A program made the translations under genes and the position numbers. Of a stretch of 64,000 nucleotides of DNA, positions 1-64,000 are shown piece by piece. The DNA comes from Chloroflexota bacterium (GTDB taxonomy: Bacteria; Chloroflexota; UBA6077; SHYK01). The notes under the pieces are model-generated. The model was not told the origin of the DNA. It was given only the letters and a program-made list of their open reading frames with translations, and did no database searches. The stretch lies in assembly GCA_035652535.1 (NCBI GenBank), contig DASRDP010000009.1:1-64000 (forward strand), in the 5' to 3' direction. Numbering within the stretch: position 1 is the stretch's first letter; each line of letters begins with the position of its first letter.

Positions 1-901
1 TGGAGGGCAGGAACCCGACGCCGTTCGCGCCCTGTCCGCCCGCGCGCAGCACGATCGGATCTATCGGGTTCCACGCCACCGACCACGCCATCGTGTTGTT
101 GTCGTCGATGGGGACCCAGATGTGGCCGGGAACGCCCACGAAGCCGCCCGGGGGGAAGAAGGTGTGAAACGGGAACATGAACTGGGTGATGCGCCAGTAG
201 TAATGGTCGGGCCCTTCGTCCCGCTGCGCCCCATACATCAAGCCATAAGGGGTGTCGGTGAGGAAGAGGCGCGGGTGCCGGTCCTCGTGAAAAACACCCT
301 GGTCGTTTTGAGGGCCGCGCTCTTCGTCGGGATTCAAACGGGCGTGAAGAAAATAGAGGTGCGCGGTGTCGATATCGCCTTCCAGCGCCTGCACCCAGTT
401 ACATTCCCGCAGGACGGGCGACAGATTCCGCTGCTCGGGCGGCACGAACGCCCATTCGACGCGCGGCAGCTCGGGGGGATTCGCCCGAGGCCCCATATAG
501 GCCCAGATCATCCCGCCGTGCTCGCGGCAGGGATATGCGCGCTGGCGCACCTTATCCTTGAAGTTGCTCTCGGGCGGCTCGTTCGGCATGTCGACGCACC
601 GGCCTGTCACGTCGAACTTCCATCCGTGGTACACGCAGCGTAGCCCGTCCTCTTCGTTGCGGCCGAAAAACAGCGACGCTCCGCGGTGGGGGCAGTGGTC
701 AGCGAGGAGGCCCGGCCGTCCTGATGTGTCGCGAAACAGGATAAGGTCCTCGCCCAGCAGGCGCACCCGCATCGGCGCTCCATCGGGCTCCATCAGCTCT
801 TCGGACAGAACAACGGGAATCCAGTACTGGCGAAGCAGGTCTCCCATCGGCGTGCCCGGACCGACGCGAGTCAACAGCTGATTGTCTTCCTTGCTCAGCA
901 T
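1..901 (-). CDS. Rieske 2Fe-2S ring-hydroxylating oxygenase, alpha subunit (3' end off the window)
   Basis: Probably a phthalate 4,5-dioxygenase-like terminal oxygenase: a Rieske cluster passes electrons to a mononuclear iron that hydroxylates an aromatic or similar substrate. About 300 residues are visible. The Rieske ligands are C70-x-H72 (CPHRG) and C89-x2-H92 (CVYHGW). The iron-site pattern D-x2-H-x4-H follows in the segment EGDIDTAHLYFLH. The start is the ATG at 901, preceded by GGAGGAAAG, and its first residues MLSKEDN match the paralogue at 2258. The C-terminus lies beyond position 1. The tract 551-698 is almost identical to the paralogue although the flanks are not, which points to gene conversion. 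Substrate cannot be read from sequence. No ferredoxin or reductase partner is in view. Confidence 0.88.
   Translation of the reverse strand, partial: MLSKEDNQLLTRVGPGTPMGDLLRQYWIPVVLSEELMEPDGAPMRVRLLGEDLILFRDTSGRPGLLADHCPHRGASLFFGRNEEDGLRCVYHGWKFDVTGRCVDMPNEPPESNFKDKVRQRAYPCREHGGMIWAYMGPRANPPELPRVEWAFVPPEQRNLSPVLRECNWVQALEGDIDTAHLYFLHARLNPDEERGPQNDQGVFHEDRHPRLFLTDTPYGLMYGAQRDEGPDHYYWRITQFMFPFHTFFPPGGFVGVPGHIWVPIDDNNTMAWSVAWNPIDPIVLRAGGQGANGVGFLPS
551..698 (-). repeat. Rieske-domain tract nearly identical to 2461-2608 (inverted copy A)
   Basis: Read on the minus strand, these 148 bases align without gaps to 2461-2608 on the plus strand, with about 11 differences counted by eye. The flanking coding sequence on both sides is clearly more diverged. 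The tract encodes the whole 2Fe-2S ligand region, from CPHRG through CVYHGW to the conserved MPNEPPES stretch. Confidence 0.75.
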
Positions 902-1068
902 CTTTCCTCCCCGTCTCGCCACCGGAGCATTTTCGGTGATGGCCGGAGTATAGCGCGGCGGGCCCGGCTGTACGGCCCATAGGCAGGAACCTCGAGCGGA
1001 CAGCCGCGCCGCTTCTTGCTACCATTGCAGCGGTGCACACATCTGATGGGCTCACGAAGGAGGAGACC

Positions 1069-1719
1069 ATGGCTGTTACTCGGGAACGCTTCCAGCAGGG
1101 CATGAGCTATGCCGAGGCCAAGGAGCGCATGACGCGGAACCGTCCGAACATCGAGCGGATCGAAGGTCTGATTTCACTGACCGACGCGGATCTTGCCCCC
1201 TGGCGCGCTCTCCCCGAGAAGTTCAACGTTCTGGTTCTGGTGATCGATCCCTGTCCGGACGTATACACGAATCTGCCGATCATCCAGCGCATCGCCGATG
1301 CGACCGGCAAGCTGGACGTGCGGATCCTGATGCGCGACGACAACAAGGATGTCATGGCGGAGTTCATGAACGGTCCGTACGAGTCCGTCCCGGTCATCGC
1401 CTTCTACGACCAGGCGATGAATCTCCGGTCGGTGTTCATCGAGCGCCCCAAGAGCGTGACGACGCTGCGCGAGCAAAAGACGCGGGAGATTCAGCAGGCG
1501 AACCCCGAGTTCGGACCGGTCGGACGGAGCCCCGCGGATATGCCCGAAGACGTTCGGGCCCGCTACCAGGCGGCCATCAACGAGATGCGGGCGGCGACCA
1601 CCGACTACTACATCCGAGAGTCCCTCGCGGAGTTCGGACAGATCGCGCGCGAGCTCGCCAGCGCCCCCAGCGGCGCGCCGCAGTGGCGCGGCAATCTCGT
1701 CGCCGCGGCCACCGCGTAG
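1069..1719 (+). CDS. Thioredoxin-like family protein with a single active-site Cys
   Basis: A 216-residue cytoplasmic protein resembling the Thioredoxin_9 type fold: a predicted beta strand ending in IDPCPDV, a helix IIQRIADATG, a strand DVRILMRDD, and the cis-proline region SVPVIAFYD. The usual CxxC is replaced by one Cys, so ordinary disulfide reductase activity is doubtful. The start is the ATG at 1069, with AAGGAGGAG ending four bases upstream; an in-frame GTG at 1033 has no such site. It diverges from the Rieske gene at 901 and ends at a GC-rich hairpin at 1730. Its role is unknown; the position between two oxygenase genes suggests an accessory part in the same process, but that is only context. 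Confidence 0.75.
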   Translation: MAVTRERFQQGMSYAEAKERMTRNRPNIERIEGLISLTDADLAPWRALPEKFNVLVLVIDPCPDVYTNLPIIQRIADATGKLDVRILMRDDNKDVMAEFMNGPYESVPVIAFYDQAMNLRSVFIERPKSVTTLREQKTREIQQANPEFGPVGRSPADMPEDVRARYQAAINEMRAATTDYYIRESLAEFGQIARELASAPSGAPQWRGNLVAAATA

Positions 1720-1729
1720 GAACCCGAGT

Positions 1730-1756
1730 GGCGGGGGGCCGGTCTTCCCCCCCGCC
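1730..1756 (+). terminator. GC-rich hairpin after the thioredoxin-like gene
   Basis: GGCGGGGGG and CCCCCCGCC form a 9-bp stem around a 9-base loop, beginning 11 bases after the stop codon. There is no clear T-run afterwards. It lies between convergent genes and could serve both strands. Confidence 0.5.
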
Positions 1757-1833
1757 GCAGCAAGGGAAGGTGAGGGTGGGGGACGTACCCGTCGCCCGGG
1801 ACCCGGTCACCAAGTGGGCAATCGCGGGCGCGG

Positions 1834-2124
1834 CTACACGCCTTCCACAAGCGCCAGGTTGGTCCGCGCCGCGGAGTGACGGATCTTCTTCGGACCGGCG
1901 TACTCGGCCGATTCGTACCACTCCTTCGCCCGCTCGAAGCTCGGAAACTCGATGACGATGAAGGGCTTTGCCGACCAGTCGCCTTCGCGAACTTCGACCC
2001 GACCACCGCGGATAATCGTCTTCCCGCCGTACTGCTCGAGGGTGGGCGCGAGGCCCTTTCGATACTCATCCATCGCTGCAGGGTCGAGAATCTCAATTGG
2101 CTGGGCAATGACGTAACCGGCCAC
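1834..2124 (-). CDS. DUF1330 domain protein
   Basis: A 96-residue protein of the DUF1330 family (dimeric alpha-beta barrel fold). It shows the family pattern: strand GYVIAQPIEI, helix DEYRKGLAPTLEQYGGK, strand TIIRGG, then FIVIEFPSFERAKEWYES. No enzymatic activity is established for the family. I chose the GTG at 2124 because GGAGGG lies six bases upstream and the domain starts at once; an ATG at 2277 would run into the divergent Rieske gene. The 130-bp interval to 2258 is a likely bidirectional promoter region. Confidence 0.82.
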   Translation of the reverse strand: MAGYVIAQPIEILDPAAMDEYRKGLAPTLEQYGGKTIIRGGRVEVREGDWSAKPFIVIEFPSFERAKEWYESAEYAGPKKIRHSAARTNLALVEGV

Positions 2125-2257
2125 CGTGTACCCTCCATGGTATTGCTGGACGGATCGTATCACGCGCGGCGGAGCGCAGTCGTTGGCTGCCACGCAGCCT
2201 CGACTATCATTGATGTGATCCGACGATTCTGATGCTGAGTTGGGACCGGGAGGGGCA

Positions 2258-3523
2258 ATGCTGAGCAAAGAAGACAATGAGCTGGTCTGCCGGGTTGGAC
2301 CGGGAACTCCCGGCGGCGCGTTGCTGCGTCGCTACTGGCTGCCGGCCCTGCTGGTCACGGAGCTGCCCGGGCCCGACTGCGACCCAATCCGCGTGCGCCT
2401 CCTCGGCGAGGACCTGGTGGCGTTCCGAGACACAGAGGGGCGCATCGGGCTCGTTGGCGCCCACTGTCCCCATCGTGGCGCGTCGCTCTTTTTCGGCCGC
2501 AACGAAGAGAACGGGCTACGCTGCGTGTACCACGGATGGAAGTTCGACGTGACGGGCCGGTGCGTCGACATGCCCAACGAGCCGCCCGAGAGCAGCTTCA
2601 AAGACAAGATCAAGCACACGTCGTATCCATGCGTCGAGCAGGCCGGTGTGGTGTGGACGTACATGGGTCCGCCAGAGCGCAGACCGCCCATGCTGAACCT
2701 CGAGTGGATGCGCCTACCCGCGGGGCATCGGTGGGTCTCAAAGACGTACGAGCGCTGCAACTGGCTCCAGGCCCTCGAGGGCGGGATCGACACGTCCCAC
2801 TCCTCGTTCCTTCATAGCCGCGCGCACAATGTCGCCATCGACAAGTCTGAGCTTCGCGCACGGGCGCGCAATCCGCGGCTCGAGGTGCTGGACACCGACT
2901 ACGGCTTCACCTACGCGGGCATTCGCCATCTGGCGGATGAGGGGAAGAACTACGTGCGCGTGTATCAATTCGTCCTGCCGTTCCACCAGATGCGCGCGGA
3001 GGGCCAGGGTATCCGCCCCGACCCACAAATCGACGGCCATATGTGGATCCCCATCGACGACGAGCACACGTGGGTGTTCAACTGGGCGTACCGACGCGAT
3101 TGTGGCCCGATCCCCGAGGAGCGGTGGCTCGACCAAGAGCATCGGATGGGCAGGGGACCCGAGGACCTGCTTCCCGGCTTTCGGCTCAAGCAGAACATAG
3201 AGAACGACTACCTGATCGACCGGGCGCTGCAGCGGTCCGGCGAGAACTACTCAGGAATCCCCGGCGTCAACACCCAGGACTACGCGGTGCAAGAGGGGAT
3301 GGGTCCAATCTACGACCGAACGCAAGAGCACCTGGGAACCTCGGACCTCGCCATCATCGCCGCGCGTCGGATGCTGCTCCAGTCCATTCGCGATCTCCAG
3401 GCGGGCCGTGAGCCGGCTGCGCCCTTCGCGGACCCGTCCCACGTGCGCCCGGCGGAGATGGTCCTCCCGGAAGGTGCGCGCTGGCAGGACCTGATGCGGG
3501 ACGAGCTGCTCGCAAAAGCGTAG
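2258..3523 (+). CDS. Rieske 2Fe-2S ring-hydroxylating oxygenase, alpha subunit
   Basis: A complete 421-residue phthalate-4,5-dioxygenase-like oxygenase. The Rieske domain has C70, H72, C89 and H92. The catalytic domain has D178, H181 and H186 in the EGGIDTSHSSFLH segment. The start is the ATG at 2258 after GGGAGGGG; the longer reading from 2240 adds six residues absent in the paralogue at 901. The C-terminal DRTQEHLGTSD region is the family's usual late motif, and the same region survives in the remnant at 28428. No reductase gene is adjacent, so electrons must come from elsewhere. The substrate is unknown. Confidence 0.9.
   Translation: MLSKEDNELVCRVGPGTPGGALLRRYWLPALLVTELPGPDCDPIRVRLLGEDLVAFRDTEGRIGLVGAHCPHRGASLFFGRNEENGLRCVYHGWKFDVTGRCVDMPNEPPESSFKDKIKHTSYPCVEQAGVVWTYMGPPERRPPMLNLEWMRLPAGHRWVSKTYERCNWLQALEGGIDTSHSSFLHSRAHNVAIDKSELRARARNPRLEVLDTDYGFTYAGIRHLADEGKNYVRVYQFVLPFHQMRAEGQGIRPDPQIDGHMWIPIDDEHTWVFNWAYRRDCGPIPEERWLDQEHRMGRGPEDLLPGFRLKQNIENDYLIDRALQRSGENYSGIPGVNTQDYAVQEGMGPIYDRTQEHLGTSDLAIIAARRMLLQSIRDLQAGREPAAPFADPSHVRPAEMVLPEGARWQDLMRDELLAKA
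2461..2608 (+). repeat. Rieske-domain tract nearly identical to 551-698 (inverted copy B)
   Basis: Partner of the minus-strand tract 551-698: same length, no gaps, about 11 differences by eye. Most differences fall in the first 40 bases, leaving a core of about 105 bases with only three. Confidence 0.75.
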
Positions 3524-3536
3524 TTCGCGTTTCATG

Positions 3537-3934
3537 AGCTTGTCGAAGGGCGGGCCGAGGGTTCGCCGCCGTGAACGGCGGGCCTTGGCGGGGCGAGCAT
3601 ACCGCTCCGCGGTGTCGTGCTGAGCGCTTTCTTGCTGTCATGCTGAGCGCAGCGAAGCATCTCGGTTGATCGAGATCCTTCGGGCTCCGCCCTCAGGATG
3701 ACGGGGCGGCTGTCATGCTGAGCGCTTTCTTGTTGTCATGCTGAGCGCAGCGAAGCATCTCGCGTGATCGAGATCCTTCGGGCTCCGCCCTCAGGATGAC
3801 CGGGCGGCTGTCATGCTGAGCGCTTTCTTGTTGTCATGCTGAGCGCAGCGAAGGATCGAAGCGCGCCTGTCATGCTGAGCGCAGCGAAGCATCTCGGTCG
3901 ATCGAGATCCTTCGGGCTCCGCCCTCAGGATGAC
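3537..3934. repeat. Intergenic hairpin repeat array (67-bp units, 98-bp period)
   Basis: This 506-bp gap between genes holds three near-identical 67-bp units at 3636-3702, 3734-3800 and 3868-3934, plus a partial unit at 3832-3867. Each starts GTCATGCTGAGCGCAGCG and ends CCGCCCTCAGGATGAC, so its two ends are imperfect inverted copies and can fold as a hairpin. A 31-bp linker carrying a truncated copy (TGTCATGCTGAGCGCTTTC) separates units one, two and the partial third, giving a 98-bp period. The stretch near 3537 carries a different familiar intergenic motif, GAGCTTGTCGAAGGGCG. From memory, both motifs resemble dispersed REP-like elements in other bacterial genomes. No coding potential is seen here. 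Confidence 0.85.
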
Positions 3935-4029
3935 CGTATTTCGACGCGCGGAGCCTCCCCCTCGGCGTTGACGCGCGCGAGGAGCCCGGCTATCCTCGCA
4001 GCATCACACCACACACGAGGAGAGCTGAG

Positions 4030-4761
4030 GTGTACCAAGCGACGACGCGCGAGGTCCGATTCCCGGGCGGGGGCGGCGAGCAGCAGGCGTGGATCTCGAC
4101 GCCCACGGCGCCCGGTCGCTATCCGGCAATCATCATGTTCCACGGCCGAAACGGTGTGAACGATCCGTTCAAGCACGTGGGCGTGCGCTATGCCGAGGAG
4201 GGGATCGTCGGCATGGCCGTCGACTACTTCACCCAATCTGACAATCCCACCAATGTGGAAAGCGTCGAGACGATCCGTGGCGCCATGCAAGTCCTGCGCA
4301 ACGAGCCGTCGGTCGATCCGGACCGTATCGTCATGAGCGGCTACTGCAAGGGCGGGGGGCTCACCTATCTCGGCCTCGCGAACGTCCCGGGCTTCGCCGC
4401 CGGTGTCGTGTATCACGGCGGGCTGTTCGTGCCGGAGAAAAGCGCCGGCTTTCCGGAGAACCCGGCGGATGCAGCCCTGCGAATCGACGTACCGTTCATC
4501 ATCCTGCACGGGATGTCGGACCCGGGCGTGAAGATCGAATACGTATACGATCTCGCGCGCAAGCTCAATGAGATGGGCAAGCACTTCGAGCTAAAGGCGT
4601 ACTGGGGGACACGGCACGCCTTCACTCTGCCGGGCGGCAACGACTACGTCCCCGAGCACGCGGAGGACGCCTTCCGCGAAGCTGTGCAGTTCATCCGGCG
4701 AACGTTCGGCTTGCCGGTCGGGACCGTTGACCCCCTGTTCCTGCAGCCGGCTGGCGTCTAA
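4030..4761 (+). CDS. Dienelactone hydrolase family alpha/beta hydrolase
   Basis: A 243-residue cytoplasmic alpha/beta hydrolase. The dienelactone hydrolase triad is visible: nucleophile C106 in GYCKGGG, D164 in GMSDPG and H196 in GTRHAF. The oxyanion-side strand is IIMFHGRNG. Family members open dienelactones in chlorocatechol breakdown, but many paralogues act on other esters, so the substrate is open. The start is a GTG at 4030 with GAGGAG about ten bases upstream. The gene stands alone after the hairpin array and ends before a strong hairpin at 4807. It fits an aromatic-degradation theme together with the LigB-like gene at 5763. Confidence 0.9.
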   Translation: MYQATTREVRFPGGGGEQQAWISTPTAPGRYPAIIMFHGRNGVNDPFKHVGVRYAEEGIVGMAVDYFTQSDNPTNVESVETIRGAMQVLRNEPSVDPDRIVMSGYCKGGGLTYLGLANVPGFAAGVVYHGGLFVPEKSAGFPENPADAALRIDVPFIILHGMSDPGVKIEYVYDLARKLNEMGKHFELKAYWGTRHAFTLPGGNDYVPEHAEDAFREAVQFIRRTFGLPVGTVDPLFLQPAGV

Positions 4762-4806
4762 GACAAGACGAAGGCAGCGGCCGAGTTCTTCTCGCGAATC
4801 CACAGG

Positions 4807-4837
4807 GGCGGCCCGGATCGATGAGATCCGGGCCGCC
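4807..4837. terminator. Perfect 13-bp hairpin between convergent genes
   Basis: GGCGGCCCGGATC and its exact complement flank a five-base loop. It lies 45 bases after the dienelactone hydrolase stop and 20 bases from the stop of the minus-strand gene at 4857, so it can terminate both. No long T-run follows. Confidence 0.65.
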
Positions 4838-4856
4838 ACGTTGCGCTTGAGCGCGA

Positions 4857-5444
4857 TTAGCGATTGAGTCGCGTGGGAGTTGGCCGGGGTGGCTGGCCAG
4901 GCTGCGGGAGGGCTTGGAGCGTCGCCTGCAGGCCCGACACCGGCGTTGGCTTCGGCTGCTCGGTCGGCGCGCTCGTCGCCTCGCCACGGCCCGCCGCGCC
5001 CGTTTCCGAGGTGGTCTCGGCTGTTACGGTGCCGGTTGTCACCGCGGTGACGGTACCCGTGGTGACGGCCGTCACGGTTCCGGTCGTCACAACGGTGACC
5101 GTGCCGGTCGCTTCAGGCGTACCAGTGGCGCCCACGGTGGCCGTCGCCGCGGATGAGGTTGGCGTCGAAACCTCGGGCAAGGGCGGCGGCGGTGCCGGTG
5201 GCTGCACCGATGCCCTTGGCGGGATAGTCATCCCGATCTCCGCATTGTGCTCGATCACCCACTCGTGGTCCGCCTCCGCGCCCCACGTGCCGCGGAACAT
5301 CGCCTGGGTCTCCGCGTTCTCACCGGAGAGAGTCCTGCCGTCGGCGGCGACGTCGCCCTGCATCCGTGCGCTGCTGGCGATGCCGAAGACCAGGACCACC
5401 GCCGCGCCAACACCGGTCATCCACTGCCACGTTCGAAATCCCAT
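4857..5444 (-). CDS. Exported protein with Thr/Val tandem repeats
   Basis: A 195-residue protein I do not recognise. Residues 8-22 form a hydrophobic signal or anchor (GVGAAVVLVFGIA). A short region follows (about 30-75) with a possible conserved core around TQAMFRGTWGAEADHEWVIEHN, then a Pro-rich stretch. Next comes an eight-residue repeat TTGTVTAV, occurring about four times (encoded roughly 5030-5110 as a 24-bp DNA repeat). The C-terminus is Pro/Thr/Gln-rich. It looks like a surface or secreted protein with a flexible stalk. The repeat number may vary between strains. Confidence 0.65.
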   Translation of the reverse strand: MGFRTWQWMTGVGAAVVLVFGIASSARMQGDVAADGRTLSGENAETQAMFRGTWGAEADHEWVIEHNAEIGMTIPPRASVQPPAPPPPLPEVSTPTSSAATATVGATGTPEATGTVTVVTTGTVTAVTTGTVTAVTTGTVTAETTSETGAAGRGEATSAPTEQPKPTPVSGLQATLQALPQPGQPPRPTPTRLNR

Positions 5445-5643
5445 AGGCCTATTCTCCCATTCCCGTTCGGCGGGTCATCGAAGCCCGCGGACGTGCCTGG
5501 CGCCTGGCCCTCGACGTGGATGTGCGGAGGGCGCCCGAGTGAGCGCGGGCTGGAGACGGAGCCGCCAGAATTCCGTCTCGGGGCGCGCTGGATTCGGCCC
5601 GAGACGTGCTATTGTACGATCGCGATTGCAGGTCGACCAGTAA

Positions 5644-5674
5644 TCGTGACCGTTTCGTTACACAACGGTCACGA
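5644..5674. promoter_or_regulatory. Perfect 11-bp inverted repeat upstream of the LigB-type dioxygenase gene
   Basis: TCGTGACCGTT and AACGGTCACGA are exact inverted copies separated by nine bases (TCGTTACAC). The site lies about 90 bases upstream of the ATG at 5763, in the 318-bp gap shared with the divergent gene at 5444. Nothing else is recognisable in that gap. Symmetry and spacing resemble a dimeric repressor or activator operator; a transcript hairpin is the alternative. Confidence 0.55.
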
Positions 5675-5762
5675 ACCAACCCGTGGTAAGATGGCGAGCG
5701 GCGAGCCACACTGGGATCAACGTGGCGACCGCCAGGCGCCGTGCCATCTGCCGGGGGAATCG

Positions 5763-6806
5763 ATGGGCGAAATTCTCGGCGTGGGCTGCTCCCACGGGCC
5801 GCACATACAGTTCCTCGATGAGGACATGGCGAACGTCCTCCGTCGGACGTTGAGGAGCGAGAGCACCCCCGCCGAGCTGAAGGACCCCGCCAATTGGCCT
5901 GCGGAAATGCGCGCCGAGTGGGGCGACGACGGCGGGATCCGCGCTGCGCAAACCCATCGCGCCACGTTGATGGCTGGCTACCGCGCCGCTCGGGCCGCCA
6001 TCGACGAATTCCGTCCCGATTTCGTCCTGATTTTCGGGGACGACCAGTACGAGAACTTTCGACTGGACATCATCCCGCCATTCTGCGTCTACGCGCTGGC
6101 CGAGATGCCGGCGGAGCCCTTCAAGCCGAGCGCCGGCCTCGGCGCCTCGGCAAACATCTGGAACAAGCCCACGGACACGGTCATCACCGTGCCCGGCCAC
6201 CGCGAGGCCGCCATGGAGATCACCGAGCGCCTGGTCCACCGTGGGTTCGACGTCGCGTGCGCTTTCGAGTTCAACCACGCCGAGAGCCTGAACCACGCCT
6301 TCACGCGAACGGTCGTGTATCTCGACATGGACCTCCAGGGCTTCAACTACCCGATTATCCCGTTCCACGTGAACTGCTACGGATCGAACCTCCGCGTGCG
6401 GGAGAAGGACCGACCCGCTGGCCCGTTCGCGCCTCCCCCGTCACCTCCCGCCTGGCGCTGTTACGACCTGGGGAAGGAGATCGCGGGCATCATCTCGGCG
6501 AGTCCTTGGCGCGCCGTGGTGATCGGATCGTCCAGTTGGTCCCACGCCACGCTCACCCGCAAACACCACTACCTCTATCCTGACGTCGAGGCGGACCGCG
6601 CCCGGCTGGCGGAGATCAGAAGTGGCGATTTGCGCGTGTGGCGCGATCTGACGCCCGAGGAGATCCTGAACAGCGGCCAGCACGAAATCCTGAACTGGGT
6701 ATGCCTGGCCGGCGCGATGGAGGGCCGCACGCCGCGGATCCTCTCCTATGCCGAGACCTATCTGTTCAACTCCAGCAAAGCCGTCGTCGTCTTCCCGCCG
6801 TCGTAG
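5763..6806 (+). CDS. Class III extradiol ring-cleavage dioxygenase, LigB-like
   Basis: A 347-residue protein of the LigB superfamily, which uses non-heme Fe(II) to cleave catechol-type rings. The metal-binding region is visible as GCSHGPHIQF at residues 8-17. Further family landmarks are FGDDQYENF, a mid-protein FEFNHAESLNHAF, PFHVNCYGS and the late GSSSWSH. The start is the ATG at 5763 after GGGGGAA; an upstream in-frame start at 5247 would run antisense through the neighbouring gene. There is no small LigA-type subunit next to it. A candidate operator lies at 5644. The ring substrate is unknown. Confidence 0.85.
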   Translation: MGEILGVGCSHGPHIQFLDEDMANVLRRTLRSESTPAELKDPANWPAEMRAEWGDDGGIRAAQTHRATLMAGYRAARAAIDEFRPDFVLIFGDDQYENFRLDIIPPFCVYALAEMPAEPFKPSAGLGASANIWNKPTDTVITVPGHREAAMEITERLVHRGFDVACAFEFNHAESLNHAFTRTVVYLDMDLQGFNYPIIPFHVNCYGSNLRVREKDRPAGPFAPPPSPPAWRCYDLGKEIAGIISASPWRAVVIGSSSWSHATLTRKHHYLYPDVEADRARLAEIRSGDLRVWRDLTPEEILNSGQHEILNWVCLAGAMEGRTPRILSYAETYLFNSSKAVVVFPPS

Positions 6807-6883
6807 GGGAGTCACCGTCGCGTTCGGCCGTCCCGCCCGGCCTGATGCCGCCCACCCCGAACTCTCCGGGCGAACGCCCACCC

Positions 6884-7981
6884 TTATTCGTCGCCGTTGA
6901 TGCTCTCGCTCCCGCCGGGCGTCAGCTCGAACCTGAGGCTATTGCTCGCGCCGTTCGAATTGATCACGGTGACTTCGTAGCTCCCGGGGACGGGGAGCGT
7001 CGATGTGACGCCGATGCAGTTGCCCGCGTCGTCGCACAGCACGCCGGACGGACCGGACGATGGCACGACGAACCGCAGCGTCGTGCTGTCGTCGGAGCCG
7101 CTTCGGGCGACGAGGTTCCCTGGCGCGCCGTCTGGATGGTGCAGCCCCATCGATGGACCAAAGGTGATGAGGTTGTTCCCGCCCGCGAACGCCCTCCCTC
7201 GGATCACGACTTCGATCCCGGCCGGGCCGCTCGCCGGCTCGAGGGCCTCGAGGACCGGTGCTGGCGCGGCAGGCGTCGGCGAAGCCGTCGGCGTGGAGGT
7301 CGGGAGCGGCGTCGGAGTTTCGGTCGCGGTCGGTGTCGGGGGCGTGACCAGAGAGGTCTGGGTCCACGTCTCGCTCCCGGAGCCGAACCAGGCGGTCCAC
7401 GTGAAGCTTGCCCACAACGCGCCGGTGCGACCCGGCGGTGGAGGCGCAGGGGCCGCGAAGGGAGATGCGCCCCCGGGGAGCGGCACCGGCGTCAGCCGCG
7501 AGCCGGAGTAGATCGTGCCATACTGGCGGCCGACGTACTGATAGCCGTTGTACATGTCGAACATGAGCCGGTTGCCGGCGCACTGCCCGTAGTAGCTCGC
7601 GCCGTCGTCTTGCTGAGCCATGATCCAGGTGTGAAACTGCCGCACGGAGACGGTGGCCGAGTACGACCGGCTCCCGCCGACCGTCTGCTGTCCCTGGTTC
7701 AGCCACGTGCCCCGGAGGTCGTAGGGACAACCGGCGATGGGAATGGCGCCGATCGCGCTCGGGGCCTCTGCTCCTCCCGGCGCCGCGGCTACGCCCGGCG
7801 TGAGCGCGGCCTGCGCCGACTGGTCGATCCCCTCCTGCTCCGGTGGCGGCATGCCGGGCCCCCAGTTCCCGAACTGCGGTCCCTCTTGCGCGCCAGCGCC
7901 ATGGGGCGCGCCCAGGACCACGAGGCAGCCGATCAGCGTGGAGAGGACGGCGAGCCAATTGACCCGCGGAGAACGAGCCAT
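6884..7981 (-). CDS. Secreted protein with C-terminal IPT/TIG domain
   Basis: A 365-residue exported protein. A signal peptide spans residues 1-31, with likely cleavage after AGA in APHGAGAQE. The region 85-210 (around PYDLRGTWLNQGQQ, SYSATVSVRQFHTWIM and GTIYSGSRL) may be a small beta-barrel ligand-binding domain. A Pro/Thr linker (about 216-245) leads to an Ig-like IPT/TIG domain, beginning near VLEALEPASGPAG and ending in SLRFELTPGG. TIG domains are often adhesive or carbohydrate-associated. No catalytic motif is visible. It is convergent with the LigB-like gene. Confidence 0.75.
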   Translation of the reverse strand: MARSPRVNWLAVLSTLIGCLVVLGAPHGAGAQEGPQFGNWGPGMPPPEQEGIDQSAQAALTPGVAAAPGGAEAPSAIGAIPIAGCPYDLRGTWLNQGQQTVGGSRSYSATVSVRQFHTWIMAQQDDGASYYGQCAGNRLMFDMYNGYQYVGRQYGTIYSGSRLTPVPLPGGASPFAAPAPPPPGRTGALWASFTWTAWFGSGSETWTQTSLVTPPTPTATETPTPLPTSTPTASPTPAAPAPVLEALEPASGPAGIEVVIRGRAFAGGNNLITFGPSMGLHHPDGAPGNLVARSGSDDSTTLRFVVPSSGPSGVLCDDAGNCIGVTSTLPVPGSYEVTVINSNGASNSLRFELTPGGSESINGDE

Positions 7982-8059
7982 GAGTCAGCCTCCGAATCGG
8001 TGGGCGGATGCCGCGAGTCCGTGTGGCTCGCGAAGTCTCGGCGAACGTGGCGCGAAAGC

Positions 8060-9115
8060 TTATCGGGATCGAAGCGGGAGCGCCACTGTCGCGGATCCGC
8101 GCGCCGCCTCCGCCCGGGGATTGTCTACTCCGATCTCGAGCTGCACGATCCCCGCGCCGTCGCGCAGCTCTTTATCGACGACGCGGGCGCGGCCGGTCAG
8201 CGTGTCGCCCGGATGGCTGTTTTTCACCATCCGAAACGGCCCCATCTTCTTGATGCGCCCGTCGAGGCCCATCCATCGGCGGAGAGTGATCTCGAAGACC
8301 ATCTCATAGCCGCGCGTGTTGAAGATGATGTCGTCCAGCCCGGCCGCCCGGGCGAGCTCGCGATTGTGGTGGATCGAGCCGAACATGCGGTCCGCGGCGA
8401 CGCTCATCACGATCCGCTGGTAATTCAGCCAGATATGATACGGGGGGATCTCCTGTCCGACGGCGACGTCCTCAAAGTACGTCTGGCGCGACCAGTCGAC
8501 GTCGGGGCTACTCTCCTGGGGCTGCATGGTGGTCGGCGGCTGCTCCACCGGAGCGGAGCGCGCTTCCTGGACCCGTTCCTCATGGGGGTCATACCGATAC
8601 TGGGTGCTGCGGCTAACGAGCACCAACTCGCCGGTCCGCTTGTAGATGCCGGTCTCGTGGGTCAAGAAGGCGCCGTTTCCAACGCGCGTCTCCTTCGGAT
8701 CGATCTTTACGAGCTTCGTCACGACGCGGAGGCGGTCTCCGGGATAGAGCGGTTCGAAGCTCTCCCATTCGCTCGCCGCGTTGAAGCCCTTTGAAAAAGG
8801 CGACGGCACGGCAGAGTGGCGCGATCCGTTTCGCTCCGGCCGGCCGGGAGCAAAGGGGGGCGGCTCGCCCGGCACCCAGTAAGGCGGCAGTGCCCAAAGC
8901 GGCGTCATCGCGAGCGGCGCGACGATCATGCGATAACCGTGCGCTTGAGCCACCGCGTCGTCGTAGTGGAGGGGGCAGTCGAAGCAGTAGACCTCGAGCT
9001 TCCGTCGGATGTCGTTGCGAGAGACCTCCTCGAGACCTTCGAACTCCGACTCCCGCCCGAGCCACGGCTCGAGGTCCGCGAGCGTGACAGATCCCTTCGA
9101 TGCGGTATCCTGCAT
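8060..9115 (-). CDS. Two-domain MaoC-like dehydratase (FAS1-like N-terminus, MaoC C-terminus)
   Basis: A 351-residue tandem hotdog-fold protein. The N-terminal half carries the FAS1/MaoC_dehydrat_N pattern HYDDAVAQAHGYRMIVAP. The second half (from about residue 205, TYFEDVAVGQEIPPY) has the MaoC-type IHHNRELARAAGLDD and later GDTLTGRARV. Such proteins hydrate 2-enoyl-CoA or related thioesters, for example mesaconyl-CoA-hydratase-like enzymes. The start is the ATG at 9115 directly after GGAGGAGG; the next upstream ATG (9133) lies before that site. An acyl-CoA synthetase remnant lies upstream on the other strand, so this may be the survivor of a former acyl-CoA locus. Confidence 0.82.
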   Translation of the reverse strand: MQDTASKGSVTLADLEPWLGRESEFEGLEEVSRNDIRRKLEVYCFDCPLHYDDAVAQAHGYRMIVAPLAMTPLWALPPYWVPGEPPPFAPGRPERNGSRHSAVPSPFSKGFNAASEWESFEPLYPGDRLRVVTKLVKIDPKETRVGNGAFLTHETGIYKRTGELVLVSRSTQYRYDPHEERVQEARSAPVEQPPTTMQPQESSPDVDWSRQTYFEDVAVGQEIPPYHIWLNYQRIVMSVAADRMFGSIHHNRELARAAGLDDIIFNTRGYEMVFEITLRRWMGLDGRIKKMGPFRMVKNSHPGDTLTGRARVVDKELRDGAGIVQLEIGVDNPRAEAARGSATVALPLRSR

Positions 9116-9159
9116 CTCCTCCTCCGTTCCCATTCGAGGAAGCGCGGCGCGGTGGCAAG

Positions 9160-9807
9160 TATACCCAAGGCCGGCCGCTTGACAGGCGCGCGGCTCCGGG
9201 ACAAGCTCCGTCGTCAGCTGGGACACCAGCAAGGGGGCGACCGCGCGATGCTCGTCCGAGGCATCGAGGAGAACCAGATCACCATGTTGGTCGTGGTTCC
9301 CCAGGCGCTGCAGCTCCTCCTCAATGCCATCGAGCGCGAAGCGCGACGGAGGGGAGACGCCGAGCAGCTCGCCCGGATGTTTCGACTCGCGGAGTTGATC
9401 CCGGTGCGTCTCCGCCGGATCCTTTTCCATTCCGTCCACGATCGAACGGGTTTCCTCTGTCGAAATCCGGCAACGTGCGAGGCAGCCTCGACTCTATGGG
9501 GAGGCTCTTCGACCTCGACTGGTCAGTCCTCCTCTTCCCGGAGGGGGAGCTCTTCGAGGGCGGGCCGCTCCGGCCGTTCATGGCGGGCACCGGCCTCACG
9601 GCCGTCGAATGTCGCGTTCCGGTGGTGCCCGTCTGGGTGGAGGTCGAGCGCCGAAGCTTTGTTCAGGGCGGCCGGTGTTCTGTGCGCGGCGCCTTCACCG
9701 TGCGGATCGGCGAACCGGTAACCTTCGATGTCCGCACGTCATACCCAGAGGCAACGGCGCGAATCGAAGCGGCGGTGCGGGCTCTCGCCGGCGCCGCTGA
9801 TGGATAG
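9160..9807 (+). pseudogene. Remnant of an acyl-CoA synthetase / 1-acylglycerol-phosphate acyltransferase fusion gene
   Basis: Two reading frames each hold part of a known fusion. From about 9160 to 9475 one frame reads as an internal AMP-binding synthetase piece (QITMLVVVPQALQLL, then MFRLAELIPVRLRRILF). From about 9475 to 9807 the next frame reads as the last third of a PlsC-type acyltransferase (WSVLLFPEGELFEGGPL, then CRVPVVPVWVE). Missing are the synthetase N-terminus, its AMP-binding C-terminal half and the PlsC NHxxxxD block. The gene has therefore lost its start and a large internal segment, and it has shifted frame. The boundary at 9160 is approximate. A short ORF from the ATG at 9496 could be expressed but lacks the catalytic motif. 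Confidence 0.75.
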
Positions 9808-9830
9808 CGACGGGCATCGGCGGGGCGGCC

Positions 9831-11555
9831 TCAACAGCCGCGCCTGGTACACGTCCCGAGCGTGCGGGTCGGACTCGGCGTAGCGCTCGGGATTGGTGCG
9901 ACGGTTTCGGTTGACGTCGGCGTCGCCGAGGGCGCAGCCGGGGTCCAGGTCGCGGTCGTCGCGCTCGCTGGCGTTGGGGTCGCCGTCGGCTGGCTCGCGA
10001 GGGTCGGCGTCGACGTTGGGCCTGAGGGCGTCGCCGTGGACGTCACGGCCGAACAGCTCCGGGAGGCGCACGGCGTGGGGCTGAGGGTCGGCGTCGCGGT
10101 CCCGCCGCCCGATGCTCCAGTGGTCGGCGTTGCCGTTCGCGTCGGCGTCGACGAGGGGATCGGCGGGGCCGTCGGTGTTCGAGTGCTGGTCGACGACGCG
10201 GTCGGGGTCGCGGTGGATGTCGCGGCGGGCAGCTTCGTCGACGTGCTGGTCGGCGTCTGGCTCCCCGTGGGACTGGTGGCCGTCGACGTTGGACTCGCGG
10301 CCGACCCGGTGGGGGATGGGGTGGGTGTGGCGGCGCCTCCGCCCCCGAGCGCCGGGATCAGGAGGTTCGCCTTCGGGCTTCCGAGCCCCGTGACGAGGTC
10401 GTACCCCGGTGCGGCGTTGCATTGGGGGCCGCAGCTCCCGTTCGAGCCGGTCGCGATGTCGTGGTAGTCCGAGGGGAAGGAGTAGAGCGGGGCAACGCCA
10501 CTCGACGCGGCAAGGGCCGCGAGGGCCGCCCACTGGGGCGCTCCCGCGCTCGTCCCGCCGACGACCCACCAACCCCTCTGGCCCTGGTACAGCGTGGTGT
10601 CGTACACGGCGAATCCGGTGTGCGGATCGGCGTCGTACGCGACGTCCGGCGTGCCGCGCCCCGCGCCGAAGGTCTGGAAACCGGACTGGTACGATGGGGT
10701 GGCCAAACCCCCTGGGCAGAAACTCGATGTCGGCACCTCGATCGCGCTGATGCCGCCACCGGAGCCGCCCCAGGCCGACTCGGACACGTACGAGCCATCG
10801 GACGTGACGCTGAGCGTCGTGCCACCCACGCTCACGACGTTCGGCGAGGACGACGGGTAGATGACGCCGTGTCCGCTGTCCCCAGATGACGCGAAGTATG
10901 TGACGCCTGGGGTTGTGAAGTACGAGTCGTAGGTGGTTTCTCCGCAGAACTCGGACCCGCCCCAGCTCATGGAAACGGCGACAGCGCCGTGGGTGTTCGC
11001 ATATTGGACAGCGGCGAACAGATTGGTGAAGCTGTTGTCGGCGGCTACGACGAGGAGGATGTTGGCGTCCGGGGCGATAGCATGCGCCCACTCCACGTCA
11101 AGGGATGTCTCGAGCGCCCAGCCGCCATCTGTGGGAATGCGGCTGCCCTGCGGCTTTGCGATCGTCAGGTTGGCGGCCGGCAGGCCAAACTGCTGACTGA
11201 AGACGGCCAGGTCGTTGGCGATCGTCGGGCTCCCGTACGCGTCGACGATGGCGATGGTCTGGCCTGCGCCGGTGCCTGCGATCTGGTCGAATCCGTACGC
11301 CTTTCTGGCCTGGGCGGGGGTGAGCCCGGACTGGTACGTCGACGTGGTGAGCGGCGTTCCCACCTGATCCGACACGAAACGGGCATGGCAGCTCGCGGCG
11401 TGCGGGCCGCCGGGCCCCGGGCACGCGGGGGCGTTGAAGCGGCCATGGAGCGCGTTGGATGCGACGGCCGGGCTCGACGGGGAGCCATCGACCAGCACCG
11501 CGGCGATCATCGCGATCGCGGCGCTCGCCAGCGCAACTCGTCGCGGTACGTCCAA
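9831..11555 (-). CDS. Secreted S53 (sedolisin/kumamolisin-type) serine peptidase
   Basis: A 574-residue secreted endopeptidase of the Ser-Glu-Asp type. After a signal peptide (1-33), the catalytic domain begins near residue 70 (TPLTTSTYQSGLTPAQ). Visible active-site residues are E149 and D153 (ALETSLDVEWAHA), oxyanion D226 (SSGDSG) and nucleophile S336 (GGTSAGAP). A late GYDLVTGLGSP matches the calcium-site region. The large pro-kumamolisin domain of typical members is absent; only about 35 residues separate the signal peptide from the catalytic domain. Residues after about 405 form a long Thr/Pro/Ala tail. The start is a TTG at 11555 with GGAG seven bases upstream. Confidence 0.88.
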   Translation of the reverse strand: MDVPRRVALASAAIAMIAAVLVDGSPSSPAVASNALHGRFNAPACPGPGGPHAASCHARFVSDQVGTPLTTSTYQSGLTPAQARKAYGFDQIAGTGAGQTIAIVDAYGSPTIANDLAVFSQQFGLPAANLTIAKPQGSRIPTDGGWALETSLDVEWAHAIAPDANILLVVAADNSFTNLFAAVQYANTHGAVAVSMSWGGSEFCGETTYDSYFTTPGVTYFASSGDSGHGVIYPSSSPNVVSVGGTTLSVTSDGSYVSESAWGGSGGGISAIEVPTSSFCPGGLATPSYQSGFQTFGAGRGTPDVAYDADPHTGFAVYDTTLYQGQRGWWVVGGTSAGAPQWAALAALAASSGVAPLYSFPSDYHDIATGSNGSCGPQCNAAPGYDLVTGLGSPKANLLIPALGGGGAATPTPSPTGSAASPTSTATSPTGSQTPTSTSTKLPAATSTATPTASSTSTRTPTAPPIPSSTPTRTATPTTGASGGGTATPTLSPTPCASRSCSAVTSTATPSGPTSTPTLASQPTATPTPASATTATWTPAAPSATPTSTETVAPIPSATPSPTRTLGTCTRRGC

Positions 11556-11734
11556 CGATATGGCTCCTCAGGGTCCGGTGAGCGCCGGTTACGGGACGCG
11601 CACATTCTGGCACGGCCGGTTCAGCGGATTGATACCCTACGCGTCGCTATTATCGCCGAATTCTGGAGAATTCGTAACGAGCCGCGCGGTGAACTTCTTC
11701 ACTGCGCGACGGGGCGCAGCCGCGCTTCCGTGCG

Positions 11735-12418
11735 CTAGCAGCCGGGCGGCGGTGGGAAGATCAGAATGCAGGGAGAGCCAGGCGGATACGGTGGTGGGTA
11801 TGGGGGGGCCGGACAGCCGCTCTGGGGCCCGAAGCATGGTCGCATCGGCGCCACCCCGGGCCCTGTCAGCGACGACGCGACGCGCCCCTCCAGGAGCACG
11901 GTGACCGTGGCGTGCGACCATCCGTCCACGGGCGAGTGCGCGTACACATAGAGCGTGTGCGGGCCCGGGACCAAGCTTGTGGGCGTCCAGGTGAAATTGA
12001 AGCCCGAATATGCGAAGGCCGAGTTGCCGAGAACGATGGCGACGTCGGGCCGGGGGGCGCCATAGTCGGCAGTGCCCAGAGGCGGCGTGCTTCCGGCGCC
12101 CATCTCCTCGTCGAGGTAGATGATCACTCGGTCCACGCCGGTCCCCGGGCCGGCGGGATCGGCAGCCCATCCGCCCACATTCAGCGGAGTGCCGTTACCG
12201 ACTCGATCGCCATCTGTCGGCGTGTCGACGCTGATTTGCACCTGCGACGCCGGGGTGGTCTGCCCCTGCGCTTCCGCATGGAGCGGCCCAACCGCGAAGA
12301 TCAGGGAGGTCGAGATGAGGGCAGCGAGCTTCTGTGCGATCCGCGGTATCCTCCCGTCACTCCAAGGGGTGTGGAGGCGCGCGCGGATTCGACGAATAGC
12401 CGTTTGGTTATTCCGCAT
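11735..12418 (-). CDS. Secreted protein with an Ig-like domain
   Basis: A 227-residue exported protein. Its N-terminus is Arg-rich with a hydrophobic segment IAQKLAALISTSLIFAVGPLHAEAQ, cleaved probably after AEA. One beta-sandwich domain follows: QISVDTPTDGDRV, LNVGGWAADPAGPGTGVDRVIIYLD, then a strand VPGPHTLYVYAHS. This 'benefit-from-displacement' Ig-like pattern is common in secreted proteins. A Cys/Pro-rich tail (PPYPPPYPPGSPC) closes the protein. No enzymatic motif is visible. The start is uncertain; the ATG at 12418 lacks a clear ribosome site, and the frame is open to 12535. Confidence 0.6.
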   Translation of the reverse strand: MRNNQTAIRRIRARLHTPWSDGRIPRIAQKLAALISTSLIFAVGPLHAEAQGQTTPASQVQISVDTPTDGDRVGNGTPLNVGGWAADPAGPGTGVDRVIIYLDEEMGAGSTPPLGTADYGAPRPDVAIVLGNSAFAYSGFNFTWTPTSLVPGPHTLYVYAHSPVDGWSHATVTVLLEGRVASSLTGPGVAPMRPCFGPQSGCPAPPYPPPYPPGSPCILIFPPPPGC

Positions 12419-12564
12419 TTGGGACGCCACAGAAAGAGCCGAAAGTCGAGCAGGTGCTGATGCGCGAGGATAGCGCCCGGATCGACAGCGTGTCAAAGTC
12501 GCGCACGGTGGTATGCTCGCATCAGTGCGAGCCACGCGTCGTTGAATCCGTTTTGGAGTGGGCC

Positions 12565-14292
12565 GTGGGCACGGGGGACGATATTCGCGCCTCGGCTTTG
12601 CACCATCGCGTGCTCGGGAGCATTGCGGACGGCGTTACCGTTCAGGATGCCTCCGGTCGCATCATCTATGCGAACGACGCGGCCGCCCGCATCGTCGGGT
12701 GCGACTCGGCCGAGGAGATGGTCGCCACCCCTCCATCCGAGCTCCTCGCGCGGTTCGAGATCACCGACGAGGCGGGGAACGTCCTCCCCCCAAACCTTCT
12801 GCCAGGACGAATGATCCTGCAGGGCGCGGACCCGCCGGAGATATTGGTCCGCTATCGCCAGCGGGAGACCGGAGCCGAGCGTTGGTCGCTGCTGGCTGCC
12901 ACTCCGCTGGTCGCCCCGGACGGAACGATCGAGGGCGCGATCAACTCCTTCCGCGATGTGACGCAGGAGATCCTGGCCAGGAGGCGAGCGGAGGCGGCCG
13001 AGAGCGCGCTTCAATTTCTTTCCGCCGCCAGCCAGGAGCTGGCTTCCTCGCTCGACTACGAGACGACGCTGACGTCGGTCGCCAAGCTCGCGGTTCCCAG
13101 GCTGGCGGACTGGTGCGCCGTAGACCTTCTCGACGACTCGGGCTCCCTGCGACGGCTGGTGGTGGCGCACGTGGATCCGGCCAAGGTCGCCGTCGCCCAG
13201 GACCTGGCGCGGCGATACCCCATCGAGCTGCGTCCGCCGCGGGCTCTCACCGAAGGCGAGCCGGAGCTGTATTCGGAGATCACGGACGAGCTGTTGCAGT
13301 CGATGGTGTCGGACCCCGGGTTGCTCGGAGTGCTCCGGCAGCTCGGCCTCAAGTCGGCTATGGCGGTCCCCCTCGTTGCACGTGGGCGAACCCTTGGCGT
13401 GCTGACGTTCATCTCCGCCGAATCCGGTCGGAAATATGGCCCCAGCGACCTGGCCCTCGCAGCCGATCTGGGCAATCGCGCGGCGCTGGCGGTGGACAAC
13501 GCTCGGCTGCACCGCGAGGTCCAGCGAGCTGTCGAGACGCGGGACGAGTTTCTCGCCGCGGCCTCGCACGATCTCAAGAATCCGCTGACGGCCATCAAAG
13601 CGGCGGCGCAGCTCGCACGGATGCAGCTTGCTCGTGAAAGTCCCCGCGCACTCTCCCGCGTCGCGTCAGCTCTCGACACCATCGAAGGGTCCGCAAGCCG
13701 CATGGCCAGCCTCGCGGATGAGTTTCTCGACGTCGCTCGGCTGCAGCTGGGCCAGCCCCTCGATCTGGACCGCGAGCGGACGGACCTCGTGAGGCTCGTT
13801 CGCACGGTGGCAGACGATCTGGCGCGCACGGCGCAAAAGCATCGCATCTCCGTGGAAGCCGAGGACGAGCTGATCGGCGACTGGGACGTGGCCCGCCTGC
13901 AGCGGGTCTTGACGAACCTGCTCGAGAACGCCATCAAATACAGTCCTAACGGCGGCGAAGTCACGGTGACGGTCGAGCGGGAGGAGGGCGAGGTGCCGTT
14001 CGCACGGTTCACTGTGCGCGACCACGGCGTTGGCATACCCGAAACGGACCTGCCGCGGGTGTTCGAACGGTTTCGACGCGGGAGCAACGTGGTGGGGCGA
14101 ATCGGTGGCACCGGGATTGGCCTGGCCGGCGCCCGGCAGATCGTCGAGCAGCACGGCGGCGCGATGACCATCGAAAGCCGCGAGCACGAGGGGACCGCCG
14201 TGCGCGTTCGGCTTCCCATGATCGCAGATGAACCCCGGAGCGGGGCGCTCTCCCTCAGCGAAGGTCCCAGCGCTGGGTATCCGCCACCATGA
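12565..14292 (+). CDS. Soluble sensor histidine kinase (PAS-GAF-HisKA-HATPase)
   Basis: A 575-residue cytoplasmic sensor kinase with no membrane segment. In order it has a PAS domain (about 10-120, GVTVQDASGRIIYAND), a GAF domain (about 135-310, ending LAADLGNRAALAVDNARL), a HisKA dimer with phospho-acceptor His in AASHDLKNPLTAI, and an ATPase with N-box NLLENAIKYSPNGG, G1 DHGVGIP and G2 GTGIGLAGA. No response regulator is adjacent. I prefer the GTG at 12565, with GGAG six bases upstream and 147 bp to the divergent gene; in-frame starts at 12454 (GTG) and 12460 (ATG) are possible. Its 3' end overlaps the remnant at 14255 tail to tail. Confidence 0.87.
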   Translation: MGTGDDIRASALHHRVLGSIADGVTVQDASGRIIYANDAAARIVGCDSAEEMVATPPSELLARFEITDEAGNVLPPNLLPGRMILQGADPPEILVRYRQRETGAERWSLLAATPLVAPDGTIEGAINSFRDVTQEILARRRAEAAESALQFLSAASQELASSLDYETTLTSVAKLAVPRLADWCAVDLLDDSGSLRRLVVAHVDPAKVAVAQDLARRYPIELRPPRALTEGEPELYSEITDELLQSMVSDPGLLGVLRQLGLKSAMAVPLVARGRTLGVLTFISAESGRKYGPSDLALAADLGNRAALAVDNARLHREVQRAVETRDEFLAAASHDLKNPLTAIKAAAQLARMQLARESPRALSRVASALDTIEGSASRMASLADEFLDVARLQLGQPLDLDRERTDLVRLVRTVADDLARTAQKHRISVEAEDELIGDWDVARLQRVLTNLLENAIKYSPNGGEVTVTVEREEGEVPFARFTVRDHGVGIPETDLPRVFERFRRGSNVVGRIGGTGIGLAGARQIVEQHGGAMTIESREHEGTAVRVRLPMIADEPRSGALSLSEGPSAGYPPP

Positions 14293-14640
14293 GGTTACCT
14301 AGCGCCTTTCCCACGTGCGCATTGACGATGCTATTCGCGATTGCCTGGGGCTGGAGGCTCCGGAGGAGGCCCTGGACAGCGTCGGCGCCGGCCGCCTGAT
14401 TTACGAGCTCGAAGGCAGGGAACGTGGCGCGGTACTGACCATCGCGATTGAGCTGCGGCGGGATGACGAGGGGGTGGGCGTCCACCCCCACCTGGTGCCT
14501 GTAGTCCGCGGTCGCTTGCGCAAGGAGTCTGGTCGTATCCACCGACGTTACGTGCCGAATCTCGACCGAGAGGGGCTGACCGTCGCGGTCGACGAAGAGT
14601 CCCATCCGGACCCTTGCTGTAGCCGAGGTCTTCGACCGAA
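14255..14640 (-). pseudogene. Remnant of a family 5 (peptide-type) ABC solute-binding protein, C-terminal part
   Basis: The translated remnant aligns by eye with the intact protein at 26665. LGYSKGPDG in one frame matches AGYGKGQDG. After an apparent single-base insertion near 14600, LFVDRDGQPLSVEI...ATADYRHQVGV continues in another frame, up to RDGQYRATFPAFE. A segment of roughly 80 residues is then missing before the C-terminal ADTQRWDL, which matches the intact WNVADWEF. The gene has lost its whole N-terminal half. It joins a Rieske fragment at about 14640, marking a deletion junction. Confidence 0.72.
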
Positions 14641-14877
14641 ATACAGTGACGCGCGGCGGTGGGCGCAGTACTCGTCGAGCAGGCCGACTCGGCCGTCGGT
14701 GTCGCGAAACGCGACAAGATCCTCACCGAGGAGTCGCACGCGAACTGGCGGGTCGTCCTGGTTGGGAAGCTCGTCCGAGAGAACGGCAGGAAGCCAGTAG
14801 CACCGCATCAGCTCGCCCATGGGTGTCCCCGGACCACATTGCGTAAGCAGCTCGTTTTCTCGACGGGTCAGCATCAT
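14641..14877 (-). pseudogene. Rieske oxygenase remnant, N-terminal 80 residues only
   Basis: Reads MMLTRRENELLTQCGPGTPMG, then RVRLLGEDLVAFRDT, then YCAHRRASLYFGR, closely matching the first 80 residues of the intact Rieske genes at 901 and 2258. The frame breaks just after the first pair of cluster ligands, so the second Cys/His pair and the whole catalytic domain are missing. The start ATG (14877) overlaps the stop of the upstream xanthine-dehydrogenase-like gene by four bases (ATGA). The original gene was therefore probably translated together with that enzyme. The product, if made, cannot be functional. Confidence 0.85.
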
Positions 14878-17129
14878 CCGACTCCTTTGGAGGCCTCCGC
14901 CGCGTTGAGCGCATTGTAGATGGTCTCGGGTCGGAAGGGGATCGACTTCAGGCGGATCCCGACGGCGTCGCGGATGGCGTTGGCGATGGCGGGGGACGTG
15001 GGAATGTGCCCGTGCTCGGCGAGGGCCCGTCCACCGAAGGGAAGGGGACCAGGCGCGTCCTCGATCCACGTTAGCGTGAACGGCGGGATATCGGCGGCGG
15101 TCGGAATCTTATAGTCGCCAAAGCTGGCGTTGGTGACCCGACCATCTTCGATGGTCATCTCCTCCGACATGGCGAGGCCCACGCCCTGCACGAATGCGCC
15201 CTCCACCTGGCCTTCGGCGGCCGGCGGGTTGATGATGGTTCCGCTGTCACACGCGGCGCTTACGTGCAGAATGGTGAGCTGGCCCGTCTCTGGGTCGACC
15301 TCGACCTCTGCGACCTGGGCCATGCACAGCTCCGTGTAGACCTTCCGCCCGTCGAATCGGGCGCGGAACTCGACCGGCTTTCCGGTCCCGCTGGCGTATT
15401 CCACCGCTGCCTGCCCGAGGGTGACCGGTGGCTCTGGCGACCCCGGAAGTCGGAAGGCGCCGTTTTCGAGCACGATCTCGTCCTCTGGCCAGCCGCGCGT
15501 TTCCGCGATGGCCGAGCGAAGCTCGTCGCGCGTCAACTCGGCCGCCGCGTGGACGGCCCCACCCGCCAGGTGCGTCGTCCGTCCGGCCCCGAGGCCCGGA
15601 TCGTAGGGCATCACGTCGGAGCCCACGGGGAGGATCGTGACCTGATCGAGGGGCACGCTGAGCACGGCGGCCGCCACCTGCTGCTCCATGACGTGGGCGC
15701 CCATCCCAGCGTCCGGCGTGCCGGTGACCACGGTTACCTGACCGCTGGGGTCAACCCGGATGAGGGACTCGGCCTCGCCCTCTCCGATGTGGCGGTGGGT
15801 GATCGCGATGCCCCGGCCGACGTTGGGTGGCTTCGGCTTCCCCCAGTTCGATCCTGCCACGGCGGCATCCACGCACTGGCGCCAGTAAAGGTCTCGCCAG
15901 ACGTCGCCCGTGGCGTCCGCCTCGCCCTCCCGGATCATATTCTTCAGTCGGAATTCCAGCGGGTCGAACCCGAGGGCGCGGGCAATCTCGTCGATATGGC
16001 TCTCGATGGCGAAGATCGTCTGCGAATCCCCCGGGGCGCGCATGAACCCGCCCGGGACGTGGTTCGTGTAGACAACGAAGGACTCGATCTTGCAGTTGGG
16101 GATGCGATACACGCCGCCCGCTTTCCGGGCGCCGCCGACGTCCACGTTGGGCGTCGGCTTGTGCGCGCCGTATGCGCCCCCGTCGAAGATGCTGCGGACC
16201 TGATGCGCCGTGATGGAGCCGTCACGCTTGACGCCGGTTCGCATGTGGATGATCGACGGATGGCGAGGACTCCCGGCCATGAACTCTTCTTTATAGGTGT
16301 GCGTCATGCGAACCGGCCGACCGCACAGCTTCGAGAGGTAATAGCAGAGCGGGATGTCCATCAACCCGCCCTTGTTACCGTAGTCGCCGCCGATTCGGAC
16401 GAACTCGTAGATGACCCGCTCCTCGGGAACGTCGAGCGCCTCGGCGAGCTGCTTCCGCTGGCCGAGAGGATTCTTCGGATGGCCGTAGACGTGGATCACA
16501 CCCTCGTTGTCGATCCAAACGGCTCCGCCCTGCGGCTCCAAATGGGCCTGATGCGTCATGGCTGACGAGTAGGTCTCCTCAAAGATCAGATCGGCGTCAG
16601 CAAAGCCAGCCCCGACGTCGCCTTTTTCCCAGTGGCCGTATGACTGCACGTTGCGGAGCCCATCGGGGATGTTGGGGAGGCCTGTATAGCTGCGCTGGTC
16701 CGGATGGAGGAGCGGCGCGTCGTCATCCATGGCGTGGAGGGGATCGAGCACCGGGTCGAGGACCTCGTACTCCACCTCGATGAGATCGAGCGCGGCCTCG
16801 GCGATGACCGGGTCCTCGGCAGCCACCGCGGCGACCTTTTCTCCGATGAAACGGACGACGTGCTCCGCCAGAATCGGCAGATCGTACACGCGACGCCCGT
16901 GCAGCACGTTGCGAATGTCCCTGGCGGTGATGACCGCGAGGACGCCGGGCATGGCCCGAGCCTTGCTCGCATCGACGCGCTTCAACCGCGCGTAGGGATG
17001 CGGGCTACGGAGCGCCTTGCCCCACACCATGCCGGGGATTAACACGTCCATCGCGTACTTGGCTGCGCCGGTAACTTTGCCGGCGCCCTCGGTCCTGGGC
17101 GCCCTCTGGCCGATCACGGACGTTGCCAT
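14874..17129 (-). CDS. Xanthine dehydrogenase family molybdopterin-binding subunit
   Basis: A 751-residue large subunit of a molybdenum hydroxylase (xanthine dehydrogenase, aldehyde oxidase or CO-dehydrogenase-like family). The N-terminal domain starts VIGQRAPRTEGAGKVTG and contains GMVWGKALRSPHPYA. Later landmarks are GGDYGNKGG, GGFMRAPGDSQTIFAIESHIDEIA and a C-terminal AEHGHIPTSPAIANAI, whose Glu likely corresponds to the active-site Glu. The start is the ATG at 17129 after GAAGGA. The usual FAD and 2Fe-2S subunits are not in the window, so partners must be supplied from elsewhere. It was probably co-transcribed with the now-broken Rieske gene. Confidence 0.9.
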   Translation of the reverse strand: MATSVIGQRAPRTEGAGKVTGAAKYAMDVLIPGMVWGKALRSPHPYARLKRVDASKARAMPGVLAVITARDIRNVLHGRRVYDLPILAEHVVRFIGEKVAAVAAEDPVIAEAALDLIEVEYEVLDPVLDPLHAMDDDAPLLHPDQRSYTGLPNIPDGLRNVQSYGHWEKGDVGAGFADADLIFEETYSSAMTHQAHLEPQGGAVWIDNEGVIHVYGHPKNPLGQRKQLAEALDVPEERVIYEFVRIGGDYGNKGGLMDIPLCYYLSKLCGRPVRMTHTYKEEFMAGSPRHPSIIHMRTGVKRDGSITAHQVRSIFDGGAYGAHKPTPNVDVGGARKAGGVYRIPNCKIESFVVYTNHVPGGFMRAPGDSQTIFAIESHIDEIARALGFDPLEFRLKNMIREGEADATGDVWRDLYWRQCVDAAVAGSNWGKPKPPNVGRGIAITHRHIGEGEAESLIRVDPSGQVTVVTGTPDAGMGAHVMEQQVAAAVLSVPLDQVTILPVGSDVMPYDPGLGAGRTTHLAGGAVHAAAELTRDELRSAIAETRGWPEDEIVLENGAFRLPGSPEPPVTLGQAAVEYASGTGKPVEFRARFDGRKVYTELCMAQVAEVEVDPETGQLTILHVSAACDSGTIINPPAAEGQVEGAFVQGVGLAMSEEMTIEDGRVTNASFGDYKIPTAADIPPFTLTWIEDAPGPLPFGGRALAEHGHIPTSPAIANAIRDAVGIRLKSIPFRPETIYNALNAAEASKGVG

Positions 17130-17232
17130 CGCGCCATCCTTCAAGTGGTTTGCGCCAGTATAGGCGGCAATTGGTGCGTCCTCAAGCAGGGCACCCAGGG
17201 CGAAGAGGGGCTGCAGGTCGCGTGGACCGTGC

Positions 17233-20200
17233 TCAGGGCGATAGGGTGGCGAAGCCGGGCAGACCGCATGCGAGGTCGGAGTAGCCGGTGAGGCTGCCGC
17301 CGACGGTCGCACCCACCACGAAGCAGGTGAAGCCATTGGCTGGAGCGGTCGCGCTCGTGACCGTCGGCCCGAGCGATTGAAGCTGACCGCCGATCGGCAG
17401 CAGCAGATAGCCGTCGGGACTCGTGCCCGCGGGCGGCCCCCAACTCAGCGACGCTGTGGTGGACTGGTTGAGCCGTAGCGTGAAGCTCTGTGGCGCGCCG
17501 GTCGGGGTGCGAAATCCGACGACGGCGCAGAGGAGATCGGAAAGCTGCTGCGGGCTCGTCCCAAGGGGCAGCAGCACGTAGCAGTTGAGGCCCGCTGGAG
17601 CGGTCGTATCGAGAAAGGAGGTCGCGCTGGCGTCGAGCGGTAAGGCGGGCAAGACGGAGAGGGTCCCAGCGGCGAGGCGGGCGATCTGATAGCCTGTCTG
17701 GCCGGTCCCGGTCGACCACGACAGCCGGACGCCGTCGGCCGCGGATGAGATCCCGAAGCCCTTGCCCCCAATACCGGCCGTCGGCTGCGTCGCGGTCGCG
17801 CTCGGCACGCCCGTGGGGGATGCCGTCGCGCCCGGAACGGCGGTCGTCGTGGGTGTAGAGGTTGGGCCGCCCGAGGCAGCGATGTCGAACACCAGTACGC
17901 CTCCCGAATCCGTCATCGTCCCGGGGCCGGGGCTCACCGTCACCTGCATGCCTCCCGGAGCGGGCTGAGCCGCGACCGTGTACGACGCGCTCGGCGCCAG
18001 CCCCGTCACGATTTGGTGCGACGCGCCCGCGGGTGCGAGGTAGGTCATGCTTGCGAAGGGCGGGGCGAGGTCAACGGGAAAGAGGACGACCGTGCCGGCC
18101 AGCGCGGCGCCTTCGAACGCGGTCCCCCCACTGGATTGCACCAGGGCGACGCTGTCGGCCGCGGCGCCTGGGTCCGCGCCCTGGACGACGTCGAGGAATC
18201 GGACGCTCGTCGGCCCGCCGGGCGCATCCACGCGTACTCGATAGCTGTGGGGTGGAGTCGACCCGGGGATCTCACCCATCGGGTCATCGATCGCGACTTC
18301 TCCATATTGGGGCGTCACCGACTCCGCGGACACGGAGGCGCCGGCAGGAAGCAGATTGGTCAAGAAGAGCTGTTGCCCGGATGGTGTCGTTGCGCGCGCC
18401 TGGTTCCCGGTAACCGTGGCGAGGGTCGGCGTGTTGAGCCAGAAGCGCTTGAAACGATTGGCGGTCTGCGAGGCCGCCCGGTCGTAGACGACGATTCGGT
18501 CAGGCACGAGCCAGATGATCGAGCGGCTGGCATGGGTGATGTCGGAGAGGCCTTCGTATGTCGAGTTGTACAGGTTCGTCGCATCACCCAGCGCATAGAC
18601 GTATCCCGCGCCAAAACTGTGCGCCACGATTCGAGGGTCCGCGCTGGAGAGGAGGCCCCATTGCGATCCGCGCTGCCAGAGGAATGTCCGATAGTCGGAC
18701 GCGTCTCGCTGCGGCTGATCATTCTGAAGGGCGACGGAATTGTGGTAGTCGGTTGAGCCGTAGTCGAGGTCGTATCCCGTGCGCTCCTTGGTCAGCCATT
18801 CTCCGCGCCGATACAGCTCGAACTGATTGCCATCCTCGAGCTGATGGTCGATGCTGGCCCAGGCAAGCCGGTACGTGAACCACGTGGCGTTCTGGCCCCA
18901 GTCCGTTCGCGCCAGTATGCGGCCGGCCCCTGGCGCGAAAAAGGTGAGGGGGAGCGTTGAATGCGGATCGCTTCCCATGGATGCGGACGGGTCGAAGAGC
19001 ATGAAGTACAGGATGCAGTTGGTGAAAAAGTTCTCGTCGCGGGCGCGTCCGTTCAAGCCCGGCGCTCCGCCAGGCGGTGTGTTCACCTCGATCCACCGGA
19101 TGGCGCTCAGTCGGGCGGCGTTGCCCGTCCCGTAGTCGTAGAGTCCCAGCGGGGCAAACATGGCGATGAAGTCGGGCGTCCAGTAGTTCGTCCCGTCCCC
19201 GTACCACGCGGGAAGATACACGGGCTGTTGCAGCTCATGCGACTGCGCCTGGCGGGGGCTCAGCGAGTGCAGGTAGGCGGGAATGACGTCGTTCCAGAAG
19301 GAGTTGCCGGAGAAGGTGACCTGTGGCCCCCAGACCGTCGGATCGTCCTGGCCGGCGGTGTGGAGAGCAAGCAGGAACTGCGTCACGTACCCGACGGTCT
19401 GGGGGCTGTACTCAAATCCTTCGGGGAAGAGCCCGCCCGCGGTGTCGTTGCGCATGAGGTAGTCCACCATGTACAGCCATGCGCCGGTCGCGTTGCTCAG
19501 GTAGTTGCGCAGCGTGTTTCCCGGGTCGTCGGATGGATCCAGCGCCATCGCCATGAGACCGAGGTTCCGCATGTGCGCGGTGAAGTAATTGTTGCCCGCC
19601 CATCGCCGCGTCGCGGGGTCGGCAACGAGGGAAGGGCTGTTGACGACGCCGATCGGCTGTGGGATGTGGTAGCTGGACTGGACGATCTCTTGTGCCCAGC
19701 GGAGAAACACGGTTCGGATCGTCGCCTTGTCCGCGGCGGTGAAGTAGGGATAGGCCCAGTCCACGGTCAGGGCGAATCCTTCGCCGTACCAGCGCGATCG
19801 ATTTGAGTCGCAGGTGGCGAAGCACGGATCCCGAAAGGGCTGGCCGCTGGCAGGGCCCAGGACGGCCTGGTTCATGACGTACATCAGCAACGTTCGCGCG
19901 CGCTGCCCATAGTCGTCCTTGGTCGCCTGGTCCGTGCTGATCAGGGACAGGTAGGCAAAAAGCTCCGCATACATTTCGGTCGGGTACTGTTGGTATTCTC
20001 GCGTGCCGGTGTCGAGCCCCGGCACTCGACCGGCATCCATGTCGGACTTCGCCATGGTCGCGAGGGCGGACAGCCCTTCCTGGAAGATCGGATTTGAGGC
20101 CGTAGCCCACGAGCGGAGACGGGGCAGATCATCAGACCGGAGCCACAGGCGCGGGTGGCCGGTGACTGGGGTGATCTGCGGGGCGGTCTGCGGCGCCGGG

Positions 20201-20286
20201 AGGGCCGCCTCGACGCCGTTGCTCGGGGCCGACTGTGCGCCAAATGGCACCAAGACGAGAAGCGTGACGAGGATCAACGACCGCAT
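17233..20286 (-). CDS. Secreted heparinase II/III-like polysaccharide lyase with FnIII-like tail
   Basis: A 1017-residue secreted protein. The signal peptide spans 1-19 (cleavage at AQSA). Residues 40-430 look like the alpha/alpha toroid of chondroitin/alginate/heparin lyases (HPRLWLRSDDLPRLR, RWYGEGFALTVDWAYPYFT, GGLFPEGFEYSP). Residues 450-720 resemble the heparinase II/III beta-sandwich (IDHQLEDGNQFELYRRGEWL, DITHASRSIIWLVPDRIVVYD). After a Thr/Pro linker near 800, two FnIII-like modules follow (VRLSWSTGTGQTGYQI and ASLSWGPPAGTSPDGY). It probably degrades an acidic polysaccharide outside the cell; the substrate is unknown. It shares a 180-bp upstream region with the divergent kinase at 20466. 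Confidence 0.75.
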   Translation of the reverse strand: MRSLILVTLLVLVPFGAQSAPSNGVEAALPAPQTAPQITPVTGHPRLWLRSDDLPRLRSWATASNPIFQEGLSALATMAKSDMDAGRVPGLDTGTREYQQYPTEMYAELFAYLSLISTDQATKDDYGQRARTLLMYVMNQAVLGPASGQPFRDPCFATCDSNRSRWYGEGFALTVDWAYPYFTAADKATIRTVFLRWAQEIVQSSYHIPQPIGVVNSPSLVADPATRRWAGNNYFTAHMRNLGLMAMALDPSDDPGNTLRNYLSNATGAWLYMVDYLMRNDTAGGLFPEGFEYSPQTVGYVTQFLLALHTAGQDDPTVWGPQVTFSGNSFWNDVIPAYLHSLSPRQAQSHELQQPVYLPAWYGDGTNYWTPDFIAMFAPLGLYDYGTGNAARLSAIRWIEVNTPPGGAPGLNGRARDENFFTNCILYFMLFDPSASMGSDPHSTLPLTFFAPGAGRILARTDWGQNATWFTYRLAWASIDHQLEDGNQFELYRRGEWLTKERTGYDLDYGSTDYHNSVALQNDQPQRDASDYRTFLWQRGSQWGLLSSADPRIVAHSFGAGYVYALGDATNLYNSTYEGLSDITHASRSIIWLVPDRIVVYDRAASQTANRFKRFWLNTPTLATVTGNQARATTPSGQQLFLTNLLPAGASVSAESVTPQYGEVAIDDPMGEIPGSTPPHSYRVRVDAPGGPTSVRFLDVVQGADPGAAADSVALVQSSGGTAFEGAALAGTVVLFPVDLAPPFASMTYLAPAGASHQIVTGLAPSASYTVAAQPAPGGMQVTVSPGPGTMTDSGGVLVFDIAASGGPTSTPTTTAVPGATASPTGVPSATATQPTAGIGGKGFGISSAADGVRLSWSTGTGQTGYQIARLAAGTLSVLPALPLDASATSFLDTTAPAGLNCYVLLPLGTSPQQLSDLLCAVVGFRTPTGAPQSFTLRLNQSTTASLSWGPPAGTSPDGYLLLPIGGQLQSLGPTVTSATAPANGFTCFVVGATVGGSLTGYSDLACGLPGFATLSP

Positions 20287-20465
20287 CGATCCCTCTCAAG
20301 CTGCCATCGTTTCGCCAGTTGGTTGCCGCCGCATCATATCCCACGTCGTCGGGGCCCGCCGATCTCAAGCGGTGGGAGAAATGAAGGGCCCGGCCGCTCA
20401 CCTCGGCGCTGTATTTGCGATGAGATTGGCGCACGGCGCGCGGCTGCGCTACCCTTCGCTGCACT

Positions 20466-22934
20466 ATGGTAGCCACGCAGCAATCGGAACACGGACGAGA
20501 GATGCTGCCGATACACGCAGTGTGGTCGCGATTTGGCGTCCCGCTCCTCAGCACAGCCATAGCCGCCATCAGCTCTGTCGCCTTCTATCCCATCCTCGCC
20601 GCCACGCCGTCGGTCATGTTCACGGCGGCCGTCGCCGTCAGCGCGTGGTCCGGCGGCTTCTGGCCCGGTCTGCTCTCCACCTTCGTCGGCGCCACCATCT
20701 TCGACTACGTGTTTGTCGATTCCCCGTACTCGCTCAACATCGAGTCCCCGCCCTCCGCCCTGTACCTCGCCGGATTCGTCGGGGTCGAGATCCTCATCAC
20801 GTTCCTGACGGCCACGTTGAAGACGGACATTGCTCGCCGGAACCAGGCCGAGGCGGAGCTTCGCCGCGTCACGAGCAAACTGGAGATTCGGGCAGAGAGC
20901 GCGGAGGCCAGTTTTCGAAGCGCCTCCCTCCTCCACGAGATCGGGCAGGCCATCTTGGGCGCGAGTGACATCAAAGCCCTGGCGGATCTTCTGCTGGACG
21001 GAGCGATGCGTGTCGGGTGCTTCGACCTGGGGATGCTCCGATTCGCACGGCGCGACGGAGCGCTGGAGGTTGTAGCCCATCGCGGTTTTCGTGATCCAGA
21101 AAACTTGCCGCCCATCGATCCAATCCCTCAGGTGAGCCTCCGCGTTGTACAAGGCCGGGTTCCGCTGATCGTCGAGGACGTGGCATCGGCTGTGGACTTT
21201 CCCCGTATGAAGCGCGAGGGCGTTGCGTCGCTCGTCACCATCCCCATCATGGCCGACGACGAGGTGCTCGGCGTCCAGCTCGTGGCGACCCGGTCGAAGC
21301 GCTCGTTTGGCCGGGTCGAGGTCGAGCTGCTGGAGGCAATCGCCAACCAGGCCGGGATCGCGCTCCAGAAGGCGCGCCTGAACCAGGAATCGGCCGAGGC
21401 GCTATCCCTCCTGGAGGGGACGCTCGAGTCCACAGCCGACGGAATTCTCGTCGTGGACGGCGACGGTAGGATCCTGCGCTACAACGCGCGCTTCATCGAG
21501 ATGTGGCGACTCCCGGAATCTATCCTCGAAACCGGTAGCGATGCGAAAGCCATCGCCTACGTGCGCGACCAGATCGCCGATCCAGAGGCCTTCGAGACGA
21601 AGGTGCGCGACCTATATGCCCACCCGGAGAACGAGGGCTTCGACCTCATTGAAATGACCGACGGCCGCGTGTTCGAGCGCTACTCCCGGGCACACCGCGC
21701 GGAGGGTCACCGCCCCTTCCGCGTTTGGAGCTTCCGGGACGTGACGGAGCGGCGTGAGATCGAGCGCCGACTCCTGCGCGCACAGCGGCTGGAGACGGCG
21801 GGCACTATTGCCGGGCAGGTTGCCCACGACTTCAACAACCTCCTCTCGCCGCTCATGGGATACCCCGAGCTCATCAAGATACAGGTACCCGATGACGAGC
21901 GCCTCACACAGTACTGCGACACCATGCTCCAGGCCGCTGAGCAGATGGCGCAGATCAACGAGGACCTTCTGGCGCTTGGCCGGCGTGGACATTTCGAGCG
22001 CGTATCGACGGACATCAACCAGCTCGTGCGGGAGGTGATCGAGCAGCTGGGGCCTCTCCCGTCTTCGCTCGACGTGACGCTCGATCTGGCGACGGACCTT
22101 TCGCGCATCGCCGGCGCGCCCGCCCAGCTCGTGCGCATGCTGGCCAACCTGATCGCCAATGCGCGAGAGGCCGTGCAGGACATCGGGGCGGTGACCATCC
22201 GAACGACAAACCTCTCGGTCCACGAGCCGCTCGGTCGGATTACTCGTGTGCCCATCGGCCAATTTGTCCTCATCGAGATTGCCGATACAGGGCCTGGCAT
22301 CGCGCCCGCGATTCGAGATCGGATCTTCGATCCGTTCTTCACGACGAAGCCGACCGGCAGACGCCGCGGCTCCGGTCTGGGACTCAGCGTCGTTCAAGGC
22401 GTCGTGGAGGATCACGGCGGCTATCTGGACCTGGTGTCGGAACCAGGGGCCGGCGCTCGCTTTTTGATCTACCTCCCCGCCGCCCGGGCCGAGGCCGCAT
22501 CGCAGCATCGGCCCGCTTCGCCGGTCGGAGGCGAATCGCTGCTCGTGGTGGATGACGATCCGTTTCAGCTCGCGGTCGCGCGGGAGCTGCTGAAATCACT
22601 GGGCTACCGGGTCTCCGTGGCGAGAAACGGAGAGGAGGCGGTCGAGCTGTGCGCGGTCGAATCCTTCGATCTGCTGATCCTTGATATGGTGATGCCACCA
22701 GGAATCGATGGCACGGAGACCTTTCGACGGGTTCGCGAGCGATATCCTGACCAGCGCGCGCTTCTGCTGTCTGGATTTGCCGATTCCGAGCGGGTCGCAG
22801 AAGCTCAGCGGCTGGGGGCCGGAGCTTTCGTTCGCAAGCCGGTCACGCGCGAGGCGCTGGCGGTGGCCGTCCGCACCGAGCTCGACGATGCGCGCCATCC
22901 GGATCGGTCGACGCGCGACAATCGTGCCCAGTGA
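20466..22934 (+). CDS. Membrane hybrid histidine kinase (DUF4118-GAF-PAS-HisKA-HATPase-REC)
   Basis: An 822-residue membrane kinase. Residues about 20-120 form four membrane helices of KdpD/DUF4118 type (MFTAAVAVSAWSGGFWPGLL). A GAF domain follows (about 150-310), then a PAS domain (about 315-440, ESTADGILVVDGDGRILRYN). The phospho-acceptor His is in GQVAHDFNNLLSPLMG, the form typical of ZraS/NtrB-like kinases. ATPase motifs are ADTGPGIAP and GSGLGLSVVQG. A C-terminal receiver domain carries its Asp in LLILDMVMPPG and a late Lys in FVRKPVT. Output must pass to an unlinked regulator. The amidohydrolase gene starts 44 bases later and may be co-transcribed. Confidence 0.88.
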   Translation: MVATQQSEHGREMLPIHAVWSRFGVPLLSTAIAAISSVAFYPILAATPSVMFTAAVAVSAWSGGFWPGLLSTFVGATIFDYVFVDSPYSLNIESPPSALYLAGFVGVEILITFLTATLKTDIARRNQAEAELRRVTSKLEIRAESAEASFRSASLLHEIGQAILGASDIKALADLLLDGAMRVGCFDLGMLRFARRDGALEVVAHRGFRDPENLPPIDPIPQVSLRVVQGRVPLIVEDVASAVDFPRMKREGVASLVTIPIMADDEVLGVQLVATRSKRSFGRVEVELLEAIANQAGIALQKARLNQESAEALSLLEGTLESTADGILVVDGDGRILRYNARFIEMWRLPESILETGSDAKAIAYVRDQIADPEAFETKVRDLYAHPENEGFDLIEMTDGRVFERYSRAHRAEGHRPFRVWSFRDVTERREIERRLLRAQRLETAGTIAGQVAHDFNNLLSPLMGYPELIKIQVPDDERLTQYCDTMLQAAEQMAQINEDLLALGRRGHFERVSTDINQLVREVIEQLGPLPSSLDVTLDLATDLSRIAGAPAQLVRMLANLIANAREAVQDIGAVTIRTTNLSVHEPLGRITRVPIGQFVLIEIADTGPGIAPAIRDRIFDPFFTTKPTGRRRGSGLGLSVVQGVVEDHGGYLDLVSEPGAGARFLIYLPAARAEAASQHRPASPVGGESLLVVDDDPFQLAVARELLKSLGYRVSVARNGEEAVELCAVESFDLLILDMVMPPGIDGTETFRRVRERYPDQRALLLSGFADSERVAEAQRLGAGAFVRKPVTREALAVAVRTELDDARHPDRSTRDNRAQ

Positions 22935-22978
22935 CTTCGCCGATGCGCTCGTTGTGATGCTGGGAAATGGAGGCTGGC

Positions 22979-24148
22979 ATGGCGCGGACCTATCAACTGA
23001 TCTCCGCTGATTCGCATCTCGACCTCTCGCCCGAACGCTGGAAACACCGCGTTCCGGCTGCCCACCGCGACCTCGTCTCCGTTGTGCGACTGGAGTCGGG
23101 AGAGGACGCCGTCGTCGTGAACGGCGGCCGTCCGGCCCGGATCGGCCTGACGCGGAGCGTCGGCGTTCCGCGGGACCGTCTCCACGAGCAGATCCCTACG
23201 TTCGACAACAGCGGCGGGACCGGAAGTCCCGAGAGACGGATCGAGGAGCAGGACCAGGACGGCGTCGATGCGGAGATCCTTTTCTCGCGCATTCAGTCGA
23301 CACTCCGCCAGATTCCCGATGACGCGATCTTTTTGACCTGGGTGCGCGCCTACAACGATTACCTGGCCGAGGAGTACGCGGCCGTCGCGCCCGACCGCTT
23401 GATCCCGATGGGCGTCATCCCTACGACCGGCATCGACGACGCGGTGCGCGAATTAGAGCACTGCAGCTCCCTTGGCCTGAAGGGCGTCCTCATCGACCGA
23501 TTCCCAAACGGCAGGGGCGCGCCGCGTCCGGAAGATGATCGCTTCTGGGCGGCGGCCCTTGATTTGCGGATGCCGGTCACGCACCACACAAATGGCGGCA
23601 CAACCCGGATGACCGCGCACGATGAGCAGACGTTCACCTACGCCAGGGGCGTGCGCGAAGACGCGAGCGGATTCGGCCACGATCCCATGCGCCACTGGTT
23701 CTTTCGATTCTGCGGCGATGCCGCGTGCGCGCCGGTGCAGATGGCGTTTGCCGGGGTGTGGGACCGGTTTCCGGCCCTCAAGGTCTACTGGGCAGAGACG
23801 ATGATTGGCTGGCTCGAATACGCGCTCTGGCAGATTGACGACCATTACGAGCGCTACAAACACCTGGGCCGTGCGGTATACGGCCTCGACTGGCTGGAGC
23901 GCATGCCCAGCGAGTACATCAGGGACCACTGTCTGTGGGGATTCCTGTCGGACCCGGTCGGCGTGCGGAGGCGTGAGGCGGTCGGCGTCGAGAACGTCAT
24001 GTGGGGCAGCGATTTCGCTCACGCCGCGAGCGACTGGCCGAATTCGCGGAAGCTGATCGAGCGAGACTTCGTGGGCGTGCCCGACGACGAGCGCTACCAG
24101 ATGCTGGCGGGCAACGCCATCGAGTTCTTCCACCTTAACGATCAGTGA
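22979..24148 (+). CDS. Amidohydrolase (ACMSD-like, Amidohydro_2 family)
   Basis: A 389-residue metal-dependent TIM-barrel protein. The metal ligands expected of the family are visible: D10 and H12 in SADSHLDL, the His pair in PVTHHTNGG, and the late Asp in MWGSDFAHAASDWP. Members include hydrolases and decarboxylases such as ACMS and gamma-resorcylate decarboxylase, so the reaction cannot be fixed from sequence. The start is the ATG at 22979 with GGAGG five bases upstream; the ATG at 22967 overlaps that site. A hairpin follows at 24157. Confidence 0.87.
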   Translation: MARTYQLISADSHLDLSPERWKHRVPAAHRDLVSVVRLESGEDAVVVNGGRPARIGLTRSVGVPRDRLHEQIPTFDNSGGTGSPERRIEEQDQDGVDAEILFSRIQSTLRQIPDDAIFLTWVRAYNDYLAEEYAAVAPDRLIPMGVIPTTGIDDAVRELEHCSSLGLKGVLIDRFPNGRGAPRPEDDRFWAAALDLRMPVTHHTNGGTTRMTAHDEQTFTYARGVREDASGFGHDPMRHWFFRFCGDAACAPVQMAFAGVWDRFPALKVYWAETMIGWLEYALWQIDDHYERYKHLGRAVYGLDWLERMPSEYIRDHCLWGFLSDPVGVRRREAVGVENVMWGSDFAHAASDWPNSRKLIERDFVGVPDDERYQMLAGNAIEFFHLNDQ

Positions 24149-24156
24149 CTGTGCGA

Positions 24157-24183
24157 GGGGCTCGTGGGCAGAGGACGAGCCCC
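24157..24183 (+). terminator. Hairpin after the amidohydrolase gene
   Basis: GGGGCTCGT and ACGAGCCCC form a perfect 9-bp stem with a nine-base loop, starting nine bases after the stop codon. It also lies downstream of the convergent gene ending at 24244. Confidence 0.6.
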
Positions 24184-24243
24184 GACCTCTTGGCGAGGAC
24201 GAATGGCAGGCGCGCTGTGGGCATCCCCCTGCCGGGTCCGCCG

Positions 24244-25221
24244 CTACGGATAGGAGAAGAACGTCGTCGATGGAACCGATGGGAACCCGGCACCGGTGGG
24301 ATAGAGCTGAATCGTCGCCGCAAATTCGTTGCCCGCGGGCAGGGCGACGATTTGCAGAATTCCCCATAATTCGCCACCCGGTACGTCCCACATGCTCCAG
24401 GCAATTGGTCCAGATACGCCAGCATCTGATTGCGACCAGTCGCTCGCCTCGAGGGCATCGCCGAGCTGCGATGCCAGCTCCTCGATCGGCTGCGTGCTTT
24501 CGAGGAGCGCGGTGGAGCCGATCCTGCTGCTCCCGGCACTTTGGCCTGTGGAGAGAACCCGGACCCCCGCCGGCGCGTGAAGCGGCGGAAGGACCGAGGA
24601 CCCTGAGGGGTACCCGGCTCGTTCGGCGCATGGTCCGATGCCACGTGCTGCTATTGGACCCGATGTGTAGATCGTGATGTGCACATCCGCCACGCCGCGC
24701 CGAAGTGAGCCGGCGTTCACGGTGGCAGATGTCGTAGGACTCACGGGCGAGCAGAGGTACGAAAAGGCCGCTGTTGAAGCCTGGAAGCCACCGGCTTGCG
24801 TCCCGCTCTGCTGAGGCTGCGACCATCCGAGGTCGCCGAGCGCAGCGCTGTAGAACGCGACCGCCTCCTCCGCGGACCCTGGAAAGTCGAGAACGATCTG
24901 GATGGTCTCGCGATCCATCGAGCGAAGCTCGCTGCTGCCCACGAGACGCCCGCCAGGCGGCAACGCGACATCGAAGGGGGCGTCGTCGGGGAGGCGCCCG
25001 GGAAGGATCTTCGTCGGCTCCCGCTCGGTATCCGTGGCGAGCGACGCGCTGGGCGTGGTCAGGAGGCGCTCGGCCAGCTCGTGGAATGCCGCGTCATCGG
25101 ACCCCGGCTGCGCGTACGCCACGGGATCCGAGACACAGGTCATGAGAAACACCGTCGTAAGGATTGCCCAACCCCTTGCGTGGCGCCCCACACCGCGCGG
25201 AGGGCGATTTATTTGTCCCAT
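24244..25221 (-). CDS. Exported protein of unknown function
   Basis: A 325-residue protein I do not recognise. A hydrophobic segment (GWAILTTVFLMTCVSDPVAYAQ, about residues 14-36) is a signal peptide. The Cys in it is not preceded by a canonical lipobox, so a lipoprotein is only possible. The mature part has two similar halves, each with a strand, then a helix with an EEAVAFYSAALGDLGW or IEELASQLGDALEASDW pattern, then further strands. This suggests a duplicated small alpha/beta fold; the AVAFYSAALGDLGW stretch is common in exported proteins of unknown role. The start is the ATG at 25221 after GGAGGAACCTC. Confidence 0.7.
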   Translation of the reverse strand: MGQINRPPRGVGRHARGWAILTTVFLMTCVSDPVAYAQPGSDDAAFHELAERLLTTPSASLATDTEREPTKILPGRLPDDAPFDVALPPGGRLVGSSELRSMDRETIQIVLDFPGSAEEAVAFYSAALGDLGWSQPQQSGTQAGGFQASTAAFSYLCSPVSPTTSATVNAGSLRRGVADVHITIYTSGPIAARGIGPCAERAGYPSGSSVLPPLHAPAGVRVLSTGQSAGSSRIGSTALLESTQPIEELASQLGDALEASDWSQSDAGVSGPIAWSMWDVPGGELWGILQIVALPAGNEFAATIQLYPTGAGFPSVPSTTFFSYP

Positions 25222-25444
25222 GAGGTTCCTCCACGCTCGCAATCCTACCTGGATCCGGACGACGGATGGTACAGCCCGCCGCCTCCTCGCGCAACGGCAA
25301 CACCCGCGGCCGGCCAATGGGTCAGGGCGCAAGCGCCTGCGTTCCTATCGGCGCCACTGGGTTGGCGCCCATGGTGATATGCGCGCCGGTTGGGTCGGCC
25401 AGTGGAACACGCCGTGCCGACGGTGCCACGCATGCTGCCCGGGT

Positions 25445-25477
25445 TTGACATCTGATCGCGGAAGGCTCTAGCCTTCC
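25445..25477 (+). promoter_or_regulatory. Candidate promoter with a palindrome across its -10 element
   Basis: TTGACA at 25445-25450 and TAGCCT at 25469-25474 are spaced 18 bases apart, about 30 bases before the Rieske start at 25505. The sequence GGAAGGCT-CT-AGCCTTCC (25460-25477), an 8-bp inverted repeat, covers the -10 element. This is the layout expected of a repressor operator. The -10 match is weak; the -35 is perfect. I see nothing else in the 283-bp gap before this gene. Confidence 0.5.
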
Positions 25478-25504
25478 ACCTCAGACCGCTTGAGGAGCAA
25501 TGAC

Positions 25505-26668
25505 TTGCGGGATTCTCAGACACCCGACTTCGTGCACACGGGCCCGGGCACGCTCGGGGGGCGATACCTGCGGCTGTTCTGGCAACCGGTGTTTCGGGGG
25601 CGCGAGCTGGAGCCCGGCCGTGCCGTACCGATTCGGATCATGAGCGAGGATATGACTCTCTATCGGGGTGCCGGCGGGGACGCGCACCTCGTAGCCTTTC
25701 GCTGCGCCCACCGCGGCACGCAGCTTTCCGTCGGCTGGGTCGAGGGTGACTGCATCCGTTGCCGCTACCACGGATGGCTCTACGACGGCACGGGCCAGTG
25801 CGTTGAGCAGCCGGGCGAGGATCCGGCCCTGGCAGCCCGCGTGAAAATCCGCAGCTATCCGGTCCAGGAGTATCTCGGGCTCATCTTCGCGTACCTGGGC
25901 GAGGGCGACCCCCCGCCGATTCGGCGCTACCCGGACTTCGAACAACCGGGCGTGATCGATGTGGATCCGCCCGAGGTCTGGCCCTGCAATTTCTTCAACC
26001 GGCTGGACAACGATCCCGCGCACATCCCCTGGGCACATCGCGAATCGACCCGGCGCATGGGCCATGATCGAAGCGGTTCGATCGATGCAACGCATTATGT
26101 CGAGACGGACTGGGGCGTGGCGAGCTCGATCCCTGGCGGGTCGAGCAATCATTTCCACATGCCGAATACGAATCAGCTCAAGGTCCGACACCGCGTGCCC
26201 GGCTACGAGCGCCTCTGGGAATATCGACTCGTTTTCCACGTCCCGATGGACGATGAGCACTGCATTGCCTTCGACGTGAACCTCACCCCCGGTCTCGCCG
26301 GGGAAGAGGGGGAGCGATTTAGCCGACTACGGCGCGAGATCCAAGATCCGGAAGCGGAAGCTCCCCTGGCGATCGCTGAGGCGATCTTGGCGGGGAAGAT
26401 GCGCATCGAAGATATGGATCCGGAGCTGAGCTACTACAAACAATTCTGGATCGAAGATTACGTCACGCAGGTCGGCCAGGGCCCCATAGCGGATCGGACC
26501 AGCGAGCGACTCGTCCGCACCGACACGAAGCCGATTCTCAAGCGCAAGATCTGGGAGCGCGAGCTTCGGGCCCTGGACGAAGGCCGCCCGCTGAAGGAGT
26601 GGACGTCGCCCGCGCTCTTCGCGTCCAGCGAGGAGCGCTCGCGCGCGACGGAAGCCCGCGCGAGGTGA
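25505..26668 (+). CDS. Rieske 2Fe-2S ring-hydroxylating oxygenase, alpha subunit (divergent type)
   Basis: A 387-residue oxygenase only distantly like those at 901 and 2258. The Rieske ligands are C67-x-H69 (CAHRGTQ) and C86-x2-H89 (CRYHGW). The iron site is D170-x2-H173-x4-H178 in NDPAHIPWAH. I chose the TTG at 25505 because GAGGAG lies seven bases upstream; a TTG at 25490 has no such site. Its stop overlaps the GTG of the next gene by three bases (GTGA), so it is translationally coupled to a solute-binding protein. That partner suggests its substrate or inducer is taken up from outside. Confidence 0.87.
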   Translation: MRDSQTPDFVHTGPGTLGGRYLRLFWQPVFRGRELEPGRAVPIRIMSEDMTLYRGAGGDAHLVAFRCAHRGTQLSVGWVEGDCIRCRYHGWLYDGTGQCVEQPGEDPALAARVKIRSYPVQEYLGLIFAYLGEGDPPPIRRYPDFEQPGVIDVDPPEVWPCNFFNRLDNDPAHIPWAHRESTRRMGHDRSGSIDATHYVETDWGVASSIPGGSSNHFHMPNTNQLKVRHRVPGYERLWEYRLVFHVPMDDEHCIAFDVNLTPGLAGEEGERFSRLRREIQDPEAEAPLAIAEAILAGKMRIEDMDPELSYYKQFWIEDYVTQVGQGPIADRTSERLVRTDTKPILKRKIWERELRALDEGRPLKEWTSPALFASSEERSRATEARAR

Positions 26669-28398
26669 AGGGCCCTCGTTTCCTCATTTCCGCCCTGCTC
26701 ATGGTGCTGGCGGCCTGCGCGCCCAACGCCGGAGGGTCCGCGCCCAAGGACGGGAAGGTCGACCGCGATTCGGGTGACAATCGCACCCTGGTGCTCATAA
26801 CGCGGACGGAGCCCGAGACGCTCGCGGGTACGCCCATCACCACGCTCACGGCATCGACCGGCAGCAAGCGGCGCCTCTTTAACGCTGCGCTCAGCCTGCT
26901 TGATGGCGACGGACGTGCGCAGCCATACCTCGCCGAATCGCTCCCCCAGCTCGGCACCGACGACTGGCGCGTGTACGCGGACGGCCAGATGGACACCACG
27001 TACCACCTCCGAGCTGGGCTCCTATGGCACGACGGCCAGCCGCTCACGGCTGAGGACTTCGCGTTCGCGTGGCGCGTCTACGCCACTCCTGAGCTTGGCC
27101 GATCTCATTCGGAGCCCATCAGCTCGATGTCGGGAGTCGAGGCGCTCGACGATCGCACGCTGGTCGTGCACTGGTTGCAGCCCTACCCGGACGCCGGAGT
27201 GCTCCAGGGCGTCCAGGCGTCAGGAAATTCGGGGCCGAGCTTTGCGCCGCTGCCCAAGCACATCCTCGCGAGCGCCTACGAGCAGCAGCTCGATACCTTC
27301 GCAACGCTGCCCTTCTGGACCGTGCAGTACGTGGGAGCCGGTCCCTATCGCGTGGATCGGTGGGAGCCGGGCGCTTTCGTCGACGGCGTGGCGTTTGACG
27401 AGCATGCGCTTGGTCGCCCGAAGATCGAGCGCGTCCAGCTCCGCTTCTCGGCGGACTCGAACGTGGTCCTGGCGGCGATGCTTGCTGGAGAGGCTCACCT
27501 TCCTGTGGACGACTCGATTCGGATCGAGGGCGGATTGGTGCTGAAACAAGCCTGGGCCGCGCGCAACGCGGGGGCTATTGAGTTTCTCCCCCGGGACTAC
27601 CGATTTATCGACTTTCAATACCGACCCGAATACGCGCGCCCGAAGGCGCATCTGGACGTGCGGGTGAGACAAGCGATCGCGCGCGGCATCGACAAAGAGA
27701 CGATAAACGAGACGCTTTTTCACGGCGTCGGGATCCCAACAGACACGATGATCTACCCGACGGCGGACTACTTTCCCGCCCTGGACGCTGCGGTGACAAA
27801 GTACGCATTCGATCCTCGCCAGACCGAGCGACTCATGGCGGAGGCTGGCTACGGGAAAGGGCAGGACGGGTTCTATCTGGACGAGACGGGCAGTCGAATG
27901 ACCTTCGAGATCACCGGGACCCAGTCGCCGCAAAATGCCAGTGAGCGGAGCATCCTGGCCGACGGTTGGCGAAAGCTGGGACTGGACACCGACGAGGCCG
28001 AATTCGCGGGCCAGGAGATCCGGGACGGACAGCGATTGGCAACGTTTCGAAGCATGTACTCGACGGGCTCATCGGCGGGCATCCCGTCACTCATCCGGCT
28101 TCAGAGTGACAATATCTCCGGTCCCGAGAACCGGTGGACGAGGTCCAACCGCGGTGGATGGTCGGACCCGGACTACGACCGGATGGCCACCGCTGTTCAG
28201 TCGACGCTCGACCGAGCGGAGCAGGGCCAGCGCGTGGTGGAGGCGCTGCGGATCCTGACGGCACAAGCCGGGATCATCTCGCTCTACTTCAACCCAACGG
28301 TGGTGGTCTTCCCCGCGACAATCAGGGGGATGCGGATTCGCGCTCCCGAGTCGGAGCCGACTTGGAATGTTGCTGACTGGGAGTTCGCCGCACCGTAA
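26665..28398 (+). CDS. ABC transporter solute-binding lipoprotein, family 5 (peptide/nickel type)
   Basis: A 577-residue extracytoplasmic binding protein. From the coupled GTG start, residues 1-18 form a lipoprotein signal ending in lipobox LAAC (C18). SBP_bac_5 landmarks include AQPYLAESLP, TYHLRAGLLWHDGQPLTAEDF, DVRVRQAIARGIDKE and a C-terminal domain ending at WNVADWEF. Family ligands include oligopeptides, nickel and other small molecules. No permease or ATPase gene of this transporter is nearby. It must use unlinked membrane parts or act as a binding or sensing protein. A hairpin and then a Rieske remnant follow. Confidence 0.9.
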   Translation: MKGPRFLISALLMVLAACAPNAGGSAPKDGKVDRDSGDNRTLVLITRTEPETLAGTPITTLTASTGSKRRLFNAALSLLDGDGRAQPYLAESLPQLGTDDWRVYADGQMDTTYHLRAGLLWHDGQPLTAEDFAFAWRVYATPELGRSHSEPISSMSGVEALDDRTLVVHWLQPYPDAGVLQGVQASGNSGPSFAPLPKHILASAYEQQLDTFATLPFWTVQYVGAGPYRVDRWEPGAFVDGVAFDEHALGRPKIERVQLRFSADSNVVLAAMLAGEAHLPVDDSIRIEGGLVLKQAWAARNAGAIEFLPRDYRFIDFQYRPEYARPKAHLDVRVRQAIARGIDKETINETLFHGVGIPTDTMIYPTADYFPALDAAVTKYAFDPRQTERLMAEAGYGKGQDGFYLDETGSRMTFEITGTQSPQNASERSILADGWRKLGLDTDEAEFAGQEIRDGQRLATFRSMYSTGSSAGIPSLIRLQSDNISGPENRWTRSNRGGWSDPDYDRMATAVQSTLDRAEQGQRVVEALRILTAQAGIISLYFNPTVVVFPATIRGMRIRAPESEPTWNVADWEFAAP

Positions 28399-28399
28399 G

Positions 28400-28416
28400 C
28401 CCGACTCGGAGTCGGG
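28400..28416 (+). terminator. Short palindromic stem after the solute-binding protein gene
   Basis: CCCGACTC-G-GAGTCGGG directly follows the stop codon. With a realistic loop the stem is six to seven base pairs. It is GC-rich and lacks a T-run. Confidence 0.4.
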
Positions 28417-28427
28417 GTGGTAGGCTA

Positions 28428-28628
28428 CCCGTCAACAGCGCACAGGATATGGCAACGGGGATCCCTCAGGGGGCTATCGCCGACCGGGCGCGCGAGCATC
28501 TGGGGCAAGGAGCCGAGCACATCATCCGAATGCGCCAGCTCCTCGAAGAAGAGATCGGGATCGTGGAGGAGGGGGGCGATCCGCTGAACGTGTTCCGCGA
28601 CCCGGCCCACAACCAATGCGGCACGCCC
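28428..28628 (+). pseudogene. Rieske oxygenase remnant, C-terminal part only
   Basis: One frame reads NSAQDMATG, then GAIADRAREHLGQGAEHI, then LLEEEIGIVEEGGDPLNVFRDPAHNQ. This matches the last 60 or so residues of the intact protein at 2258 (NTQDYAVQEGMGPI, DRTQEHLGTSD). No Rieske or iron-site region exists upstream, where the intact solute-binding gene ends instead. The limits are approximate. The following stretch to about 28800 has a short open frame in another phase (APFINHLTFEGRPDRTQ) that I cannot assign. It contains no other gene, so the whole 28399-28820 gap is decayed sequence. Confidence 0.7.
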
Positions 28629-28820
28629 GTGGGCGCCCTTCATCAACCACCTCACCTTCGAGGGCCGGCCGGATCGAACGCAGAATGCCCGAAAGTATTC
28701 CCCGATTGTGACGCGGGCCGCGGCCCACGGAATCGGCGGCCTTTCCGAGCCGGTCCACTGAGGCGCGGACGACCGATCCGCGCGTGCCCCAGGGTGACCG
28801 GTCGCCCGTCGGCCGCGCCG

Positions 28821-29384
28821 CTAGGCGCCCTCCTGTCGCTTCAGGAGTTTGCGCAACTCCGACAGGGCCCTGTGCTGCATGACCCGGACGTTTGTCTCGC
28901 TCTTGCCCATTGCGATCGCGATGTCGCGATGGGCAAGATCTTCGAGGAATCGCATCACCAGAACCTGCTGGTGCTCGGGTCTCAGCTCGCGAATCAGCCG
29001 ACGCACCAGATGGTAATCGGCTCGCGTCTCCGCCAATCCTTCGACGTGGTCGTCGGATGGCCAATCAATCTGATCCGACTCGAGCGAAGCCGTCGACTTG
29101 TTGCGGCGATAGAAGCTTACGACCAGATTGTGGGCGATGGTCAGCAGCCACGCGACGAACGGTGTGTTGGTCTGGCGGTACCGACCCAGAGCGCGCCACG
29201 CCTGGAGAAATACCTGTTGGGTTAGATCCTCGGCGTCCTGCCTCTGCCCGACGCGATAGGAGATGTGGCGATAGATTCGATCGAAGTAGTGGTCGTAGAG
29301 GCTGGTGAATGCATGCTCATCCCCGTCGACCGCCCTTGCGACCAGATCCGCTTCCCACTCTTGCGCCAGAGTGGCTTCGGTCAC
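28821..29384 (-). CDS. ECF-type RNA polymerase sigma factor
   Basis: A 187-residue sigma-70 family factor with regions 2 and 4 only. Region 2 runs over about residues 18-85 (HAFTSLYDHYFDRIYRHI, DAEDLTQQVFLQAW, PFVAWLLTIAHNL). Region 4 runs over about 125-180 (IRELRPEHQQVLVMRFLEDLAHRDIA, then helix-turn-helix GKSETNVRVMQHRALSELR). The start is the GTG at 29384 with GGAGG five bases upstream; an ATG at 29546 would extend the protein by 54 unrelated residues. No anti-sigma factor is adjacent. It shares a 210-bp divergent region with the repair operon and might regulate it. Confidence 0.9.
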   Translation of the reverse strand: MTEATLAQEWEADLVARAVDGDEHAFTSLYDHYFDRIYRHISYRVGQRQDAEDLTQQVFLQAWRALGRYRQTNTPFVAWLLTIAHNLVVSFYRRNKSTASLESDQIDWPSDDHVEGLAETRADYHLVRRLIRELRPEHQQVLVMRFLEDLAHRDIAIAMGKSETNVRVMQHRALSELRKLLKRQEGA

Positions 29385-29594
29385 GATGCCTCCGGAAGCG
29401 TCGGGGTGCGCCGGTGACGGCAGCGCGGTCCGAGGTCCTGGCGCAATCCAGATCCATGCATCCCCAGAGTATAGGAAACACGCCGCGCAGTCCCGCGCCG
29501 GATCAACGGCTGAGGTGAAATAGCCCACGATGGCCTCCTGGTACACTCAGCACGATCTCGGCTGTCCGGTACAGTAGCGAGTGGGAGATTCGGC

Positions 29595-30743
29595 GTGACG
29601 CTCGACGTGTTTCGCGTAGGCTCGCAGCTTGCCGCCATGGGGCAAGAGCTGCGTGACCATCGCGAGGCGCGGGCCGCGCGCCTGAGCGCCGCGCGCGGCG
29701 TCTTCGCCCGCCTCTCCGACGATTGGGAGCGCATGGCGTCGGCCGCGCGCTCGGGAGATCGATCTGGGGCGGCGCCGCTCGGGCCGCTCAGCTCAGCCTC
29801 CGACCGAGGCGCTGCGCCCCCGTCGTATCTCGTCATGGCAACAGATGGGTCGACGATTGAGCCCGATCGGCACGGCCCCGCGATGTGCGCCCTCGTGAAC
29901 ATCGGTCGTGCACGGATCCGCTACGGTGACGCCCCTGAGGCCGAGCTCGATTCGGAGCCAATCCTGTACTTCCGGCGAGAGGAGCTATTCATTGAGCAAG
30001 GCGGCCGTCGGGTCCTCCTGCGCCAGCGCCTCCTGGATGCGCGCCGAAGCGTTTTGGAGATGGAGGCCCTCAGCGAGATGGCTCGGGACGCCAATCCACT
30101 GGCGTTGCCGAGCGTTGCGCTGGCGGACGGGCTGCTCACGATCTGGCGCGAGGATTGGGCGACCCAGGACGGGGACGAGGTGATTGCCCAGTTCAACCGG
30201 GCGCTGGCGCGGATCGCCGACGTGAAATTGCCGCTTGCCGCGTACGTCAGCAATCCGTCGAGCCATTGGGTCGTGGACCTCTTGCGGTCGGCGGTCCAGT
30301 GCGTCAAAGGGTGCGGTGCGCTGTGCCAGGAGACGGGCTGTGTCTTCGGCGGACTCGTCGACGCGGAGCTGTATCGCTTCCTGCAGCCGGGCCAGGCGTC
30401 GACGCTTTTTGAGGTTGTCGGTCCGGACCAGCATCGTTACGATGAGCGCGTGCGATCCCACTTCTTCTACCTCAACGTCGGGCGGGAGATTGTTCGCGTT
30501 GAGGTGCCTGCCTGGGTGGCCAGGGATGAGGACGCGCGGCGGCTCGTCCATAATGTGGTGTTCGACCAGGCGGAGCGGGGCTTGGGCTATCCGGTCGCGC
30601 TTGCACGCGCCCATGAGCAAGCCGTCATCAGCGGGCGGGACCGTCTGGCGTTCCAGCAGCTCGTCATCGAATCCCTGACGCGAGCAGGCTTGGGCGCCGG
30701 TGTGTCGGAGAAGCAGGCGAGCAAAACGCTCAGGGCAGTCTAA
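29595..30743 (+). CDS. nurA: NurA-type 5'-3' nuclease
   Basis: A 382-residue NurA-domain nuclease. In archaea NurA works inside the HerA hexamer to resect double-strand ends. Family motifs are visible: first catalytic Asp in ATDGS (D84), second Asp in ALADGLL (D178), AYVSNP near 217, and the late conserved His in YPVALARAHEQAV. A central Cys cluster (CVKGCGALCQETGC, about 236-249) is a notable extra and could bind metal. The start is the GTG at 29595 with GGGAG eight bases upstream. It is the first gene of the run that continues through herA, mre11 and rad50, which strongly supports the assignment. Confidence 0.85.
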   Translation: MTLDVFRVGSQLAAMGQELRDHREARAARLSAARGVFARLSDDWERMASAARSGDRSGAAPLGPLSSASDRGAAPPSYLVMATDGSTIEPDRHGPAMCALVNIGRARIRYGDAPEAELDSEPILYFRREELFIEQGGRRVLLRQRLLDARRSVLEMEALSEMARDANPLALPSVALADGLLTIWREDWATQDGDEVIAQFNRALARIADVKLPLAAYVSNPSSHWVVDLLRSAVQCVKGCGALCQETGCVFGGLVDAELYRFLQPGQASTLFEVVGPDQHRYDERVRSHFFYLNVGREIVRVEVPAWVARDEDARRLVHNVVFDQAERGLGYPVALARAHEQAVISGRDRLAFQQLVIESLTRAGLGAGVSEKQASKTLRAV

Positions 30744-30820
30744 GCGCCAGGACGTGAGAGTTCGCGGGCGTGGCGCAGGTGCTTCTGCGAAACCGATGAT
30801 TCCTACGCGGTCCCTGCCTG

Positions 30821-31498
30821 TTGAGATTGGAGTCCAATCGCATCGTGGAGACACAGAACGGATCGGCGGCCACGACGAGCCGGCGAGCTGGCGAAGTTGT
30901 GGGCACCAGCGTGGCGGAATTCGAGGCCCAGGCATCGAAGCTGCACGCCGCACCGCCCATCGGCACGCTCGTTTCCGTGCGCTTGGATCCCATGACCGTC
31001 TACGCGGTCGTCGCGGGATCCTGGACGGACGGGATCGACGTCGGCGCGCGGCCGGTGCTGCGGGGACGCGACGGGTGCGAAGACGCCCAGATCTATCAGG
31101 CGCATCCTGATCTGGAGTTCGTCCTTCGGACGTGCTTTCGCAGCCTGGTCGTCGGCTTCCGCGATGGATCGGGCCGTCATCAGTACCTTCCTCCCATTGC
31201 CGTGCCGATCCACTACTCCGTGACCGTGTGCTCCCACGACGAGGTCGAGCGCTTTGCCGCGGAGATGCACTACTTTCGTACGTTGCTGGAAGCGCAGAAC
31301 GCGCCGAACGAGGACGTGATCGCGACCCACATCCGGCTGGTCGCGTCGATCAGCTCGCCGCCGCGCGGACCCTCCGAGTACCTGGTACGGGCCGGACGAG
31401 AAGTGGCGACGCTTCTTCGCGACGATCATCAGCGCCTTCGCGCGATTTTGCAGCGCATTCGCCCGGCCGAGACCTCGTCGTCGTCCATGCTGGCATGA
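30821..31498 (+). CDS. HAS-barrel-like protein of the NurA-HerA operon
   Basis: A 225-residue protein with no catalytic motif. Residues 45-135 look like a small beta barrel of HAS type (PIGTLVSVRLDPMTVYAVVAG, ARPVLRGRDG, then QYLPPIAVPIHYSVTVCS), similar in style to the N-terminal barrel that precedes HerA ATPase domains. The C-terminal 70 residues are mostly helical (LVRAGREVATLLRDDHQRLRAIL). It may be a structural partner of HerA or NurA; this rests on fold impression and position. It sits 77 bases after nurA, and its TGA overlaps the next ATG by four bases. The start (TTG 30821 or GTG 30845) is uncertain. Confidence 0.6.
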   Translation: MRLESNRIVETQNGSAATTSRRAGEVVGTSVAEFEAQASKLHAAPPIGTLVSVRLDPMTVYAVVAGSWTDGIDVGARPVLRGRDGCEDAQIYQAHPDLEFVLRTCFRSLVVGFRDGSGRHQYLPPIAVPIHYSVTVCSHDEVERFAAEMHYFRTLLEAQNAPNEDVIATHIRLVASISSPPRGPSEYLVRAGREVATLLRDDHQRLRAILQRIRPAETSSSSMLA

Positions 31499-32445
31499 TC
31501 GAAGCGCACGGCCTCATCAAGCGCTTCGGCGAGAAGCGAGCGCTCAATGGGATGACCTTCTCCGTTCCGGAGGGGCGAATCTATGGCCTGCTCGGCCCGA
31601 ACGGCGCAGGGAAGACCACGACGATGCGGATCCTCGCCTGTCTGCTCAATCCCGACGGCGGAAGCGCATGGGTCGCGGGCGTTGACGCGGCGCGGAACCC
31701 GGAGAAGGTGAGGTCGACCATCGGCATCTTGACGGAGGTCCCCGGTCTCTATGACCGGCTCAAGGCCGGCGAGTATCTGGACTTCTTTGCGCAGATGTAC
31801 GGATTGCAGGGGTCGCAGCGACGGGCGCGAATCGAGGGCCTGATGCGGCTACTGGATATCTGGGATGCGCGGAACGAGCGGCTCCGCAGCTTCTCCAAGG
31901 GGATGAAGCAAAAGGTCGCCATCGCGCGCGCCCTGATCCACAGGCCCCAGGTCCTGCTATTCGACGAGCCCACCGCGGCCCTGGATCCGGAAGCGGCCAA
32001 GACCGTGCGCGACCACATCGTCGATTTGATTCGCACCGAGCGGTGCACCGTGCTGCTCTGCACGCATAATTTGGCGGAGGCGGAGCAGCTGTGCTGGAGG
32101 ATCAGTATTGTCCAGCAGGGGAGATCCATCGCCGAGGGGACGCCGATCGAGCTCAAGGCGATGGCTGCTCAGGCGGTGCGATTGTCCCTGCGCGCGGTTC
32201 TGCCCAACTACGTGGCGGTGGTCCACGCGACGCCGGGCGTGGAGGCGCTGGCTACCGAGAACGGCACGATCACATACCGCACAACGGACGCCGCGTCTGT
32301 CAATCCCCGGGTGGTGCGCCAGCTCGTCGAAGCCGGGGCAGACGTTTTGTCGTTGCAGCTCGAGGCGATGGGCCTCGAAGACGCGTATCTCCACGTGATG
32401 AGAAAGGGGGAAAGTGACCCGAACACTCCTCGTGACCCGACGTGA
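31495..32445 (+). CDS. ABC transporter ATP-binding protein embedded in the repair operon
   Basis: A 316-residue ABC-2 type exporter ATPase. Walker A is GPNGAGKTT (about 34-42), the signature is the variant SFSKGMKQ (about 132), Walker B is LLFDEPTAALDP (about 155), and the switch His is in CTHNL. A C-terminal regulatory segment of about 100 residues follows, as in daunorubicin- and bacitracin-type exporters. The ATG at 31495 overlaps the previous stop (ATGA). The gene overlaps the permease by 32 bases. The pair forms a standard two-part exporter of unknown cargo, expressed from inside a DNA-repair operon. Confidence 0.9.
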   Translation: MIEAHGLIKRFGEKRALNGMTFSVPEGRIYGLLGPNGAGKTTTMRILACLLNPDGGSAWVAGVDAARNPEKVRSTIGILTEVPGLYDRLKAGEYLDFFAQMYGLQGSQRRARIEGLMRLLDIWDARNERLRSFSKGMKQKVAIARALIHRPQVLLFDEPTAALDPEAAKTVRDHIVDLIRTERCTVLLCTHNLAEAEQLCWRISIVQQGRSIAEGTPIELKAMAAQAVRLSLRAVLPNYVAVVHATPGVEALATENGTITYRTTDAASVNPRVVRQLVEAGADVLSLQLEAMGLEDAYLHVMRKGESDPNTPRDPT

Positions 32446-33229
32446 GCTGACCGAAGTCGTTCGGGACTTCAACCTCGTCGGGCCCATCTTCATCCTCCCC
32501 ACCCTCATGGCGCTGATCGTCTCGCTTGGCCTGTACGGGACGTCAACCGTCGACACGGGGACGGTCAGCATCGTCGTCGGCAGCGTCGGTGTCGAGCGCA
32601 TGCCACCCGCATGGTCCAACGCCTTTCTGCAGCTGAGCGAGGCCGACCAGGCGAAGACGGTCGGGAAAGCGCTCAAAGCGCTCACCCTTCCGCTGTTCTG
32701 GATCGTCACGGTCGCGCTCACGGCGACGGTGGCGGCCGACAGCTTCGTCGGCGAGAAGGAGCGCGACACCCTCGAGCCGTTGCTGGCGACGCCCATCGGC
32801 AACGGCGCCCTCTTTTTCGGCAAGCTCATGACCGCGGTCGTCCCAGCCGTCCTCGGGACGTGGTGGGGGACTGCGATCCTGGCGGTCGGGATCTGGTTCT
32901 CCGGCAACCAGTATTTCCCGCACCTGCTCCTCGCCGACCCGGAATGGACGGCATCGACCTTCATCATCGTGCCACTGATGGCCCTGATGTCAGCGAGCGT
33001 GGCTGCCCTGATCTCCACGCGGGTAGCGACGTATCGCGCAGCCTATCAGCTCAACGGACTCATCGTTCTTCCCATCGTCGCCTTTATGATTCCGCAGACG
33101 GTGGTGCTCTTCTTCCTCACCCGCCACGCCCTGTGGGTCCTGGGCACCGCGTTCGTGGCGCTCGACGTTTTTCTGATCGCAACCGCCATTCGGTTTTTCG
33201 ACCGCGAGCGGCTCCTGGGCGGGAGATGA
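32414..33229 (+). CDS. ABC-2 type transporter permease embedded in the repair operon
   Basis: A 271-residue membrane protein with about six helices, near residues 21-41, 92-112, 130-165, 180-200, 215-237 and 240-262. A cytoplasmic loop between the first two carries the typical EKERDTLEPLLATPI segment of ABC-2/NatB-like permeases, where the subunit contacts its ATPase. The start is a GTG at 32414 inside the end of the ATPase gene. Its TGA overlaps the herA ATG (ATGA). Cargo is unknown. Confidence 0.87.
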   Translation: MTRTLLVTRRELTEVVRDFNLVGPIFILPTLMALIVSLGLYGTSTVDTGTVSIVVGSVGVERMPPAWSNAFLQLSEADQAKTVGKALKALTLPLFWIVTVALTATVAADSFVGEKERDTLEPLLATPIGNGALFFGKLMTAVVPAVLGTWWGTAILAVGIWFSGNQYFPHLLLADPEWTASTFIIVPLMALMSASVAALISTRVATYRAAYQLNGLIVLPIVAFMIPQTVVLFFLTRHALWVLGTAFVALDVFLIATAIRFFDRERLLGGR

Positions 33230-34884
33230 ACCATTCCATGAACCCGAACGAAGGTCGCCCGCTCGCCGTCGTCGTCGATGGCACGCTCACCAAAGGGATC
33301 ACGGCGAACTTGGACGCCGACTGCTCGGTCGAAGATGTACGGGTGGGGCAATTCGTCAAGATTCACGGCGAAAAGTACGACTTCTTCTGTCTCGTCACGG
33401 ACGTCATGCTCAACGCCGCGAACGCCGACGTGCTGGCGAACCCGCCGGACCCCAGCGATGCGTTCACGCGCCTGGTGCTCCAAGGAACGAACCTCTTCGG
33501 GTCGGTCTCCCTGCAGCCGATGCTGATGCTCGGCAAGATGCCGGCGGCGGAGACCGACCCGTCGGAGCTGGGCCAGGCCCTGCCGGTTCGGACGGTTCCC
33601 GTCCACTTCGCGCCGGTCAGCCTCGCAGGTCGCGCCGATTTCGATCGCGTGTTCGCTCAGCCGGGGGATTCCTCCTGGCAAGTCGGCACGCCCAGGGACA
33701 TGGATATTCCGATCCTCCTCGACCTCGAACGCGTCGCCGAACGCTCCAACGGGGTTTTTGGCAAGTCTGGCTCCGGTAAGAGCATGCTCACCCGCCTCCT
33801 CCTCTGCGGGCTCATCCGGAGCGACCGGGCGGTGAACCTTATCTTCGACATGCACAGCGAGTATGCGTGGCCGAAACCTGACCGGGGCGCGGTGCTCCGG
33901 AGCCTGACCGACCTCTTCGGTCGCCGTGTTGCCGTGTACACCCTCAAGTCGAACCGCCCCCGCCCGATCGGCCACAAGTCGGATGGGGACATCGCCATCG
34001 GTATGAACGAGATCACGCGCGACGACGTCGTGCTGCTGTCGGAGCTGCTGAACCTGAACGAAACGGCGCTCGAGACCATTCATCTCCTCGAAACCGAGTT
34101 CAGGGAGGGGTGGCTTCTGAATCTCCTAGAAATGGACACGCCGGCCATCAAGGACTTTGCCGATCGGGCCGGAGCGCACCCGGCCGCCGTGGGGGCGCTG
34201 AAGCGCAAGCTGAGCCAGCTGCAGCGACTGGATTTCGTGATTTCGGAGTTCCGTTCGCCGGAGGCGTCGTCCATCAGCCACATCGTCCGAAGCCTCTCGA
34301 GCGGGCGCAGCGTCGTCCTAGCGTTCGATCAGGAGGGTGACCTCCTCCAATACATGCTCGTCGCCAACATCATCACGCGGCGCATCCACGACAAGTGGCG
34401 GACCGACTCGCAGCTCGCGGACGCCGAGAATCGCGAACGTCCACGGCAGCTCGTCGTGACCATTGAGGAGGCGCACAAGTTCTTGAGCCCGAGCGCTGCC
34501 CGGCACACAAGCTTCGGCCAGATCGCCCGGGAGCTGCGCAAGTTCAACGTGACGCTCCTCGTCGTCGATCAACGTCCGTCCGGCATTGACCCTGAAGTGC
34601 TCTCACAGATTGGCACGCGATTCAGCTGCCAGCTCAACGACGAGAACGACATCGCGGCAATTCTCGCCGGCGTGAGCGGCGCCTCCCATCTCCGGTCCGT
34701 CCTCGCGTCATTGGATAGCCAGCAAGAAGCCATCCTGCTGGGACACGCGGTGCCGATGCCGGTGGTGGTGAAGGTCCGCACGATCGACGAAGCTTTCTAC
34801 GCGGACGCGACGGCGAGCGATAAGCGCATGGACCTTCCCACCGGCCGCGGTCTGCTCGACATGGCCACGCTTCCGGACGATTGA
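33226..34884 (+). CDS. herA: HerA-type DNA translocase ATPase
   Basis: A 552-residue HerA/DUF87 hexameric ATPase. The N-terminal HAS barrel is at about 11-130 (AVVVDGTLTKGITANLD, VGQFVKIHG). Walker A GKSGSGKS is at 179-186, followed by an LIFDMHSEYAWP strand. Walker B with its catalytic acid is at about 410-418 (LVVTIEEAHKF). The sensor region VDQRPSGIDPEVLSQIGTRF is typical of the family. HerA pumps DNA and powers NurA during end resection. The ATG at 33226 overlaps the permease stop; a second ATG at 33238 is possible. Its stop overlaps the mre11 ATG (TGATG). Confidence 0.92.
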   Translation: MNHSMNPNEGRPLAVVVDGTLTKGITANLDADCSVEDVRVGQFVKIHGEKYDFFCLVTDVMLNAANADVLANPPDPSDAFTRLVLQGTNLFGSVSLQPMLMLGKMPAAETDPSELGQALPVRTVPVHFAPVSLAGRADFDRVFAQPGDSSWQVGTPRDMDIPILLDLERVAERSNGVFGKSGSGKSMLTRLLLCGLIRSDRAVNLIFDMHSEYAWPKPDRGAVLRSLTDLFGRRVAVYTLKSNRPRPIGHKSDGDIAIGMNEITRDDVVLLSELLNLNETALETIHLLETEFREGWLLNLLEMDTPAIKDFADRAGAHPAAVGALKRKLSQLQRLDFVISEFRSPEASSISHIVRSLSSGRSVVLAFDQEGDLLQYMLVANIITRRIHDKWRTDSQLADAENRERPRQLVVTIEEAHKFLSPSAARHTSFGQIARELRKFNVTLLVVDQRPSGIDPEVLSQIGTRFSCQLNDENDIAAILAGVSGASHLRSVLASLDSQQEAILLGHAVPMPVVVKVRTIDEAFYADATASDKRMDLPTGRGLLDMATLPDD

Positions 34885-36119
34885 TGAAGGTCGTCCACAC
34901 TGCGGACCTGCACATCGGCATGGAGACCCACGGCCCAATCGATCCGCAGACCGGCTTGCCGCGTCGCCTCGACGATTTTCTGGCCTCGCTCGACCGGATC
35001 GTGGACGCGGCCATCGATGGCCGCGCCGATCTCGTCGTCATGGCGGGCGACATTTACAAGTCGCGAGACCCCTCCCCGACTCACCAGCGGGCGTTCGCCC
35101 GTCGGATTCTGCGACTGGCGAGCGCACGCGTTCCGGTGTTTCTGCTGGCCGGCAACCACGACGTGCCCAATGCGGTGAGTCGCGCGACGTCCATCGACAT
35201 CTTCCACGAGCTGGAAGTGGCAGGGGTCACGGTCGGCCGCCAGCCCGACTGCCACCGGGTCGACACGCCATCGGGCCCGGCCATCATCGCCGCGCTTCCC
35301 TGGATCACCCGAAGTGTCGTCGTGGCGCACGAGGGCGCTCAAAATCTCTTGTCGAGCGATTTCGAGCGCTACATCGCCGACTTTGTGGTCAAGGTCGTGG
35401 GGGCGTTGGGCGAGCGCGTCGAGGAGATGCGCGGCGATCCCGAGTTGCGGACGGCGCCAGCCATCCTCGTCGCTCACCTGCACGCCCAGGAGGCGCGAGA
35501 CGGCGCGGAGCGAATGCTCACCGTTGGGAATGACCCGCTGATTCCTGCCAGCGTGCTCACCGTACCGCCTTTCGACTACGTTGCCCTTGGCCACATCCAT
35601 GCGCACCAGTCCTTCGGTTCGCAGCCACCCGCCGTCTATCCGGGCAGCATCGAACGCGTGAACTTCGGTGAGGAGCTGGAGGACAAAGGATACGTCGTGG
35701 CCGAAGTCTCGAAAGGCCACGCCGAGTGGGAGTTCTTCCCCGTTCCCGCGCGGCGCTTCCTCACGATTCCAGTCAAAGCGACGGGCGATGACCCGACGGC
35801 CGTGGCGCTGCGGCAGATCGATCGCCATCGGCCGGAGATCGATGACGCGGTGGTGCGCCTGCGAGTCGAGCTGACGGCGCAAAATGAGGCGCTCTTCGAC
35901 GAGGGGCGCGCGCGGGCCGCCTTGGCCGGCGCCTTCTGGATCGCCGAGATCTCGCGGCAGGTCGATCGACCGGCGCGCACCCGGTTCGCGGGCGCGTCGG
36001 TGGAGGGCAAGACGCCCATGGAGCTACTCGACGAATTCTTCTCGGCGAAACAGCTTCCGTCCGACGAACGGGAGCGCCTCCGCTCGTACGCGCAGCGCCT
36101 GATTCAGTCCAGGCTTTGA
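34884..36119 (+). CDS. Mre11/SbcD-type DNA double-strand-break nuclease
   Basis: A 411-residue calcineurin-like exonuclease/endonuclease subunit. All metal-site motifs are intact: DLH (D8, H10), GD (D56) in AGDIYKS, GNHD (N91, H92), then the His in AILVAHLHAQE and the GHIH motif in VALGHIHAHQ. The C-terminal 90 residues (ARAALAGAFWIAEISRQVDR) would carry the Rad50-binding helices. It is coupled to herA by a TGATG overlap and followed seven bases later by rad50. Together they form the complex that recognises and trims broken DNA ends. The archaeal naming is chosen because of the herA-nurA context. Confidence 0.93.
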   Translation: MKVVHTADLHIGMETHGPIDPQTGLPRRLDDFLASLDRIVDAAIDGRADLVVMAGDIYKSRDPSPTHQRAFARRILRLASARVPVFLLAGNHDVPNAVSRATSIDIFHELEVAGVTVGRQPDCHRVDTPSGPAIIAALPWITRSVVVAHEGAQNLLSSDFERYIADFVVKVVGALGERVEEMRGDPELRTAPAILVAHLHAQEARDGAERMLTVGNDPLIPASVLTVPPFDYVALGHIHAHQSFGSQPPAVYPGSIERVNFGEELEDKGYVVAEVSKGHAEWEFFPVPARRFLTIPVKATGDDPTAVALRQIDRHRPEIDDAVVRLRVELTAQNEALFDEGRARAALAGAFWIAEISRQVDRPARTRFAGASVEGKTPMELLDEFFSAKQLPSDERERLRSYAQRLIQSRL

Positions 36120-36126
36120 GCCTAGC

Positions 36127-38685
36127 ATGATCCCCCTCCGTCTCGAGATTCGGAACTTCCTGTCCTATGGCGATCGACCGCCGCCCCTGGACCTCGACGG
36201 TGTCCACGTTGCCTGTCTCTCCGGCGCCAACGGGAACGGCAAGAGCGCCCTGCTCGATGCCATGGTGTGGGCGCTGTGGGGAGAGCCGCGGGGCGGGTCG
36301 CGCGCGGGAGACGACCTCGTCCGGCACGGCGCCAGCGAGATGTCGGTGGCGCTGGAGTTCTTGATGGACGGCGGCCGCTACCGCGTGACGCGGCGGCGCA
36401 CGGTGCGCAATCGCAGCGGTTCCACGGAGCTGCGGTTCGAGGGCTTCGACGGGTCAATCTGGCGGCCGCTCGCCGAAGGCAGCGTCGGCCAGACACAGGA
36501 CGCCATCAGCCGCCTACTCCGCATGACCCACGACACCTTCGTCCATGCGTCGTTCGTTCAGCAGGGGAAAGCCGACGCATTCATGCTCATGACGCCGCAG
36601 CACCGAAAGCAGGTGCTCGGCGACATCCTCAACCTTGGCCAGTACGACGAGCTTGCGGACGCCGCCCACGCGGCGATGCGAGAGGCCCGCGCGAGCGCGG
36701 ATCGGTTGAGCGGCCAGATCCGCGCGGCGGAGGCCGAGCTGGCGCGTCGGGAAGAGTTCGAGCGCGCGCTTGCCGACAGCATTCGCGCCGAAGCGGACGC
36801 GCAACGCGAGGTCGATGAGCTGACAGCGGAGCGGACCGCCCTGGTCCGCGAGGTCGACCGACTCGTCGGGGTCGATCGGCAAGCCGCCGAGAAGCGCGCC
36901 GCTCGCGAGATCGCCGGAGATCGGGTCCATGGCCTCGAGAAGCAGATCGAGGAGCTGGCGCGGCAGGTAGCCGAAGCGGCCGCGACCGAGTCGCGCGCCG
37001 GCGAGATCGAACGGGACTTCGCCGCGTTCCAAAAGGCGGACGAGCAAGAGCGTGACATGGCGGGCCGCTTTCAGGCCTGGTGTCAGGCTCGTGACGAGCT
37101 GCAGCGCGTCGAGTCTTCCGTCGATCGGGAGCGCGGCCGCATCCAGGCAGAGCTGACCGCGGCGGAGAACAGGGCCGCTGACGTCGAGCGCCGCCTGGCG
37201 GGCGTTGAGTCAGCTCAGGCCAAAGCCGAAGCGATCCAGGCCGACATCATTCGCTATGACGCGTTGGCGCGCGAGGACGAGGACGCGCGCAAGGCCTTTG
37301 ACGCCGCGAACGAGAGGCTTGCCGTCCTTCGCCGGGAAGGAGAGCGTCTGAAAGAAGAGCCCGATCGGGTCCGGCAGCGGCTGGAGCTGCTGGGGCAGAA
37401 CGATACTTGCCCTCTCTGTGGGCAGGAGCTTGGGGCCTCCGGTCTCGCAGCCGCCCACAAGAGGCTCACCGAAGAGCTTCGCGAAGTCGAGCGCCAGCTG
37501 GAGCGCGCCCGGGCGGATTATCTTGCGCAGCTGAAGGTGACCAAGAGCGCACAAGAACGCGCCGCGTCGCTCCGTGAGCAATTGAACGGGCGCGCGGCGA
37601 TCGAGCGCGAACTCGGCGACCTGCAGGCGCAGCTTCGGCACGCAGAAGAGGATCGGCGGGCGCTGACGGAGGTCCGCGCAGTGGCCGCGGCGTATCGCCA
37701 GGCGCTGGAATCCAACGACTACGCGTTGGAGGCCCGCTCGCGCGTGGCACCGCTTCGCCAGGCGATGCAAGCCACCGGCTACGATCCTGAAGCGCATCGC
37801 GCGTTGCGCGAGACCCGCGAGCGGCTTCGCGACGCCCCAGACAGCATGCGAGCGCTCGACGCCGCCCGCGCGACCATCCAGACGGCGTCCGCGCACCGAG
37901 CGGCGCTCGATGCCCAGCTGGCGGCAGTCCATGCCGAGGTGTCGAGGCTCGATCGGGAGACGGACGTGCTGGTCCAGGAAGCCGCGGCGTTGCCTGCCAA
38001 GCGGTCCGCCCTCGCCGCGAAAGAGGCTGAGTTGCAGGAGAGCGCCGCCGCGCACCGCGCAGCGGCCCAGCGCGTGGGGGAGGCGAAGCAGATGGTCTCC
38101 TGGCTGAACGCCAGGGCTCGAGAGGTTGAGGAGCAGAAGCGCAACCTCACGCACTGTCTCGAGGAGGTCTCCGCCTACACCCAGCTCGCCGACGCCTTCG
38201 GCAAGAGCGGAATTCAGGAAATGATCATCGACCAGGCTCTGCCCGAGATCGAGGATATCGCGAATGAGCTCCTCTCGCGTCTCACGAGCGGCCGCATGCG
38301 GGTCAGGATGCAGACGCAGCGTCCGGGAAGGACGGGCGGAACGGTGAGCACGCTGGACGTCCTGGTGTCTGACGAGCTGGGAACACGCCCCTACGAGCTG
38401 TTCTCCGGCGGCGAGAAGTTCCGGATCAACTTCGCCATCCGCATCGCCCTCTCCAAGCTCCTCGCGCGTCGGGCGAATGCGCCGCTCCAGATGCTCGCCA
38501 TCGACGAGGGATTCGGGAGCCAGGACCGCGAGGGTTGCGACCGTCTCGTCGAGGCGATTCGAACCGTTCAGGCCGACTTTGAACGGATTCTCGTCATCAC
38601 CCACCTCGACGACCTGAAGGACGCGTTTCCCGTCCGCATCGAGGTCATCAAAGGACCTGGCGGATCCACCTTCGCGATGACGTAA
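36127..38685 (+). CDS. Rad50/SbcC-type SMC-like ATPase
   Basis: An 852-residue DNA-end-tethering ATPase. The N-terminal lobe has Walker A GANGNGKS (33-40) and a Q-loop near FVQQGKADAF. A long coiled coil leads to the zinc hook CPLC at 428-431, almost exactly mid-protein, and a second coiled coil returns. The C-terminal lobe has signature LFSGGEKFRI (about 760) and Walker B LAIDEGFGSQD (about 790), then the D-loop and VITHLDDLKD. Length and symmetry match intact SbcC/Rad50 proteins. It is the last gene of the repair operon; 169 bp follow before the LysM gene. Confidence 0.94.
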   Translation: MIPLRLEIRNFLSYGDRPPPLDLDGVHVACLSGANGNGKSALLDAMVWALWGEPRGGSRAGDDLVRHGASEMSVALEFLMDGGRYRVTRRRTVRNRSGSTELRFEGFDGSIWRPLAEGSVGQTQDAISRLLRMTHDTFVHASFVQQGKADAFMLMTPQHRKQVLGDILNLGQYDELADAAHAAMREARASADRLSGQIRAAEAELARREEFERALADSIRAEADAQREVDELTAERTALVREVDRLVGVDRQAAEKRAAREIAGDRVHGLEKQIEELARQVAEAAATESRAGEIERDFAAFQKADEQERDMAGRFQAWCQARDELQRVESSVDRERGRIQAELTAAENRAADVERRLAGVESAQAKAEAIQADIIRYDALAREDEDARKAFDAANERLAVLRREGERLKEEPDRVRQRLELLGQNDTCPLCGQELGASGLAAAHKRLTEELREVERQLERARADYLAQLKVTKSAQERAASLREQLNGRAAIERELGDLQAQLRHAEEDRRALTEVRAVAAAYRQALESNDYALEARSRVAPLRQAMQATGYDPEAHRALRETRERLRDAPDSMRALDAARATIQTASAHRAALDAQLAAVHAEVSRLDRETDVLVQEAAALPAKRSALAAKEAELQESAAAHRAAAQRVGEAKQMVSWLNARAREVEEQKRNLTHCLEEVSAYTQLADAFGKSGIQEMIIDQALPEIEDIANELLSRLTSGRMRVRMQTQRPGRTGGTVSTLDVLVSDELGTRPYELFSGGEKFRINFAIRIALSKLLARRANAPLQMLAIDEGFGSQDREGCDRLVEAIRTVQADFERILVITHLDDLKDAFPVRIEVIKGPGGSTFAMT

Positions 38686-38853
38686 GGCCGGCGGCCGCCG
38701 CCGCGCGAATCGAATAATTTGTCGGCGTTCGTCGGCCCGTCTATCACAACCGCATCACAGCGCTACATCAACCGATCGTAGCCGCGCATCCGCGTGCAGC
38801 GCACAATCTCCGCGCGGCTATGCTTGGAGTCAGCAAGATCCGAGGAGCAGTGC

Positions 38854-39708
38854 GTGTACGATCGATTCTCCATAGAACGACCGCGCATCACGTCGGCGCG
38901 GTCACGCAGGCCGACGCAGTCTGATGCCGAGCCCAGCGCGACCGGTCGCCTCGTGGCGATCATCCTCATCGTGCTCGTAGCCGGCGTTGGCTGGCTCGTT
39001 GCGCTGAGCCAAACCCGCATCGCCATCCCGGCCCGCACGACGGCGATCGCCTCGGCGCCGCCATTGGTTGAGTCTGCCCGTCGGTCCCCGCGGACCGACG
39101 CCGGTTCTTCAACGCCAAGGCAGGTCATCGCGAGCGAAGGCGCCGCCCCCGTCGCGGCGCCCATTACGGCCGGCGGGGCGAGCGCGGAGGCGTCCGCAGT
39201 CGCGCCATCGATTGCCGCTCCCATCGCGGAGTCGCCCCCGGCGTCGGCAAGCACTCCGGGCGCTCAGCCAGAGCGTGTGTCTGCGCCTGGCGCGGCGCCG
39301 AGCAGCCCGCCAATCGCACCGGTGATTGTCCGACACGTCGTCGGGCGCGGTGAGGACGTGTCTTCCATCGCGCGGGCGTACGGGATCGCCGCGCAGGATC
39401 TCGTCACAGCGAACGGGCTTCAGAGCACGGGCGTGGTCCAGCCCGGCCAGGTCGTCTACGTTCCGATGACGCCCGGCGTCGTGCACGCGGTTGAGCCGGG
39501 CCAGACGCTCGCGGAGATCTCGCAGCGGTTTGGCGTGAGTGTGGGCGTGATCTCAGCCACGAACGGGATCGACGATCCGGCGAAGCTCCAGGCGGGCCAG
39601 GTTTTGTTGATCCCTATTCACGGGCCCCAGGCTTCGGCGGACGAGGCCCGTCCGAACTTCAGCGCCGATGCGTCGTCGAATTCCGAAGGTTCGTCGCGCC
39701 GTCCGTGA
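38854..39708 (+). CDS. Membrane-anchored protein with two LysM domains
   Basis: A 284-residue envelope protein. A short cytoplasmic N-terminus precedes one membrane helix (about 33-52, LVAIILIVLVAGVGWLVAL). A long Ala/Pro/Ser linker follows. Two LysM domains start near 160 (VRHVVGRGEDVSSIARAYG, DLVTANGL) and 209 (VVHAVEPGQTLAEISQRFG, VISATNGID). LysM modules bind peptidoglycan or chitin GlcNAc chains, so this tethers to the cell wall. No catalytic domain is present. I chose the GTG at 38854 with GAGGAG six bases upstream; the frame is open to 38794. It is convergent with the phosphatase gene, seven bases away. Confidence 0.85.
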   Translation: MYDRFSIERPRITSARSRRPTQSDAEPSATGRLVAIILIVLVAGVGWLVALSQTRIAIPARTTAIASAPPLVESARRSPRTDAGSSTPRQVIASEGAAPVAAPITAGGASAEASAVAPSIAAPIAESPPASASTPGAQPERVSAPGAAPSSPPIAPVIVRHVVGRGEDVSSIARAYGIAAQDLVTANGLQSTGVVQPGQVVYVPMTPGVVHAVEPGQTLAEISQRFGVSVGVISATNGIDDPAKLQAGQVLLIPIHGPQASADEARPNFSADASSNSEGSSRRP

Positions 39709-39714
39709 CCCGCA

Positions 39715-40608
39715 TCAGTGGCGGCCATCGGTGGCGCTCTGAATGAGGTCGAGAAGCGCTGCGTGGAGGAGTCCATTGGACGCGAGGGTCGTGCCGCCGT
39801 AGACACTGGCCTCACCCTGAAAGTCGGTAAATCTCCCCCCGGCTTCCTCGACGATGAGTCGTGCCGCGGCCGTATCCCACGGGGCTTCGCCGATCATGAC
39901 CACCGCGTCTACGCGGCCAGCCGCCAGCGCTCCGTATGAGTACAGGTCGAGAAATCCTGGGTTGTGATATGTGGACGCGATCAGCTGGCGGATGACCTCA
40001 CCCCAGCCCCGCCGGGCGAACTCGGACTCGTTGGCGTAAACGACGTAGGCGCGATCGAGCTGCGACACGTCCGACACGTGGATTGGATTCCCGTTTAGGT
40101 CGGCCCCGTCGCCGCGTTGGGCCGCGAAGGTCTCTGCGAGCGCGGGCAGGTGGATGACGCCCGCCACGAGGTCGGCGTCACGCTCCAATGCGACACACGG
40201 TCCGAAAAAGGGGAGGCCGCGGACGAACTTCTTGGTCCCATCTAGCGGATCAACGATCCAGCGGCATCCATCGGCGACGGGCGTCAAGGGCGCGCCGGTC
40301 GTGTAGCTCTCCTCGGCAAGAAATTCACACCCCGGACACCGCTGGACGAGCACCTCTCGGATGATCCGCTCCGAATCGCGGTCCGTCGCGGTAACGGGAG
40401 TGTCGTCCGTCTTGAATTCGACCGCGTGCCATCGGCGGAATCGTCGGCGCTGGAGCCGGCCCGCGGCGCGCGCGGCCTCCAGCGCGGCGGTCAGCTCCGT
40501 CGACCGTAGCGGTGCGCTCAGCTCTGGCTCCCCCGACCGGATGCGCCCCGGCCATCCCCGTCTGACCCGGTCTTCGCCGGAAATGCGCACTGCGCGGATA
40601 CGGGGCAC
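39715..40608 (-). CDS. Inositol monophosphatase-family phosphatase
   Basis: A Mg-dependent sugar/inositol/histidinol-phosphate phosphatase. Motifs are DTPVTATDRDSE, FLAEE, WIVDPLDGTKKFVRG (the metal-binding D-P-L-D-G-T) and the late APWDTAAARLIVEEAGG. Among subtypes it resembles HisN-type histidinol phosphatases and generic IMPases equally; no his genes are nearby. The domain begins near LSAPLRSTELTAA, so the first 30 residues from the GTG at 40608 may not be translated. They overlap the end of nth in another frame, and GTG 40590 is an alternative start. It is the last gene of the minus-strand run that starts at 45262. Confidence 0.85.
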   Translation of the reverse strand: MPRIRAVRISGEDRVRRGWPGRIRSGEPELSAPLRSTELTAALEAARAAGRLQRRRFRRWHAVEFKTDDTPVTATDRDSERIIREVLVQRCPGCEFLAEESYTTGAPLTPVADGCRWIVDPLDGTKKFVRGLPFFGPCVALERDADLVAGVIHLPALAETFAAQRGDGADLNGNPIHVSDVSQLDRAYVVYANESEFARRGWGEVIRQLIASTYHNPGFLDLYSYGALAAGRVDAVVMIGEAPWDTAAARLIVEEAGGRFTDFQGEASVYGGTTLASNGLLHAALLDLIQSATDGRH

Positions 40609-41264
40609 GTCGAACAGCGCGGCCGTTGTGCCTTACAGATTTGGCGGCCATGGGTGATGAGGAGCATGTGGAACGCATACACGAGATCGGCCGGCACCGC
40701 GGCTTCGAGCGCCATGTGCGCCTGCTCCGCGCTCGTCTTGTCGCCAACCAGGCCAATTCGTTGGCTGACGCGGAGCACGTGCGTGTCGACGGGCATCGCA
40801 GGCTTGCCGCACGCGAAAAGCAGAACGCACGCCGCGGTCTTTGGCCCCACCCCGTCGAGCGATCGGAGAAACGCTCGACCTTCCTCCAGCGGGACGTCTC
40901 GCAGGTAGGAGAGGTCCAGCTCGCCGAGGCGGTCCGTAACGCTTCGCAGGATGTTCTGGATGCGGGCCGCCTTGATGTCCGCGAGCCCACCGGATCGAAT
41001 CGCGTCCGCCACCTCCGAGACCGGGGCCCGGGCGACTGCGGTCCAATCCCCTCGGTACCGGTCCATGAGCTGAGCGAAGGCGCGATCGGAGTTCACGTCG
41101 GCAGTATTCTGGGAAAGCACGGTCTGAATCAGCTCGGACAGCGGGTCCTGAAGCGGGCGGGGACTCGGAGGCCCATAGAAGACCATCAGGCGATGGCAGA
41201 TCTCGAGCGCGTGCTCACGGACGCGCTCGTCCTTTTCGGGACCGGCCGCGACGTCCGACCTCAC
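40518..41264 (-). CDS. nth: Endonuclease III-like DNA glycosylase/AP lyase
   Basis: A 248-residue base-excision repair enzyme for oxidised pyrimidines. The helix-hairpin-helix is LDGVGPKTAACVLLFACG, with catalytic Lys at K142. The catalytic Asp is D160 in MPVDTHVLR. The four iron-sulfur cysteines are C210, C217, C220 and C226 in the C-x6-C-x2-C-x5-C spacing. The start GTG overlaps the TGA of the upstream DUF4340 gene (GTGA), so translation is coupled to an unrelated transport operon. It is slightly longer at the N-terminus than E. coli Nth and may act as a divergent Nth/MutY-family member. Confidence 0.92.
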   Translation of the reverse strand: MRSDVAAGPEKDERVREHALEICHRLMVFYGPPSPRPLQDPLSELIQTVLSQNTADVNSDRAFAQLMDRYRGDWTAVARAPVSEVADAIRSGGLADIKAARIQNILRSVTDRLGELDLSYLRDVPLEEGRAFLRSLDGVGPKTAACVLLFACGKPAMPVDTHVLRVSQRIGLVGDKTSAEQAHMALEAAVPADLVYAFHMLLITHGRQICKAQRPRCSTCPVSAQCAFPAKTGSDGDGRGASGRGSQS

Positions 41265-41908
41265 TGCGACGTAGACGGGGCGGGCAGCCCGACGGTCGGC
41301 GTTGGCGTTTGGCTGGGCCTTGGCGTGGCGTCGGCGGCGGATTCCGATGCTCCCGCGACAGCTTCCGTTGGCGTTGCCGTCACCACTGGCGTTGGGATGG
41401 GCGGCTCGCTCACCAGCTTCTCGATATCGCCGACGAGCAGTGTGTTGATCGTGTGCAGCTCGCCGCGGCCCTCCACCATCGCGTAGTAGGCGGCACCGTT
41501 CGGCGTTTTTGATCCCACGAGCACGCGGATCGTCTTGCCGTCCTTCATGGACAGCGTCGCCTGGTCGGCAGCCGGCGAGAGGCCGTATTGCGCCAGGTCG
41601 CCGGGTTTGTCGGTAACCTTGGCCGAGCTGCGCAGCTTCACCAGACGATTGACGACGCTGCTCACGCGGCTCAGGTCCGCCTGATCGCCACTGTCGGCGA
41701 ACTTCCAGCCAACGGGCTCCGCGCGCTCGAATGCCTGACTCCCCGCCGAGGTCTGAACGTCGAGCCGCTGCACGTCCGTGTCTTTGGCGTCGACGATGTA
41801 CGTCGGGGCGCCCTCTGCGGCCGGCGCTGGCTGCGTCTTTTCGATGGCGAACACGCCGGCTGCCAGGACGGCGAATGCGACGACCATGAGGACGGTGTTA
41901 CGGGCCAT
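41261..41908 (-). CDS. DUF4340 membrane-anchored protein of a Gld-type ABC system
   Basis: A 215-residue protein with an N-terminal membrane helix (residues 4-21, TVLMVVAFAVLAAGVFAI) and a DUF4340 beta domain. The latter has the typical VSSVVNRLVKLRSSAKV, LAQYGLSPAADQATLSMKDG and YYAMVEGRGELHTINTLLV. A short Thr/Pro tail ends the protein. DUF4340 proteins regularly follow GldG-like genes, as here (four bases after the gene at 41912). The role is probably periplasmic assembly with that complex; no activity is known. Confidence 0.85.
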   Translation of the reverse strand: MARNTVLMVVAFAVLAAGVFAIEKTQPAPAAEGAPTYIVDAKDTDVQRLDVQTSAGSQAFERAEPVGWKFADSGDQADLSRVSSVVNRLVKLRSSAKVTDKPGDLAQYGLSPAADQATLSMKDGKTIRVLVGSKTPNGAAYYAMVEGRGELHTINTLLVGDIEKLVSEPPIPTPVVTATPTEAVAGASESAADATPRPSQTPTPTVGLPAPSTSQ

Positions 41909-41911
41909 GGG

Positions 41912-43519
41912 TCAGCGCCGCATCCACCAGATCACGCCGCCCACGCCGAGGATGACGAGCGGGAAGAACACGGCGCTCGAGAAGAAAACAAAGTTGCCCT
42001 GCGCTGGCGTGAGAAAGACGGTGCGCTGCTGATCGATCCGTGGGCGGGTCGTGATGAGCTGGTCCGTCTGCGTAATCCAGTTCAGGGAGTTGAGAATGAA
42101 GTCGCGGTTTGCGATCTGCTGCTTGATGAGCCCATTGACGCCCATCTCTGAGCTGCCGATGATGACCGCTCGGTTCTTGACCTTCTTGTTGGGATCCTCG
42201 AACCCGGGGGGCGGCTCCTCGGCCGGTGGATTTTCGACTTGCTCGACCGCCACGGCCAAGGTGAGCGGCCCCTTCTTGTCTTCCCCATCGGTGTACTGGA
42301 GTTTGGAGCGGTCCGTCTCGAGCCACGACCGGTCACCAGAGGTCAGCGCCAGTCCGCTGATGTCCACACCCTTCTTGATCAGGTTGGGAATCTCGATGGA
42401 AGTAGAGAACGGCATCAGCGAGATGGTGCCCAGGTCTTTGACAATCGTGTGGAGTCCGTACCGCTGGACGATGATGGCGAGCGGATCCTGTCCGAGAGCG
42501 CTCACCGGGTCCACGGCCACGCCATCTCCGATGTTGAGGTCCCAGCGTTTGATCAGCTCGCCGACGTTCGAGTCGGTCTGGAGGGGGTCGACGAAGAGGA
42601 GAAGACGGCCGTTGCCGTCCAGGTAGTCGTTCAACGCCTTCAGCTCGTCGTCCAGCAACGCCGTCTTGGGGGCTGCGATGATGACCGCCTTGGCGTCGTC
42701 GGGCACTTTCCCCGTCGAGAGGAGGTTCAGCGATTCGACGACGTAGTTGTCCGCCTGGATTTGCGTTTTGAGGTCCGAATAGCCTTCGTCCTGGAAATTG
42801 TCGAGGTCTCGCTCGCCGTGTCCCGTCAGGTAGTACACCTTGAGCGGGGTTGGGTTGACCAGCTTCAACAGCGCGGTCGTGATGTGCGCCTCGTCAGTGG
42901 TGATGGAATCCTGCTTCGGATCGTCGGGCCCGGTCTTGCCGGCCCAACGAAATCGAATCGTGCCGTCGACGTTGACGCCGGCGAGCTTCGTTTCGGCCGG
43001 GTTCATGTTGAAGTCGACGGTCTCCCACGTGAGCATGCCGTTCGATCGCGCGGCGTACTCCTTCAAGAGATCTTCGACTTTCTGGGCGTCGGGCAGCGAG
43101 GAGGAGAAATAGGCGGTTGCGTGGACTGGTGCCGGCAGGTCTGCCAGGAGCTTGAGGGTCGCCTCTGAAAGGGAGAAGTCGCGCTGGGCAGTGAGGTCCC
43201 AGCGTTCGTGGTAGCGATTGGCCAGGACGTTGACGAGAGCCAGGATTCCGATCATGGCTAGGCACATGACAAACGCGTTCGATCCGTACTGCGATTCGCG
43301 GCTCGTAACGTTGCCCCAGGCTTTCGCCGGATCAATGGCGATGTACATACCGAAGCAGAGGATCGCCACAGCGAGCGCCAATCGGGAGAGGACGCTGAAT
43401 TCCCCCGCGACGAGGGCCGAGCCCGCGGCGACCAGAAGGGCCAGCCCGCTCACGAGGGCCAGCGGCCCACGTGCCCGATCCAGCCAGCTCTGGTGCGTCA
43501 TCGTTTGCTGAGGGATCAT
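41912..43519 (-). CDS. GldG-like ABC-system auxiliary membrane protein
   Basis: A 535-residue protein of the ABC-type uncharacterised transport (GldG, DUF7088 plus ABC_transp_aux) family. Three N-terminal helices (about 17-37, 43-62, 84-102) precede a large extracytoplasmic region with FSLSEATLKLLADLPAPVHATAY, then a Rossmann-like domain (VYYLTGHGERDLD, VIIAAPKTALLDDELKALNDYL). A final helix lies near the C-terminus (FFPLVILGVGGVIWWMRR). In gliding Bacteroidetes, GldAFG forms a transporter required for motility; elsewhere cargo is unknown. It is encoded between the permease and the DUF4340 protein. Confidence 0.88.
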   Translation of the reverse strand: MIPQQTMTHQSWLDRARGPLALVSGLALLVAAGSALVAGEFSVLSRLALAVAILCFGMYIAIDPAKAWGNVTSRESQYGSNAFVMCLAMIGILALVNVLANRYHERWDLTAQRDFSLSEATLKLLADLPAPVHATAYFSSSLPDAQKVEDLLKEYAARSNGMLTWETVDFNMNPAETKLAGVNVDGTIRFRWAGKTGPDDPKQDSITTDEAHITTALLKLVNPTPLKVYYLTGHGERDLDNFQDEGYSDLKTQIQADNYVVESLNLLSTGKVPDDAKAVIIAAPKTALLDDELKALNDYLDGNGRLLLFVDPLQTDSNVGELIKRWDLNIGDGVAVDPVSALGQDPLAIIVQRYGLHTIVKDLGTISLMPFSTSIEIPNLIKKGVDISGLALTSGDRSWLETDRSKLQYTDGEDKKGPLTLAVAVEQVENPPAEEPPPGFEDPNKKVKNRAVIIGSSEMGVNGLIKQQIANRDFILNSLNWITQTDQLITTRPRIDQQRTVFLTPAQGNFVFFSSAVFFPLVILGVGGVIWWMRR

Positions 43520-43559
43520 GGCGCAGCTCCTTTGCGCGGCTGGAGGACAGCCACCTGGC

Positions 43560-44273
43560 TCATCGCCATCGCCGGGCCGAGATGATCTGCGTCGTGATGA
43601 AAAGGCAAGCGATGATGACGGTCACGAAGAAGACGATGTCTTTGGTGTCGACGACGCCTCGAGGCATGTCCTCGAACCGCTTGGTGATGCTGACGTATTG
43701 AGCGACCTGGCCGGGGATGCCGGTGAACTGGCGCGAAAGCGAGTCGCTGAGCCACAGCAGGAGCAGCGTGACGAACGTCACCGCCGCGGCGATGATCTGG
43801 TTCTGTGTCAGCGCTGACGCCATCAAGCCAATGGCGAGAAACGCCATCCCCTGCAGCATGACGCCGAGGTACCCGCCGACCATGGGTCCCCGGTCTGGAT
43901 TTCCGAACATGTTGAGGAGCAGTGGGAAGTAGAGGGTCATAGCCAGCATGAAGAGGAGGAAGACGACGCTGCCGAGATACTTCCCGAGAACCAGCTCGAC
44001 GTCACGGATGGGCTGCGTGAGGAGCAGCTCGAGCGTGCCCGTGCGGGCCTCCTCCGCGATGAGGCGCATGGTCAGCAGCGGACCCGCCAGGAGGAAGGTG
44101 ACGCTGAAGTTGTTCAGGACCGGTCGCAGGTCCGCCTGTCGACTCTGTGGAATGATGATTCCGAAAAGGAATCCCCACATCGCGATCATCACGGCGGTGA
44201 CGACCCAGGCGACCGGCGACACAAAGTAGGAGCGAATCTCCCGCTCCGCGACCGCGGCGACATTACGAATCAT
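43560..44273 (-). CDS. ABC transporter permease, GldF-like
   Basis: A 237-residue ABC-2 type permease with about six membrane helices. The cytoplasmic coupling region reads MRLIAEEARTGTLELLLTQPI, followed by DVELVLGKYLGSVVFLLFML, the standard pattern of GldF and related permeases. It follows the ATPase gene at 44318 by 44 bases and precedes the GldG-like gene by 40 bases. The three, with DUF4340, make one exporter of unknown substrate. Confidence 0.88.
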   Translation of the reverse strand: MIRNVAAVAEREIRSYFVSPVAWVVTAVMIAMWGFLFGIIIPQSRQADLRPVLNNFSVTFLLAGPLLTMRLIAEEARTGTLELLLTQPIRDVELVLGKYLGSVVFLLFMLAMTLYFPLLLNMFGNPDRGPMVGGYLGVMLQGMAFLAIGLMASALTQNQIIAAAVTFVTLLLLWLSDSLSRQFTGIPGQVAQYVSITKRFEDMPRGVVDTKDIVFFVTVIIACLFITTQIISARRWR

Positions 44274-44317
44274 TGGTTTTCAGACTCCAAGGAATTGACC
44301 ACGCATGCGGGCCTGGC

Positions 44318-45262
44318 TCAGGCAGCGGCAGGCTCAGCGGTTACGAGCTGCACGAAGATCTCCTCGAGGCTGACCGAAGCGGGGCGCAGCTCGCGCAGGC
44401 CCCAGCCGCGCTGCACCACGGTTTGCGCGAGCTGTTCGCGGATGTCGCTGCCCAAGGCGCAGTCCACGGCGAACACGTGGCTATCGGTGCCATTGCCGCG
44501 GGCTTTCACCGTCAGAACTTCCGGGATCGCCTGGATCGCCGCCATGATGGCCTCGCACGGGCCGCGGACTTCGACTTCGAGGGAATCGGACCCGCGCATG
44601 CGTCGCTGGAGGTTTTCCGGCGTGTCGATCGCTGCGACTCGACCGCGGTTGATGATGATGACGCGCTGGCACGTCATCGAGACTTCGGGAAGGATGTGCG
44701 TGCTGAGAATGACGGTGTGGGCGCCCGCCAGGTCGCGGATGACTTGTCGCGTCTCGACGATCTGGCGCGGGTCCAAGCCCACGGTGGGCTCGTCGAGGAT
44801 CAGGACTTCGGGGTCCGCGAGCAGCGCCTGCGCGAGGCCGACACGCTGGCGATACCCCTTGGAGAGCTTGCCGATCAGCCGATTCATGACATCGCCGATC
44901 TTGCACTTATCGGCGACGTCGTCGATGCGCGCGCGCCGTCTTCGCCCGTCTAAGCCCCGAATCTTGCCCATGAAGTGCAGATAGCTCTTTGGGGTCATTT
45001 CCGGATAGAGCGGAACCGTTTCGGGCATGTACCCGATGTGCTTTCGCGCCTCGAGCGAATCCTTGAAAACATCATGTCCCGCAACGGTCGCTCTGCCGCC
45101 AGTTGGGGGCATATAACCGGTCAGGATCCGCATTGTCGTCGTCTTCCCTGCGCCATTCGGCCCAAGGAAGCCGAGGATTTCGCCCTTGGGGACATCAAAG
45201 GAGATATCGTCGACCGCGGGGATACGACCGTAGTACTTCGAGAGGTGTTCAACGGTAATCAA
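44318..45262 (-). CDS. ABC transporter ATP-binding protein, GldA-like
   Basis: A 314-residue ATPase with Walker A GPNGAGKTT (about 33-41), signature KLSKGYRQ (about 131), Walker B LILDEPTVGLDP (about 154) and switch His in STHIL. A C-terminal domain of about 90 residues follows, as in GldA/CcmA-type subunits. The start is a TTG at 45262 with GAGG about five bases upstream. It leads the Gld-type operon, which runs through permease, GldG-like, DUF4340, nth and an IMPase-like gene with short gaps or overlaps. Confidence 0.9.
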   Translation of the reverse strand: MITVEHLSKYYGRIPAVDDISFDVPKGEILGFLGPNGAGKTTTMRILTGYMPPTGGRATVAGHDVFKDSLEARKHIGYMPETVPLYPEMTPKSYLHFMGKIRGLDGRRRRARIDDVADKCKIGDVMNRLIGKLSKGYRQRVGLAQALLADPEVLILDEPTVGLDPRQIVETRQVIRDLAGAHTVILSTHILPEVSMTCQRVIIINRGRVAAIDTPENLQRRMRGSDSLEVEVRGPCEAIMAAIQAIPEVLTVKARGNGTDSHVFAVDCALGSDIREQLAQTVVQRGWGLRELRPASVSLEEIFVQLVTAEPAAA

Positions 45263-45296
45263 TGTAGCCTCGCCCGATTATATCAGGGAGCGATTC

Positions 45297-47156
45297 TTAA
45301 GGATAGCGCTCGAAATATTCCCGCAAGATGTCCATTGCCGGCGGCAGGGCGTCACTTGGACCCCCGCCGTGCTCGACGAACACGGTAACGGAGACGCGCG
45401 GGTTCTCCACCGGGGCATACGCGGTGAACCAGCCGTGGGTCGGACCAATGGCGCTCCCCCCGCGTGGGGCAGCATACTCGGCGGTGCCTGTCTTCCCTGC
45501 CACCCGCACTCCAATGTTGTTGTGCGGCTTTGCCTGCGACGTGTCCATGACCGCGGCCATGCCGTCGCGAATCGCCGAGATCGTTTCCGGTTTCAGCGTG
45601 ACCTGGCGAAGCACCTGGGGCGTTGGGTCGTGCACCGGCTGGCCGTCTTCGTCGGCGACCGAGCGCACGACGTGGGGTCGGTAGAAGGTGCCCCCGGTCG
45701 CGATGGCGTTTGTCAGGTTCGCCACCTGGAGAGGGGTCGCCAGTACATCCCCCTGGCCGATGGCCATGTGATAGGTGTCGCCCGGCACCCACTCTTCGCC
45801 GATAGTCGCCTGCTTCCACGCGGGTGTGGGAACGCGGCCGGCCGCCTCGGACGATAGGTCGATGCCGGTCCGCTCTCCGTACCCGAGCATGCGGGCGTAC
45901 CGGGCGATGCGGTCCGCCTTGAGCCCGTCAATGGGACCATACCCCCCACCCAGCGTGTAGAAATACACGTTGCACGACTGGGCGAGACCCTGAACGAAGT
46001 CCAGCACGCCCATGACGCCCCAGTCCGGAAGATACGTGGACGCCGACGGATTGTACGGGTTCGGAATCCGGAGCCCACCGTTGCAGTCGATCCGCGTATC
46101 TCGGGTTGCGACGCCCTCCTCAAGCGCGCCGATGCCGGTGACGAGCTTGAACGTTGACCCCGGCGGGTATTGCCCGGCTATGCTCCGGTCGAAGAGGGGC
46201 AGTCGCGGGTCTGACAGGAGATGGTTGATCTCCTGGTCGTTGTTGGGCATGGCGAACAGGTTGTTGTCGAACCCTGGGATAGAAACCATCGCCAGAATCT
46301 CGCCGTTGCGCGGGTCCATGACAATCGCTACGCCTGAGGAATCCTCGCCTACCTTTTTCTTCATCACGTCGTACACCGCGCGCTGCAGATCGGCATCGAT
46401 GCTCAAGATAACCCGGTGGCCCGGTTCAGCGGCCTGCTCCTGCACCTCGCGAATCGGTCGCCCGGACACGTCGACTTCGACGAGCCTGGCGCCGGGATGG
46501 CCGTGAAGGTCCGCCTCGTAGGACTGCTCCACTCCGGTTGCCCCAACCCGCTCGTCGATCTGGTAACCGTCCGGTTTGTATCGCTTGGCGTATTCGTCCG
46601 GGGCGGGGAGGGCCGTGTAGCCGACGATGTGTGAGAAAATTGGGCCGTCGACGTACTGCCGGACCGTCGCGACCTGGATGTTGACGCCGGGCAGCGCCCA
46701 GCTCCGCTCCTCCAGCTGCAGCGCGGTTTCTCGCGGTACGTTCTCCATAATGGCGATGGGTGTGAACGATCGCGAATCGGCGGACTTCGACCGGAGCGTC
46801 TGCTCGATGTCTCCCACGGTCATGCCGAGGATGTCCGCCGTTTCTTTAAAGATCTGGCTTCGGCGGGCGGCAGGAACGTCGGCCTCTGTGATGGTGGCGA
46901 CGAACGTCGGCGCATTGACGGCAAGCGGCGTCATGTTGCGGTCGTAGATGACCCCGCGTAGGGGCTGGATCGTCGTAGGACGCAGGCTATTGTCCTCCGC
47001 CGCAGCGCGATGGACGAGGTTGTCGACGATCTGTAAGCGCCAGAGCTGCACCGTCAGGACGGCAAACGCGAGGACCGTGACTGCGCGCGCGAGCAGGCTT
47101 CGCCGGTGCCGGGGTGGAGCATCGACCTGCTCCAGGCCCACCGATTCGTGGTTCAC
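45297..47156 (-). CDS. mrdA: Penicillin-binding protein 2, peptidoglycan transpeptidase
   Basis: A 619-residue class B PBP. An N-terminal membrane anchor (about 24-42, AVTVLAFAVLTVQLWRLQI) is followed by the non-catalytic PBP-dimer domain (RGVIYDRNMTPLAVNAPTF). The transpeptidase domain has SxxK in PPGSTFKLVTG (about residue 331), SxN in QSCNVYFY and KTGT in AGKTGTAEY. This is the elongasome enzyme that crosslinks lateral wall. The start is a GTG at 47156 after AAGGAAG. The usual partners mreBCD and rodA are not in the window. Confidence 0.92.
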   Translation of the reverse strand: MNHESVGLEQVDAPPRHRRSLLARAVTVLAFAVLTVQLWRLQIVDNLVHRAAAEDNSLRPTTIQPLRGVIYDRNMTPLAVNAPTFVATITEADVPAARRSQIFKETADILGMTVGDIEQTLRSKSADSRSFTPIAIMENVPRETALQLEERSWALPGVNIQVATVRQYVDGPIFSHIVGYTALPAPDEYAKRYKPDGYQIDERVGATGVEQSYEADLHGHPGARLVEVDVSGRPIREVQEQAAEPGHRVILSIDADLQRAVYDVMKKKVGEDSSGVAIVMDPRNGEILAMVSIPGFDNNLFAMPNNDQEINHLLSDPRLPLFDRSIAGQYPPGSTFKLVTGIGALEEGVATRDTRIDCNGGLRIPNPYNPSASTYLPDWGVMGVLDFVQGLAQSCNVYFYTLGGGYGPIDGLKADRIARYARMLGYGERTGIDLSSEAAGRVPTPAWKQATIGEEWVPGDTYHMAIGQGDVLATPLQVANLTNAIATGGTFYRPHVVRSVADEDGQPVHDPTPQVLRQVTLKPETISAIRDGMAAVMDTSQAKPHNNIGVRVAGKTGTAEYAAPRGGSAIGPTHGWFTAYAPVENPRVSVTVFVEHGGGPSDALPPAMDILREYFERYP

Positions 47157-47232
47157 GCGTCACTTCCTTAGCTTTCGCCTTTTGATCGGCCACCGCAAAT
47201 GGTAGCGAATTCTCCCCGTTACGAGAGGGCAA

Positions 47233-47250
47233 AGGGGGGGGTCCCCCCCT
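47233..47250 (-). terminator. G/C-run stem after the active subtilase gene
   Basis: An eight-base G run and a seven-base C run around a single T, eight bases after the minus-strand stop at 47258, can fold into a stem. Homopolymer runs of this length are also places for assembly error, so the exact length is uncertain. Confidence 0.45.
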
Positions 47251-47257
47251 CGCCGCG

Positions 47258-49825
47258 TCAATAGGCGACCGCGTTGACGATGGCGGCGATCGGCTGACCG
47301 TTGTCGGCCACGACCGTCGCGGACCCGATGAATCCGTCCGGAAGCCCGCCAATGGCCGGCTGGAAATAGCTCTTGGCGGAGCCGGGTCCGATCACGTCCG
47401 ACTGCACCAACAGCGCTGTGCCCGTCTGGCTGCGGTACGTAATCGTCAGGGCAGCTGCTTGCTGGCCGAGATTCTGCACCTGCAGGCCGGTATTTGCGCC
47501 CGCAACGTTTCGCATGAGCAATGGCGCGTAAAGGGTATTCTGGCCCGATGCCAGCACCTGATAGGTCGACGAGACGTTCCGATCGTAATTCACCTCGTTG
47601 ACGAGGCCAGAGACGAGCTGCGCGTTGTCGACGGCGATGGTGGCAGAGCCCACGAAGCCGTCTGGGAGCCCAGGCGACGATGGCTGATAAAAGGTTCGCG
47701 ACCCGCCCGGGTCGATGCTGCCGCGATCGCTGTACGAGTCGCCTGGCCCGTCCGTTCCCCGATACGTCACGGTCACGTGCGCGGTGTCCGCTCCCAGGTT
47801 TTGAATTTGCACCCCGGTGTTCCACGTGCCGTTCGTCCGCCTGTTCTTGAACACGACCGGCGCCACGAGATTGGTGCCACTGTTGAGGGGCGCAGTGTAG
47901 GCTGCCGCGTTGCCGATTGGGTTGGTTTCGAGGATCACCAGGGCAAGGGGCTGCGCGTCCTGGCTCGTCGCGGTCAGGCCGCCAACGAAATTGTCGGGGA
48001 TGGCCGTCGTGTCTCGAAGACTGATCCGGCGGCTCGCCGCCGCCGGGATCGACACGCGATCAGTCCACACGCCGGGCCCGTCCGCGCTGGTGTAGGCGAG
48101 TTGCACGAACGTCGGATCGGCACCCAGGTTTTGAACGTAGGCTGTGGTGCTCCAGCCGTTTCGGTTCTTGAAGACCAGCGGCGCGTACGCGACGGGCGTG
48201 CCCCCGACACGCCCGTCGTAGGCGATCGAATTCCAGGAGGCGCGAGTAGCGGTCACGACGGAGGCGATCGCCCCCTCGGAGCTTATGACGCCCGAGCCCT
48301 CCCATGAGCCGCTGAGGAAGTCTATCGACTCCAGCTCGACGGTTGTCGAGGCGTTGGCGGGGAGTACGGCGTTCAGGCTGAGCGTGGACGAGCCATTCAC
48401 CTCGATGAGGCGGATCGTCGTAGAGGCGGGGGCATTGCCCGTGTTCATGACGCTGATGTGGCTGTTCCACCCATCCGTGCTGCGCGCCAACGCCGGGAGG
48501 TACACGGTGCTCGCCGGCGACGGCGTATTGTAGGTGAATGCGCGCGACCGACCTGGAACCGGCGATGGGGGCGGAGTTGGCGTTGGTGTCGCGACCGCCG
48601 TCGGAGGAGGCGGCGTCGGCGTGGGCGGTAGCTGGGCCGCGGCCGCCACGGCACGCGCCGCGTTCACGCGTCCCGCGCCCAGGCCGGAGTCGCCGATCGG
48701 GTCCGCCGTCGAACGGAGGATGGCTTCGACCTCGGGAATCGAATACTCCGGATGGAGCGAGAGGAGCAGCGCAATCACGCCGGTCACGTGGGGGGCCGCC
48801 ATAGACGTGCCCGTGTCCGTCCGATAGGTGGAGGTGCCGTCCCAGTAGGTGCTCAAGATGTTGGTACCCGGGCCGGCAATGTCGATCCAATCCCCGAAAT
48901 TCGAGTAGTAGGCGCGATGGTCCGCCTGGTCCGTAGCGCCGACCGCGATCACCGGATCTGTGGCGGCAGGAAAGGTCGGATCGGAGCTGCCCTCGTTTCC
49001 AGCCGCAACGACGAGAAGCACGTTCTTGCTTTGCGCATACGCGACCGCCTCTGTCAAGGCCGGAGAGACCTCCGCGCCGCTGAAACTCATGTTGATGATG
49101 CGGGCCCCGTGGTCGATGGCCCAGCGCATTCCCGCAGCGACCGTGCTGTCTTTGCCCGACCCATCCGCCTTCAGGACCTTGATGGGCATGATGGACACGC
49201 CCGGCGCGATGCCGGCGATCCCCATGCCATTATTGATGGTCGCGGCGATGGTGCCTGCTACGTGCGTGCCGTGGCCGCCGTCGTCCTGCGGTGACTCGTC
49301 TGGTTCGAGGAAATTGCGACCGTCGACGATCTTCCCCTGCAGCTCGGGATGTCCCAGGTCAACGCCGGTATCGACGACAGCGACCACCACCGACGCCGTG
49401 CCTGTCGTCACGTCCCAGGCATCGGGCGTTTGAATCCGCTGCAATCCCCATTGCTGAGGGAAGAGCGGGTCATTCGCCATCATCTGCGCCGACCGAACGT
49501 AGTTCGGCTGGGCCCAAACGACCTCTGGCCGAACCGTGAGACGCGCGGCGGCTCGGCGCTCCTCGCCGATGGGCACGCGCAGCAGAGTTACGTGGTCGTC
49601 GATAACGTGGTCGAGGACCGACGCACCGACTTCTGCGAGCGCGTCGGCCGTCGCATCGTCGCGCCAGCGGACGAGGACCTCGCCGGGCGCCAGGTCCTGG
49701 TCGCGGGCGCTAAGGATCGGCGGGGCTGTGAAATCGTGGCTCGCGGGCGCCGCAACCGGACCACCGGTGAGGAAGAGCCCGACGAGTCCGGTCGCAAGCA
49801 CGACGCGCAGGAGAACTCGGAACAA
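47258..49825 (-). CDS. Secreted subtilisin-like protease with beta-repeat tail (active triad)
   Basis: An 855-residue secreted S8 peptidase. A signal peptide (1-27) is followed by a fervidolysin-type propeptide (about 45-112, GEVLVRWRDDATADALAEVGA). The catalytic domain carries D152 (VVDTGVD), H185 (GGHGTHVAG), oxyanion N277 (AAGNEG) and S341 (TGTSMAAPHV). A Pro/Thr linker (about 395-430) leads to about four tandem repeats of roughly 110 residues. Their pattern is YAPLVFKN...W.T..QVQNLG...GLPDGFVGSATV, and the same repeats occur in the upstream gene. It starts seven bases after that gene ends, so the two are one transcript. Confidence 0.92.
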   Translation of the reverse strand: MFRVLLRVVLATGLVGLFLTGGPVAAPASHDFTAPPILSARDQDLAPGEVLVRWRDDATADALAEVGASVLDHVIDDHVTLLRVPIGEERRAAARLTVRPEVVWAQPNYVRSAQMMANDPLFPQQWGLQRIQTPDAWDVTTGTASVVVAVVDTGVDLGHPELQGKIVDGRNFLEPDESPQDDGGHGTHVAGTIAATINNGMGIAGIAPGVSIMPIKVLKADGSGKDSTVAAGMRWAIDHGARIINMSFSGAEVSPALTEAVAYAQSKNVLLVVAAGNEGSSDPTFPAATDPVIAVGATDQADHRAYYSNFGDWIDIAGPGTNILSTYWDGTSTYRTDTGTSMAAPHVTGVIALLLSLHPEYSIPEVEAILRSTADPIGDSGLGAGRVNAARAVAAAAQLPPTPTPPPPTAVATPTPTPPPSPVPGRSRAFTYNTPSPASTVYLPALARSTDGWNSHISVMNTGNAPASTTIRLIEVNGSSTLSLNAVLPANASTTVELESIDFLSGSWEGSGVISSEGAIASVVTATRASWNSIAYDGRVGGTPVAYAPLVFKNRNGWSTTAYVQNLGADPTFVQLAYTSADGPGVWTDRVSIPAAASRRISLRDTTAIPDNFVGGLTATSQDAQPLALVILETNPIGNAAAYTAPLNSGTNLVAPVVFKNRRTNGTWNTGVQIQNLGADTAHVTVTYRGTDGPGDSYSDRGSIDPGGSRTFYQPSSPGLPDGFVGSATIAVDNAQLVSGLVNEVNYDRNVSSTYQVLASGQNTLYAPLLMRNVAGANTGLQVQNLGQQAAALTITYRSQTGTALLVQSDVIGPGSAKSYFQPAIGGLPDGFIGSATVVADNGQPIAAIVNAVAY

Positions 49826-49832
49826 GGTTGGC

Positions 49833-52208
49833 CTATTTCACGGAGTTGACGATGCCCACGATGGGCACCGAGTCGCTCGAGGTGGCTATCGCGCTCCCGA
49901 CGAAAAACGGGGGGACCGCGTCGATGTCGGGGAGGAAAAATGTGCGGGCAGCCCCGGCGTCTAGCTCTTCTTGAAGCGCCGCCACCAGTGTGCCGTCTTG
50001 TTGATAGAGGCTCAAATCGACCGTCGTGGGTCGCGATCCAATGTTCTGGATCCGAACGCCAGAGTTCCAGCCGGCAAATCCACGATAGAGCAAGGGAAGC
50101 GCAATGGTCTGGCTGCCGTCCACGGGCAACTGGTACGCCATCCCCTCATCTCCGGTCGGATTCACTGTCGCGGCAACGCCCTGCAGTTGTCCGCCTCCTA
50201 TGGCCCGGAACGTCCCGGAACCGGCGAAGGGTGATGGGAGCTGCGCGTCTGTGGGTTCGCTGATGGGAGCGGCCGCATTCGAATCGAGCGGGCGTTGCGC
50301 CACCCAGCGTTCGCCGGGGCTCGCCGCGCTGTTGTAGGACACGGCAAGGGTCGTCGGAACGGAGCTCGCGTTCTGGACACGCACGTCGGTCACCCAGCTT
50401 GCACCGTTACGAAATATGAGCGGCGCATACGCGACGGGGCCCGGACTTCCGAACACGCTGTAGCTCGCGTTGGCGCCGCTGGCGGACACCGCGTTGACCA
50501 CCACCGCCAGGAGTTGGTCGTCGAGGCTATCGACGTAGGCGGCGCCGACCCAGCCGTCCGGCAGCCGATCCTCGGCTGGTTGGAATAGGGTCGCCGACCC
50601 GAAGGCGGGAATCGATACCATCGCGTCGGCCGTTGGCGCGCTGGAGTCGGTTGACGTATAGACGACGTGGACTCGGGTCGGAACGCCCCCAATGTTCTGC
50701 ACGCGGAGGCCGGTGCTCCACCCGTCGGAGGATCGGGCAAGGTAGGGCACCCAGACGCCTCGCGCCCCACCGCTGACTCCTTCGTACGTCAGGCGATCGC
50801 GCCCGGCCTGGTCCTGGTTCACCAATCCATCGATCGGACCATCAGCGTAGATGGCTGCCGACCCATTGAAACCGCTCGGCAGTCCGGCGAGCTGAGCTGG
50901 CTGGTACGTGGCGGAGCCGTTCGCGCCGATAGAAGAAGGGAAGGAGAGAACGAGCTTGCCGTCCATGTCGAACAGCTCGATGGTCAGGTTGACGGACTTG
51001 CCGCTGGTGTTCTGGACGGTGAAGGACGTACTCCAGCCGTTGACGTCCTTCTCGACAAGCGGAAAGTACAGGGAGTTCGTCGATGTACTCGCGGCCGTGT
51101 AGGCGCCAGCGCCGCTCGGTACGAAGTTCCACGGGCTGGCAAAAAGTACCGCGCGCGCAGCGTTGATTCGGCCAGCGCCCGTCTCCGCGTCCCGACCGGG
51201 TGGACCGACATCGTCGGCGGAGCTTTCGAGGATCGATCGGATGTCGCTGGGCGTGAGATTCGGGTTGATTGCGAGAAGAAGCGCAGCGACGCCGGATACG
51301 TGCGCTGCCGCCTGGGCCGTACTGCTCGCCACGGCGTAGCCATCCTGGCCGTCGGGCGACTTAAACGTGCTCGCGATCTGCTCGCCTGGCGCGGAAACGC
51401 TGATGTAGGACCCCGTGTCCGACGTGGACAGGCGCTGATCATCACGGCCGGTGGCGCCGACGGCGATCACGTGGGGGAACGCCGCCGGATAGGTGACCGC
51501 GTCTGCTCCGTCATTTGCCACCGGCGCGATCACCGTGACGCCCTGCGAGTGCGCGTAGTCGATCGCCGCCTCGAGATCGGGCGAGGGGTCAGGCCCCGTC
51601 AGTCCGAGGTTGATGATGTTGGCGCCATGGTCGACGGCCCAGGTGACACCGCGCGCGGCGATGGACGGATCCCCGCGCGCGTTCGCATCCAGCACCTTCA
51701 CCGGCATAATGCGCGCTTGCCAGGCAATGCCCGCGATGCCCGCGTGATTGTTGGTGTCGGCCGCGGCGATTCCCGCGACGTGCGTCCCGTTACCGTGATC
51801 GTCGTCGGGCTGGCTCGCGTCGTTCAGGAAGTTGTGGCCCGGCACCAGCTTGCGCACGAGATCGGGATGGGTGAGCGACACGCCCGTGTCAAGAATGGCA
51901 ATGACGACGGTGGAGGAACCGGTGGTCAGATCCCAGGCCTCTGGGGCGTGGATCTGGCGCAGGTTCCATTGATATTGGTCGTACAGGTCGTCATTTGGGA
52001 CGATAGCCGCGTGGACCTCGCCCGCGAGGGCGCGCATCTCCCCCCGCTGTGCAGCCAGCGGCGCAATCGCCAGGGCGATGACGAGCAGGACCCCGCGGCG
52101 ATACGGCTTGCGCGCGCGCCTCAGAGCATGAGTCGCGCAGCAGCCCACCCTGCTCCGCGTCGGATCCGTGTGCTGCTGGCAGTGGCGGCGTCGCAGACTA
52201 GCCGCCAA
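49833..52208 (-). CDS. Secreted subtilase homologue lacking catalytic His and Ser (pseudoprotease)
   Basis: A 791-residue S8-fold protein; numbering here is from the TTG at 52208. A GTG at 52148 is an alternative start that avoids overlap with the Trm112 gene. The signal helix is LLVIALAIAPLAA. The fold motifs are clear, but only D107 (ILDTGV) and oxyanion N232 remain. The catalytic His position is N140 (DDHGNGTHVAG against GHGTHVAG), and the Ser position is A298 (SSTAQAAAHVSG against the usual GTSQAAAHVSG). It also lacks the propeptide present in its neighbour. The reading frame is long and intact, and four C-terminal repeats of the same family follow. It probably binds rather than cuts. Confidence 0.88.
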   Translation of the reverse strand: MAASLRRRHCQQHTDPTRSRVGCCATHALRRARKPYRRGVLLVIALAIAPLAAQRGEMRALAGEVHAAIVPNDDLYDQYQWNLRQIHAPEAWDLTTGSSTVVIAILDTGVSLTHPDLVRKLVPGHNFLNDASQPDDDHGNGTHVAGIAAADTNNHAGIAGIAWQARIMPVKVLDANARGDPSIAARGVTWAVDHGANIINLGLTGPDPSPDLEAAIDYAHSQGVTVIAPVANDGADAVTYPAAFPHVIAVGATGRDDQRLSTSDTGSYISVSAPGEQIASTFKSPDGQDGYAVASSTAQAAAHVSGVAALLLAINPNLTPSDIRSILESSADDVGPPGRDAETGAGRINAARAVLFASPWNFVPSGAGAYTAASTSTNSLYFPLVEKDVNGWSTSFTVQNTSGKSVNLTIELFDMDGKLVLSFPSSIGANGSATYQPAQLAGLPSGFNGSAAIYADGPIDGLVNQDQAGRDRLTYEGVSGGARGVWVPYLARSSDGWSTGLRVQNIGGVPTRVHVVYTSTDSSAPTADAMVSIPAFGSATLFQPAEDRLPDGWVGAAYVDSLDDQLLAVVVNAVSASGANASYSVFGSPGPVAYAPLIFRNGASWVTDVRVQNASSVPTTLAVSYNSAASPGERWVAQRPLDSNAAAPISEPTDAQLPSPFAGSGTFRAIGGGQLQGVAATVNPTGDEGMAYQLPVDGSQTIALPLLYRGFAGWNSGVRIQNIGSRPTTVDLSLYQQDGTLVAALQEELDAGAARTFFLPDIDAVPPFFVGSAIATSSDSVPIVGIVNSVK

Positions 52209-52380
52209 CGGGTGGCCGGGGCTGGCCTTGCTCTGCCTCGTCGATGAGCATTACCGGAATGCCATCGCGGATGGGGTACCGTCGGCCGCAGGTGTCACAA
52301 ACGAGGTACGAATCTTCCAGGCGAACGGGTGTTTTGCAGGCCGGACACGCGAGAATTTCGAGGAGCTCTGGATCGATCAT
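52198..52380 (-). CDS. Trm112/UPF0434 family small zinc-binding protein
   Basis: A 60-residue protein starting MIDPELLEILACPACKTPV, with two Cys pairs (CPAC and CDTC) that form the zinc site of the family, then YPIRDGIPVML. Trm112-like proteins act as methyltransferase activators in eukaryotes and archaea; the bacterial role is unclear. The start is the ATG at 52380 after GGGGGAAG; the frame is open to 52395. Its stop lies inside the possible 5' end of the subtilase-like gene, so the three minus-strand genes may be one operon. Confidence 0.88.
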   Translation of the reverse strand: MIDPELLEILACPACKTPVRLEDSYLVCDTCGRRYPIRDGIPVMLIDEAEQGQPRPPVGG

Positions 52381-52531
52381 TCTTCCCCCGGGCAAAAATC
52401 GGGTATTTTGCCCTCTGCGCGCCCTGCGCGTATCATAGGCACGCTAGAAGCCCTGAATCAAGGGCGTGCCGCTCACTCTGACGGTACCGCCACTCGATCT
52501 ACGACCGGTATCGCCCCCCAAGCCGCGACAC

Positions 52532-52575
52532 ATTGGTGTCACACCAATCCTCCCCATCCGTTTACATCATGGGGA
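52532..52575 (+). promoter_or_regulatory. Palindrome and hairpin upstream of the ECF sigma gene
   Basis: ATTGGTGT-C-ACACCAAT (52532-52548) is a perfect 8-bp palindrome with a single central base. Just after it, TCCCCAT and ATGGGGA (52551-52575) form a 7-bp stem around 11 bases. Both lie in the 55-70 bases before the sigma-factor ATG at 52603. The first looks like an operator, the second like a leader hairpin. I see no clear -35/-10 pair. Confidence 0.45.
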
Positions 52576-52602
52576 GCAGCGGAAAGGAACCCAACCGGCT
52601 CC

Positions 52603-53232
52603 ATGACGCAGGCTGATCCCCAGGAAATCGCGCAGCGCGCAGCACAGCGGGACCCCGATGCGTTTGCCCAGCTGTACGACGAGCATGCGGACGTCGTGTA
52701 TCGGTCCATCTTCTATAAGGTGGGCGACGGGTCGATCGCGGAGGATCTAACCGCGGAAGTCTTTTCAAAAGCGTGGGAGCGGATCGACCGGTTTCAGTGG
52801 AGAAATGTCCCAGTCCAGCACTGGCTCCTGCGGATCGCGCGGAACGTTGTTATCGACTTCTGGCGCTCGCGGCGGCGAGTGGCAAGCCCGATTGATGAGC
52901 TTGGGGAAGCGACAAGCGAGGACCTTCTCCCCGACGAGCGAATCGCCTTTGATTTTGAGGTTGAAACACTCGGGCGTGCTCTGAGGAAGCTACCGGATGA
53001 TCAGCGGGACGTATTGATTCTTCGATTTATCGAGGGGTATTCGCACAAGGAGACGGCCGAGGTTCTGAAAAAGAGCGTAGTGGCCGTGCGTCAGATCCAG
53101 GTTCGCGCTCTACGGGCGTTACAGAATCTTTTAGCGGAAGGCGGAACGACCAGAAGTGCCGTGGCGGGCCCGAGACCTATTCGAGCGATTGCGGGGCGGG
53201 ACAGGACTGCGACCGAAGAGGCAGCGCCCTGA
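52603..53232 (+). CDS. ECF-type RNA polymerase sigma factor
   Basis: A 209-residue sigma-70 family factor. Region 2 has DAFAQLYDEHADVVYRSI, AEDLTAEVFSKAWERID and the region 2.4 part VQHWLLRIARNVVIDFWR. Region 4 has LPDDQRDVLILRFIEGYSHKE and recognition helix KSVVAVRQIQVRALRAL. The ATG at 52603 is chosen at the start of homology; the frame is open further upstream. Its end overlaps the DUF5667 gene by 77 bases in another frame. This is the usual arrangement of a sigma factor with a membrane partner that may hold it inactive. Confidence 0.9.
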   Translation: MTQADPQEIAQRAAQRDPDAFAQLYDEHADVVYRSIFYKVGDGSIAEDLTAEVFSKAWERIDRFQWRNVPVQHWLLRIARNVVIDFWRSRRRVASPIDELGEATSEDLLPDERIAFDFEVETLGRALRKLPDDQRDVLILRFIEGYSHKETAEVLKKSVVAVRQIQVRALRALQNLLAEGGTTRSAVAGPRPIRAIAGRDRTATEEAAP

Positions 53233-54310
53233 CCTGATTACCGACGACGAGTCGGCCGACCTCCTGCTGCTGACCCGTCGCATGCGCCGCCTTCGCGCCG
53301 TGCGTGCCCCATTCCGGCTCCGGTCACGCGTTCTCTCGCAGATCTATAGTGGGCGGTCCACCGGCGGGATCGTCTATCTCGCGGCTATTCGTCCCCGTCG
53401 ACATCACTGGGTCACCCTCGCCAGCCGGTCGATCGCCGCGGCGCTCATCGCCGTCCTGGCCGGATACAGCACGCTCGCGGTATCAGCCGCGTCGCTGCCG
53501 GATAGTCCGCTGTATTCCCTCAAGCTCTTTGTGGAAGAGGTCCGCGTGGCGACGGCGGACGCTGAAGCCCGACCGCAGATCTACGTGGAACAAGCAGGGC
53601 TGCGCGTCCAGGAGTCCAAACGGCTCATCGATGGAGGGAACTTCTCCGAAGCCGAGCGGACAGTCGTGGACGCGCAGATCAAGTTAGAGTCCGCGCGGGC
53701 GGCGGCGCGCCAAACGTCCCATCCCGAGGCCGTATCTCGTGCGATCGCCAGCGTGCAGGCCGAGGCGAATCGGGTCGCGGCTCTGAGCGCCCCAACGAAT
53801 AACTCCCTGCCGGCTGGACCTGCTCAGGATCCGAGCTCGCGCTCGATCATCGCGGCCCCGGACAACGTCGACAGCGTCGCCGCGCCTGATACGGACGCGC
53901 GCATCCAGGACTCGGTGTCGAGCGGGAGCAAAAATTCCCTGCTGGCGCCGCGGCCGGCGAGCGGGTTCACACGGATTGGCGGGGCGAACCTCCCCGCGAG
54001 CGAGGCCGGCGTGGACGCGCTTTCCGGAGCGTCTTCGAGTGCTCCATCCGGTACGTTCGTTCCCATTGATCCGTCGTCGACGTCGACCCCGTCGGCCGCA
54101 AGCGCGACAGCGACACCGCGCTCGCCGGCGGCGCAGTCGACCGGTACTGCCTCCGGTGTGGCGTCGCCAACGCCCACCCGCGCTGGCTCGCCGGCGTCGG
54201 TCGATCCGTCGCCAGTTCCTGGGCCTCAGCACGGCGGCGGAAGCTCCGGCGCCTCCGGCGGATCCGTTGGTGCGCCTGGTGGTCCGTTCACGCAGATTCC
54301 ATCCCGCTAG
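53156..54310 (+). CDS. DUF5667 membrane protein, probable anti-sigma partner
   Basis: A 384-residue protein. The N-terminal 60 residues are cytoplasmic and Arg-rich, as in small sigma-binding domains. One membrane helix spans about 92-112 (AAALIAVLAGYSTLAVSAA). Directly after it comes the DUF5667 signature SLPDSPLYSLKLFVEEVRVA and a helical region ERTVVDAQIKLESARAAA. The remaining 200 residues are a low-complexity Ser/Thr/Pro/Ala tail. DUF5667 often sits beside ECF sigma genes. The GTG at 53156 gives the sigma overlap; a later start is possible. Anti-sigma function is inferred from position and topology only. Confidence 0.78.
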   Translation: MPWRARDLFERLRGGTGLRPKRQRPDLITDDESADLLLLTRRMRRLRAVRAPFRLRSRVLSQIYSGRSTGGIVYLAAIRPRRHHWVTLASRSIAAALIAVLAGYSTLAVSAASLPDSPLYSLKLFVEEVRVATADAEARPQIYVEQAGLRVQESKRLIDGGNFSEAERTVVDAQIKLESARAAARQTSHPEAVSRAIASVQAEANRVAALSAPTNNSLPAGPAQDPSSRSIIAAPDNVDSVAAPDTDARIQDSVSSGSKNSLLAPRPASGFTRIGGANLPASEAGVDALSGASSSAPSGTFVPIDPSSTSTPSAASATATPRSPAAQSTGTASGVASPTPTRAGSPASVDPSPVPGPQHGGGSSGASGGSVGAPGGPFTQIPSR

Positions 54311-54432
54311 GGTCTCGACCGTGGCGCTCGCCACGCGTCGTCGATACGAATTTCGCTACTCGGACAGCGGGTGGACGCCCCTGGTGTCTGCCGGTTAACC
54401 TTTAGCGCGCCGATCAACCCCCCGGAGGAAGC

Positions 54433-55155
54433 GTGCCCTTTTCCCTCCCGTTTCGCCGCGATCAACGCAGAGAAGAGCTGGAACGCGCCCGCCAGAGGAT
54501 CACCCAGCTTCGGTTGGAGATCGAACGCCTCGCGTCGGCACCGCCGGCAACCTCGCTCGAGGGCGACGGAACAGACCCGTATCGATCCGTCCAACGATTG
54601 CGGGAATCCATGGTGCACGATGAGCTCATCAGCCGGCGAGAAGAGCTCGAAGATCTCGTCGCTCGTGAAGCCGAGCTACGAAGAGTCCTCCGTCTCCCAC
54701 CGGAATCGCCCGTCCCAGCCGGCCCCCGGCCCGTTGGTGCCGCGCAGGAACCGGAGCGCCTGTCCGCAGCCGCGGCTCCGACAGCGGCCGAGCCTGCCAC
54801 CGCCGTTCGTGCCGCCCCTCGCGTGCCGCCCGCGGTGCAGGCCCCCGCCCCGCATACACCAAAGGCCGGGGTCGTACGAGTCGCGCGCCCATCGCAGCCA
54901 GCTCGGGCCGCCGAGCCCGAGAAACCGCCGCGCGCGCCAATCCGCGTGGGGTTCATCCTTGGGCACCTCGTGCGCGTGGTTCTGGCCCTCATCGCCATCG
55001 CGGTAGTTGCAGGGCTCGCGCTCGTCCTGAGCGGCATAATGGAGATCGACCCCAGCCGTTATCCCGGTCCGCTGGCCGACCTGGCGCGGCTCATTCCTGC
55101 CAAGCTCGTCCAGCTCGTGCGCGAGACGCTGCGGGTCGGCCCCATATCCCGTTAA
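54433..55155 (+). CDS. Coiled-coil membrane protein of unknown function
   Basis: A 240-residue protein I do not recognise. Residues 8-95 are charged and helical with coiled-coil character (EELERARQRITQLRLEIERL, then REELEDLVAREAELRRVL). An Ala/Pro-rich linker follows (about 95-165). One membrane helix spans about 175-200 (LVRVVLALIAIAVVAGLALVLSG). A short tail of 35 residues ends the protein, which would place most of it in the cytoplasm with a C-terminal anchor. The start is a GTG at 54433 after GGAGGAAGC. It lies 120 bases downstream of the DUF5667 gene and may belong to the same unit. Confidence 0.7.
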   Translation: MPFSLPFRRDQRREELERARQRITQLRLEIERLASAPPATSLEGDGTDPYRSVQRLRESMVHDELISRREELEDLVAREAELRRVLRLPPESPVPAGPRPVGAAQEPERLSAAAAPTAAEPATAVRAAPRVPPAVQAPAPHTPKAGVVRVARPSQPARAAEPEKPPRAPIRVGFILGHLVRVVLALIAIAVVAGLALVLSGIMEIDPSRYPGPLADLARLIPAKLVQLVRETLRVGPISR

Positions 55156-55202
55156 CGCTCGCTGCCGAACCGATGGGGCGGATGCGCGCGGAGGAGGCAG
55201 CT

Positions 55203-55574
55203 TCAAATCAGGCCGCGAAATGTGGGCTTGAAGAAGCTGTGCAAGAAATTGTGTCGATGGGCCCAGCGGTGAGCGAGCTTGAGGACATCCACCGGCAGCA
55301 ATAGATCGCCCCGGGCAGCGATTTTCAGCGCCTGATAGCCTTTGCCAGCGTCCACCGGCGCGTCGTCAGCAAAGCCTATCGAGCAGCCATGGGACTCCAC
55401 CTGCTCCTGAAGCGTCTCGAAGCCCTTGAGCCGCTTGTTGGGGGTCAGATAAATCCAGAAGCTATTGCTTCCGATCAGCTCGTGGAAATGGTCGTCCGCA
55501 TTGGGGCCGCCAACCCTGGGGTTTGACCCCCTCCGTCGAGCGGCTCGGTTGGGTCCCGGGCGCTGCATGTTCAT
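55203..55574 (-). CDS. Small hypothetical protein
   Basis: A 123-residue reading frame I do not recognise. The first 30 residues are Arg/Pro-rich, so the start at 55574 may be too early. The rest has a plausible globular pattern (FWIYLTPNKRLKGFETLQEQ, GKGYQALKIAARGDLLLPVDVLKLAHRW). The third codon position is G or C in about three quarters of codons, like true genes here, which is the main argument that it is coding. It lies 90 bases downstream of metG on the same strand. The related-looking ending HNFLHSFFKPTFRGLI is not diagnostic. Confidence 0.5.
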   Translation of the reverse strand: MNMQRPGPNRAARRRGSNPRVGGPNADDHFHELIGSNSFWIYLTPNKRLKGFETLQEQVESHGCSIGFADDAPVDAGKGYQALKIAARGDLLLPVDVLKLAHRWAHRHNFLHSFFKPTFRGLI

Positions 55575-55667
55575 GGCGTCGATTATGCCATCCTTGGTGC
55601 CCCTGCCCGCCGTCGGCTGCCGAACGACCGCAGTGATTCCTCGCGACGTCTGATTCGAGGCGGGCGC

Positions 55668-57290
55668 TCAATCGACGTCGAGCTTTGTGAAGAGCGGGGT
55701 GGGGACCGGAAGTGGCGTGCCCGGAGCGAGGCGCTCGATCTTCCAGCCGCGTGTCGCCAGCTCGTCCTGATAGCCAAGGAGATGGTGGAGCCGTTCGGAC
55801 GAGAAGGGCAGAAACGGCGCCATGAGCACCTTGATCGAATTGATGAGCGTCAGGAGCCCGTACACCGTCGCGGCGCAGGCGGCCCGGTCCTCGCGGATTT
55901 GCCGCCAGGGCTCGCGGCGGTCCAGCTCTTTGTTCCCGAACTGCGCGAGCGCCATCACCTCGCGGAGCGACTCTTTGAAGCGACACGCGGCGAGCAAGCT
56001 CCGCACACGGTCGAACGTCTCGGCGGCGCGGGCTTCGACGGCCTCACTCACGGACGGATCGGCCGCGGGAACGCGCCGGTCGAAGTTTCGACTCGTGAAT
56101 GTGAGCGTTCGATGCACCAGGTTCCCCCACGTGGCGACCAGCTCCTCGTTATTGCGTCGGATGAACTCCTCCCACGTGAAGTCCGCGTCGCGGCCCTCCG
56201 GCATGTTGGCCGCGAGCATGTACCGAAGGGGGTCAGGATCGTACCGCTGCAGGAACTCTGGCACCCAGATCGCCCAGTTGCGGCTCGTCGAAACCTTCGC
56301 GTTCTCCAGCGTGAGATATTCGTTAGCGGGCACGTCGTAGGGGAGGTTGAGGCCCCCGTGGCCGAGCAGTTCGGCGGGCCAAATGATCGTATGGAAGAAG
56401 ACGTTATCTTTTCCGATGAAGTAATAGGTGTGGTTCTCACCAGTCCACCACTGCTTCCAAAGATCCGGTTTCCCCTGTGCCTTCGCCCACTCGATGCTCG
56501 ATGACAGGTACCCGATGCACGCCTCGAACCACACGTAGATCCGCTTGTCGTCGAACCCCGGCACCGGGATGGTGACGCCCCAGTCGATGTCTCGGGTGAT
56601 GGGTCGCGGAAGGAGTCCGCCTTCGAGGAATGAGCGCGTCGCGTTGAGCACGGTTGGTCGCCAATGTGACTGCCCGGCCACCCACTCCTTGAGCTGTTCT
56701 TCAAAGTGCGGAAGCTGAAGGAAGAAGTGCTGCGTCTCCCGGATCTCGGGCTCGTTGCCGCAGGAGCGACAGCGAGGACGGATGAGGTCGATCCCGTTCA
56801 GTGGACGCCCGCAATTGTCGCACTGGTCCCCGCGGGCGCCGTCATACCCGCAATGTGGACACGTCCCCTCGACGTATCGATCCGGAAGGTATCGGCGGTC
56901 GTAGACGCAGTACAGAGCCTGCATGGTATCGAGCGTGATATGTCCGTCATTCAGCATGCGCAGAAAGAGATCGTGAACGACCTGTTCGTGGTTCTGCGTT
57001 CCGGTCCGCGTGAAGATGTCGAAGCTAATGCCGAGCTGCTTCCACGATTCCAGGAATTCCGCGTGATAGTGATCTGTGATTTCCCGAGGCGTGCGACCTT
57101 CCTGGTCGGCGCGGACCGTGATCGGCGTGCCATGCTCATCGGATCCGGAGACCATCAAAACGTCGTTGCCGATCAAGCGGTGAAACCGCGCAAAAATATC
57201 GGCTGGAAGATACGCTCCGGCGATCTGACCGACGTGCAGTGAGCCGTTTGCATACGGCCATGCGACGCAAACGAGGACTTTATCGGCCAC
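55668..57290 (-). CDS. metG: Methionyl-tRNA synthetase
   Basis: A 540-residue class I synthetase that charges tRNA-Met. The HIGH-type motif is HVGQ at 19-22 in YANGSLHVGQ. The zinc-knuckle Cys pairs are CPHC, CDNC and CRSC, corresponding to the two-knuckle form. The KMSKS-type loop is KVSTS in ENAKVSTSRNW. The anticodon-binding domain follows (VHRTLTFTSRNFDR). No C-terminal dimerisation EMAP-like domain is present, giving the shorter form. The start is the ATG at 57290 after AGGAGGA. It is the last assigned housekeeping gene of the larB-folC-larC-glycosyltransferase run, 82 bases downstream of it. Confidence 0.95.
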   Translation of the reverse strand: MADKVLVCVAWPYANGSLHVGQIAGAYLPADIFARFHRLIGNDVLMVSGSDEHGTPITVRADQEGRTPREITDHYHAEFLESWKQLGISFDIFTRTGTQNHEQVVHDLFLRMLNDGHITLDTMQALYCVYDRRYLPDRYVEGTCPHCGYDGARGDQCDNCGRPLNGIDLIRPRCRSCGNEPEIRETQHFFLQLPHFEEQLKEWVAGQSHWRPTVLNATRSFLEGGLLPRPITRDIDWGVTIPVPGFDDKRIYVWFEACIGYLSSSIEWAKAQGKPDLWKQWWTGENHTYYFIGKDNVFFHTIIWPAELLGHGGLNLPYDVPANEYLTLENAKVSTSRNWAIWVPEFLQRYDPDPLRYMLAANMPEGRDADFTWEEFIRRNNEELVATWGNLVHRTLTFTSRNFDRRVPAADPSVSEAVEARAAETFDRVRSLLAACRFKESLREVMALAQFGNKELDRREPWRQIREDRAACAATVYGLLTLINSIKVLMAPFLPFSSERLHHLLGYQDELATRGWKIERLAPGTPLPVPTPLFTKLDVD

Positions 57291-57372
57291 ATGTCCTCCT
57301 GAAGATCGCTGAGAGGAGACAGGAACGCTCGAAAGCGATGCCGGGAATACGCTTCAGATGGCCAGTCAGGGG

Positions 57373-58140
57373 CTATGCGTATCGACCGGTTGTCTGGTTC
57401 CAGCGGATGATGAACAGTTCGCGCAGCATCGCAATTGTATCATGGAGTGGTCGCACCCGACTCGATGCATCATACCGCCAGGTGACCGGAACCTCGCGAA
57501 GCGTGTATCCCCGACGCCGCGCGAGGAACAACACCTCGACGTCGAAGGCCCAGCCGTTGATCACTTGGCGGCTGAACAGATCCTCCGCAGCGGTCCTGGT
57601 GAACGCTTTGAAGCCGCACTGCGTGTCGCGAATCTCTGGCACGGCGACCAGCCGGACCAGCAGGTTGAATCCGCGGCCCATCAGGTGTCGGCGCCACGGT
57701 TCACCGATCCGTCTCGCGCCGACGATCTCCCGCGAGGCGATCGCGATATCCGCGCCATCCCCGACCGCAGCGTAGAGCGACGAAATCTCACCGACGGGCA
57801 TCGAGAAGTCCACGTCGCAAAAGACGATCGTGCGCCCTCTGGCCGCGCGTACCCCGGCGCGCACGGCGCTTCCCTTTCCGCGAATGGGCAGGTGAACCGC
57901 CCGGAATCGCGCGTCCGCCTTCGCCGCGAGGTCAGCGATCTCCGGCGTTCGGTCCGTGCTGGCGTTTTCGACGATCAGGACCTCAGCCTCCAGCTTCTGG
58001 ACATCGAGAAAGTCCGTGAGCTTGCGTACGGCGTCCGGGAGTCGGTTCTCTTCGTTGAGGGCAGGAACAACGATGCTGAGATCGAGCAGCTCCGTGTCGT
58101 CGAGGCAGACGGAGCCGTCCCTGATTCGATCGGAGATCAT
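57373..58140 (-). CDS. Family 2 glycosyltransferase, dolichyl-phosphate glucosyltransferase-like
   Basis: A 255-residue GT-A fold enzyme. It shows LSIVVPALNEENRLPDAV, ENASTDRTPEI, GKGSAVRAGV and the nucleotide-sugar/metal motif FCDVDFSMP, then the family-specific DTQCGFKAFTRTAAEDLF and YTLREVPVTWRYD. These match the Alg5/dolichyl- or undecaprenyl-phosphate glucosyl- and mannosyltransferase group, which loads a sugar onto a lipid carrier. There is no membrane helix. The ATG at 58140 overlaps the stop of the previous gene (ATGA). Confidence 0.9.
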   Translation of the reverse strand: MISDRIRDGSVCLDDTELLDLSIVVPALNEENRLPDAVRKLTDFLDVQKLEAEVLIVENASTDRTPEIADLAAKADARFRAVHLPIRGKGSAVRAGVRAARGRTIVFCDVDFSMPVGEISSLYAAVGDGADIAIASREIVGARRIGEPWRRHLMGRGFNLLVRLVAVPEIRDTQCGFKAFTRTAAEDLFSRQVINGWAFDVEVLFLARRRGYTLREVPVTWRYDASSRVRPLHDTIAMLRELFIIRWNQTTGRYA

Positions 58141-59108
58141 TGGGTCAACAATCCAGACAGCTGCTCTGAGGTAACGCGTCGTGGACGCTGCACGCTGCCC
58201 CGCTGTCCCACGAGACGCGGGACCGTGGCCAACCCGTGAAGCTGGCCACGGAGCCGGGCTCGGGCGGCCGGCTCGCGGGCGTGGCGCAGGGCCCGAATGG
58301 CCAGCGCAAGCTGCGTTCGGAGAAACTTCGCCCAGTGCCTGCGCCACCATTCCTCTGGCGCGTCGCGCGCCAGCAGCCAAACGAAGTTTCGCCCGCACAG
58401 GTACGAGGCGACATCGCTCGGAGTGCTCGCCCCCAACCGATGGCGGACGAGCGCTCGGGGCGCGTACACGCATCGATAGCCCCGCAATTGCGCGCGAAAT
58501 GCCAGGTCCACATCCTCGCAGTACATGCCGAACTGCTCGTCAAACGGTCCGATCTCCTCGATCATGGTTCGTCGATAGCCTGCCGCGCCGCCGCATGCGC
58601 CGAACACGAACTGCTCGTCGTCGTACTGCCCACGGTCGACTTCCCACACACCGCGGCTGTCGGGAACGCCGGCTCGGAGGAAGACGTCACCGGCTGAATG
58701 GATTCGACAGTCCGGTCCGTCTAGGAGGATCTTCGAAGCAGCCGATCCGGCATCCGGGTGGCGCGACAGCGCTGCGACCAGCTCCTCGACCCACCGGGGG
58801 TCCGCGCGCGCGTCGCTATTCAGGAGTGCAAAGATGTCGCCCAACGCGGCGCGCATCCCGACGTTGACGGCATGGGCGAATCCGCGGTTCTCCCCCAGCG
58901 CGATGAGTCTGAAGTCGGGAAACCCCCGGGCGATGAGGTCGACGGAATCGTCAGTGGACCCGTCGTCCACGACGATGCGGTCGACGTTTCCGTACGTCTG
59001 CGCGCGAATCGACTCGAGACAGTCGCCAATGATCGCGCTCCCGTTCCAGTTCGGGACGATCACCGACACCCTGGGCGATTCACAATGCCGATCGGGCGCG
59101 TCTGTCAC
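58137..59108 (-). CDS. Family 2 glycosyltransferase, rhamnosyltransferase-like
   Basis: A 323-residue GT-A fold enzyme. It shows VSVIVPNWNGSAIIGDCL, VDDGSTDDSVD, NRGFAHAVNVGMRAA, the DxD-like LLNSDARADP, and a late EEIGPFDEQFGMYCEDVDLAFR. These are hallmarks of the WbbL/rhamnosyltransferase-like group that builds surface polysaccharide. The GTG at 59108 overlaps the larC stop (GTGA). Acceptor and sugar are unknown. It is coupled to the next glycosyltransferase, so both probably act on one cell-surface glycan. Confidence 0.9.
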   Translation of the reverse strand: MTDAPDRHCESPRVSVIVPNWNGSAIIGDCLESIRAQTYGNVDRIVVDDGSTDDSVDLIARGFPDFRLIALGENRGFAHAVNVGMRAALGDIFALLNSDARADPRWVEELVAALSRHPDAGSAASKILLDGPDCRIHSAGDVFLRAGVPDSRGVWEVDRGQYDDEQFVFGACGGAAGYRRTMIEEIGPFDEQFGMYCEDVDLAFRAQLRGYRCVYAPRALVRHRLGASTPSDVASYLCGRNFVWLLARDAPEEWWRRHWAKFLRTQLALAIRALRHAREPAARARLRGQLHGLATVPRLVGQRGSVQRPRRVTSEQLSGLLTQ

Positions 59109-60316
59109 GGCGCGCGCTCCGGGGGGATCCCCGCGGCGTACACAGCGGCGTACACCTCCCCGATCGGGACATTGTGCTCTCGGGCGATCCGGGCGCACTC
59201 CTCGTACTCTGGGCACAAGACATCGCGCCCGTCGATCGTTTTGATCTTCACCTGCATCGATCCAAACCGGGTCGACACCCGCTCCGTCCGTCGCTGGGCG
59301 ATCACCCGCCGCATCGTGCGGAGGCGGACGCCGAGCGACGTCGTTTCGCGCAGCACGATCCCCGCCAGCGAGTCCGCCGCATCATTCGTACACAAGACCG
59401 AGAGAAGCATCCCGGGCCGATTTTTCTTCATCTGAATCGGTGTGAAAAACACGTCCAGCGCGCCCGCGGATTGAAGCCGCTCCATCGCAAACGCCGCCTG
59501 TTCCGGCGTGCAGTCATCCAGGTTGGTTTCGATTAGCGTCACGTCGTCGTGTCCGAGGGAAGATTCGAGCTGGGCGCCAACCCACACACGGAGGACGTTG
59601 GGCCACGGCAGCGCGCGTGTGCCGAGGCCGGTGCCGACCGCGTCGACCCGCATCTCCGGCTGCTGGAACTCACCCAGCGTCGTCAGAATTGCCGCGCCGG
59701 TCGGGGTCACAAGCTCCGCCTCGGTGTCCACGGGCCGCGTAGGTGCGTGAGCCTCCGCGATCAGGGCGAGTGTAGCAGGAGCGGGTAGCGGGAGCACGCC
59801 GTGTGACGACTTGACGCGCCCGTGTCCAAGCGGCAGGCTCGAAACGAAAATCGCGGAGACACCGAGTCGCTCGAGCAGGATGAGCGAGCCGACGACGTCC
59901 ACGATTGCGTCGACGGCGCCGACCTCATGGAAACGAACTTTTTCGATCTCCGAACCGTGGATGGAGGCTTCCACGGCCGCGAGCCGACGGAAGATCACCA
60001 TCGCCTTCGTCCGTACTGCGTTGGACAGTGTGCTCCGCAGCAGAATATTTTCGATGTCCGCGAGCGAACGGTGAGGCGGATCCGGTTCGTCCACGTGAAC
60101 GCGTACCAGCGTGCCGGTGAGACCGGCGCTGGTCGTCCGTTGGACCTCAGCGCGGAATCGTCCGATCGGAAGCGTGTCGAGCCCCGCGTGGAGGTCGGCA
60201 GGGTCAGCCCCGGCGTCGATGAGCGCCCCGAGGACCATGTTGCCACTGGCGCCGCTGAAACAATCGAAAAATGCTACGCGTCGTGGCACGGCCGTGTCCG
60301 ATCGGCTCGAAGTCAT
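59105..60316 (-). CDS. larC: Nickel-pincer cofactor biosynthesis protein LarC
   Basis: A 403-residue nickel insertase. LarC puts Ni into the thiolated pyridinium pincer cofactor used by lactate racemase LarA and relatives. Landmarks are FFDCFSGASGNMVLGALIDAG, a His-rich segment RFHEVGAVDAIVDVVG, and a C-terminal region IETNLDDCTPEQAAFAMERL, VFFTPIQMKKNRPG and CPEYEECARIAREH. It is encoded as one continuous frame rather than the two frames joined by ribosomal frameshifting known from Lactobacillus. The ATG at 60316 follows GGAAGGA. larE and a larA-type gene are not in the window. Confidence 0.92.
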   Translation of the reverse strand: MTSSRSDTAVPRRVAFFDCFSGASGNMVLGALIDAGADPADLHAGLDTLPIGRFRAEVQRTTSAGLTGTLVRVHVDEPDPPHRSLADIENILLRSTLSNAVRTKAMVIFRRLAAVEASIHGSEIEKVRFHEVGAVDAIVDVVGSLILLERLGVSAIFVSSLPLGHGRVKSSHGVLPLPAPATLALIAEAHAPTRPVDTEAELVTPTGAAILTTLGEFQQPEMRVDAVGTGLGTRALPWPNVLRVWVGAQLESSLGHDDVTLIETNLDDCTPEQAAFAMERLQSAGALDVFFTPIQMKKNRPGMLLSVLCTNDAADSLAGIVLRETTSLGVRLRTMRRVIAQRRTERVSTRFGSMQVKIKTIDGRDVLCPEYEECARIAREHNVPIGEVYAAVYAAGIPPERAP

Positions 60317-60387
60317 GCCGAAAATCCTTCCGCGATTGTTGGGGCCCATGGAGACCCGAGAGGAAATTCGGGTCCGGCCCGTGTCGA

Positions 60388-61809
60388 CTACGTCGCGGCC
60401 GTATTGTCAGCGCATCCGCCCGATTCGCGCCAGAGCCACTCCAGCACATCTCCCGCGAGAAATAACGATCCAGCGACGAGCACCGCGCCGCTGGGGGGGA
60501 GCCCCGCCCATGCAGACTGCAGGGCCGCTTCCGCGTTTGGCTCAACGGTCGCGGGCAGTCCGAGACCGTCGGCGATGACCGCAAGTCTGCTGGGTTCGTA
60601 CGAGCGTGGGTGTCGGGCGCGCGTAGCCACGACGCGGGACACGACCGGCGCGAGCTCGGCGAGGGTGGCAACAGCGTCCTTATCCACTGACATCCCGACG
60701 ACCAGGGTGACGGCACGGGATGGGAGGCATTCGACCACCGTTTCCGCCAGCGCCCGAGCGGAGGCGGGATTGTGGGCTCCGTCGACGATGGTGAGCGGGT
60801 CGAGCACGACGGTCTGAAACCGTCCCGGCCAGCTCACTTGCCCGAGCCCGGACCGAATGTCGTCGTCCGTGATGCGCCAGCCGCTTTGTCGGAGCCACAG
60901 CGCCCCCATCACCGCCGTTGCCAGATTGTCGCGCTGACAGCGTCCCGAAAGCGGGGGACTCAGCCGCTCTACTGACCCGAGGCGTCCGCGAACTGTAAGG
61001 TTTGCAGGGACCTCCCGCGACGTTTCCCAGAAGAATTCTGATCCAAGCTCGTACAGGCGCGAGTCGCGCTCGCGCGCGCATGCCCGGATCACAACGGCCG
61101 CCTCCTCAACTTGATGGGACGATATGACTGGCACGCCCCGCCGCATAACGCCGGCTTTCTCGCGGGCGATCGCCGGGATGGTCGTGCCGAGCGTTTCGCT
61201 GTGATCGATTCCGATGGGACCGATCAACGAAAGGGTCGGTTCCAACGCATTGGTTGCGTCACGGGCGCCCCCAACGCCGACCTCCACGACGGCGATCTCT
61301 ACGTGTTCTCTCGAAAAGTGGGAGAGGGCCAGCGCTGTCCCCGCGTCGAACGTCGTGAGAGGTCCCAGGAGATCAACGTTGCGTTCAATCCTGCTCATGG
61401 CGGGCCGAAGCGAATCGAAGGCCTCGACGAGGCCGTGCTGCGTGATGAACTGGCCGTTCGCCCAGATGCGCTCACGATGGGAATAGAGATGGGGCTGGGT
61501 GTAGCGCCCGACTCGGATCCCCGCGGCGTGCAGCACCGACGACAGAACGGCGGCCATCGATCCCTTCCCTTTGGTGCCGGCGACCAAGATCGTCTGAAAC
61601 CGCGCCTGCGGATTGCCGGCCGCGTCTAGCAGGGCGCGCATCCGATCGAGCTTTCGCTCACGGCCTAGCCGGGCCGCCCGTTCGGTTCGGGGGACCTCGG
61701 AATACGTATAGAGGCGGGCGAGTACGTGGCGGTAGTCGTCGCTTCCCACGCTATCTGGGAGCGGCAACTGCCAGGGGATGACGGTTCGTGGAACGGTGCG
61801 GCCGATCAA
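60388..61809 (-). CDS. folC: Folylpolyglutamate synthase / dihydrofolate synthase
   Basis: A 473-residue Mur-ligase-family enzyme that adds glutamate to folates. The ATP loop is VAGTKGKGSMAAVL, the family His/Glu region reads VVEVGVGGARDATNAL, IGIDHSETLG and IAREKAGVMRRGVPV, and the C-terminal ligase domain starts VVLDPLTIVDGAHNPASARAL. I chose the TTG at 61809, which overlaps the larB stop (TTGA); a GTG at 61749 closer to the domain is an alternative, and the frame is open to 61938. It is inserted between larB and larC. Confidence 0.9.
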   Translation of the reverse strand: MIGRTVPRTVIPWQLPLPDSVGSDDYRHVLARLYTYSEVPRTERAARLGRERKLDRMRALLDAAGNPQARFQTILVAGTKGKGSMAAVLSSVLHAAGIRVGRYTQPHLYSHRERIWANGQFITQHGLVEAFDSLRPAMSRIERNVDLLGPLTTFDAGTALALSHFSREHVEIAVVEVGVGGARDATNALEPTLSLIGPIGIDHSETLGTTIPAIAREKAGVMRRGVPVISSHQVEEAAVVIRACARERDSRLYELGSEFFWETSREVPANLTVRGRLGSVERLSPPLSGRCQRDNLATAVMGALWLRQSGWRITDDDIRSGLGQVSWPGRFQTVVLDPLTIVDGAHNPASARALAETVVECLPSRAVTLVVGMSVDKDAVATLAELAPVVSRVVATRARHPRSYEPSRLAVIADGLGLPATVEPNAEAALQSAWAGLPPSGAVLVAGSLFLAGDVLEWLWRESGGCADNTAAT

Positions 61810-62582
61810 ACGTGAGCCGAGAGACTTATCTCGCCCGCCTCGCTGCGTGCAAGTGCCACGGCGTTCGCGATTCGGGCGGCGCACGCCCCCGCCCCGATCC
61901 CGTTGTTGACGTTGACGACAGTAAGACCCGGAACACACGTCTGCAACATCGACATGAGCGCGGCGAGCCCTCGGCCACCGATTCCGTATCCGGTCGCGGT
62001 CGGCAACCCGATAACCGGAACGTCGACGAGGCCGGCTATCACGGAAGGAAGCGCCCCATCCATGCCAGCCGCCACGATAATGGCGTTGACGCGCTCTTCG
62101 AGGAGTCGATGCAGCGGAGAGACGAGCCGGTGGAGCCCGGCGACGCCGACGTCGTAGATCATGTCGGTCGTGCAGCCCATCTCCTCAGCGACGATCTTCG
62201 CTTCCTCGGCATAGGGAGCGTCCGAGGAGCCGGCGGTGATGATCCCGACGCGGCCGCCCGTCCGGTGTGGCCGCGAGTCGGGTCGACGCACGACCAGCAT
62301 GCGCGCCCGGGGATACTCGTCGACGCGGTAGTCGACGAAGTACTCGCGAATCTCGCGGGCCATCCGCGACCCGACCCGGCTGAGGATGGCACGACTGTTC
62401 TGATCCAGGAACGTCTGCACGATCGCCAGGACCGTGGCCACTTCCTTGCCGGACGCCTGGATAATCTCTGGCACGCCCGTCCGCTGCTCCCGCTTGAGGT
62501 CGAGGTGCACCGGATGCGCACTCGCTGGGTGGCTGGTCGTCCCTTCGAGGGCTTCTCGCAGCTCCTGCATGGGGTCTCGCAA
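61806..62582 (-). CDS. larB: Nickel-pincer cofactor biosynthesis protein LarB
   Basis: A 258-residue carboxylase/hydrolase that makes the dicarboxylated pyridine precursor of the nickel-pincer cofactor from nicotinate adenine dinucleotide. It is related to PurE: GRVGIITAGSSDAPYAEEAKIVAEEMG, then DVGVAGLHRL and VNAIIVAAGMDGALPSVIAGLVDVPVIGLPT, and a late NVNNGIGAGACAARIA. The N-terminal HLDLKREQRTGVPEIIQASGK is characteristic of LarB. I prefer the TTG at 62582 with AGGAGGG just upstream; the ATG at 62570 is possible. First gene of the run. Confidence 0.92.
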   Translation of the reverse strand: MRDPMQELREALEGTTSHPASAHPVHLDLKREQRTGVPEIIQASGKEVATVLAIVQTFLDQNSRAILSRVGSRMAREIREYFVDYRVDEYPRARMLVVRRPDSRPHRTGGRVGIITAGSSDAPYAEEAKIVAEEMGCTTDMIYDVGVAGLHRLVSPLHRLLEERVNAIIVAAGMDGALPSVIAGLVDVPVIGLPTATGYGIGGRGLAALMSMLQTCVPGLTVVNVNNGIGAGACAARIANAVALARSEAGEISLSAHV

Positions 62583-62762
62583 CGCGCCCTCCTGTACCGG
62601 CAGTACCTCGATTATACGGACGCTCCCATCCATCCACGCGCGTGTGCGTCGCTCGCCGCGCGGGGACAATCCGGGCTGAAGGTCATCGTGCGTCGATTCG
62701 CCCCATTTTCGGGCACGTTATGACAAGATGACTGTCGCAACTGGTATGGTCTATTGGAAAGA

Positions 62763-63635
62763 ATGAGCGCCGTCCCCAGGGATCAAGAGGTGAGCGAAGA
62801 TCCGCAGAGAAAAGTAGACGCAGCCGTCATCGCGCTCCGGCGCCGTGAGGCCGAGCTGGAGGAGAAGGTCAAGGAGCTGGCCGAAGCAAAGCGTCAGCTG
62901 GAGGACGAGCAGCGCCATCGGGACGAGTTCATCTCGATGGTGACGCACGAGCTGAGCCAGCCGATCACGACCCTCAGTGTCGCCGCCCAGCTGTTACGGC
63001 GAGCTGCTGTGCCCCGTGAGAGCCGGGAGCGAGCCATCGAGACAATCTATGCGCAGGCCCGGCGGCTCGGGCGCCTGGTGCAGGACCTCGGCGACGCCGT
63101 GAGGCTGTCCGCTGGCACCTTTGAGGTCTTTCCATCGCGCGTCGACCTTGCCAAGCTCGTCCGTGACCAGGTCGAGCAAGAGCGGCTCCAAGCGCCTCGT
63201 CGCCGGTTCGACGTCGAAGGCGCGAGCGAGCCCGTCTGGGTCGAAGGCGACAGCGACCGCATCGCGCAGGTGCTGTCCAACCTCCTGACGAACGCAGTCA
63301 AGTATGCGCCGGAAGGGGCGATCCACGTGCGCCTCGCGCGCGCCGGCGAGGAGGTCTCCATCGTGGTGGCGGACGAGGGGCCCGGCATTCCACCGGACCG
63401 AATTGACCTGGTGTTCGAGCCCCACGTGCGACTCGGCGGTCGCGCAGGTGCAGATCAACCGCGTGGGTCTGGCCTTGGCCTGTACATCGCGCGGGGGATC
63501 GTGGAAGCACATGGGGGTCGAATATCCGCGGGCAACGGACCGACGGGCGGCGCTATCTTCACCGTCGTATTGCCGGTGAAGGCCGCCGTAAGAGCGCCGG
63601 GCGCGGAGTCTCTCGTTCAGCGGCGGGCCGGTTAA
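62763..63635 (+). CDS. Small soluble histidine kinase
   Basis: A 290-residue cytoplasmic kinase without membrane segment or recognisable sensory domain. An N-terminal coiled coil (about 20-55, REAELEEKVKELAEAKRQL) leads to the HisKA dimer with phospho-acceptor His in SMVTHELSQPITTL. The ATPase domain has N-box NLLTNAVKYAPEG, G1 ADEGPGIPP, and G2 GSGLGLYIARG. The coiled coil could receive a signal from a partner protein. No response regulator is adjacent. The start is uncertain (ATG 62763, TTG 62754). It diverges from larB across about 180 bp. Confidence 0.85.
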   Translation: MSAVPRDQEVSEDPQRKVDAAVIALRRREAELEEKVKELAEAKRQLEDEQRHRDEFISMVTHELSQPITTLSVAAQLLRRAAVPRESRERAIETIYAQARRLGRLVQDLGDAVRLSAGTFEVFPSRVDLAKLVRDQVEQERLQAPRRRFDVEGASEPVWVEGDSDRIAQVLSNLLTNAVKYAPEGAIHVRLARAGEEVSIVVADEGPGIPPDRIDLVFEPHVRLGGRAGADQPRGSGLGLYIARGIVEAHGGRISAGNGPTGGAIFTVVLPVKAAVRAPGAESLVQRRAG

Positions 63636-64000
63636 GGAGAGGGCGCCCTCGCTGGTCCGGCCTCGAAGAACCAGGCGACGCCTTCTTCGGAATCCCCGGA
63701 CCACCGTTCTTCGATACACTGGCCCCTGGTGTACTCCTGCACGACGCGGCGCCAGAAGAGCTGAGCGTCTGTGTTCCATCCGGCGATCGGGATCCACCAT
63801 GCGCCGGCAAATAGGTTGAACAGAGCGAAGGCGGCCTCCCGTCCGATCCCGCGCCGACGCAGCCGCGGCAGGATGAAAAACTCCGCGATGACGTGCCCCG
63901 TCAAGCCCGGATCGAGCTGCGCGCGGTCGAGGACCAGGGCGAAGCCGGCGAGCTGATCGTCGGCGCGCGTGAGGAAGGCGTATCGGCCTGACAGGCGCCA
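63632..64000 (-). CDS. GNAT-family N-acetyltransferase (5' end off the window)
   Basis: About 122 C-terminal residues of a GNAT fold are visible. They include strand 4 (QLAGFALVLDRAQL), the acetyl-CoA loop EFFILPRLRRRGIGREAAFALF and a strand/helix pair ending in WNTDAQLFWRRVVQEYT, where an Asn and aromatic near NTDAQLFW match motif B. The N-terminus lies beyond position 64000. The acceptor substrate is unknown. Its stop overlaps the convergent kinase gene by four bases. Confidence 0.8.
   Translation of the reverse strand, partial: WRLSGRYAFLTRADDQLAGFALVLDRAQLDPGLTGHVIAEFFILPRLRRRGIGREAAFALFNLFAGAWWIPIAGWNTDAQLFWRRVVQEYTRGQCIEERWSGDSEEGVAWFFEAGPARAPSP

Follow-up and report, generated by a model that had tools for sequence, protein, structure and literature searches.

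Why proteobacteria have orphan binding proteins has long been a puzzle. Bordetella and Rhodoplanes carry hundreds of such proteins of the tripartite tricarboxylate (TTT, or Bug) family, with few membrane partners (PMC5994714). For terephthalate uptake by TphC and TpiBA in Comamonas sp. E6, the TphC gene lies in the dioxygenase operon and TpiBA is unlinked (PMC8556258). Pseudomonas aeruginosa has five peptide-binding proteins, DppA1 to DppA5, for one DppBCDF importer, and four of them are encoded near transporter genes (PMC4206461). In SAR202 Chloroflexi the ring-hydroxylating dioxygenases have expanded, many being annotated as phthalate 4,5-dioxygenase, and the dipeptide transport families COG0747, COG0601 and COG1173 are among the correlated families (PMC6946804, PMC6123686). 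LigXa of Sphingobium SYK-6 is a 5,5'-dehydrodivanillate O-demethylase, with whose gene transporter genes cluster (PMC6874591).

In the present study we examined a Rieske non-heme iron oxygenase gene that overlaps the gene of a family 5 solute-binding lipoprotein in a Chloroflexota bacterium. The window, i.e. the whole stretch of DNA analysed, comprises 64,000 nucleotides of one contig (C9) of a draft genome. As in the TphC/TpiBA system, a binding-protein gene accompanies a Rieske-type dioxygenase gene and the membrane subunits are encoded elsewhere; that system is the closest precedent for the reading proposed below, in which lipoproteins are swappable. TphC, however, belongs to the TTT family, and here the pairing occurs tens of times per genome and with several enzyme classes. 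The TTT sets of Bordetella and Rhodoplanes display the same imbalance in another protein family and another phylum. Several family 5 type binding proteins per Dpp importer are also found in the DppA1-A5/DppBCDF system, but here they number from 24 to at least 149, are dispersed and often adjoin catabolic genes. The genome contains 132 Rieske matches, fragments included, and a same-family genome (G001) has 150, compared with a top count of 62 copies per genome in the consulted parts of the SAR202 work (PMC6946804). The LigXa_C domain is common to LigXa and to 95 of 113 Rieske copies of this genome, the window copy not being one of them, and uptake in SYK-6 relies on a TonB receptor and an MFS carrier, unlike the family 5 lipoproteins found here (PMC6874591).

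In the consulted parts of the TTT study (PMC5994714), a systematic pairing with Rieske oxygenases or ring-processing enzymes is not described, nor is a pairing with orphan binding proteins in those of the SAR202 papers (PMC6946804, PMC6123686). We found no report in the open-access literature of a family 5 binding protein paired with a Rieske oxygenase in Chloroflexi. Orphan sets and Rieske expansions were already known; what is new is that the binding proteins are of family 5, that they occur on such a scale and that their genes are linked to those of enzymes. The orphan puzzle now extends to a further phylum and a further protein family, where the ratio is extreme and enzyme genes are linked. 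If the reading proposed below is true, a binding protein could serve as bait for the substrate of the neighbouring enzyme, many Rieske oxygenases from bacteria for which metagenomes are the main source of knowledge could be assigned by simple binding assays, and the finding would bear on the uptake of recalcitrant aromatic carbon.

The overlapping gene pair and its surroundings

Direct reading of the sequence confirmed the gene limits and the GTGA overlap reported in the first-pass annotation of this DNA (Table 1). The oxygenase matches the Pfam family Rieske with 66.2 bits (cut-off 20.3) and the binding protein SBP_bac_5 with 170.6 bits (cut-off 32.4). When translated from its GTG, the binding protein begins with a charged end followed by a hydrophobic run and the lipobox LAAC. 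It is because of this lipobox that we infer the start given in Table 1; the longer in-frame start at 26599, chosen by the gene caller, is a possible alternative. The two genes may be co-translated.

Table 1. Positions in the window of the gene pair, the upstream Amidohydro_2 gene and the remnant
Feature	Position	Strand	Remarks
Rieske non-heme iron oxygenase	25505..26668	+	387 aa; TTG start 25505, TGA stop 26666-26668
Family 5 solute-binding lipoprotein	26665..28398	+	577 aa; GTG start 26665 (inferred)
GTGA overlap, oxygenase stop and binding-protein start	26665..26668	+	Read directly from the sequence
Amidohydro_2 protein	22967..24148	+	Upstream of the pair; Pfam 76.3 bits
Remnant, N-terminal piece of a Rieske oxygenase	14548..14877	-	136 bits, model positions 20-100 of 423; Pfam Rieske 32.7 bits
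Remnant, family 5 binding-protein piece (from the C-terminal half)	14255..14605	-	50.7 bits, model positions 391-473 of 564

Both metal sites, the CxH..CxxH cluster and the 2-His-1-carboxylate iron site, are present in the window oxygenase, whose residues C67, H69, C86, H89, H173, H178 and D318 are invariant in 14 homologues. Among 113 Rieske paralogues the cysteines and histidines of the cluster are invariant, and H173, H178 and D318 are at least 90% conserved. The structure model of the oxygenase (mean pLDDT 80) gave isophthalate and phthalate dioxygenases as best Foldseek matches in the PDB (9ina, 7fhr, 9ioy and 7v28; 22-25% identity, TM to query 0.67-0.73), and by fold and sequence the enzyme is predicted to be of the phthalate/isophthalate dioxygenase type. 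By its domains the window copy is not of the LigXa O-demethylase type: the LigXa_C domain, present in 95 of the 113 complete Rieske copies scanned, was not found in it (Pfam scan, E 0.001).

The model of the binding protein, built with 4 sequences, had a mean pLDDT of 42. Its solved relatives include binders of peptides, nickel, heme and oligosaccharides. It was rejected as a TphC-type TTT protein (TctC/Bug) because Pfam gives SBP_bac_5 only; the likeness to TphC lies in the gene arrangement only.

The lack of family 5 permeases and ATPases near the pair, noted at the first pass, was borne out by the profile search, which gave no BPD_transp_1 or oligo_HPY match anywhere on contig C9; a complete Dpp/Opp importer locus, with adjacent permease and ATPase pairs, was not found around the pair. 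The ABC genes located 3 kb downstream of it (31495-33229) encode an ABC ATPase and an ABC-2 type membrane protein and were discarded as the missing transporter because they are of the ABC-2 type. The Amidohydro_2 gene is separated from the pair by a gene on the opposite strand, and its membership in an operon with the pair is putative. It shares the functional vocabulary of the pair, and six of the seven best listed paralogues of its product are encoded directly next to a binding-protein gene on the same strand. The remnant that the first-pass annotation had seen elsewhere in the window is real as well, with a Rieske piece followed by a binding-protein piece in the same order and the middle lost; taken alone, the binding-protein piece had no Pfam match at E 0.01.

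Gene numbers and pairing across the genome

The draft genome consists of 4.45 Mb in 168 contigs (98.3% complete, contamination 4.56%). At least 133 SBP_bac_5 proteins are among the matches listed, the window copy not being one of them, and a first look had given 199 candidates. Genes were called in 114 stretches (1.33 Mb, 1194 genes) taken around places with Rieske or binding-protein genes; these contain 130 Rieske genes and 149 complete binding proteins, or 175 with pieces. Using a relaxed pattern with upstream extension, a lipobox was found in 128 of the 149 complete binding proteins, while the controls gave 0 of 116 for Rieske proteins and 15 of 344 for unlabelled genes; the strict motif on the called starts gave 86 of 149. 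The proposed export of the binding protein thus agrees with the lipobox present in most complete copies.

Transporter genes are few. Only 31 BPD_transp_1 matches were found genome-wide. Three Dpp-like permease pairs, on contigs C34, C36 and C64, were recognised by score and with a small Dpp profile, which was seeded with the C34 and C36 genes, so that their own scores are circular; C64 was not a seed. Four oligo_HPY ATPases, forming two Dpp-type pairs, lie on C34 and C104, a count from which Dpp ATPases lacking oligo_HPY would escape. Among 134 binding proteins, 4 have a BPD_transp_1 match at a distance of 2.5 kb or less, and 8 at 5 kb or less. In its genomic part, the earlier proposal of shared or unlinked permeases is sustained: the genome has few genes for permeases and ATPases of the Dpp type, and most of these are unlinked.

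Adjacent same-strand pairs of Rieske and binding-protein genes with gaps of at most 400 bp numbered 39, the remnant being counted as one. The gap was 5-373 bp in 34 of them. Besides the window pair and the remnant there are three overlapping pairs, which share 4, 4 and 13 bp and in each of which the binding-protein gene precedes the Rieske gene. Shuffling the gene labels over all fetched stretches gave a mean of 20.6 pairs, and none of 2000 shuffles reached 39; within each stretch the mean was 23.8, and 1 of 2000 reached 39. The observed number is thus 1.6-1.9 times the shuffled expectation, which indicates that the pairing is real, yet at least half of the raw count comes from local density. 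For gaps of at most 50 bp, 20 pairs were found against shuffled means of 10.0 (all stretches) and 11.3 (within stretch), a number reached in 4 and 9 of 2000 shuffles, respectively. A binding-protein gene lay within 120 bp of 29 of the 130 Rieske genes, whereas unlabelled genes had such a neighbour in 51 of 676 cases (Fisher p 2.7e-6). Neighbouring Rieske and binding-protein genes were in tandem in 39 cases, divergent in 8 and convergent in 2, and 48 of the 130 Rieske genes had a binding-protein neighbour in any orientation.

Other enzyme families are paired too. A binding-protein gene adjoins 11 of 38 Amidohydro_2, 7 of 25 u104, 5 of 14 UbiD, 3 of 10 LigB, 2 of 13 GFO and 2 of 12 SDR genes, u104 being called cupin-like on weak matches to gentisate dioxygenase and vicilin. 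In the 114 stretches none was found beside LLM (0 of 15) or MFS genes (0 of 7) or beside the labelled histidine kinase and response regulator genes (0 of 6 each), all of them small numbers. Since the stretches were chosen around Rieske and binding-protein genes, the rates for non-Rieske and unlabelled genes are biased upward. Labels were assigned from one representative per cluster, and the scan of the 34 largest unlabelled clusters covered 20, which leaves the 676 genes unlabelled; the label ABC_BCA also covers the Dpp ATPases on C34. A Rieske-specific role of the binding proteins was ruled out, as Amidohydro_2, u104, UbiD and LigB are paired at similar rates. Among the 129 listed binding proteins that are called genes, 51 are solitary. 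The directon includes a labelled catabolic gene for 45 of the others, just unlabelled genes for 30 and just further binding proteins for 3.

The history of the pairs was followed in 34 of the 39, five being left out for short sequences. Over all of these the identities of the Rieske proteins and of their partners were uncorrelated (Mantel r 0.02, 703 of 2000), so that strict co-evolution of both families was ruled out for the whole set and retained for recent duplicates: between nearest Rieske paralogues the partner binding proteins had a mean identity of 0.385 against 0.325 expected (0 of 5000 permutations), the median identity among paired binding proteins being 0.30. The binding-protein gene comes first in 21 pairs and the Rieske gene in 18, and similar Rieske pairs agree in their order in 24 of 49 cases when the identity is at least 45%, and in 5 of 15 when it is at least 55%. 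This split and the mixed order among similar pairs rule out a fixed two-gene unit. The closest paralogue of the window oxygenase (on C93, 59%) has its binding-protein gene directly upstream, i.e. in reverse order, and for 4 of its 8 nearest paralogues (45-59% identity) a binding-protein gene adjoins on the same strand, in one case in the window order. Some pairs have been duplicated together and reshuffled afterwards. The first-pass annotation had proposed a recurrent unit of oxygenase and binding protein. The recurrence holds; the unit as such does not, since other enzymes are paired as well, both orders are about equally frequent and pairs have been reshuffled.

Pairing and permease linkage in relatives

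In four genomes of the same family (76-88% complete), Rieske matches numbered 150 in G001, 103 in G002 and 9 in G003, and the profile search found none in G004 (76% complete). SBP_bac_5 matches amounted to at least 62 in each of G001 and G002, 24 in G003 and 32 in G004, whose orphan binding proteins indicate that supplying an oxygenase is not the general reason for such proteins. Oligo_HPY ATPases numbered 5, 5, 2 and 2 in G001 to G004, and BPD_transp_1 matches 9 in G003 (88% complete) and 4 in G004. In each of these last two genomes there is a single strong Dpp-like permease pair, which lies on another contig than the single ATPase pair.

Twenty stretches were sampled from the top of the Rieske ranking in each of G001 and G002, which represent two genera of the family. 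A same-strand binding-protein gene was adjacent to 8 of 30 sampled Rieske matches in G001 and to 8 of 35 in G002; none was adjacent to the 24 Rieske matches in 20 stretches of the order-level genomes G011 and G005. The models used on these stretches were built from the genome studied here (G000), and some genes were split in pieces. The pairing is therefore not unique to this genome, with its 39 pairs, and its recurrence was rightly anticipated at the first pass. It had also been considered there that permease genes might normally be adjacent in relatives. This is not so within the family, but it is so in the order-level genomes G012 (36 binding proteins, 108 BPD_transp_1 matches) and G014 (38 and 129, respectively): among the matches listed, a permease lies within 2.5 kb of 8 of 9 binding proteins in G012 and of 16 of 23 in G014, against 4 of 134 in the genome studied here. 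As such linkage is usual there and rare in this family, its loss marks the family. In a scan of GTDB, loci titled Deltaproteobacteria with close Rieske relatives had no profile-detected binding protein; they carry u104, UbiD, SDR, u122 or NAD-binding genes.

Proposed shared importers and alternative explanations

The explanation we favour, with a probability of roughly 0.55, is that a small number of shared Dpp-type importers receive aromatic substrates from swappable lipoproteins, the window pair being one member of this repertoire. The lipoprotein would be exported, tethered outside the membrane and bind an organic molecule, the likeliest candidate being an aromatic carboxylic acid of plant or humic origin. 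It would pass this ligand to an ABC importer of the Dpp type, which it would share with other lipoproteins and whose genes lie elsewhere in the genome, and inside the cell the neighbouring Rieske oxygenase would hydroxylate or demethylate the ring, related steps being taken by the enzymes of the linked families (amidohydrolase, UbiD, cupin-like and LigB). New specificities would arise through duplication of binding proteins and their reshuffling among catabolic operons, and not through duplication of whole transporters. Against this explanation stand the share of the pair count that label shuffling reproduces, the 51 solitary binding proteins among 129, the Mantel r of 0.02, the unpaired LLM genes (0 of 15) and G004 with no Rieske match.

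All but one of these observations also count for a rival view, in which the two gene sets have merely expanded within common adaptive islands, peptides are what the binding proteins import, and the adjacency has no function. Label shuffling reaches at least half of the pair count, the overall histories of the two families disagree, the 51 proteins are solitary, and G004 combines 32 binding proteins with no Rieske match. We nevertheless regard such mere co-residence as rather unlikely, given the excess of same-strand pairs over the shuffles, the tandem bias, the joint inheritance of close pairs and the recurrence in two other genera; moreover, ring-processing families are paired, whereas LLM, histidine kinase and MFS genes, in small numbers, are not. 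The disproportion between the 149 complete binding proteins and the very small number of permeases and ATPases of the Dpp type would also fit proteins that do not transport at all and act as surface receptors or scavengers sensing aromatics, with signalling for instance through histidine kinases, and sensing is among the possible roles named in the consulted part of the Rhodoplanes TTT study (PMC5994714). The kinase and response regulator genes of the stretches, however, have no adjacent binding protein, and a receptor role appears improbable.

An artefact of the draft genome, in which permease genes fell into gaps of the assembly or contaminants or mixed strains raised the counts, might be suspected from the 168 contigs and the contamination of 4.56%, and the complete Dpp set on C34, with a lipoprotein start that looks actinobacterial by impression only, may be foreign. 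It is very hard to reconcile with a completeness of 98.3%, with the G+C content of the stretches (0.631-0.691) and with oligo_HPY ATPases that are also few (2-5 each) in G001 to G004, genomes of 76-88% completeness; the median identity of 0.30 among paired binding proteins shows that these are not strain duplicates.

For the favoured reading, the candidate importer genes would be DppBC on contig C64 and DppDF on C104, with more on C34 and C36. Within 1.5 kb of the C64 permease pair neither a binding protein nor a Dpp ATPase was found; the gene beside it is presumably glyA, as read from its translation. The extension of shared importers to the whole Chloroflexota family is more tentative, and we would give it slightly less than an even chance. 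It would be a hub-and-spoke arrangement for feeding on aromatic matter, in which one core Dpp-type importer, with permease genes unlinked to its ATPase genes, is served by tens to at least 149 swappable lipoproteins, many encoded beside the enzyme that processes their ligand (an oxygenase, amidohydrolase, decarboxylase or cupin-like enzyme), the lipoprotein gene marking the substrate of the catabolic operon. In G002 one run consists of a Rieske gene, a binding-protein gene, DppB, DppC and a Dpp ATPase, and thus places such a pair beside a Dpp importer.

Electron donors for the Rieske oxygenases

The whole source genome (G000) was searched for electron-donor domains. At an E value of 0.001 no match to FAD_binding_6 was obtained, and just 13 matches to Fer2 were found, all of them weak and lying in open frames of 180-410 aa. 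Thus, this search pointed to no clear electron donors for the approximately 130 Rieske oxygenases of this genome.

Genes associated with Rieske oxygenases

Family u122 comprises nine members of 324 residues (for example L127:5676-6647, in a stretch fetched around Rieske or binding-protein genes), four of which adjoin Rieske genes. Its similarity to the SsuA type is weak, and it appears to resemble 4,5-dihydroxyphthalate decarboxylase, which would fit a phthalate-like pathway. On another contig of the genome, C36, Dpp-type permease genes accompany a Rieske gene; no Dpp ATPase was found within the fetched stretch (L133), and the gene following DppC looks dnaA-like by eye.

Features in the window and on contig C36
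Feature	Position	Strand
Rieske gene near contig start	2-901	-
Thioredoxin-like gene (Thioredoxin_9), between the Rieske genes	1069-1719	
Rieske gene near contig start, with LigXa_C	2258-3523	+
Molybdopterin xanthine-dehydrogenase-type gene, immediately upstream of the Rieske/binding-protein remnant	14874-17129	-
1017-residue protein	17233-20286	-
NurA gene, ABC-2 type ABC pair, further genes	29595-38685	+
Rieske gene divergent from binding protein, then DppB, DppC	G000:C36:2076-7199	

Other genes in the window

The 1017-residue protein looks secreted and had no Pfam match at an E value of 0.001. The genes following the ABC-2 pair resemble, by eye, those for HerA, Mre11 and Rad50.

Follow-up and report, generated by a model that had tools for sequence, protein, structure and literature searches.

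A standalone HAS-barrel protein, HasX, encoded with HerA–NurA and Mre11–Rad50 in a probable DNA-end-processing unit of Chloroflexota

The four-gene operon for HerA, NurA, Mre11 and Rad50 is already known from archaea (PMC12977600), and HerA–NurA is already known from bacteria (PMC9960219; PMC8708640), with further reports of NurA/HerA in Cyanobacteria, Actinobacteria and Firmicutes (PMC8708640). NurA of Sulfolobus and of Deinococcus binds the HerA ring at its HAS barrels (PMC8708640; PMC9960219), and in the Deinococcus study the HAS barrel was treated as a domain of HerA (PMC9960219). Coupling of Mre11 with HerA in Sulfolobus has been reported (PMC2288612). The function of HerA–NurA is contested, and a 2026 study in Thermococcus concluded that resection may not be a function of the complex (PMC12977600); work in bacteria has rested on the two-protein complex of Deinococcus.

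The window analysed here is the whole stretch of 64,000 nucleotides from contig C9 of a Chloroflexota bacterium (genome 4.45 Mb, 98% complete). Named genomes with related HerA proteins also belong to Chloroflexota. A first-pass annotation had described a cluster of five genes on one strand, nurA, a HAS-barrel-like gene, herA, mre11 and rad50. The genes and the strand were correct, but two genes of an ABC-2 exporter had been overlooked, and the plus-strand run at 29595-38685 comprises seven genes. These are nurA (29595..30743, GTG start, a nuclease of 382 aa); the gene for a standalone HAS-barrel domain with C-terminal helices (30821..31498, TTG start, 225 aa), whose product we name HasX; the ATPase (31495..32445) and permease (32414..33229) of the exporter; herA (33226..34884), for a hexameric translocase of 552 aa with its own N-terminal HAS barrel; mre11/sbcD (34881..36119, 412 aa, starting at ATG 34884 or TTG 34881); and rad50/sbcC (36127..38685, 852 aa). 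The spacings, in order, are 77, -4, -32, -4, -4 and +7 bp, and almost all neighbours touch or overlap; several overlapping start and stop codons had been noticed earlier. The earlier statement that no gap exceeds 77 bases is true of the seven-gene run only; taken without the exporter pair, the HAS-barrel gene and herA lie 1.7 kb apart. Consensus scans found no internal promoter or terminator above chance within the run, which fits the single transcript that we infer from the sequence. An ECF sigma factor gene on the minus strand (28821..29546; PF04542, PF08281) is divergent from nurA and is counted as a neighbour of the unit. The annotated start codons of these two genes are about 48 bases apart, and their promoters may overlap.

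The exporter pair is probably a passenger in the operon. The ATPase (PF00005, E 1.6e-30) and the permease (PF01061, E 2.3e-8) were found inside it in two genomes only, those of the window and of locus L045, where they occupy the equivalent position with 60% and 53% identity, respectively, values similar to that of herA; not all genes of the run are therefore functionally related. The pair (31495-33229) is absent from L043, a closer relative, which implies either loss or a separate gain. Further along the window, the minus strand at 40518-45277 encodes another ABC-2 exporter cluster, which includes DUF4340 and ABC_transp_aux proteins and is upstream of a gene of the endonuclease III type (40518-41264).

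Inspection of the motifs agreed with the first-pass annotation that the nuclease and ATPase motifs of NurA, HerA, Mre11 and Rad50 are intact. NurA matched PF09376 with 85 bits against a cut-off of 21 (E 6.8e-24); D84, E155, D178 and an AHE motif are present, and the three numbered catalytic residues are invariant among eight relatives. A PDB search with the single NurA sequence gave no match. HerA (PF01935, E 4.4e-27) carries GKSGSGKS as its Walker A motif and LVVTIEEAH as its Walker B motif, and Pfam, these motifs and the predicted structure all indicate a HAS barrel joined to a RecA-like core. The best PDB fold match of its AlphaFold model (pLDDT 83.5) was Sulfolobus HerA (4d2i, E 2.4e-24). 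Mre11 keeps the phosphoesterase motifs DLH, GD, GNHD and HxH and exceeded the SbcD cut-off (TIGR00619, 145.4 bits against 77.65). Rad50 (PF13476 and PF13558, AAA_23 and SbcC Walker B) matched SbcC best but remained under the NCBIfam cut-off, with 236 of 478.5 bits for TIGR00618; its Walker A, zinc-hook CPLC at residue 428 and FSGGE signature are intact.

The operon had also been called archaeal-type, which is right for its gene content and wrong for its sequences. The window HerA scored 62 bits with Sulfolobus HerA, 57 with Thermococcus HerA and 69 with an antiphage HerA, and it reached 58-77 bits with the NCBIfam HerA models, against cut-offs of 800-970. Judged by these scores it is a HerA of a bacterial branch, not an archaeal-like one, and Mre11 is SbcD-type. 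A purely archaeal origin of the cluster was considered and rejected on the sequence scores (57-62 bits of HerA with archaeal HerA; the SbcD-type Mre11).

HasX of the window matched no Pfam family, PF09378 included, at E values up to 1. Its earlier identification as a HAS-barrel-like protein was borne out through its relatives, of which 14 of 21 matched the HAS-barrel family PF09378 (best E 1.4e-15), and through the predicted fold. The AlphaFold model (eight sequences, pLDDT 78) gave 34 matches in the PDB at E<=0.001, all of them HerA-family chains; a search of PDB sequences with the HasX profile gave no match, and only the fold search did. In the models, the strand order follows the N-terminal domain of HerA through residue 146, after which HasX has helices where HerA has its motor. 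As modelled, HasX is the fold of HerA's N-terminal barrel without the motor. The hhalign comparison of HasX with the HAS domain of the window HerA was weak (13% and 0.3%), and the link between the two thus rests on the Pfam matches of the relatives and on the fold. We found no description of a separate HAS-barrel subunit of HerA–NurA in open-licence full texts. In a Thermosynechococcus MAG (L174), the HasX reading frame is broken by a TAA and may be a pseudogene or an assembly error.

It seems likely to us that the run forms a single operon encoding a machine that processes DNA double-strand ends, in which HasX is an added subunit of HerA–NurA, co-encoded with Mre11–Rad50. The gene set probably trims broken DNA ends. 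Opening of blocked or hairpin ends would fall to Mre11–Rad50, of the SbcD-SbcC type; the duplex would pass, threaded and pumped, through a HerA hexamer and would be cut by NurA, docked as a dimer on the HerA ring. HasX, as a free copy of the collar fold on which NurA docks, would help to join NurA to the HerA ring or to gate it there, adding to the NurA–HerA interface or replacing part of it; this is the simplest reading of a HAS-barrel protein tied to both genes. That the proteins form a physical complex, that HasX takes part in docking, and that ends are resected with a given polarity are all inferred.

The distribution of HasX, which co-occurs almost obligately with NurA and HerA, bears on this role. 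NurA and HerA are not rare in the phylum, where 99 of 151 genomes have NurA. HasX occurs as type A (63 genomes) and type B (34 genomes), and one or the other was present in 93 of the 99 genomes with NurA and in 2 of the 52 others in the phylum (Fisher 1e-30, uncorrected for shared ancestry). Two of the six NurA genomes lacking HasX have weak NurA matches, and in another the gene is on a 5.6 kb contig that ends there. Among 20 genomes with the window-type HerA, from at least eight phyla, HasX was present in all and NurA in 19; the groups with HasX and this HerA include Cyanobacteria, Sericytochromatia, Zixibacteria, Armatimonadota, Thermodesulfobacteriota, Dadabacteria and Gemmatimonadota. Alternatively, HasX could be an independent regulator or loader outside the enzyme, for example a DNA-binding small barrel that controls the complex or recruits it transiently. 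HAS-like small barrels are counted as DNA-binding domains (PMC12839542), and HasX, nurA and herA lie apart in Cyanobacteria and in some Chloroflexota, as such a regulator would allow. We hold this to be distinctly unlikely: HasX and nurA are immediate neighbours in 44 of 61 genomes of type A, the HasX gene is flanked by nurA and herA in two lineages, and the HasX fold is that of the domain of HerA on which NurA docks.

The linkage of HerA–NurA with mre11-rad50 is apparent from the gene maps of the window and its relatives. The type A order is nurA-HasX-herA, followed by mre11-rad50 in the window, in four other genomes of its taxonomic order (L043, L045, L047 and L048) and in a Chloroflexota MAG (L096) that is near-identical to L048. 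A fifth genome of the order, L199, has HasX-herA-mre11-rad50, with nurA on another contig. The comparison of gene order shows the unit to be conserved among these relatives. Other Chloroflexota carry type B, with the same five kinds of genes in a different order, mre11-rad50-nurA-HasX-herA; its small protein between nurA and herA is homologous to HasX (hhalign E 2e-7 and 5e-6). Type B is archaeal-like, with 164 bits between its HerA and Thermococcus HerA and an Mre11 that matches a Pyrococcus-type model best. The HerA tree places six of the seven HerA proteins linked to mre11 in a single clade (99/96) and those of type B in a second one (100/99); all seven corresponding Mre11 proteins fall in one group of the Mre11 tree, and the Mre11 and NurA trees also set type B apart. 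Since HerA, NurA and Mre11 of type B each form a separate clade, the linkage with Mre11–Rad50 occurs in two distinct lineages of these genes. In a third arrangement (L204, 759-7842), divergent sequences are ordered nurA-herA-mre11-rad50, and no HasX was detected.

These maps also concern the possibility that Mre11–Rad50 is an ordinary SbcCD that merely shares the operon and acts separately on hairpins. Such a reading agrees with the SbcD score of Mre11 and with the many relatives that have nurA-HasX-herA without mre11-rad50 (other Chloroflexota classes, Gemmatimonadota, Handelsmanbacteria and Latescibacterota). It is nonetheless very improbable, since the herA-mre11 junction is kept in five relatives of the same order and type B joins other gene lineages in another order. 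The conserved unit and its gene content give good genomic support to the predicted joint role in DNA-end processing. We regard as evenly balanced the broader proposal that many bacterial HerA–NurA systems are three-subunit machines, in which HasX would be obligate and would adapt the two-fold NurA to HerA's six-fold ring, the trio having joined Mre11–Rad50 in at least two gene lineages within one phylum. Three things appear to be new: HasX as a standalone partner, how widely it occurs, and the two separate linkages with Mre11–Rad50.

The first-pass annotation had offered a defence-type system as its alternative. The proteins would then form a nuclease against phages or plasmids, in which HerA pumps foreign linear DNA into NurA and Mre11–Rad50 serves as the end sensor, comparable to HerA-DUF4297, SIR2-HerA and TdpAB. 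The window HerA did match PADLOC HerA models, its best PDB sequence match was the SIR2-HerA antiphage protein, and T. kodakarensis HerA–NurA cleaves both strands, in the study that questions resection (PMC12977600). Nevertheless we consider a defence role unlikely. NurA occurs in 66% of the sampled genomes of the phylum, the HerA tree follows lineages, and the neighbouring genes are housekeeping genes of metabolism and repair. In addition, HasX had no match in 50,697 phage records and HerA none in 72,556 plasmid records, these being the pairings searched. No SIR2 or DUF4297 partner is present, and the antiphage HerA scores, 78 and 62 bits, were far under the cut-offs of 800 and 850.

For the end-processing machine proposed above, it matters which other resection routes the organism has. 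A search of the genome for recBCD or addAB found a complete AddAB: AddA and AddB on contig C36 are open frames with helicase and nuclease domains, and the suspicion that the pair is broken, raised by a flagged TGA, was rejected for this reason. RecJ and RecO are present as well. HerA–NurA is thus not the sole candidate resection system in this genome. The earlier annotation had set AddAB together with a non-conserved cluster against its own proposal; AddAB is present, but the cluster is conserved. Single-protein searches did not find AddB in five genomes of the same order that carry the cluster, and a divergent AddB could be missed by them; AddAB therefore appears as the patchy element and the HerA–NurA unit as the conserved one. 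Two of these five genomes carry instead a large protein that combines an IrrE peptidase, a UvrD helicase and a PD-(D/E)XK nuclease (L197, 4630-8058; L198, 1042-4965). On C36 (L040, 2886-12889), the intact AddB-AddA genes adjoin a second SbcD-like phosphoesterase and an AAA_27/YhaN-like ATPase, a pair that is transcribed toward them.

Should bacteria normally have a third subunit, resection and the destruction of foreign DNA could be tested against each other with all the components present, in Cyanobacteria and Chloroflexus as tractable organisms. The separate linkage of two different HerA–NurA lineages with Mre11–Rad50 is independent evidence for joint action of the four enzymes.

Compared with known systems, the locus shares with the anti-phage systems HerA-DUF4297, SIR2-HerA and TdpAB the pairing of a HerA-type hexamer with a nuclease or effector, but its partner is NurA and not SIR2 or DUF4297, it is broad in the phylum, and its neighbours are ordinary genes and not those of a defence locus. 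In the CRISPR-linked nurA-csm6-herA of Pyrobaculum, nurA and herA likewise flank a third gene, which there is csm6 (PMC3396285). A nearer parallel to that arrangement is the second HerA of the window's genome, at a CRISPR locus on contig C82 (L041, 1-15367) that has an array of 22 repeats with Csa1/Cas4, Csa2/Cas7, Cas3 and Cas6; this divergent HerA (12128-14059) adjoins a gene product of some 420 aa that weakly matches PD-(D/E)XK. With SbcCD the window pair has in common an Mre11 over the SbcD cut-off and a Rad50 with the CPLC hook, whereas its Rad50 is under the SbcC cut-off and the pair is co-encoded with HerA–NurA. Deinococcus likewise has a bacterial NurA and HerA, studied there as a two-protein complex and said to belong to bacteria without RecBCD/AddAB (PMC9960219); in the window HasX and Mre11–Rad50 are linked to them and AddAB coexists. 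The archaeal herA-mre11-rad50-nurA operon of Sulfolobus and Thermococcus has the same four kinds of enzymes in one run, including a HerA with HAS barrel and RecA core and a NurA nuclease, but the window differs from it in its bacterial-branch proteins, its SbcD-type Mre11, its gene order and its fifth conserved protein, HasX.
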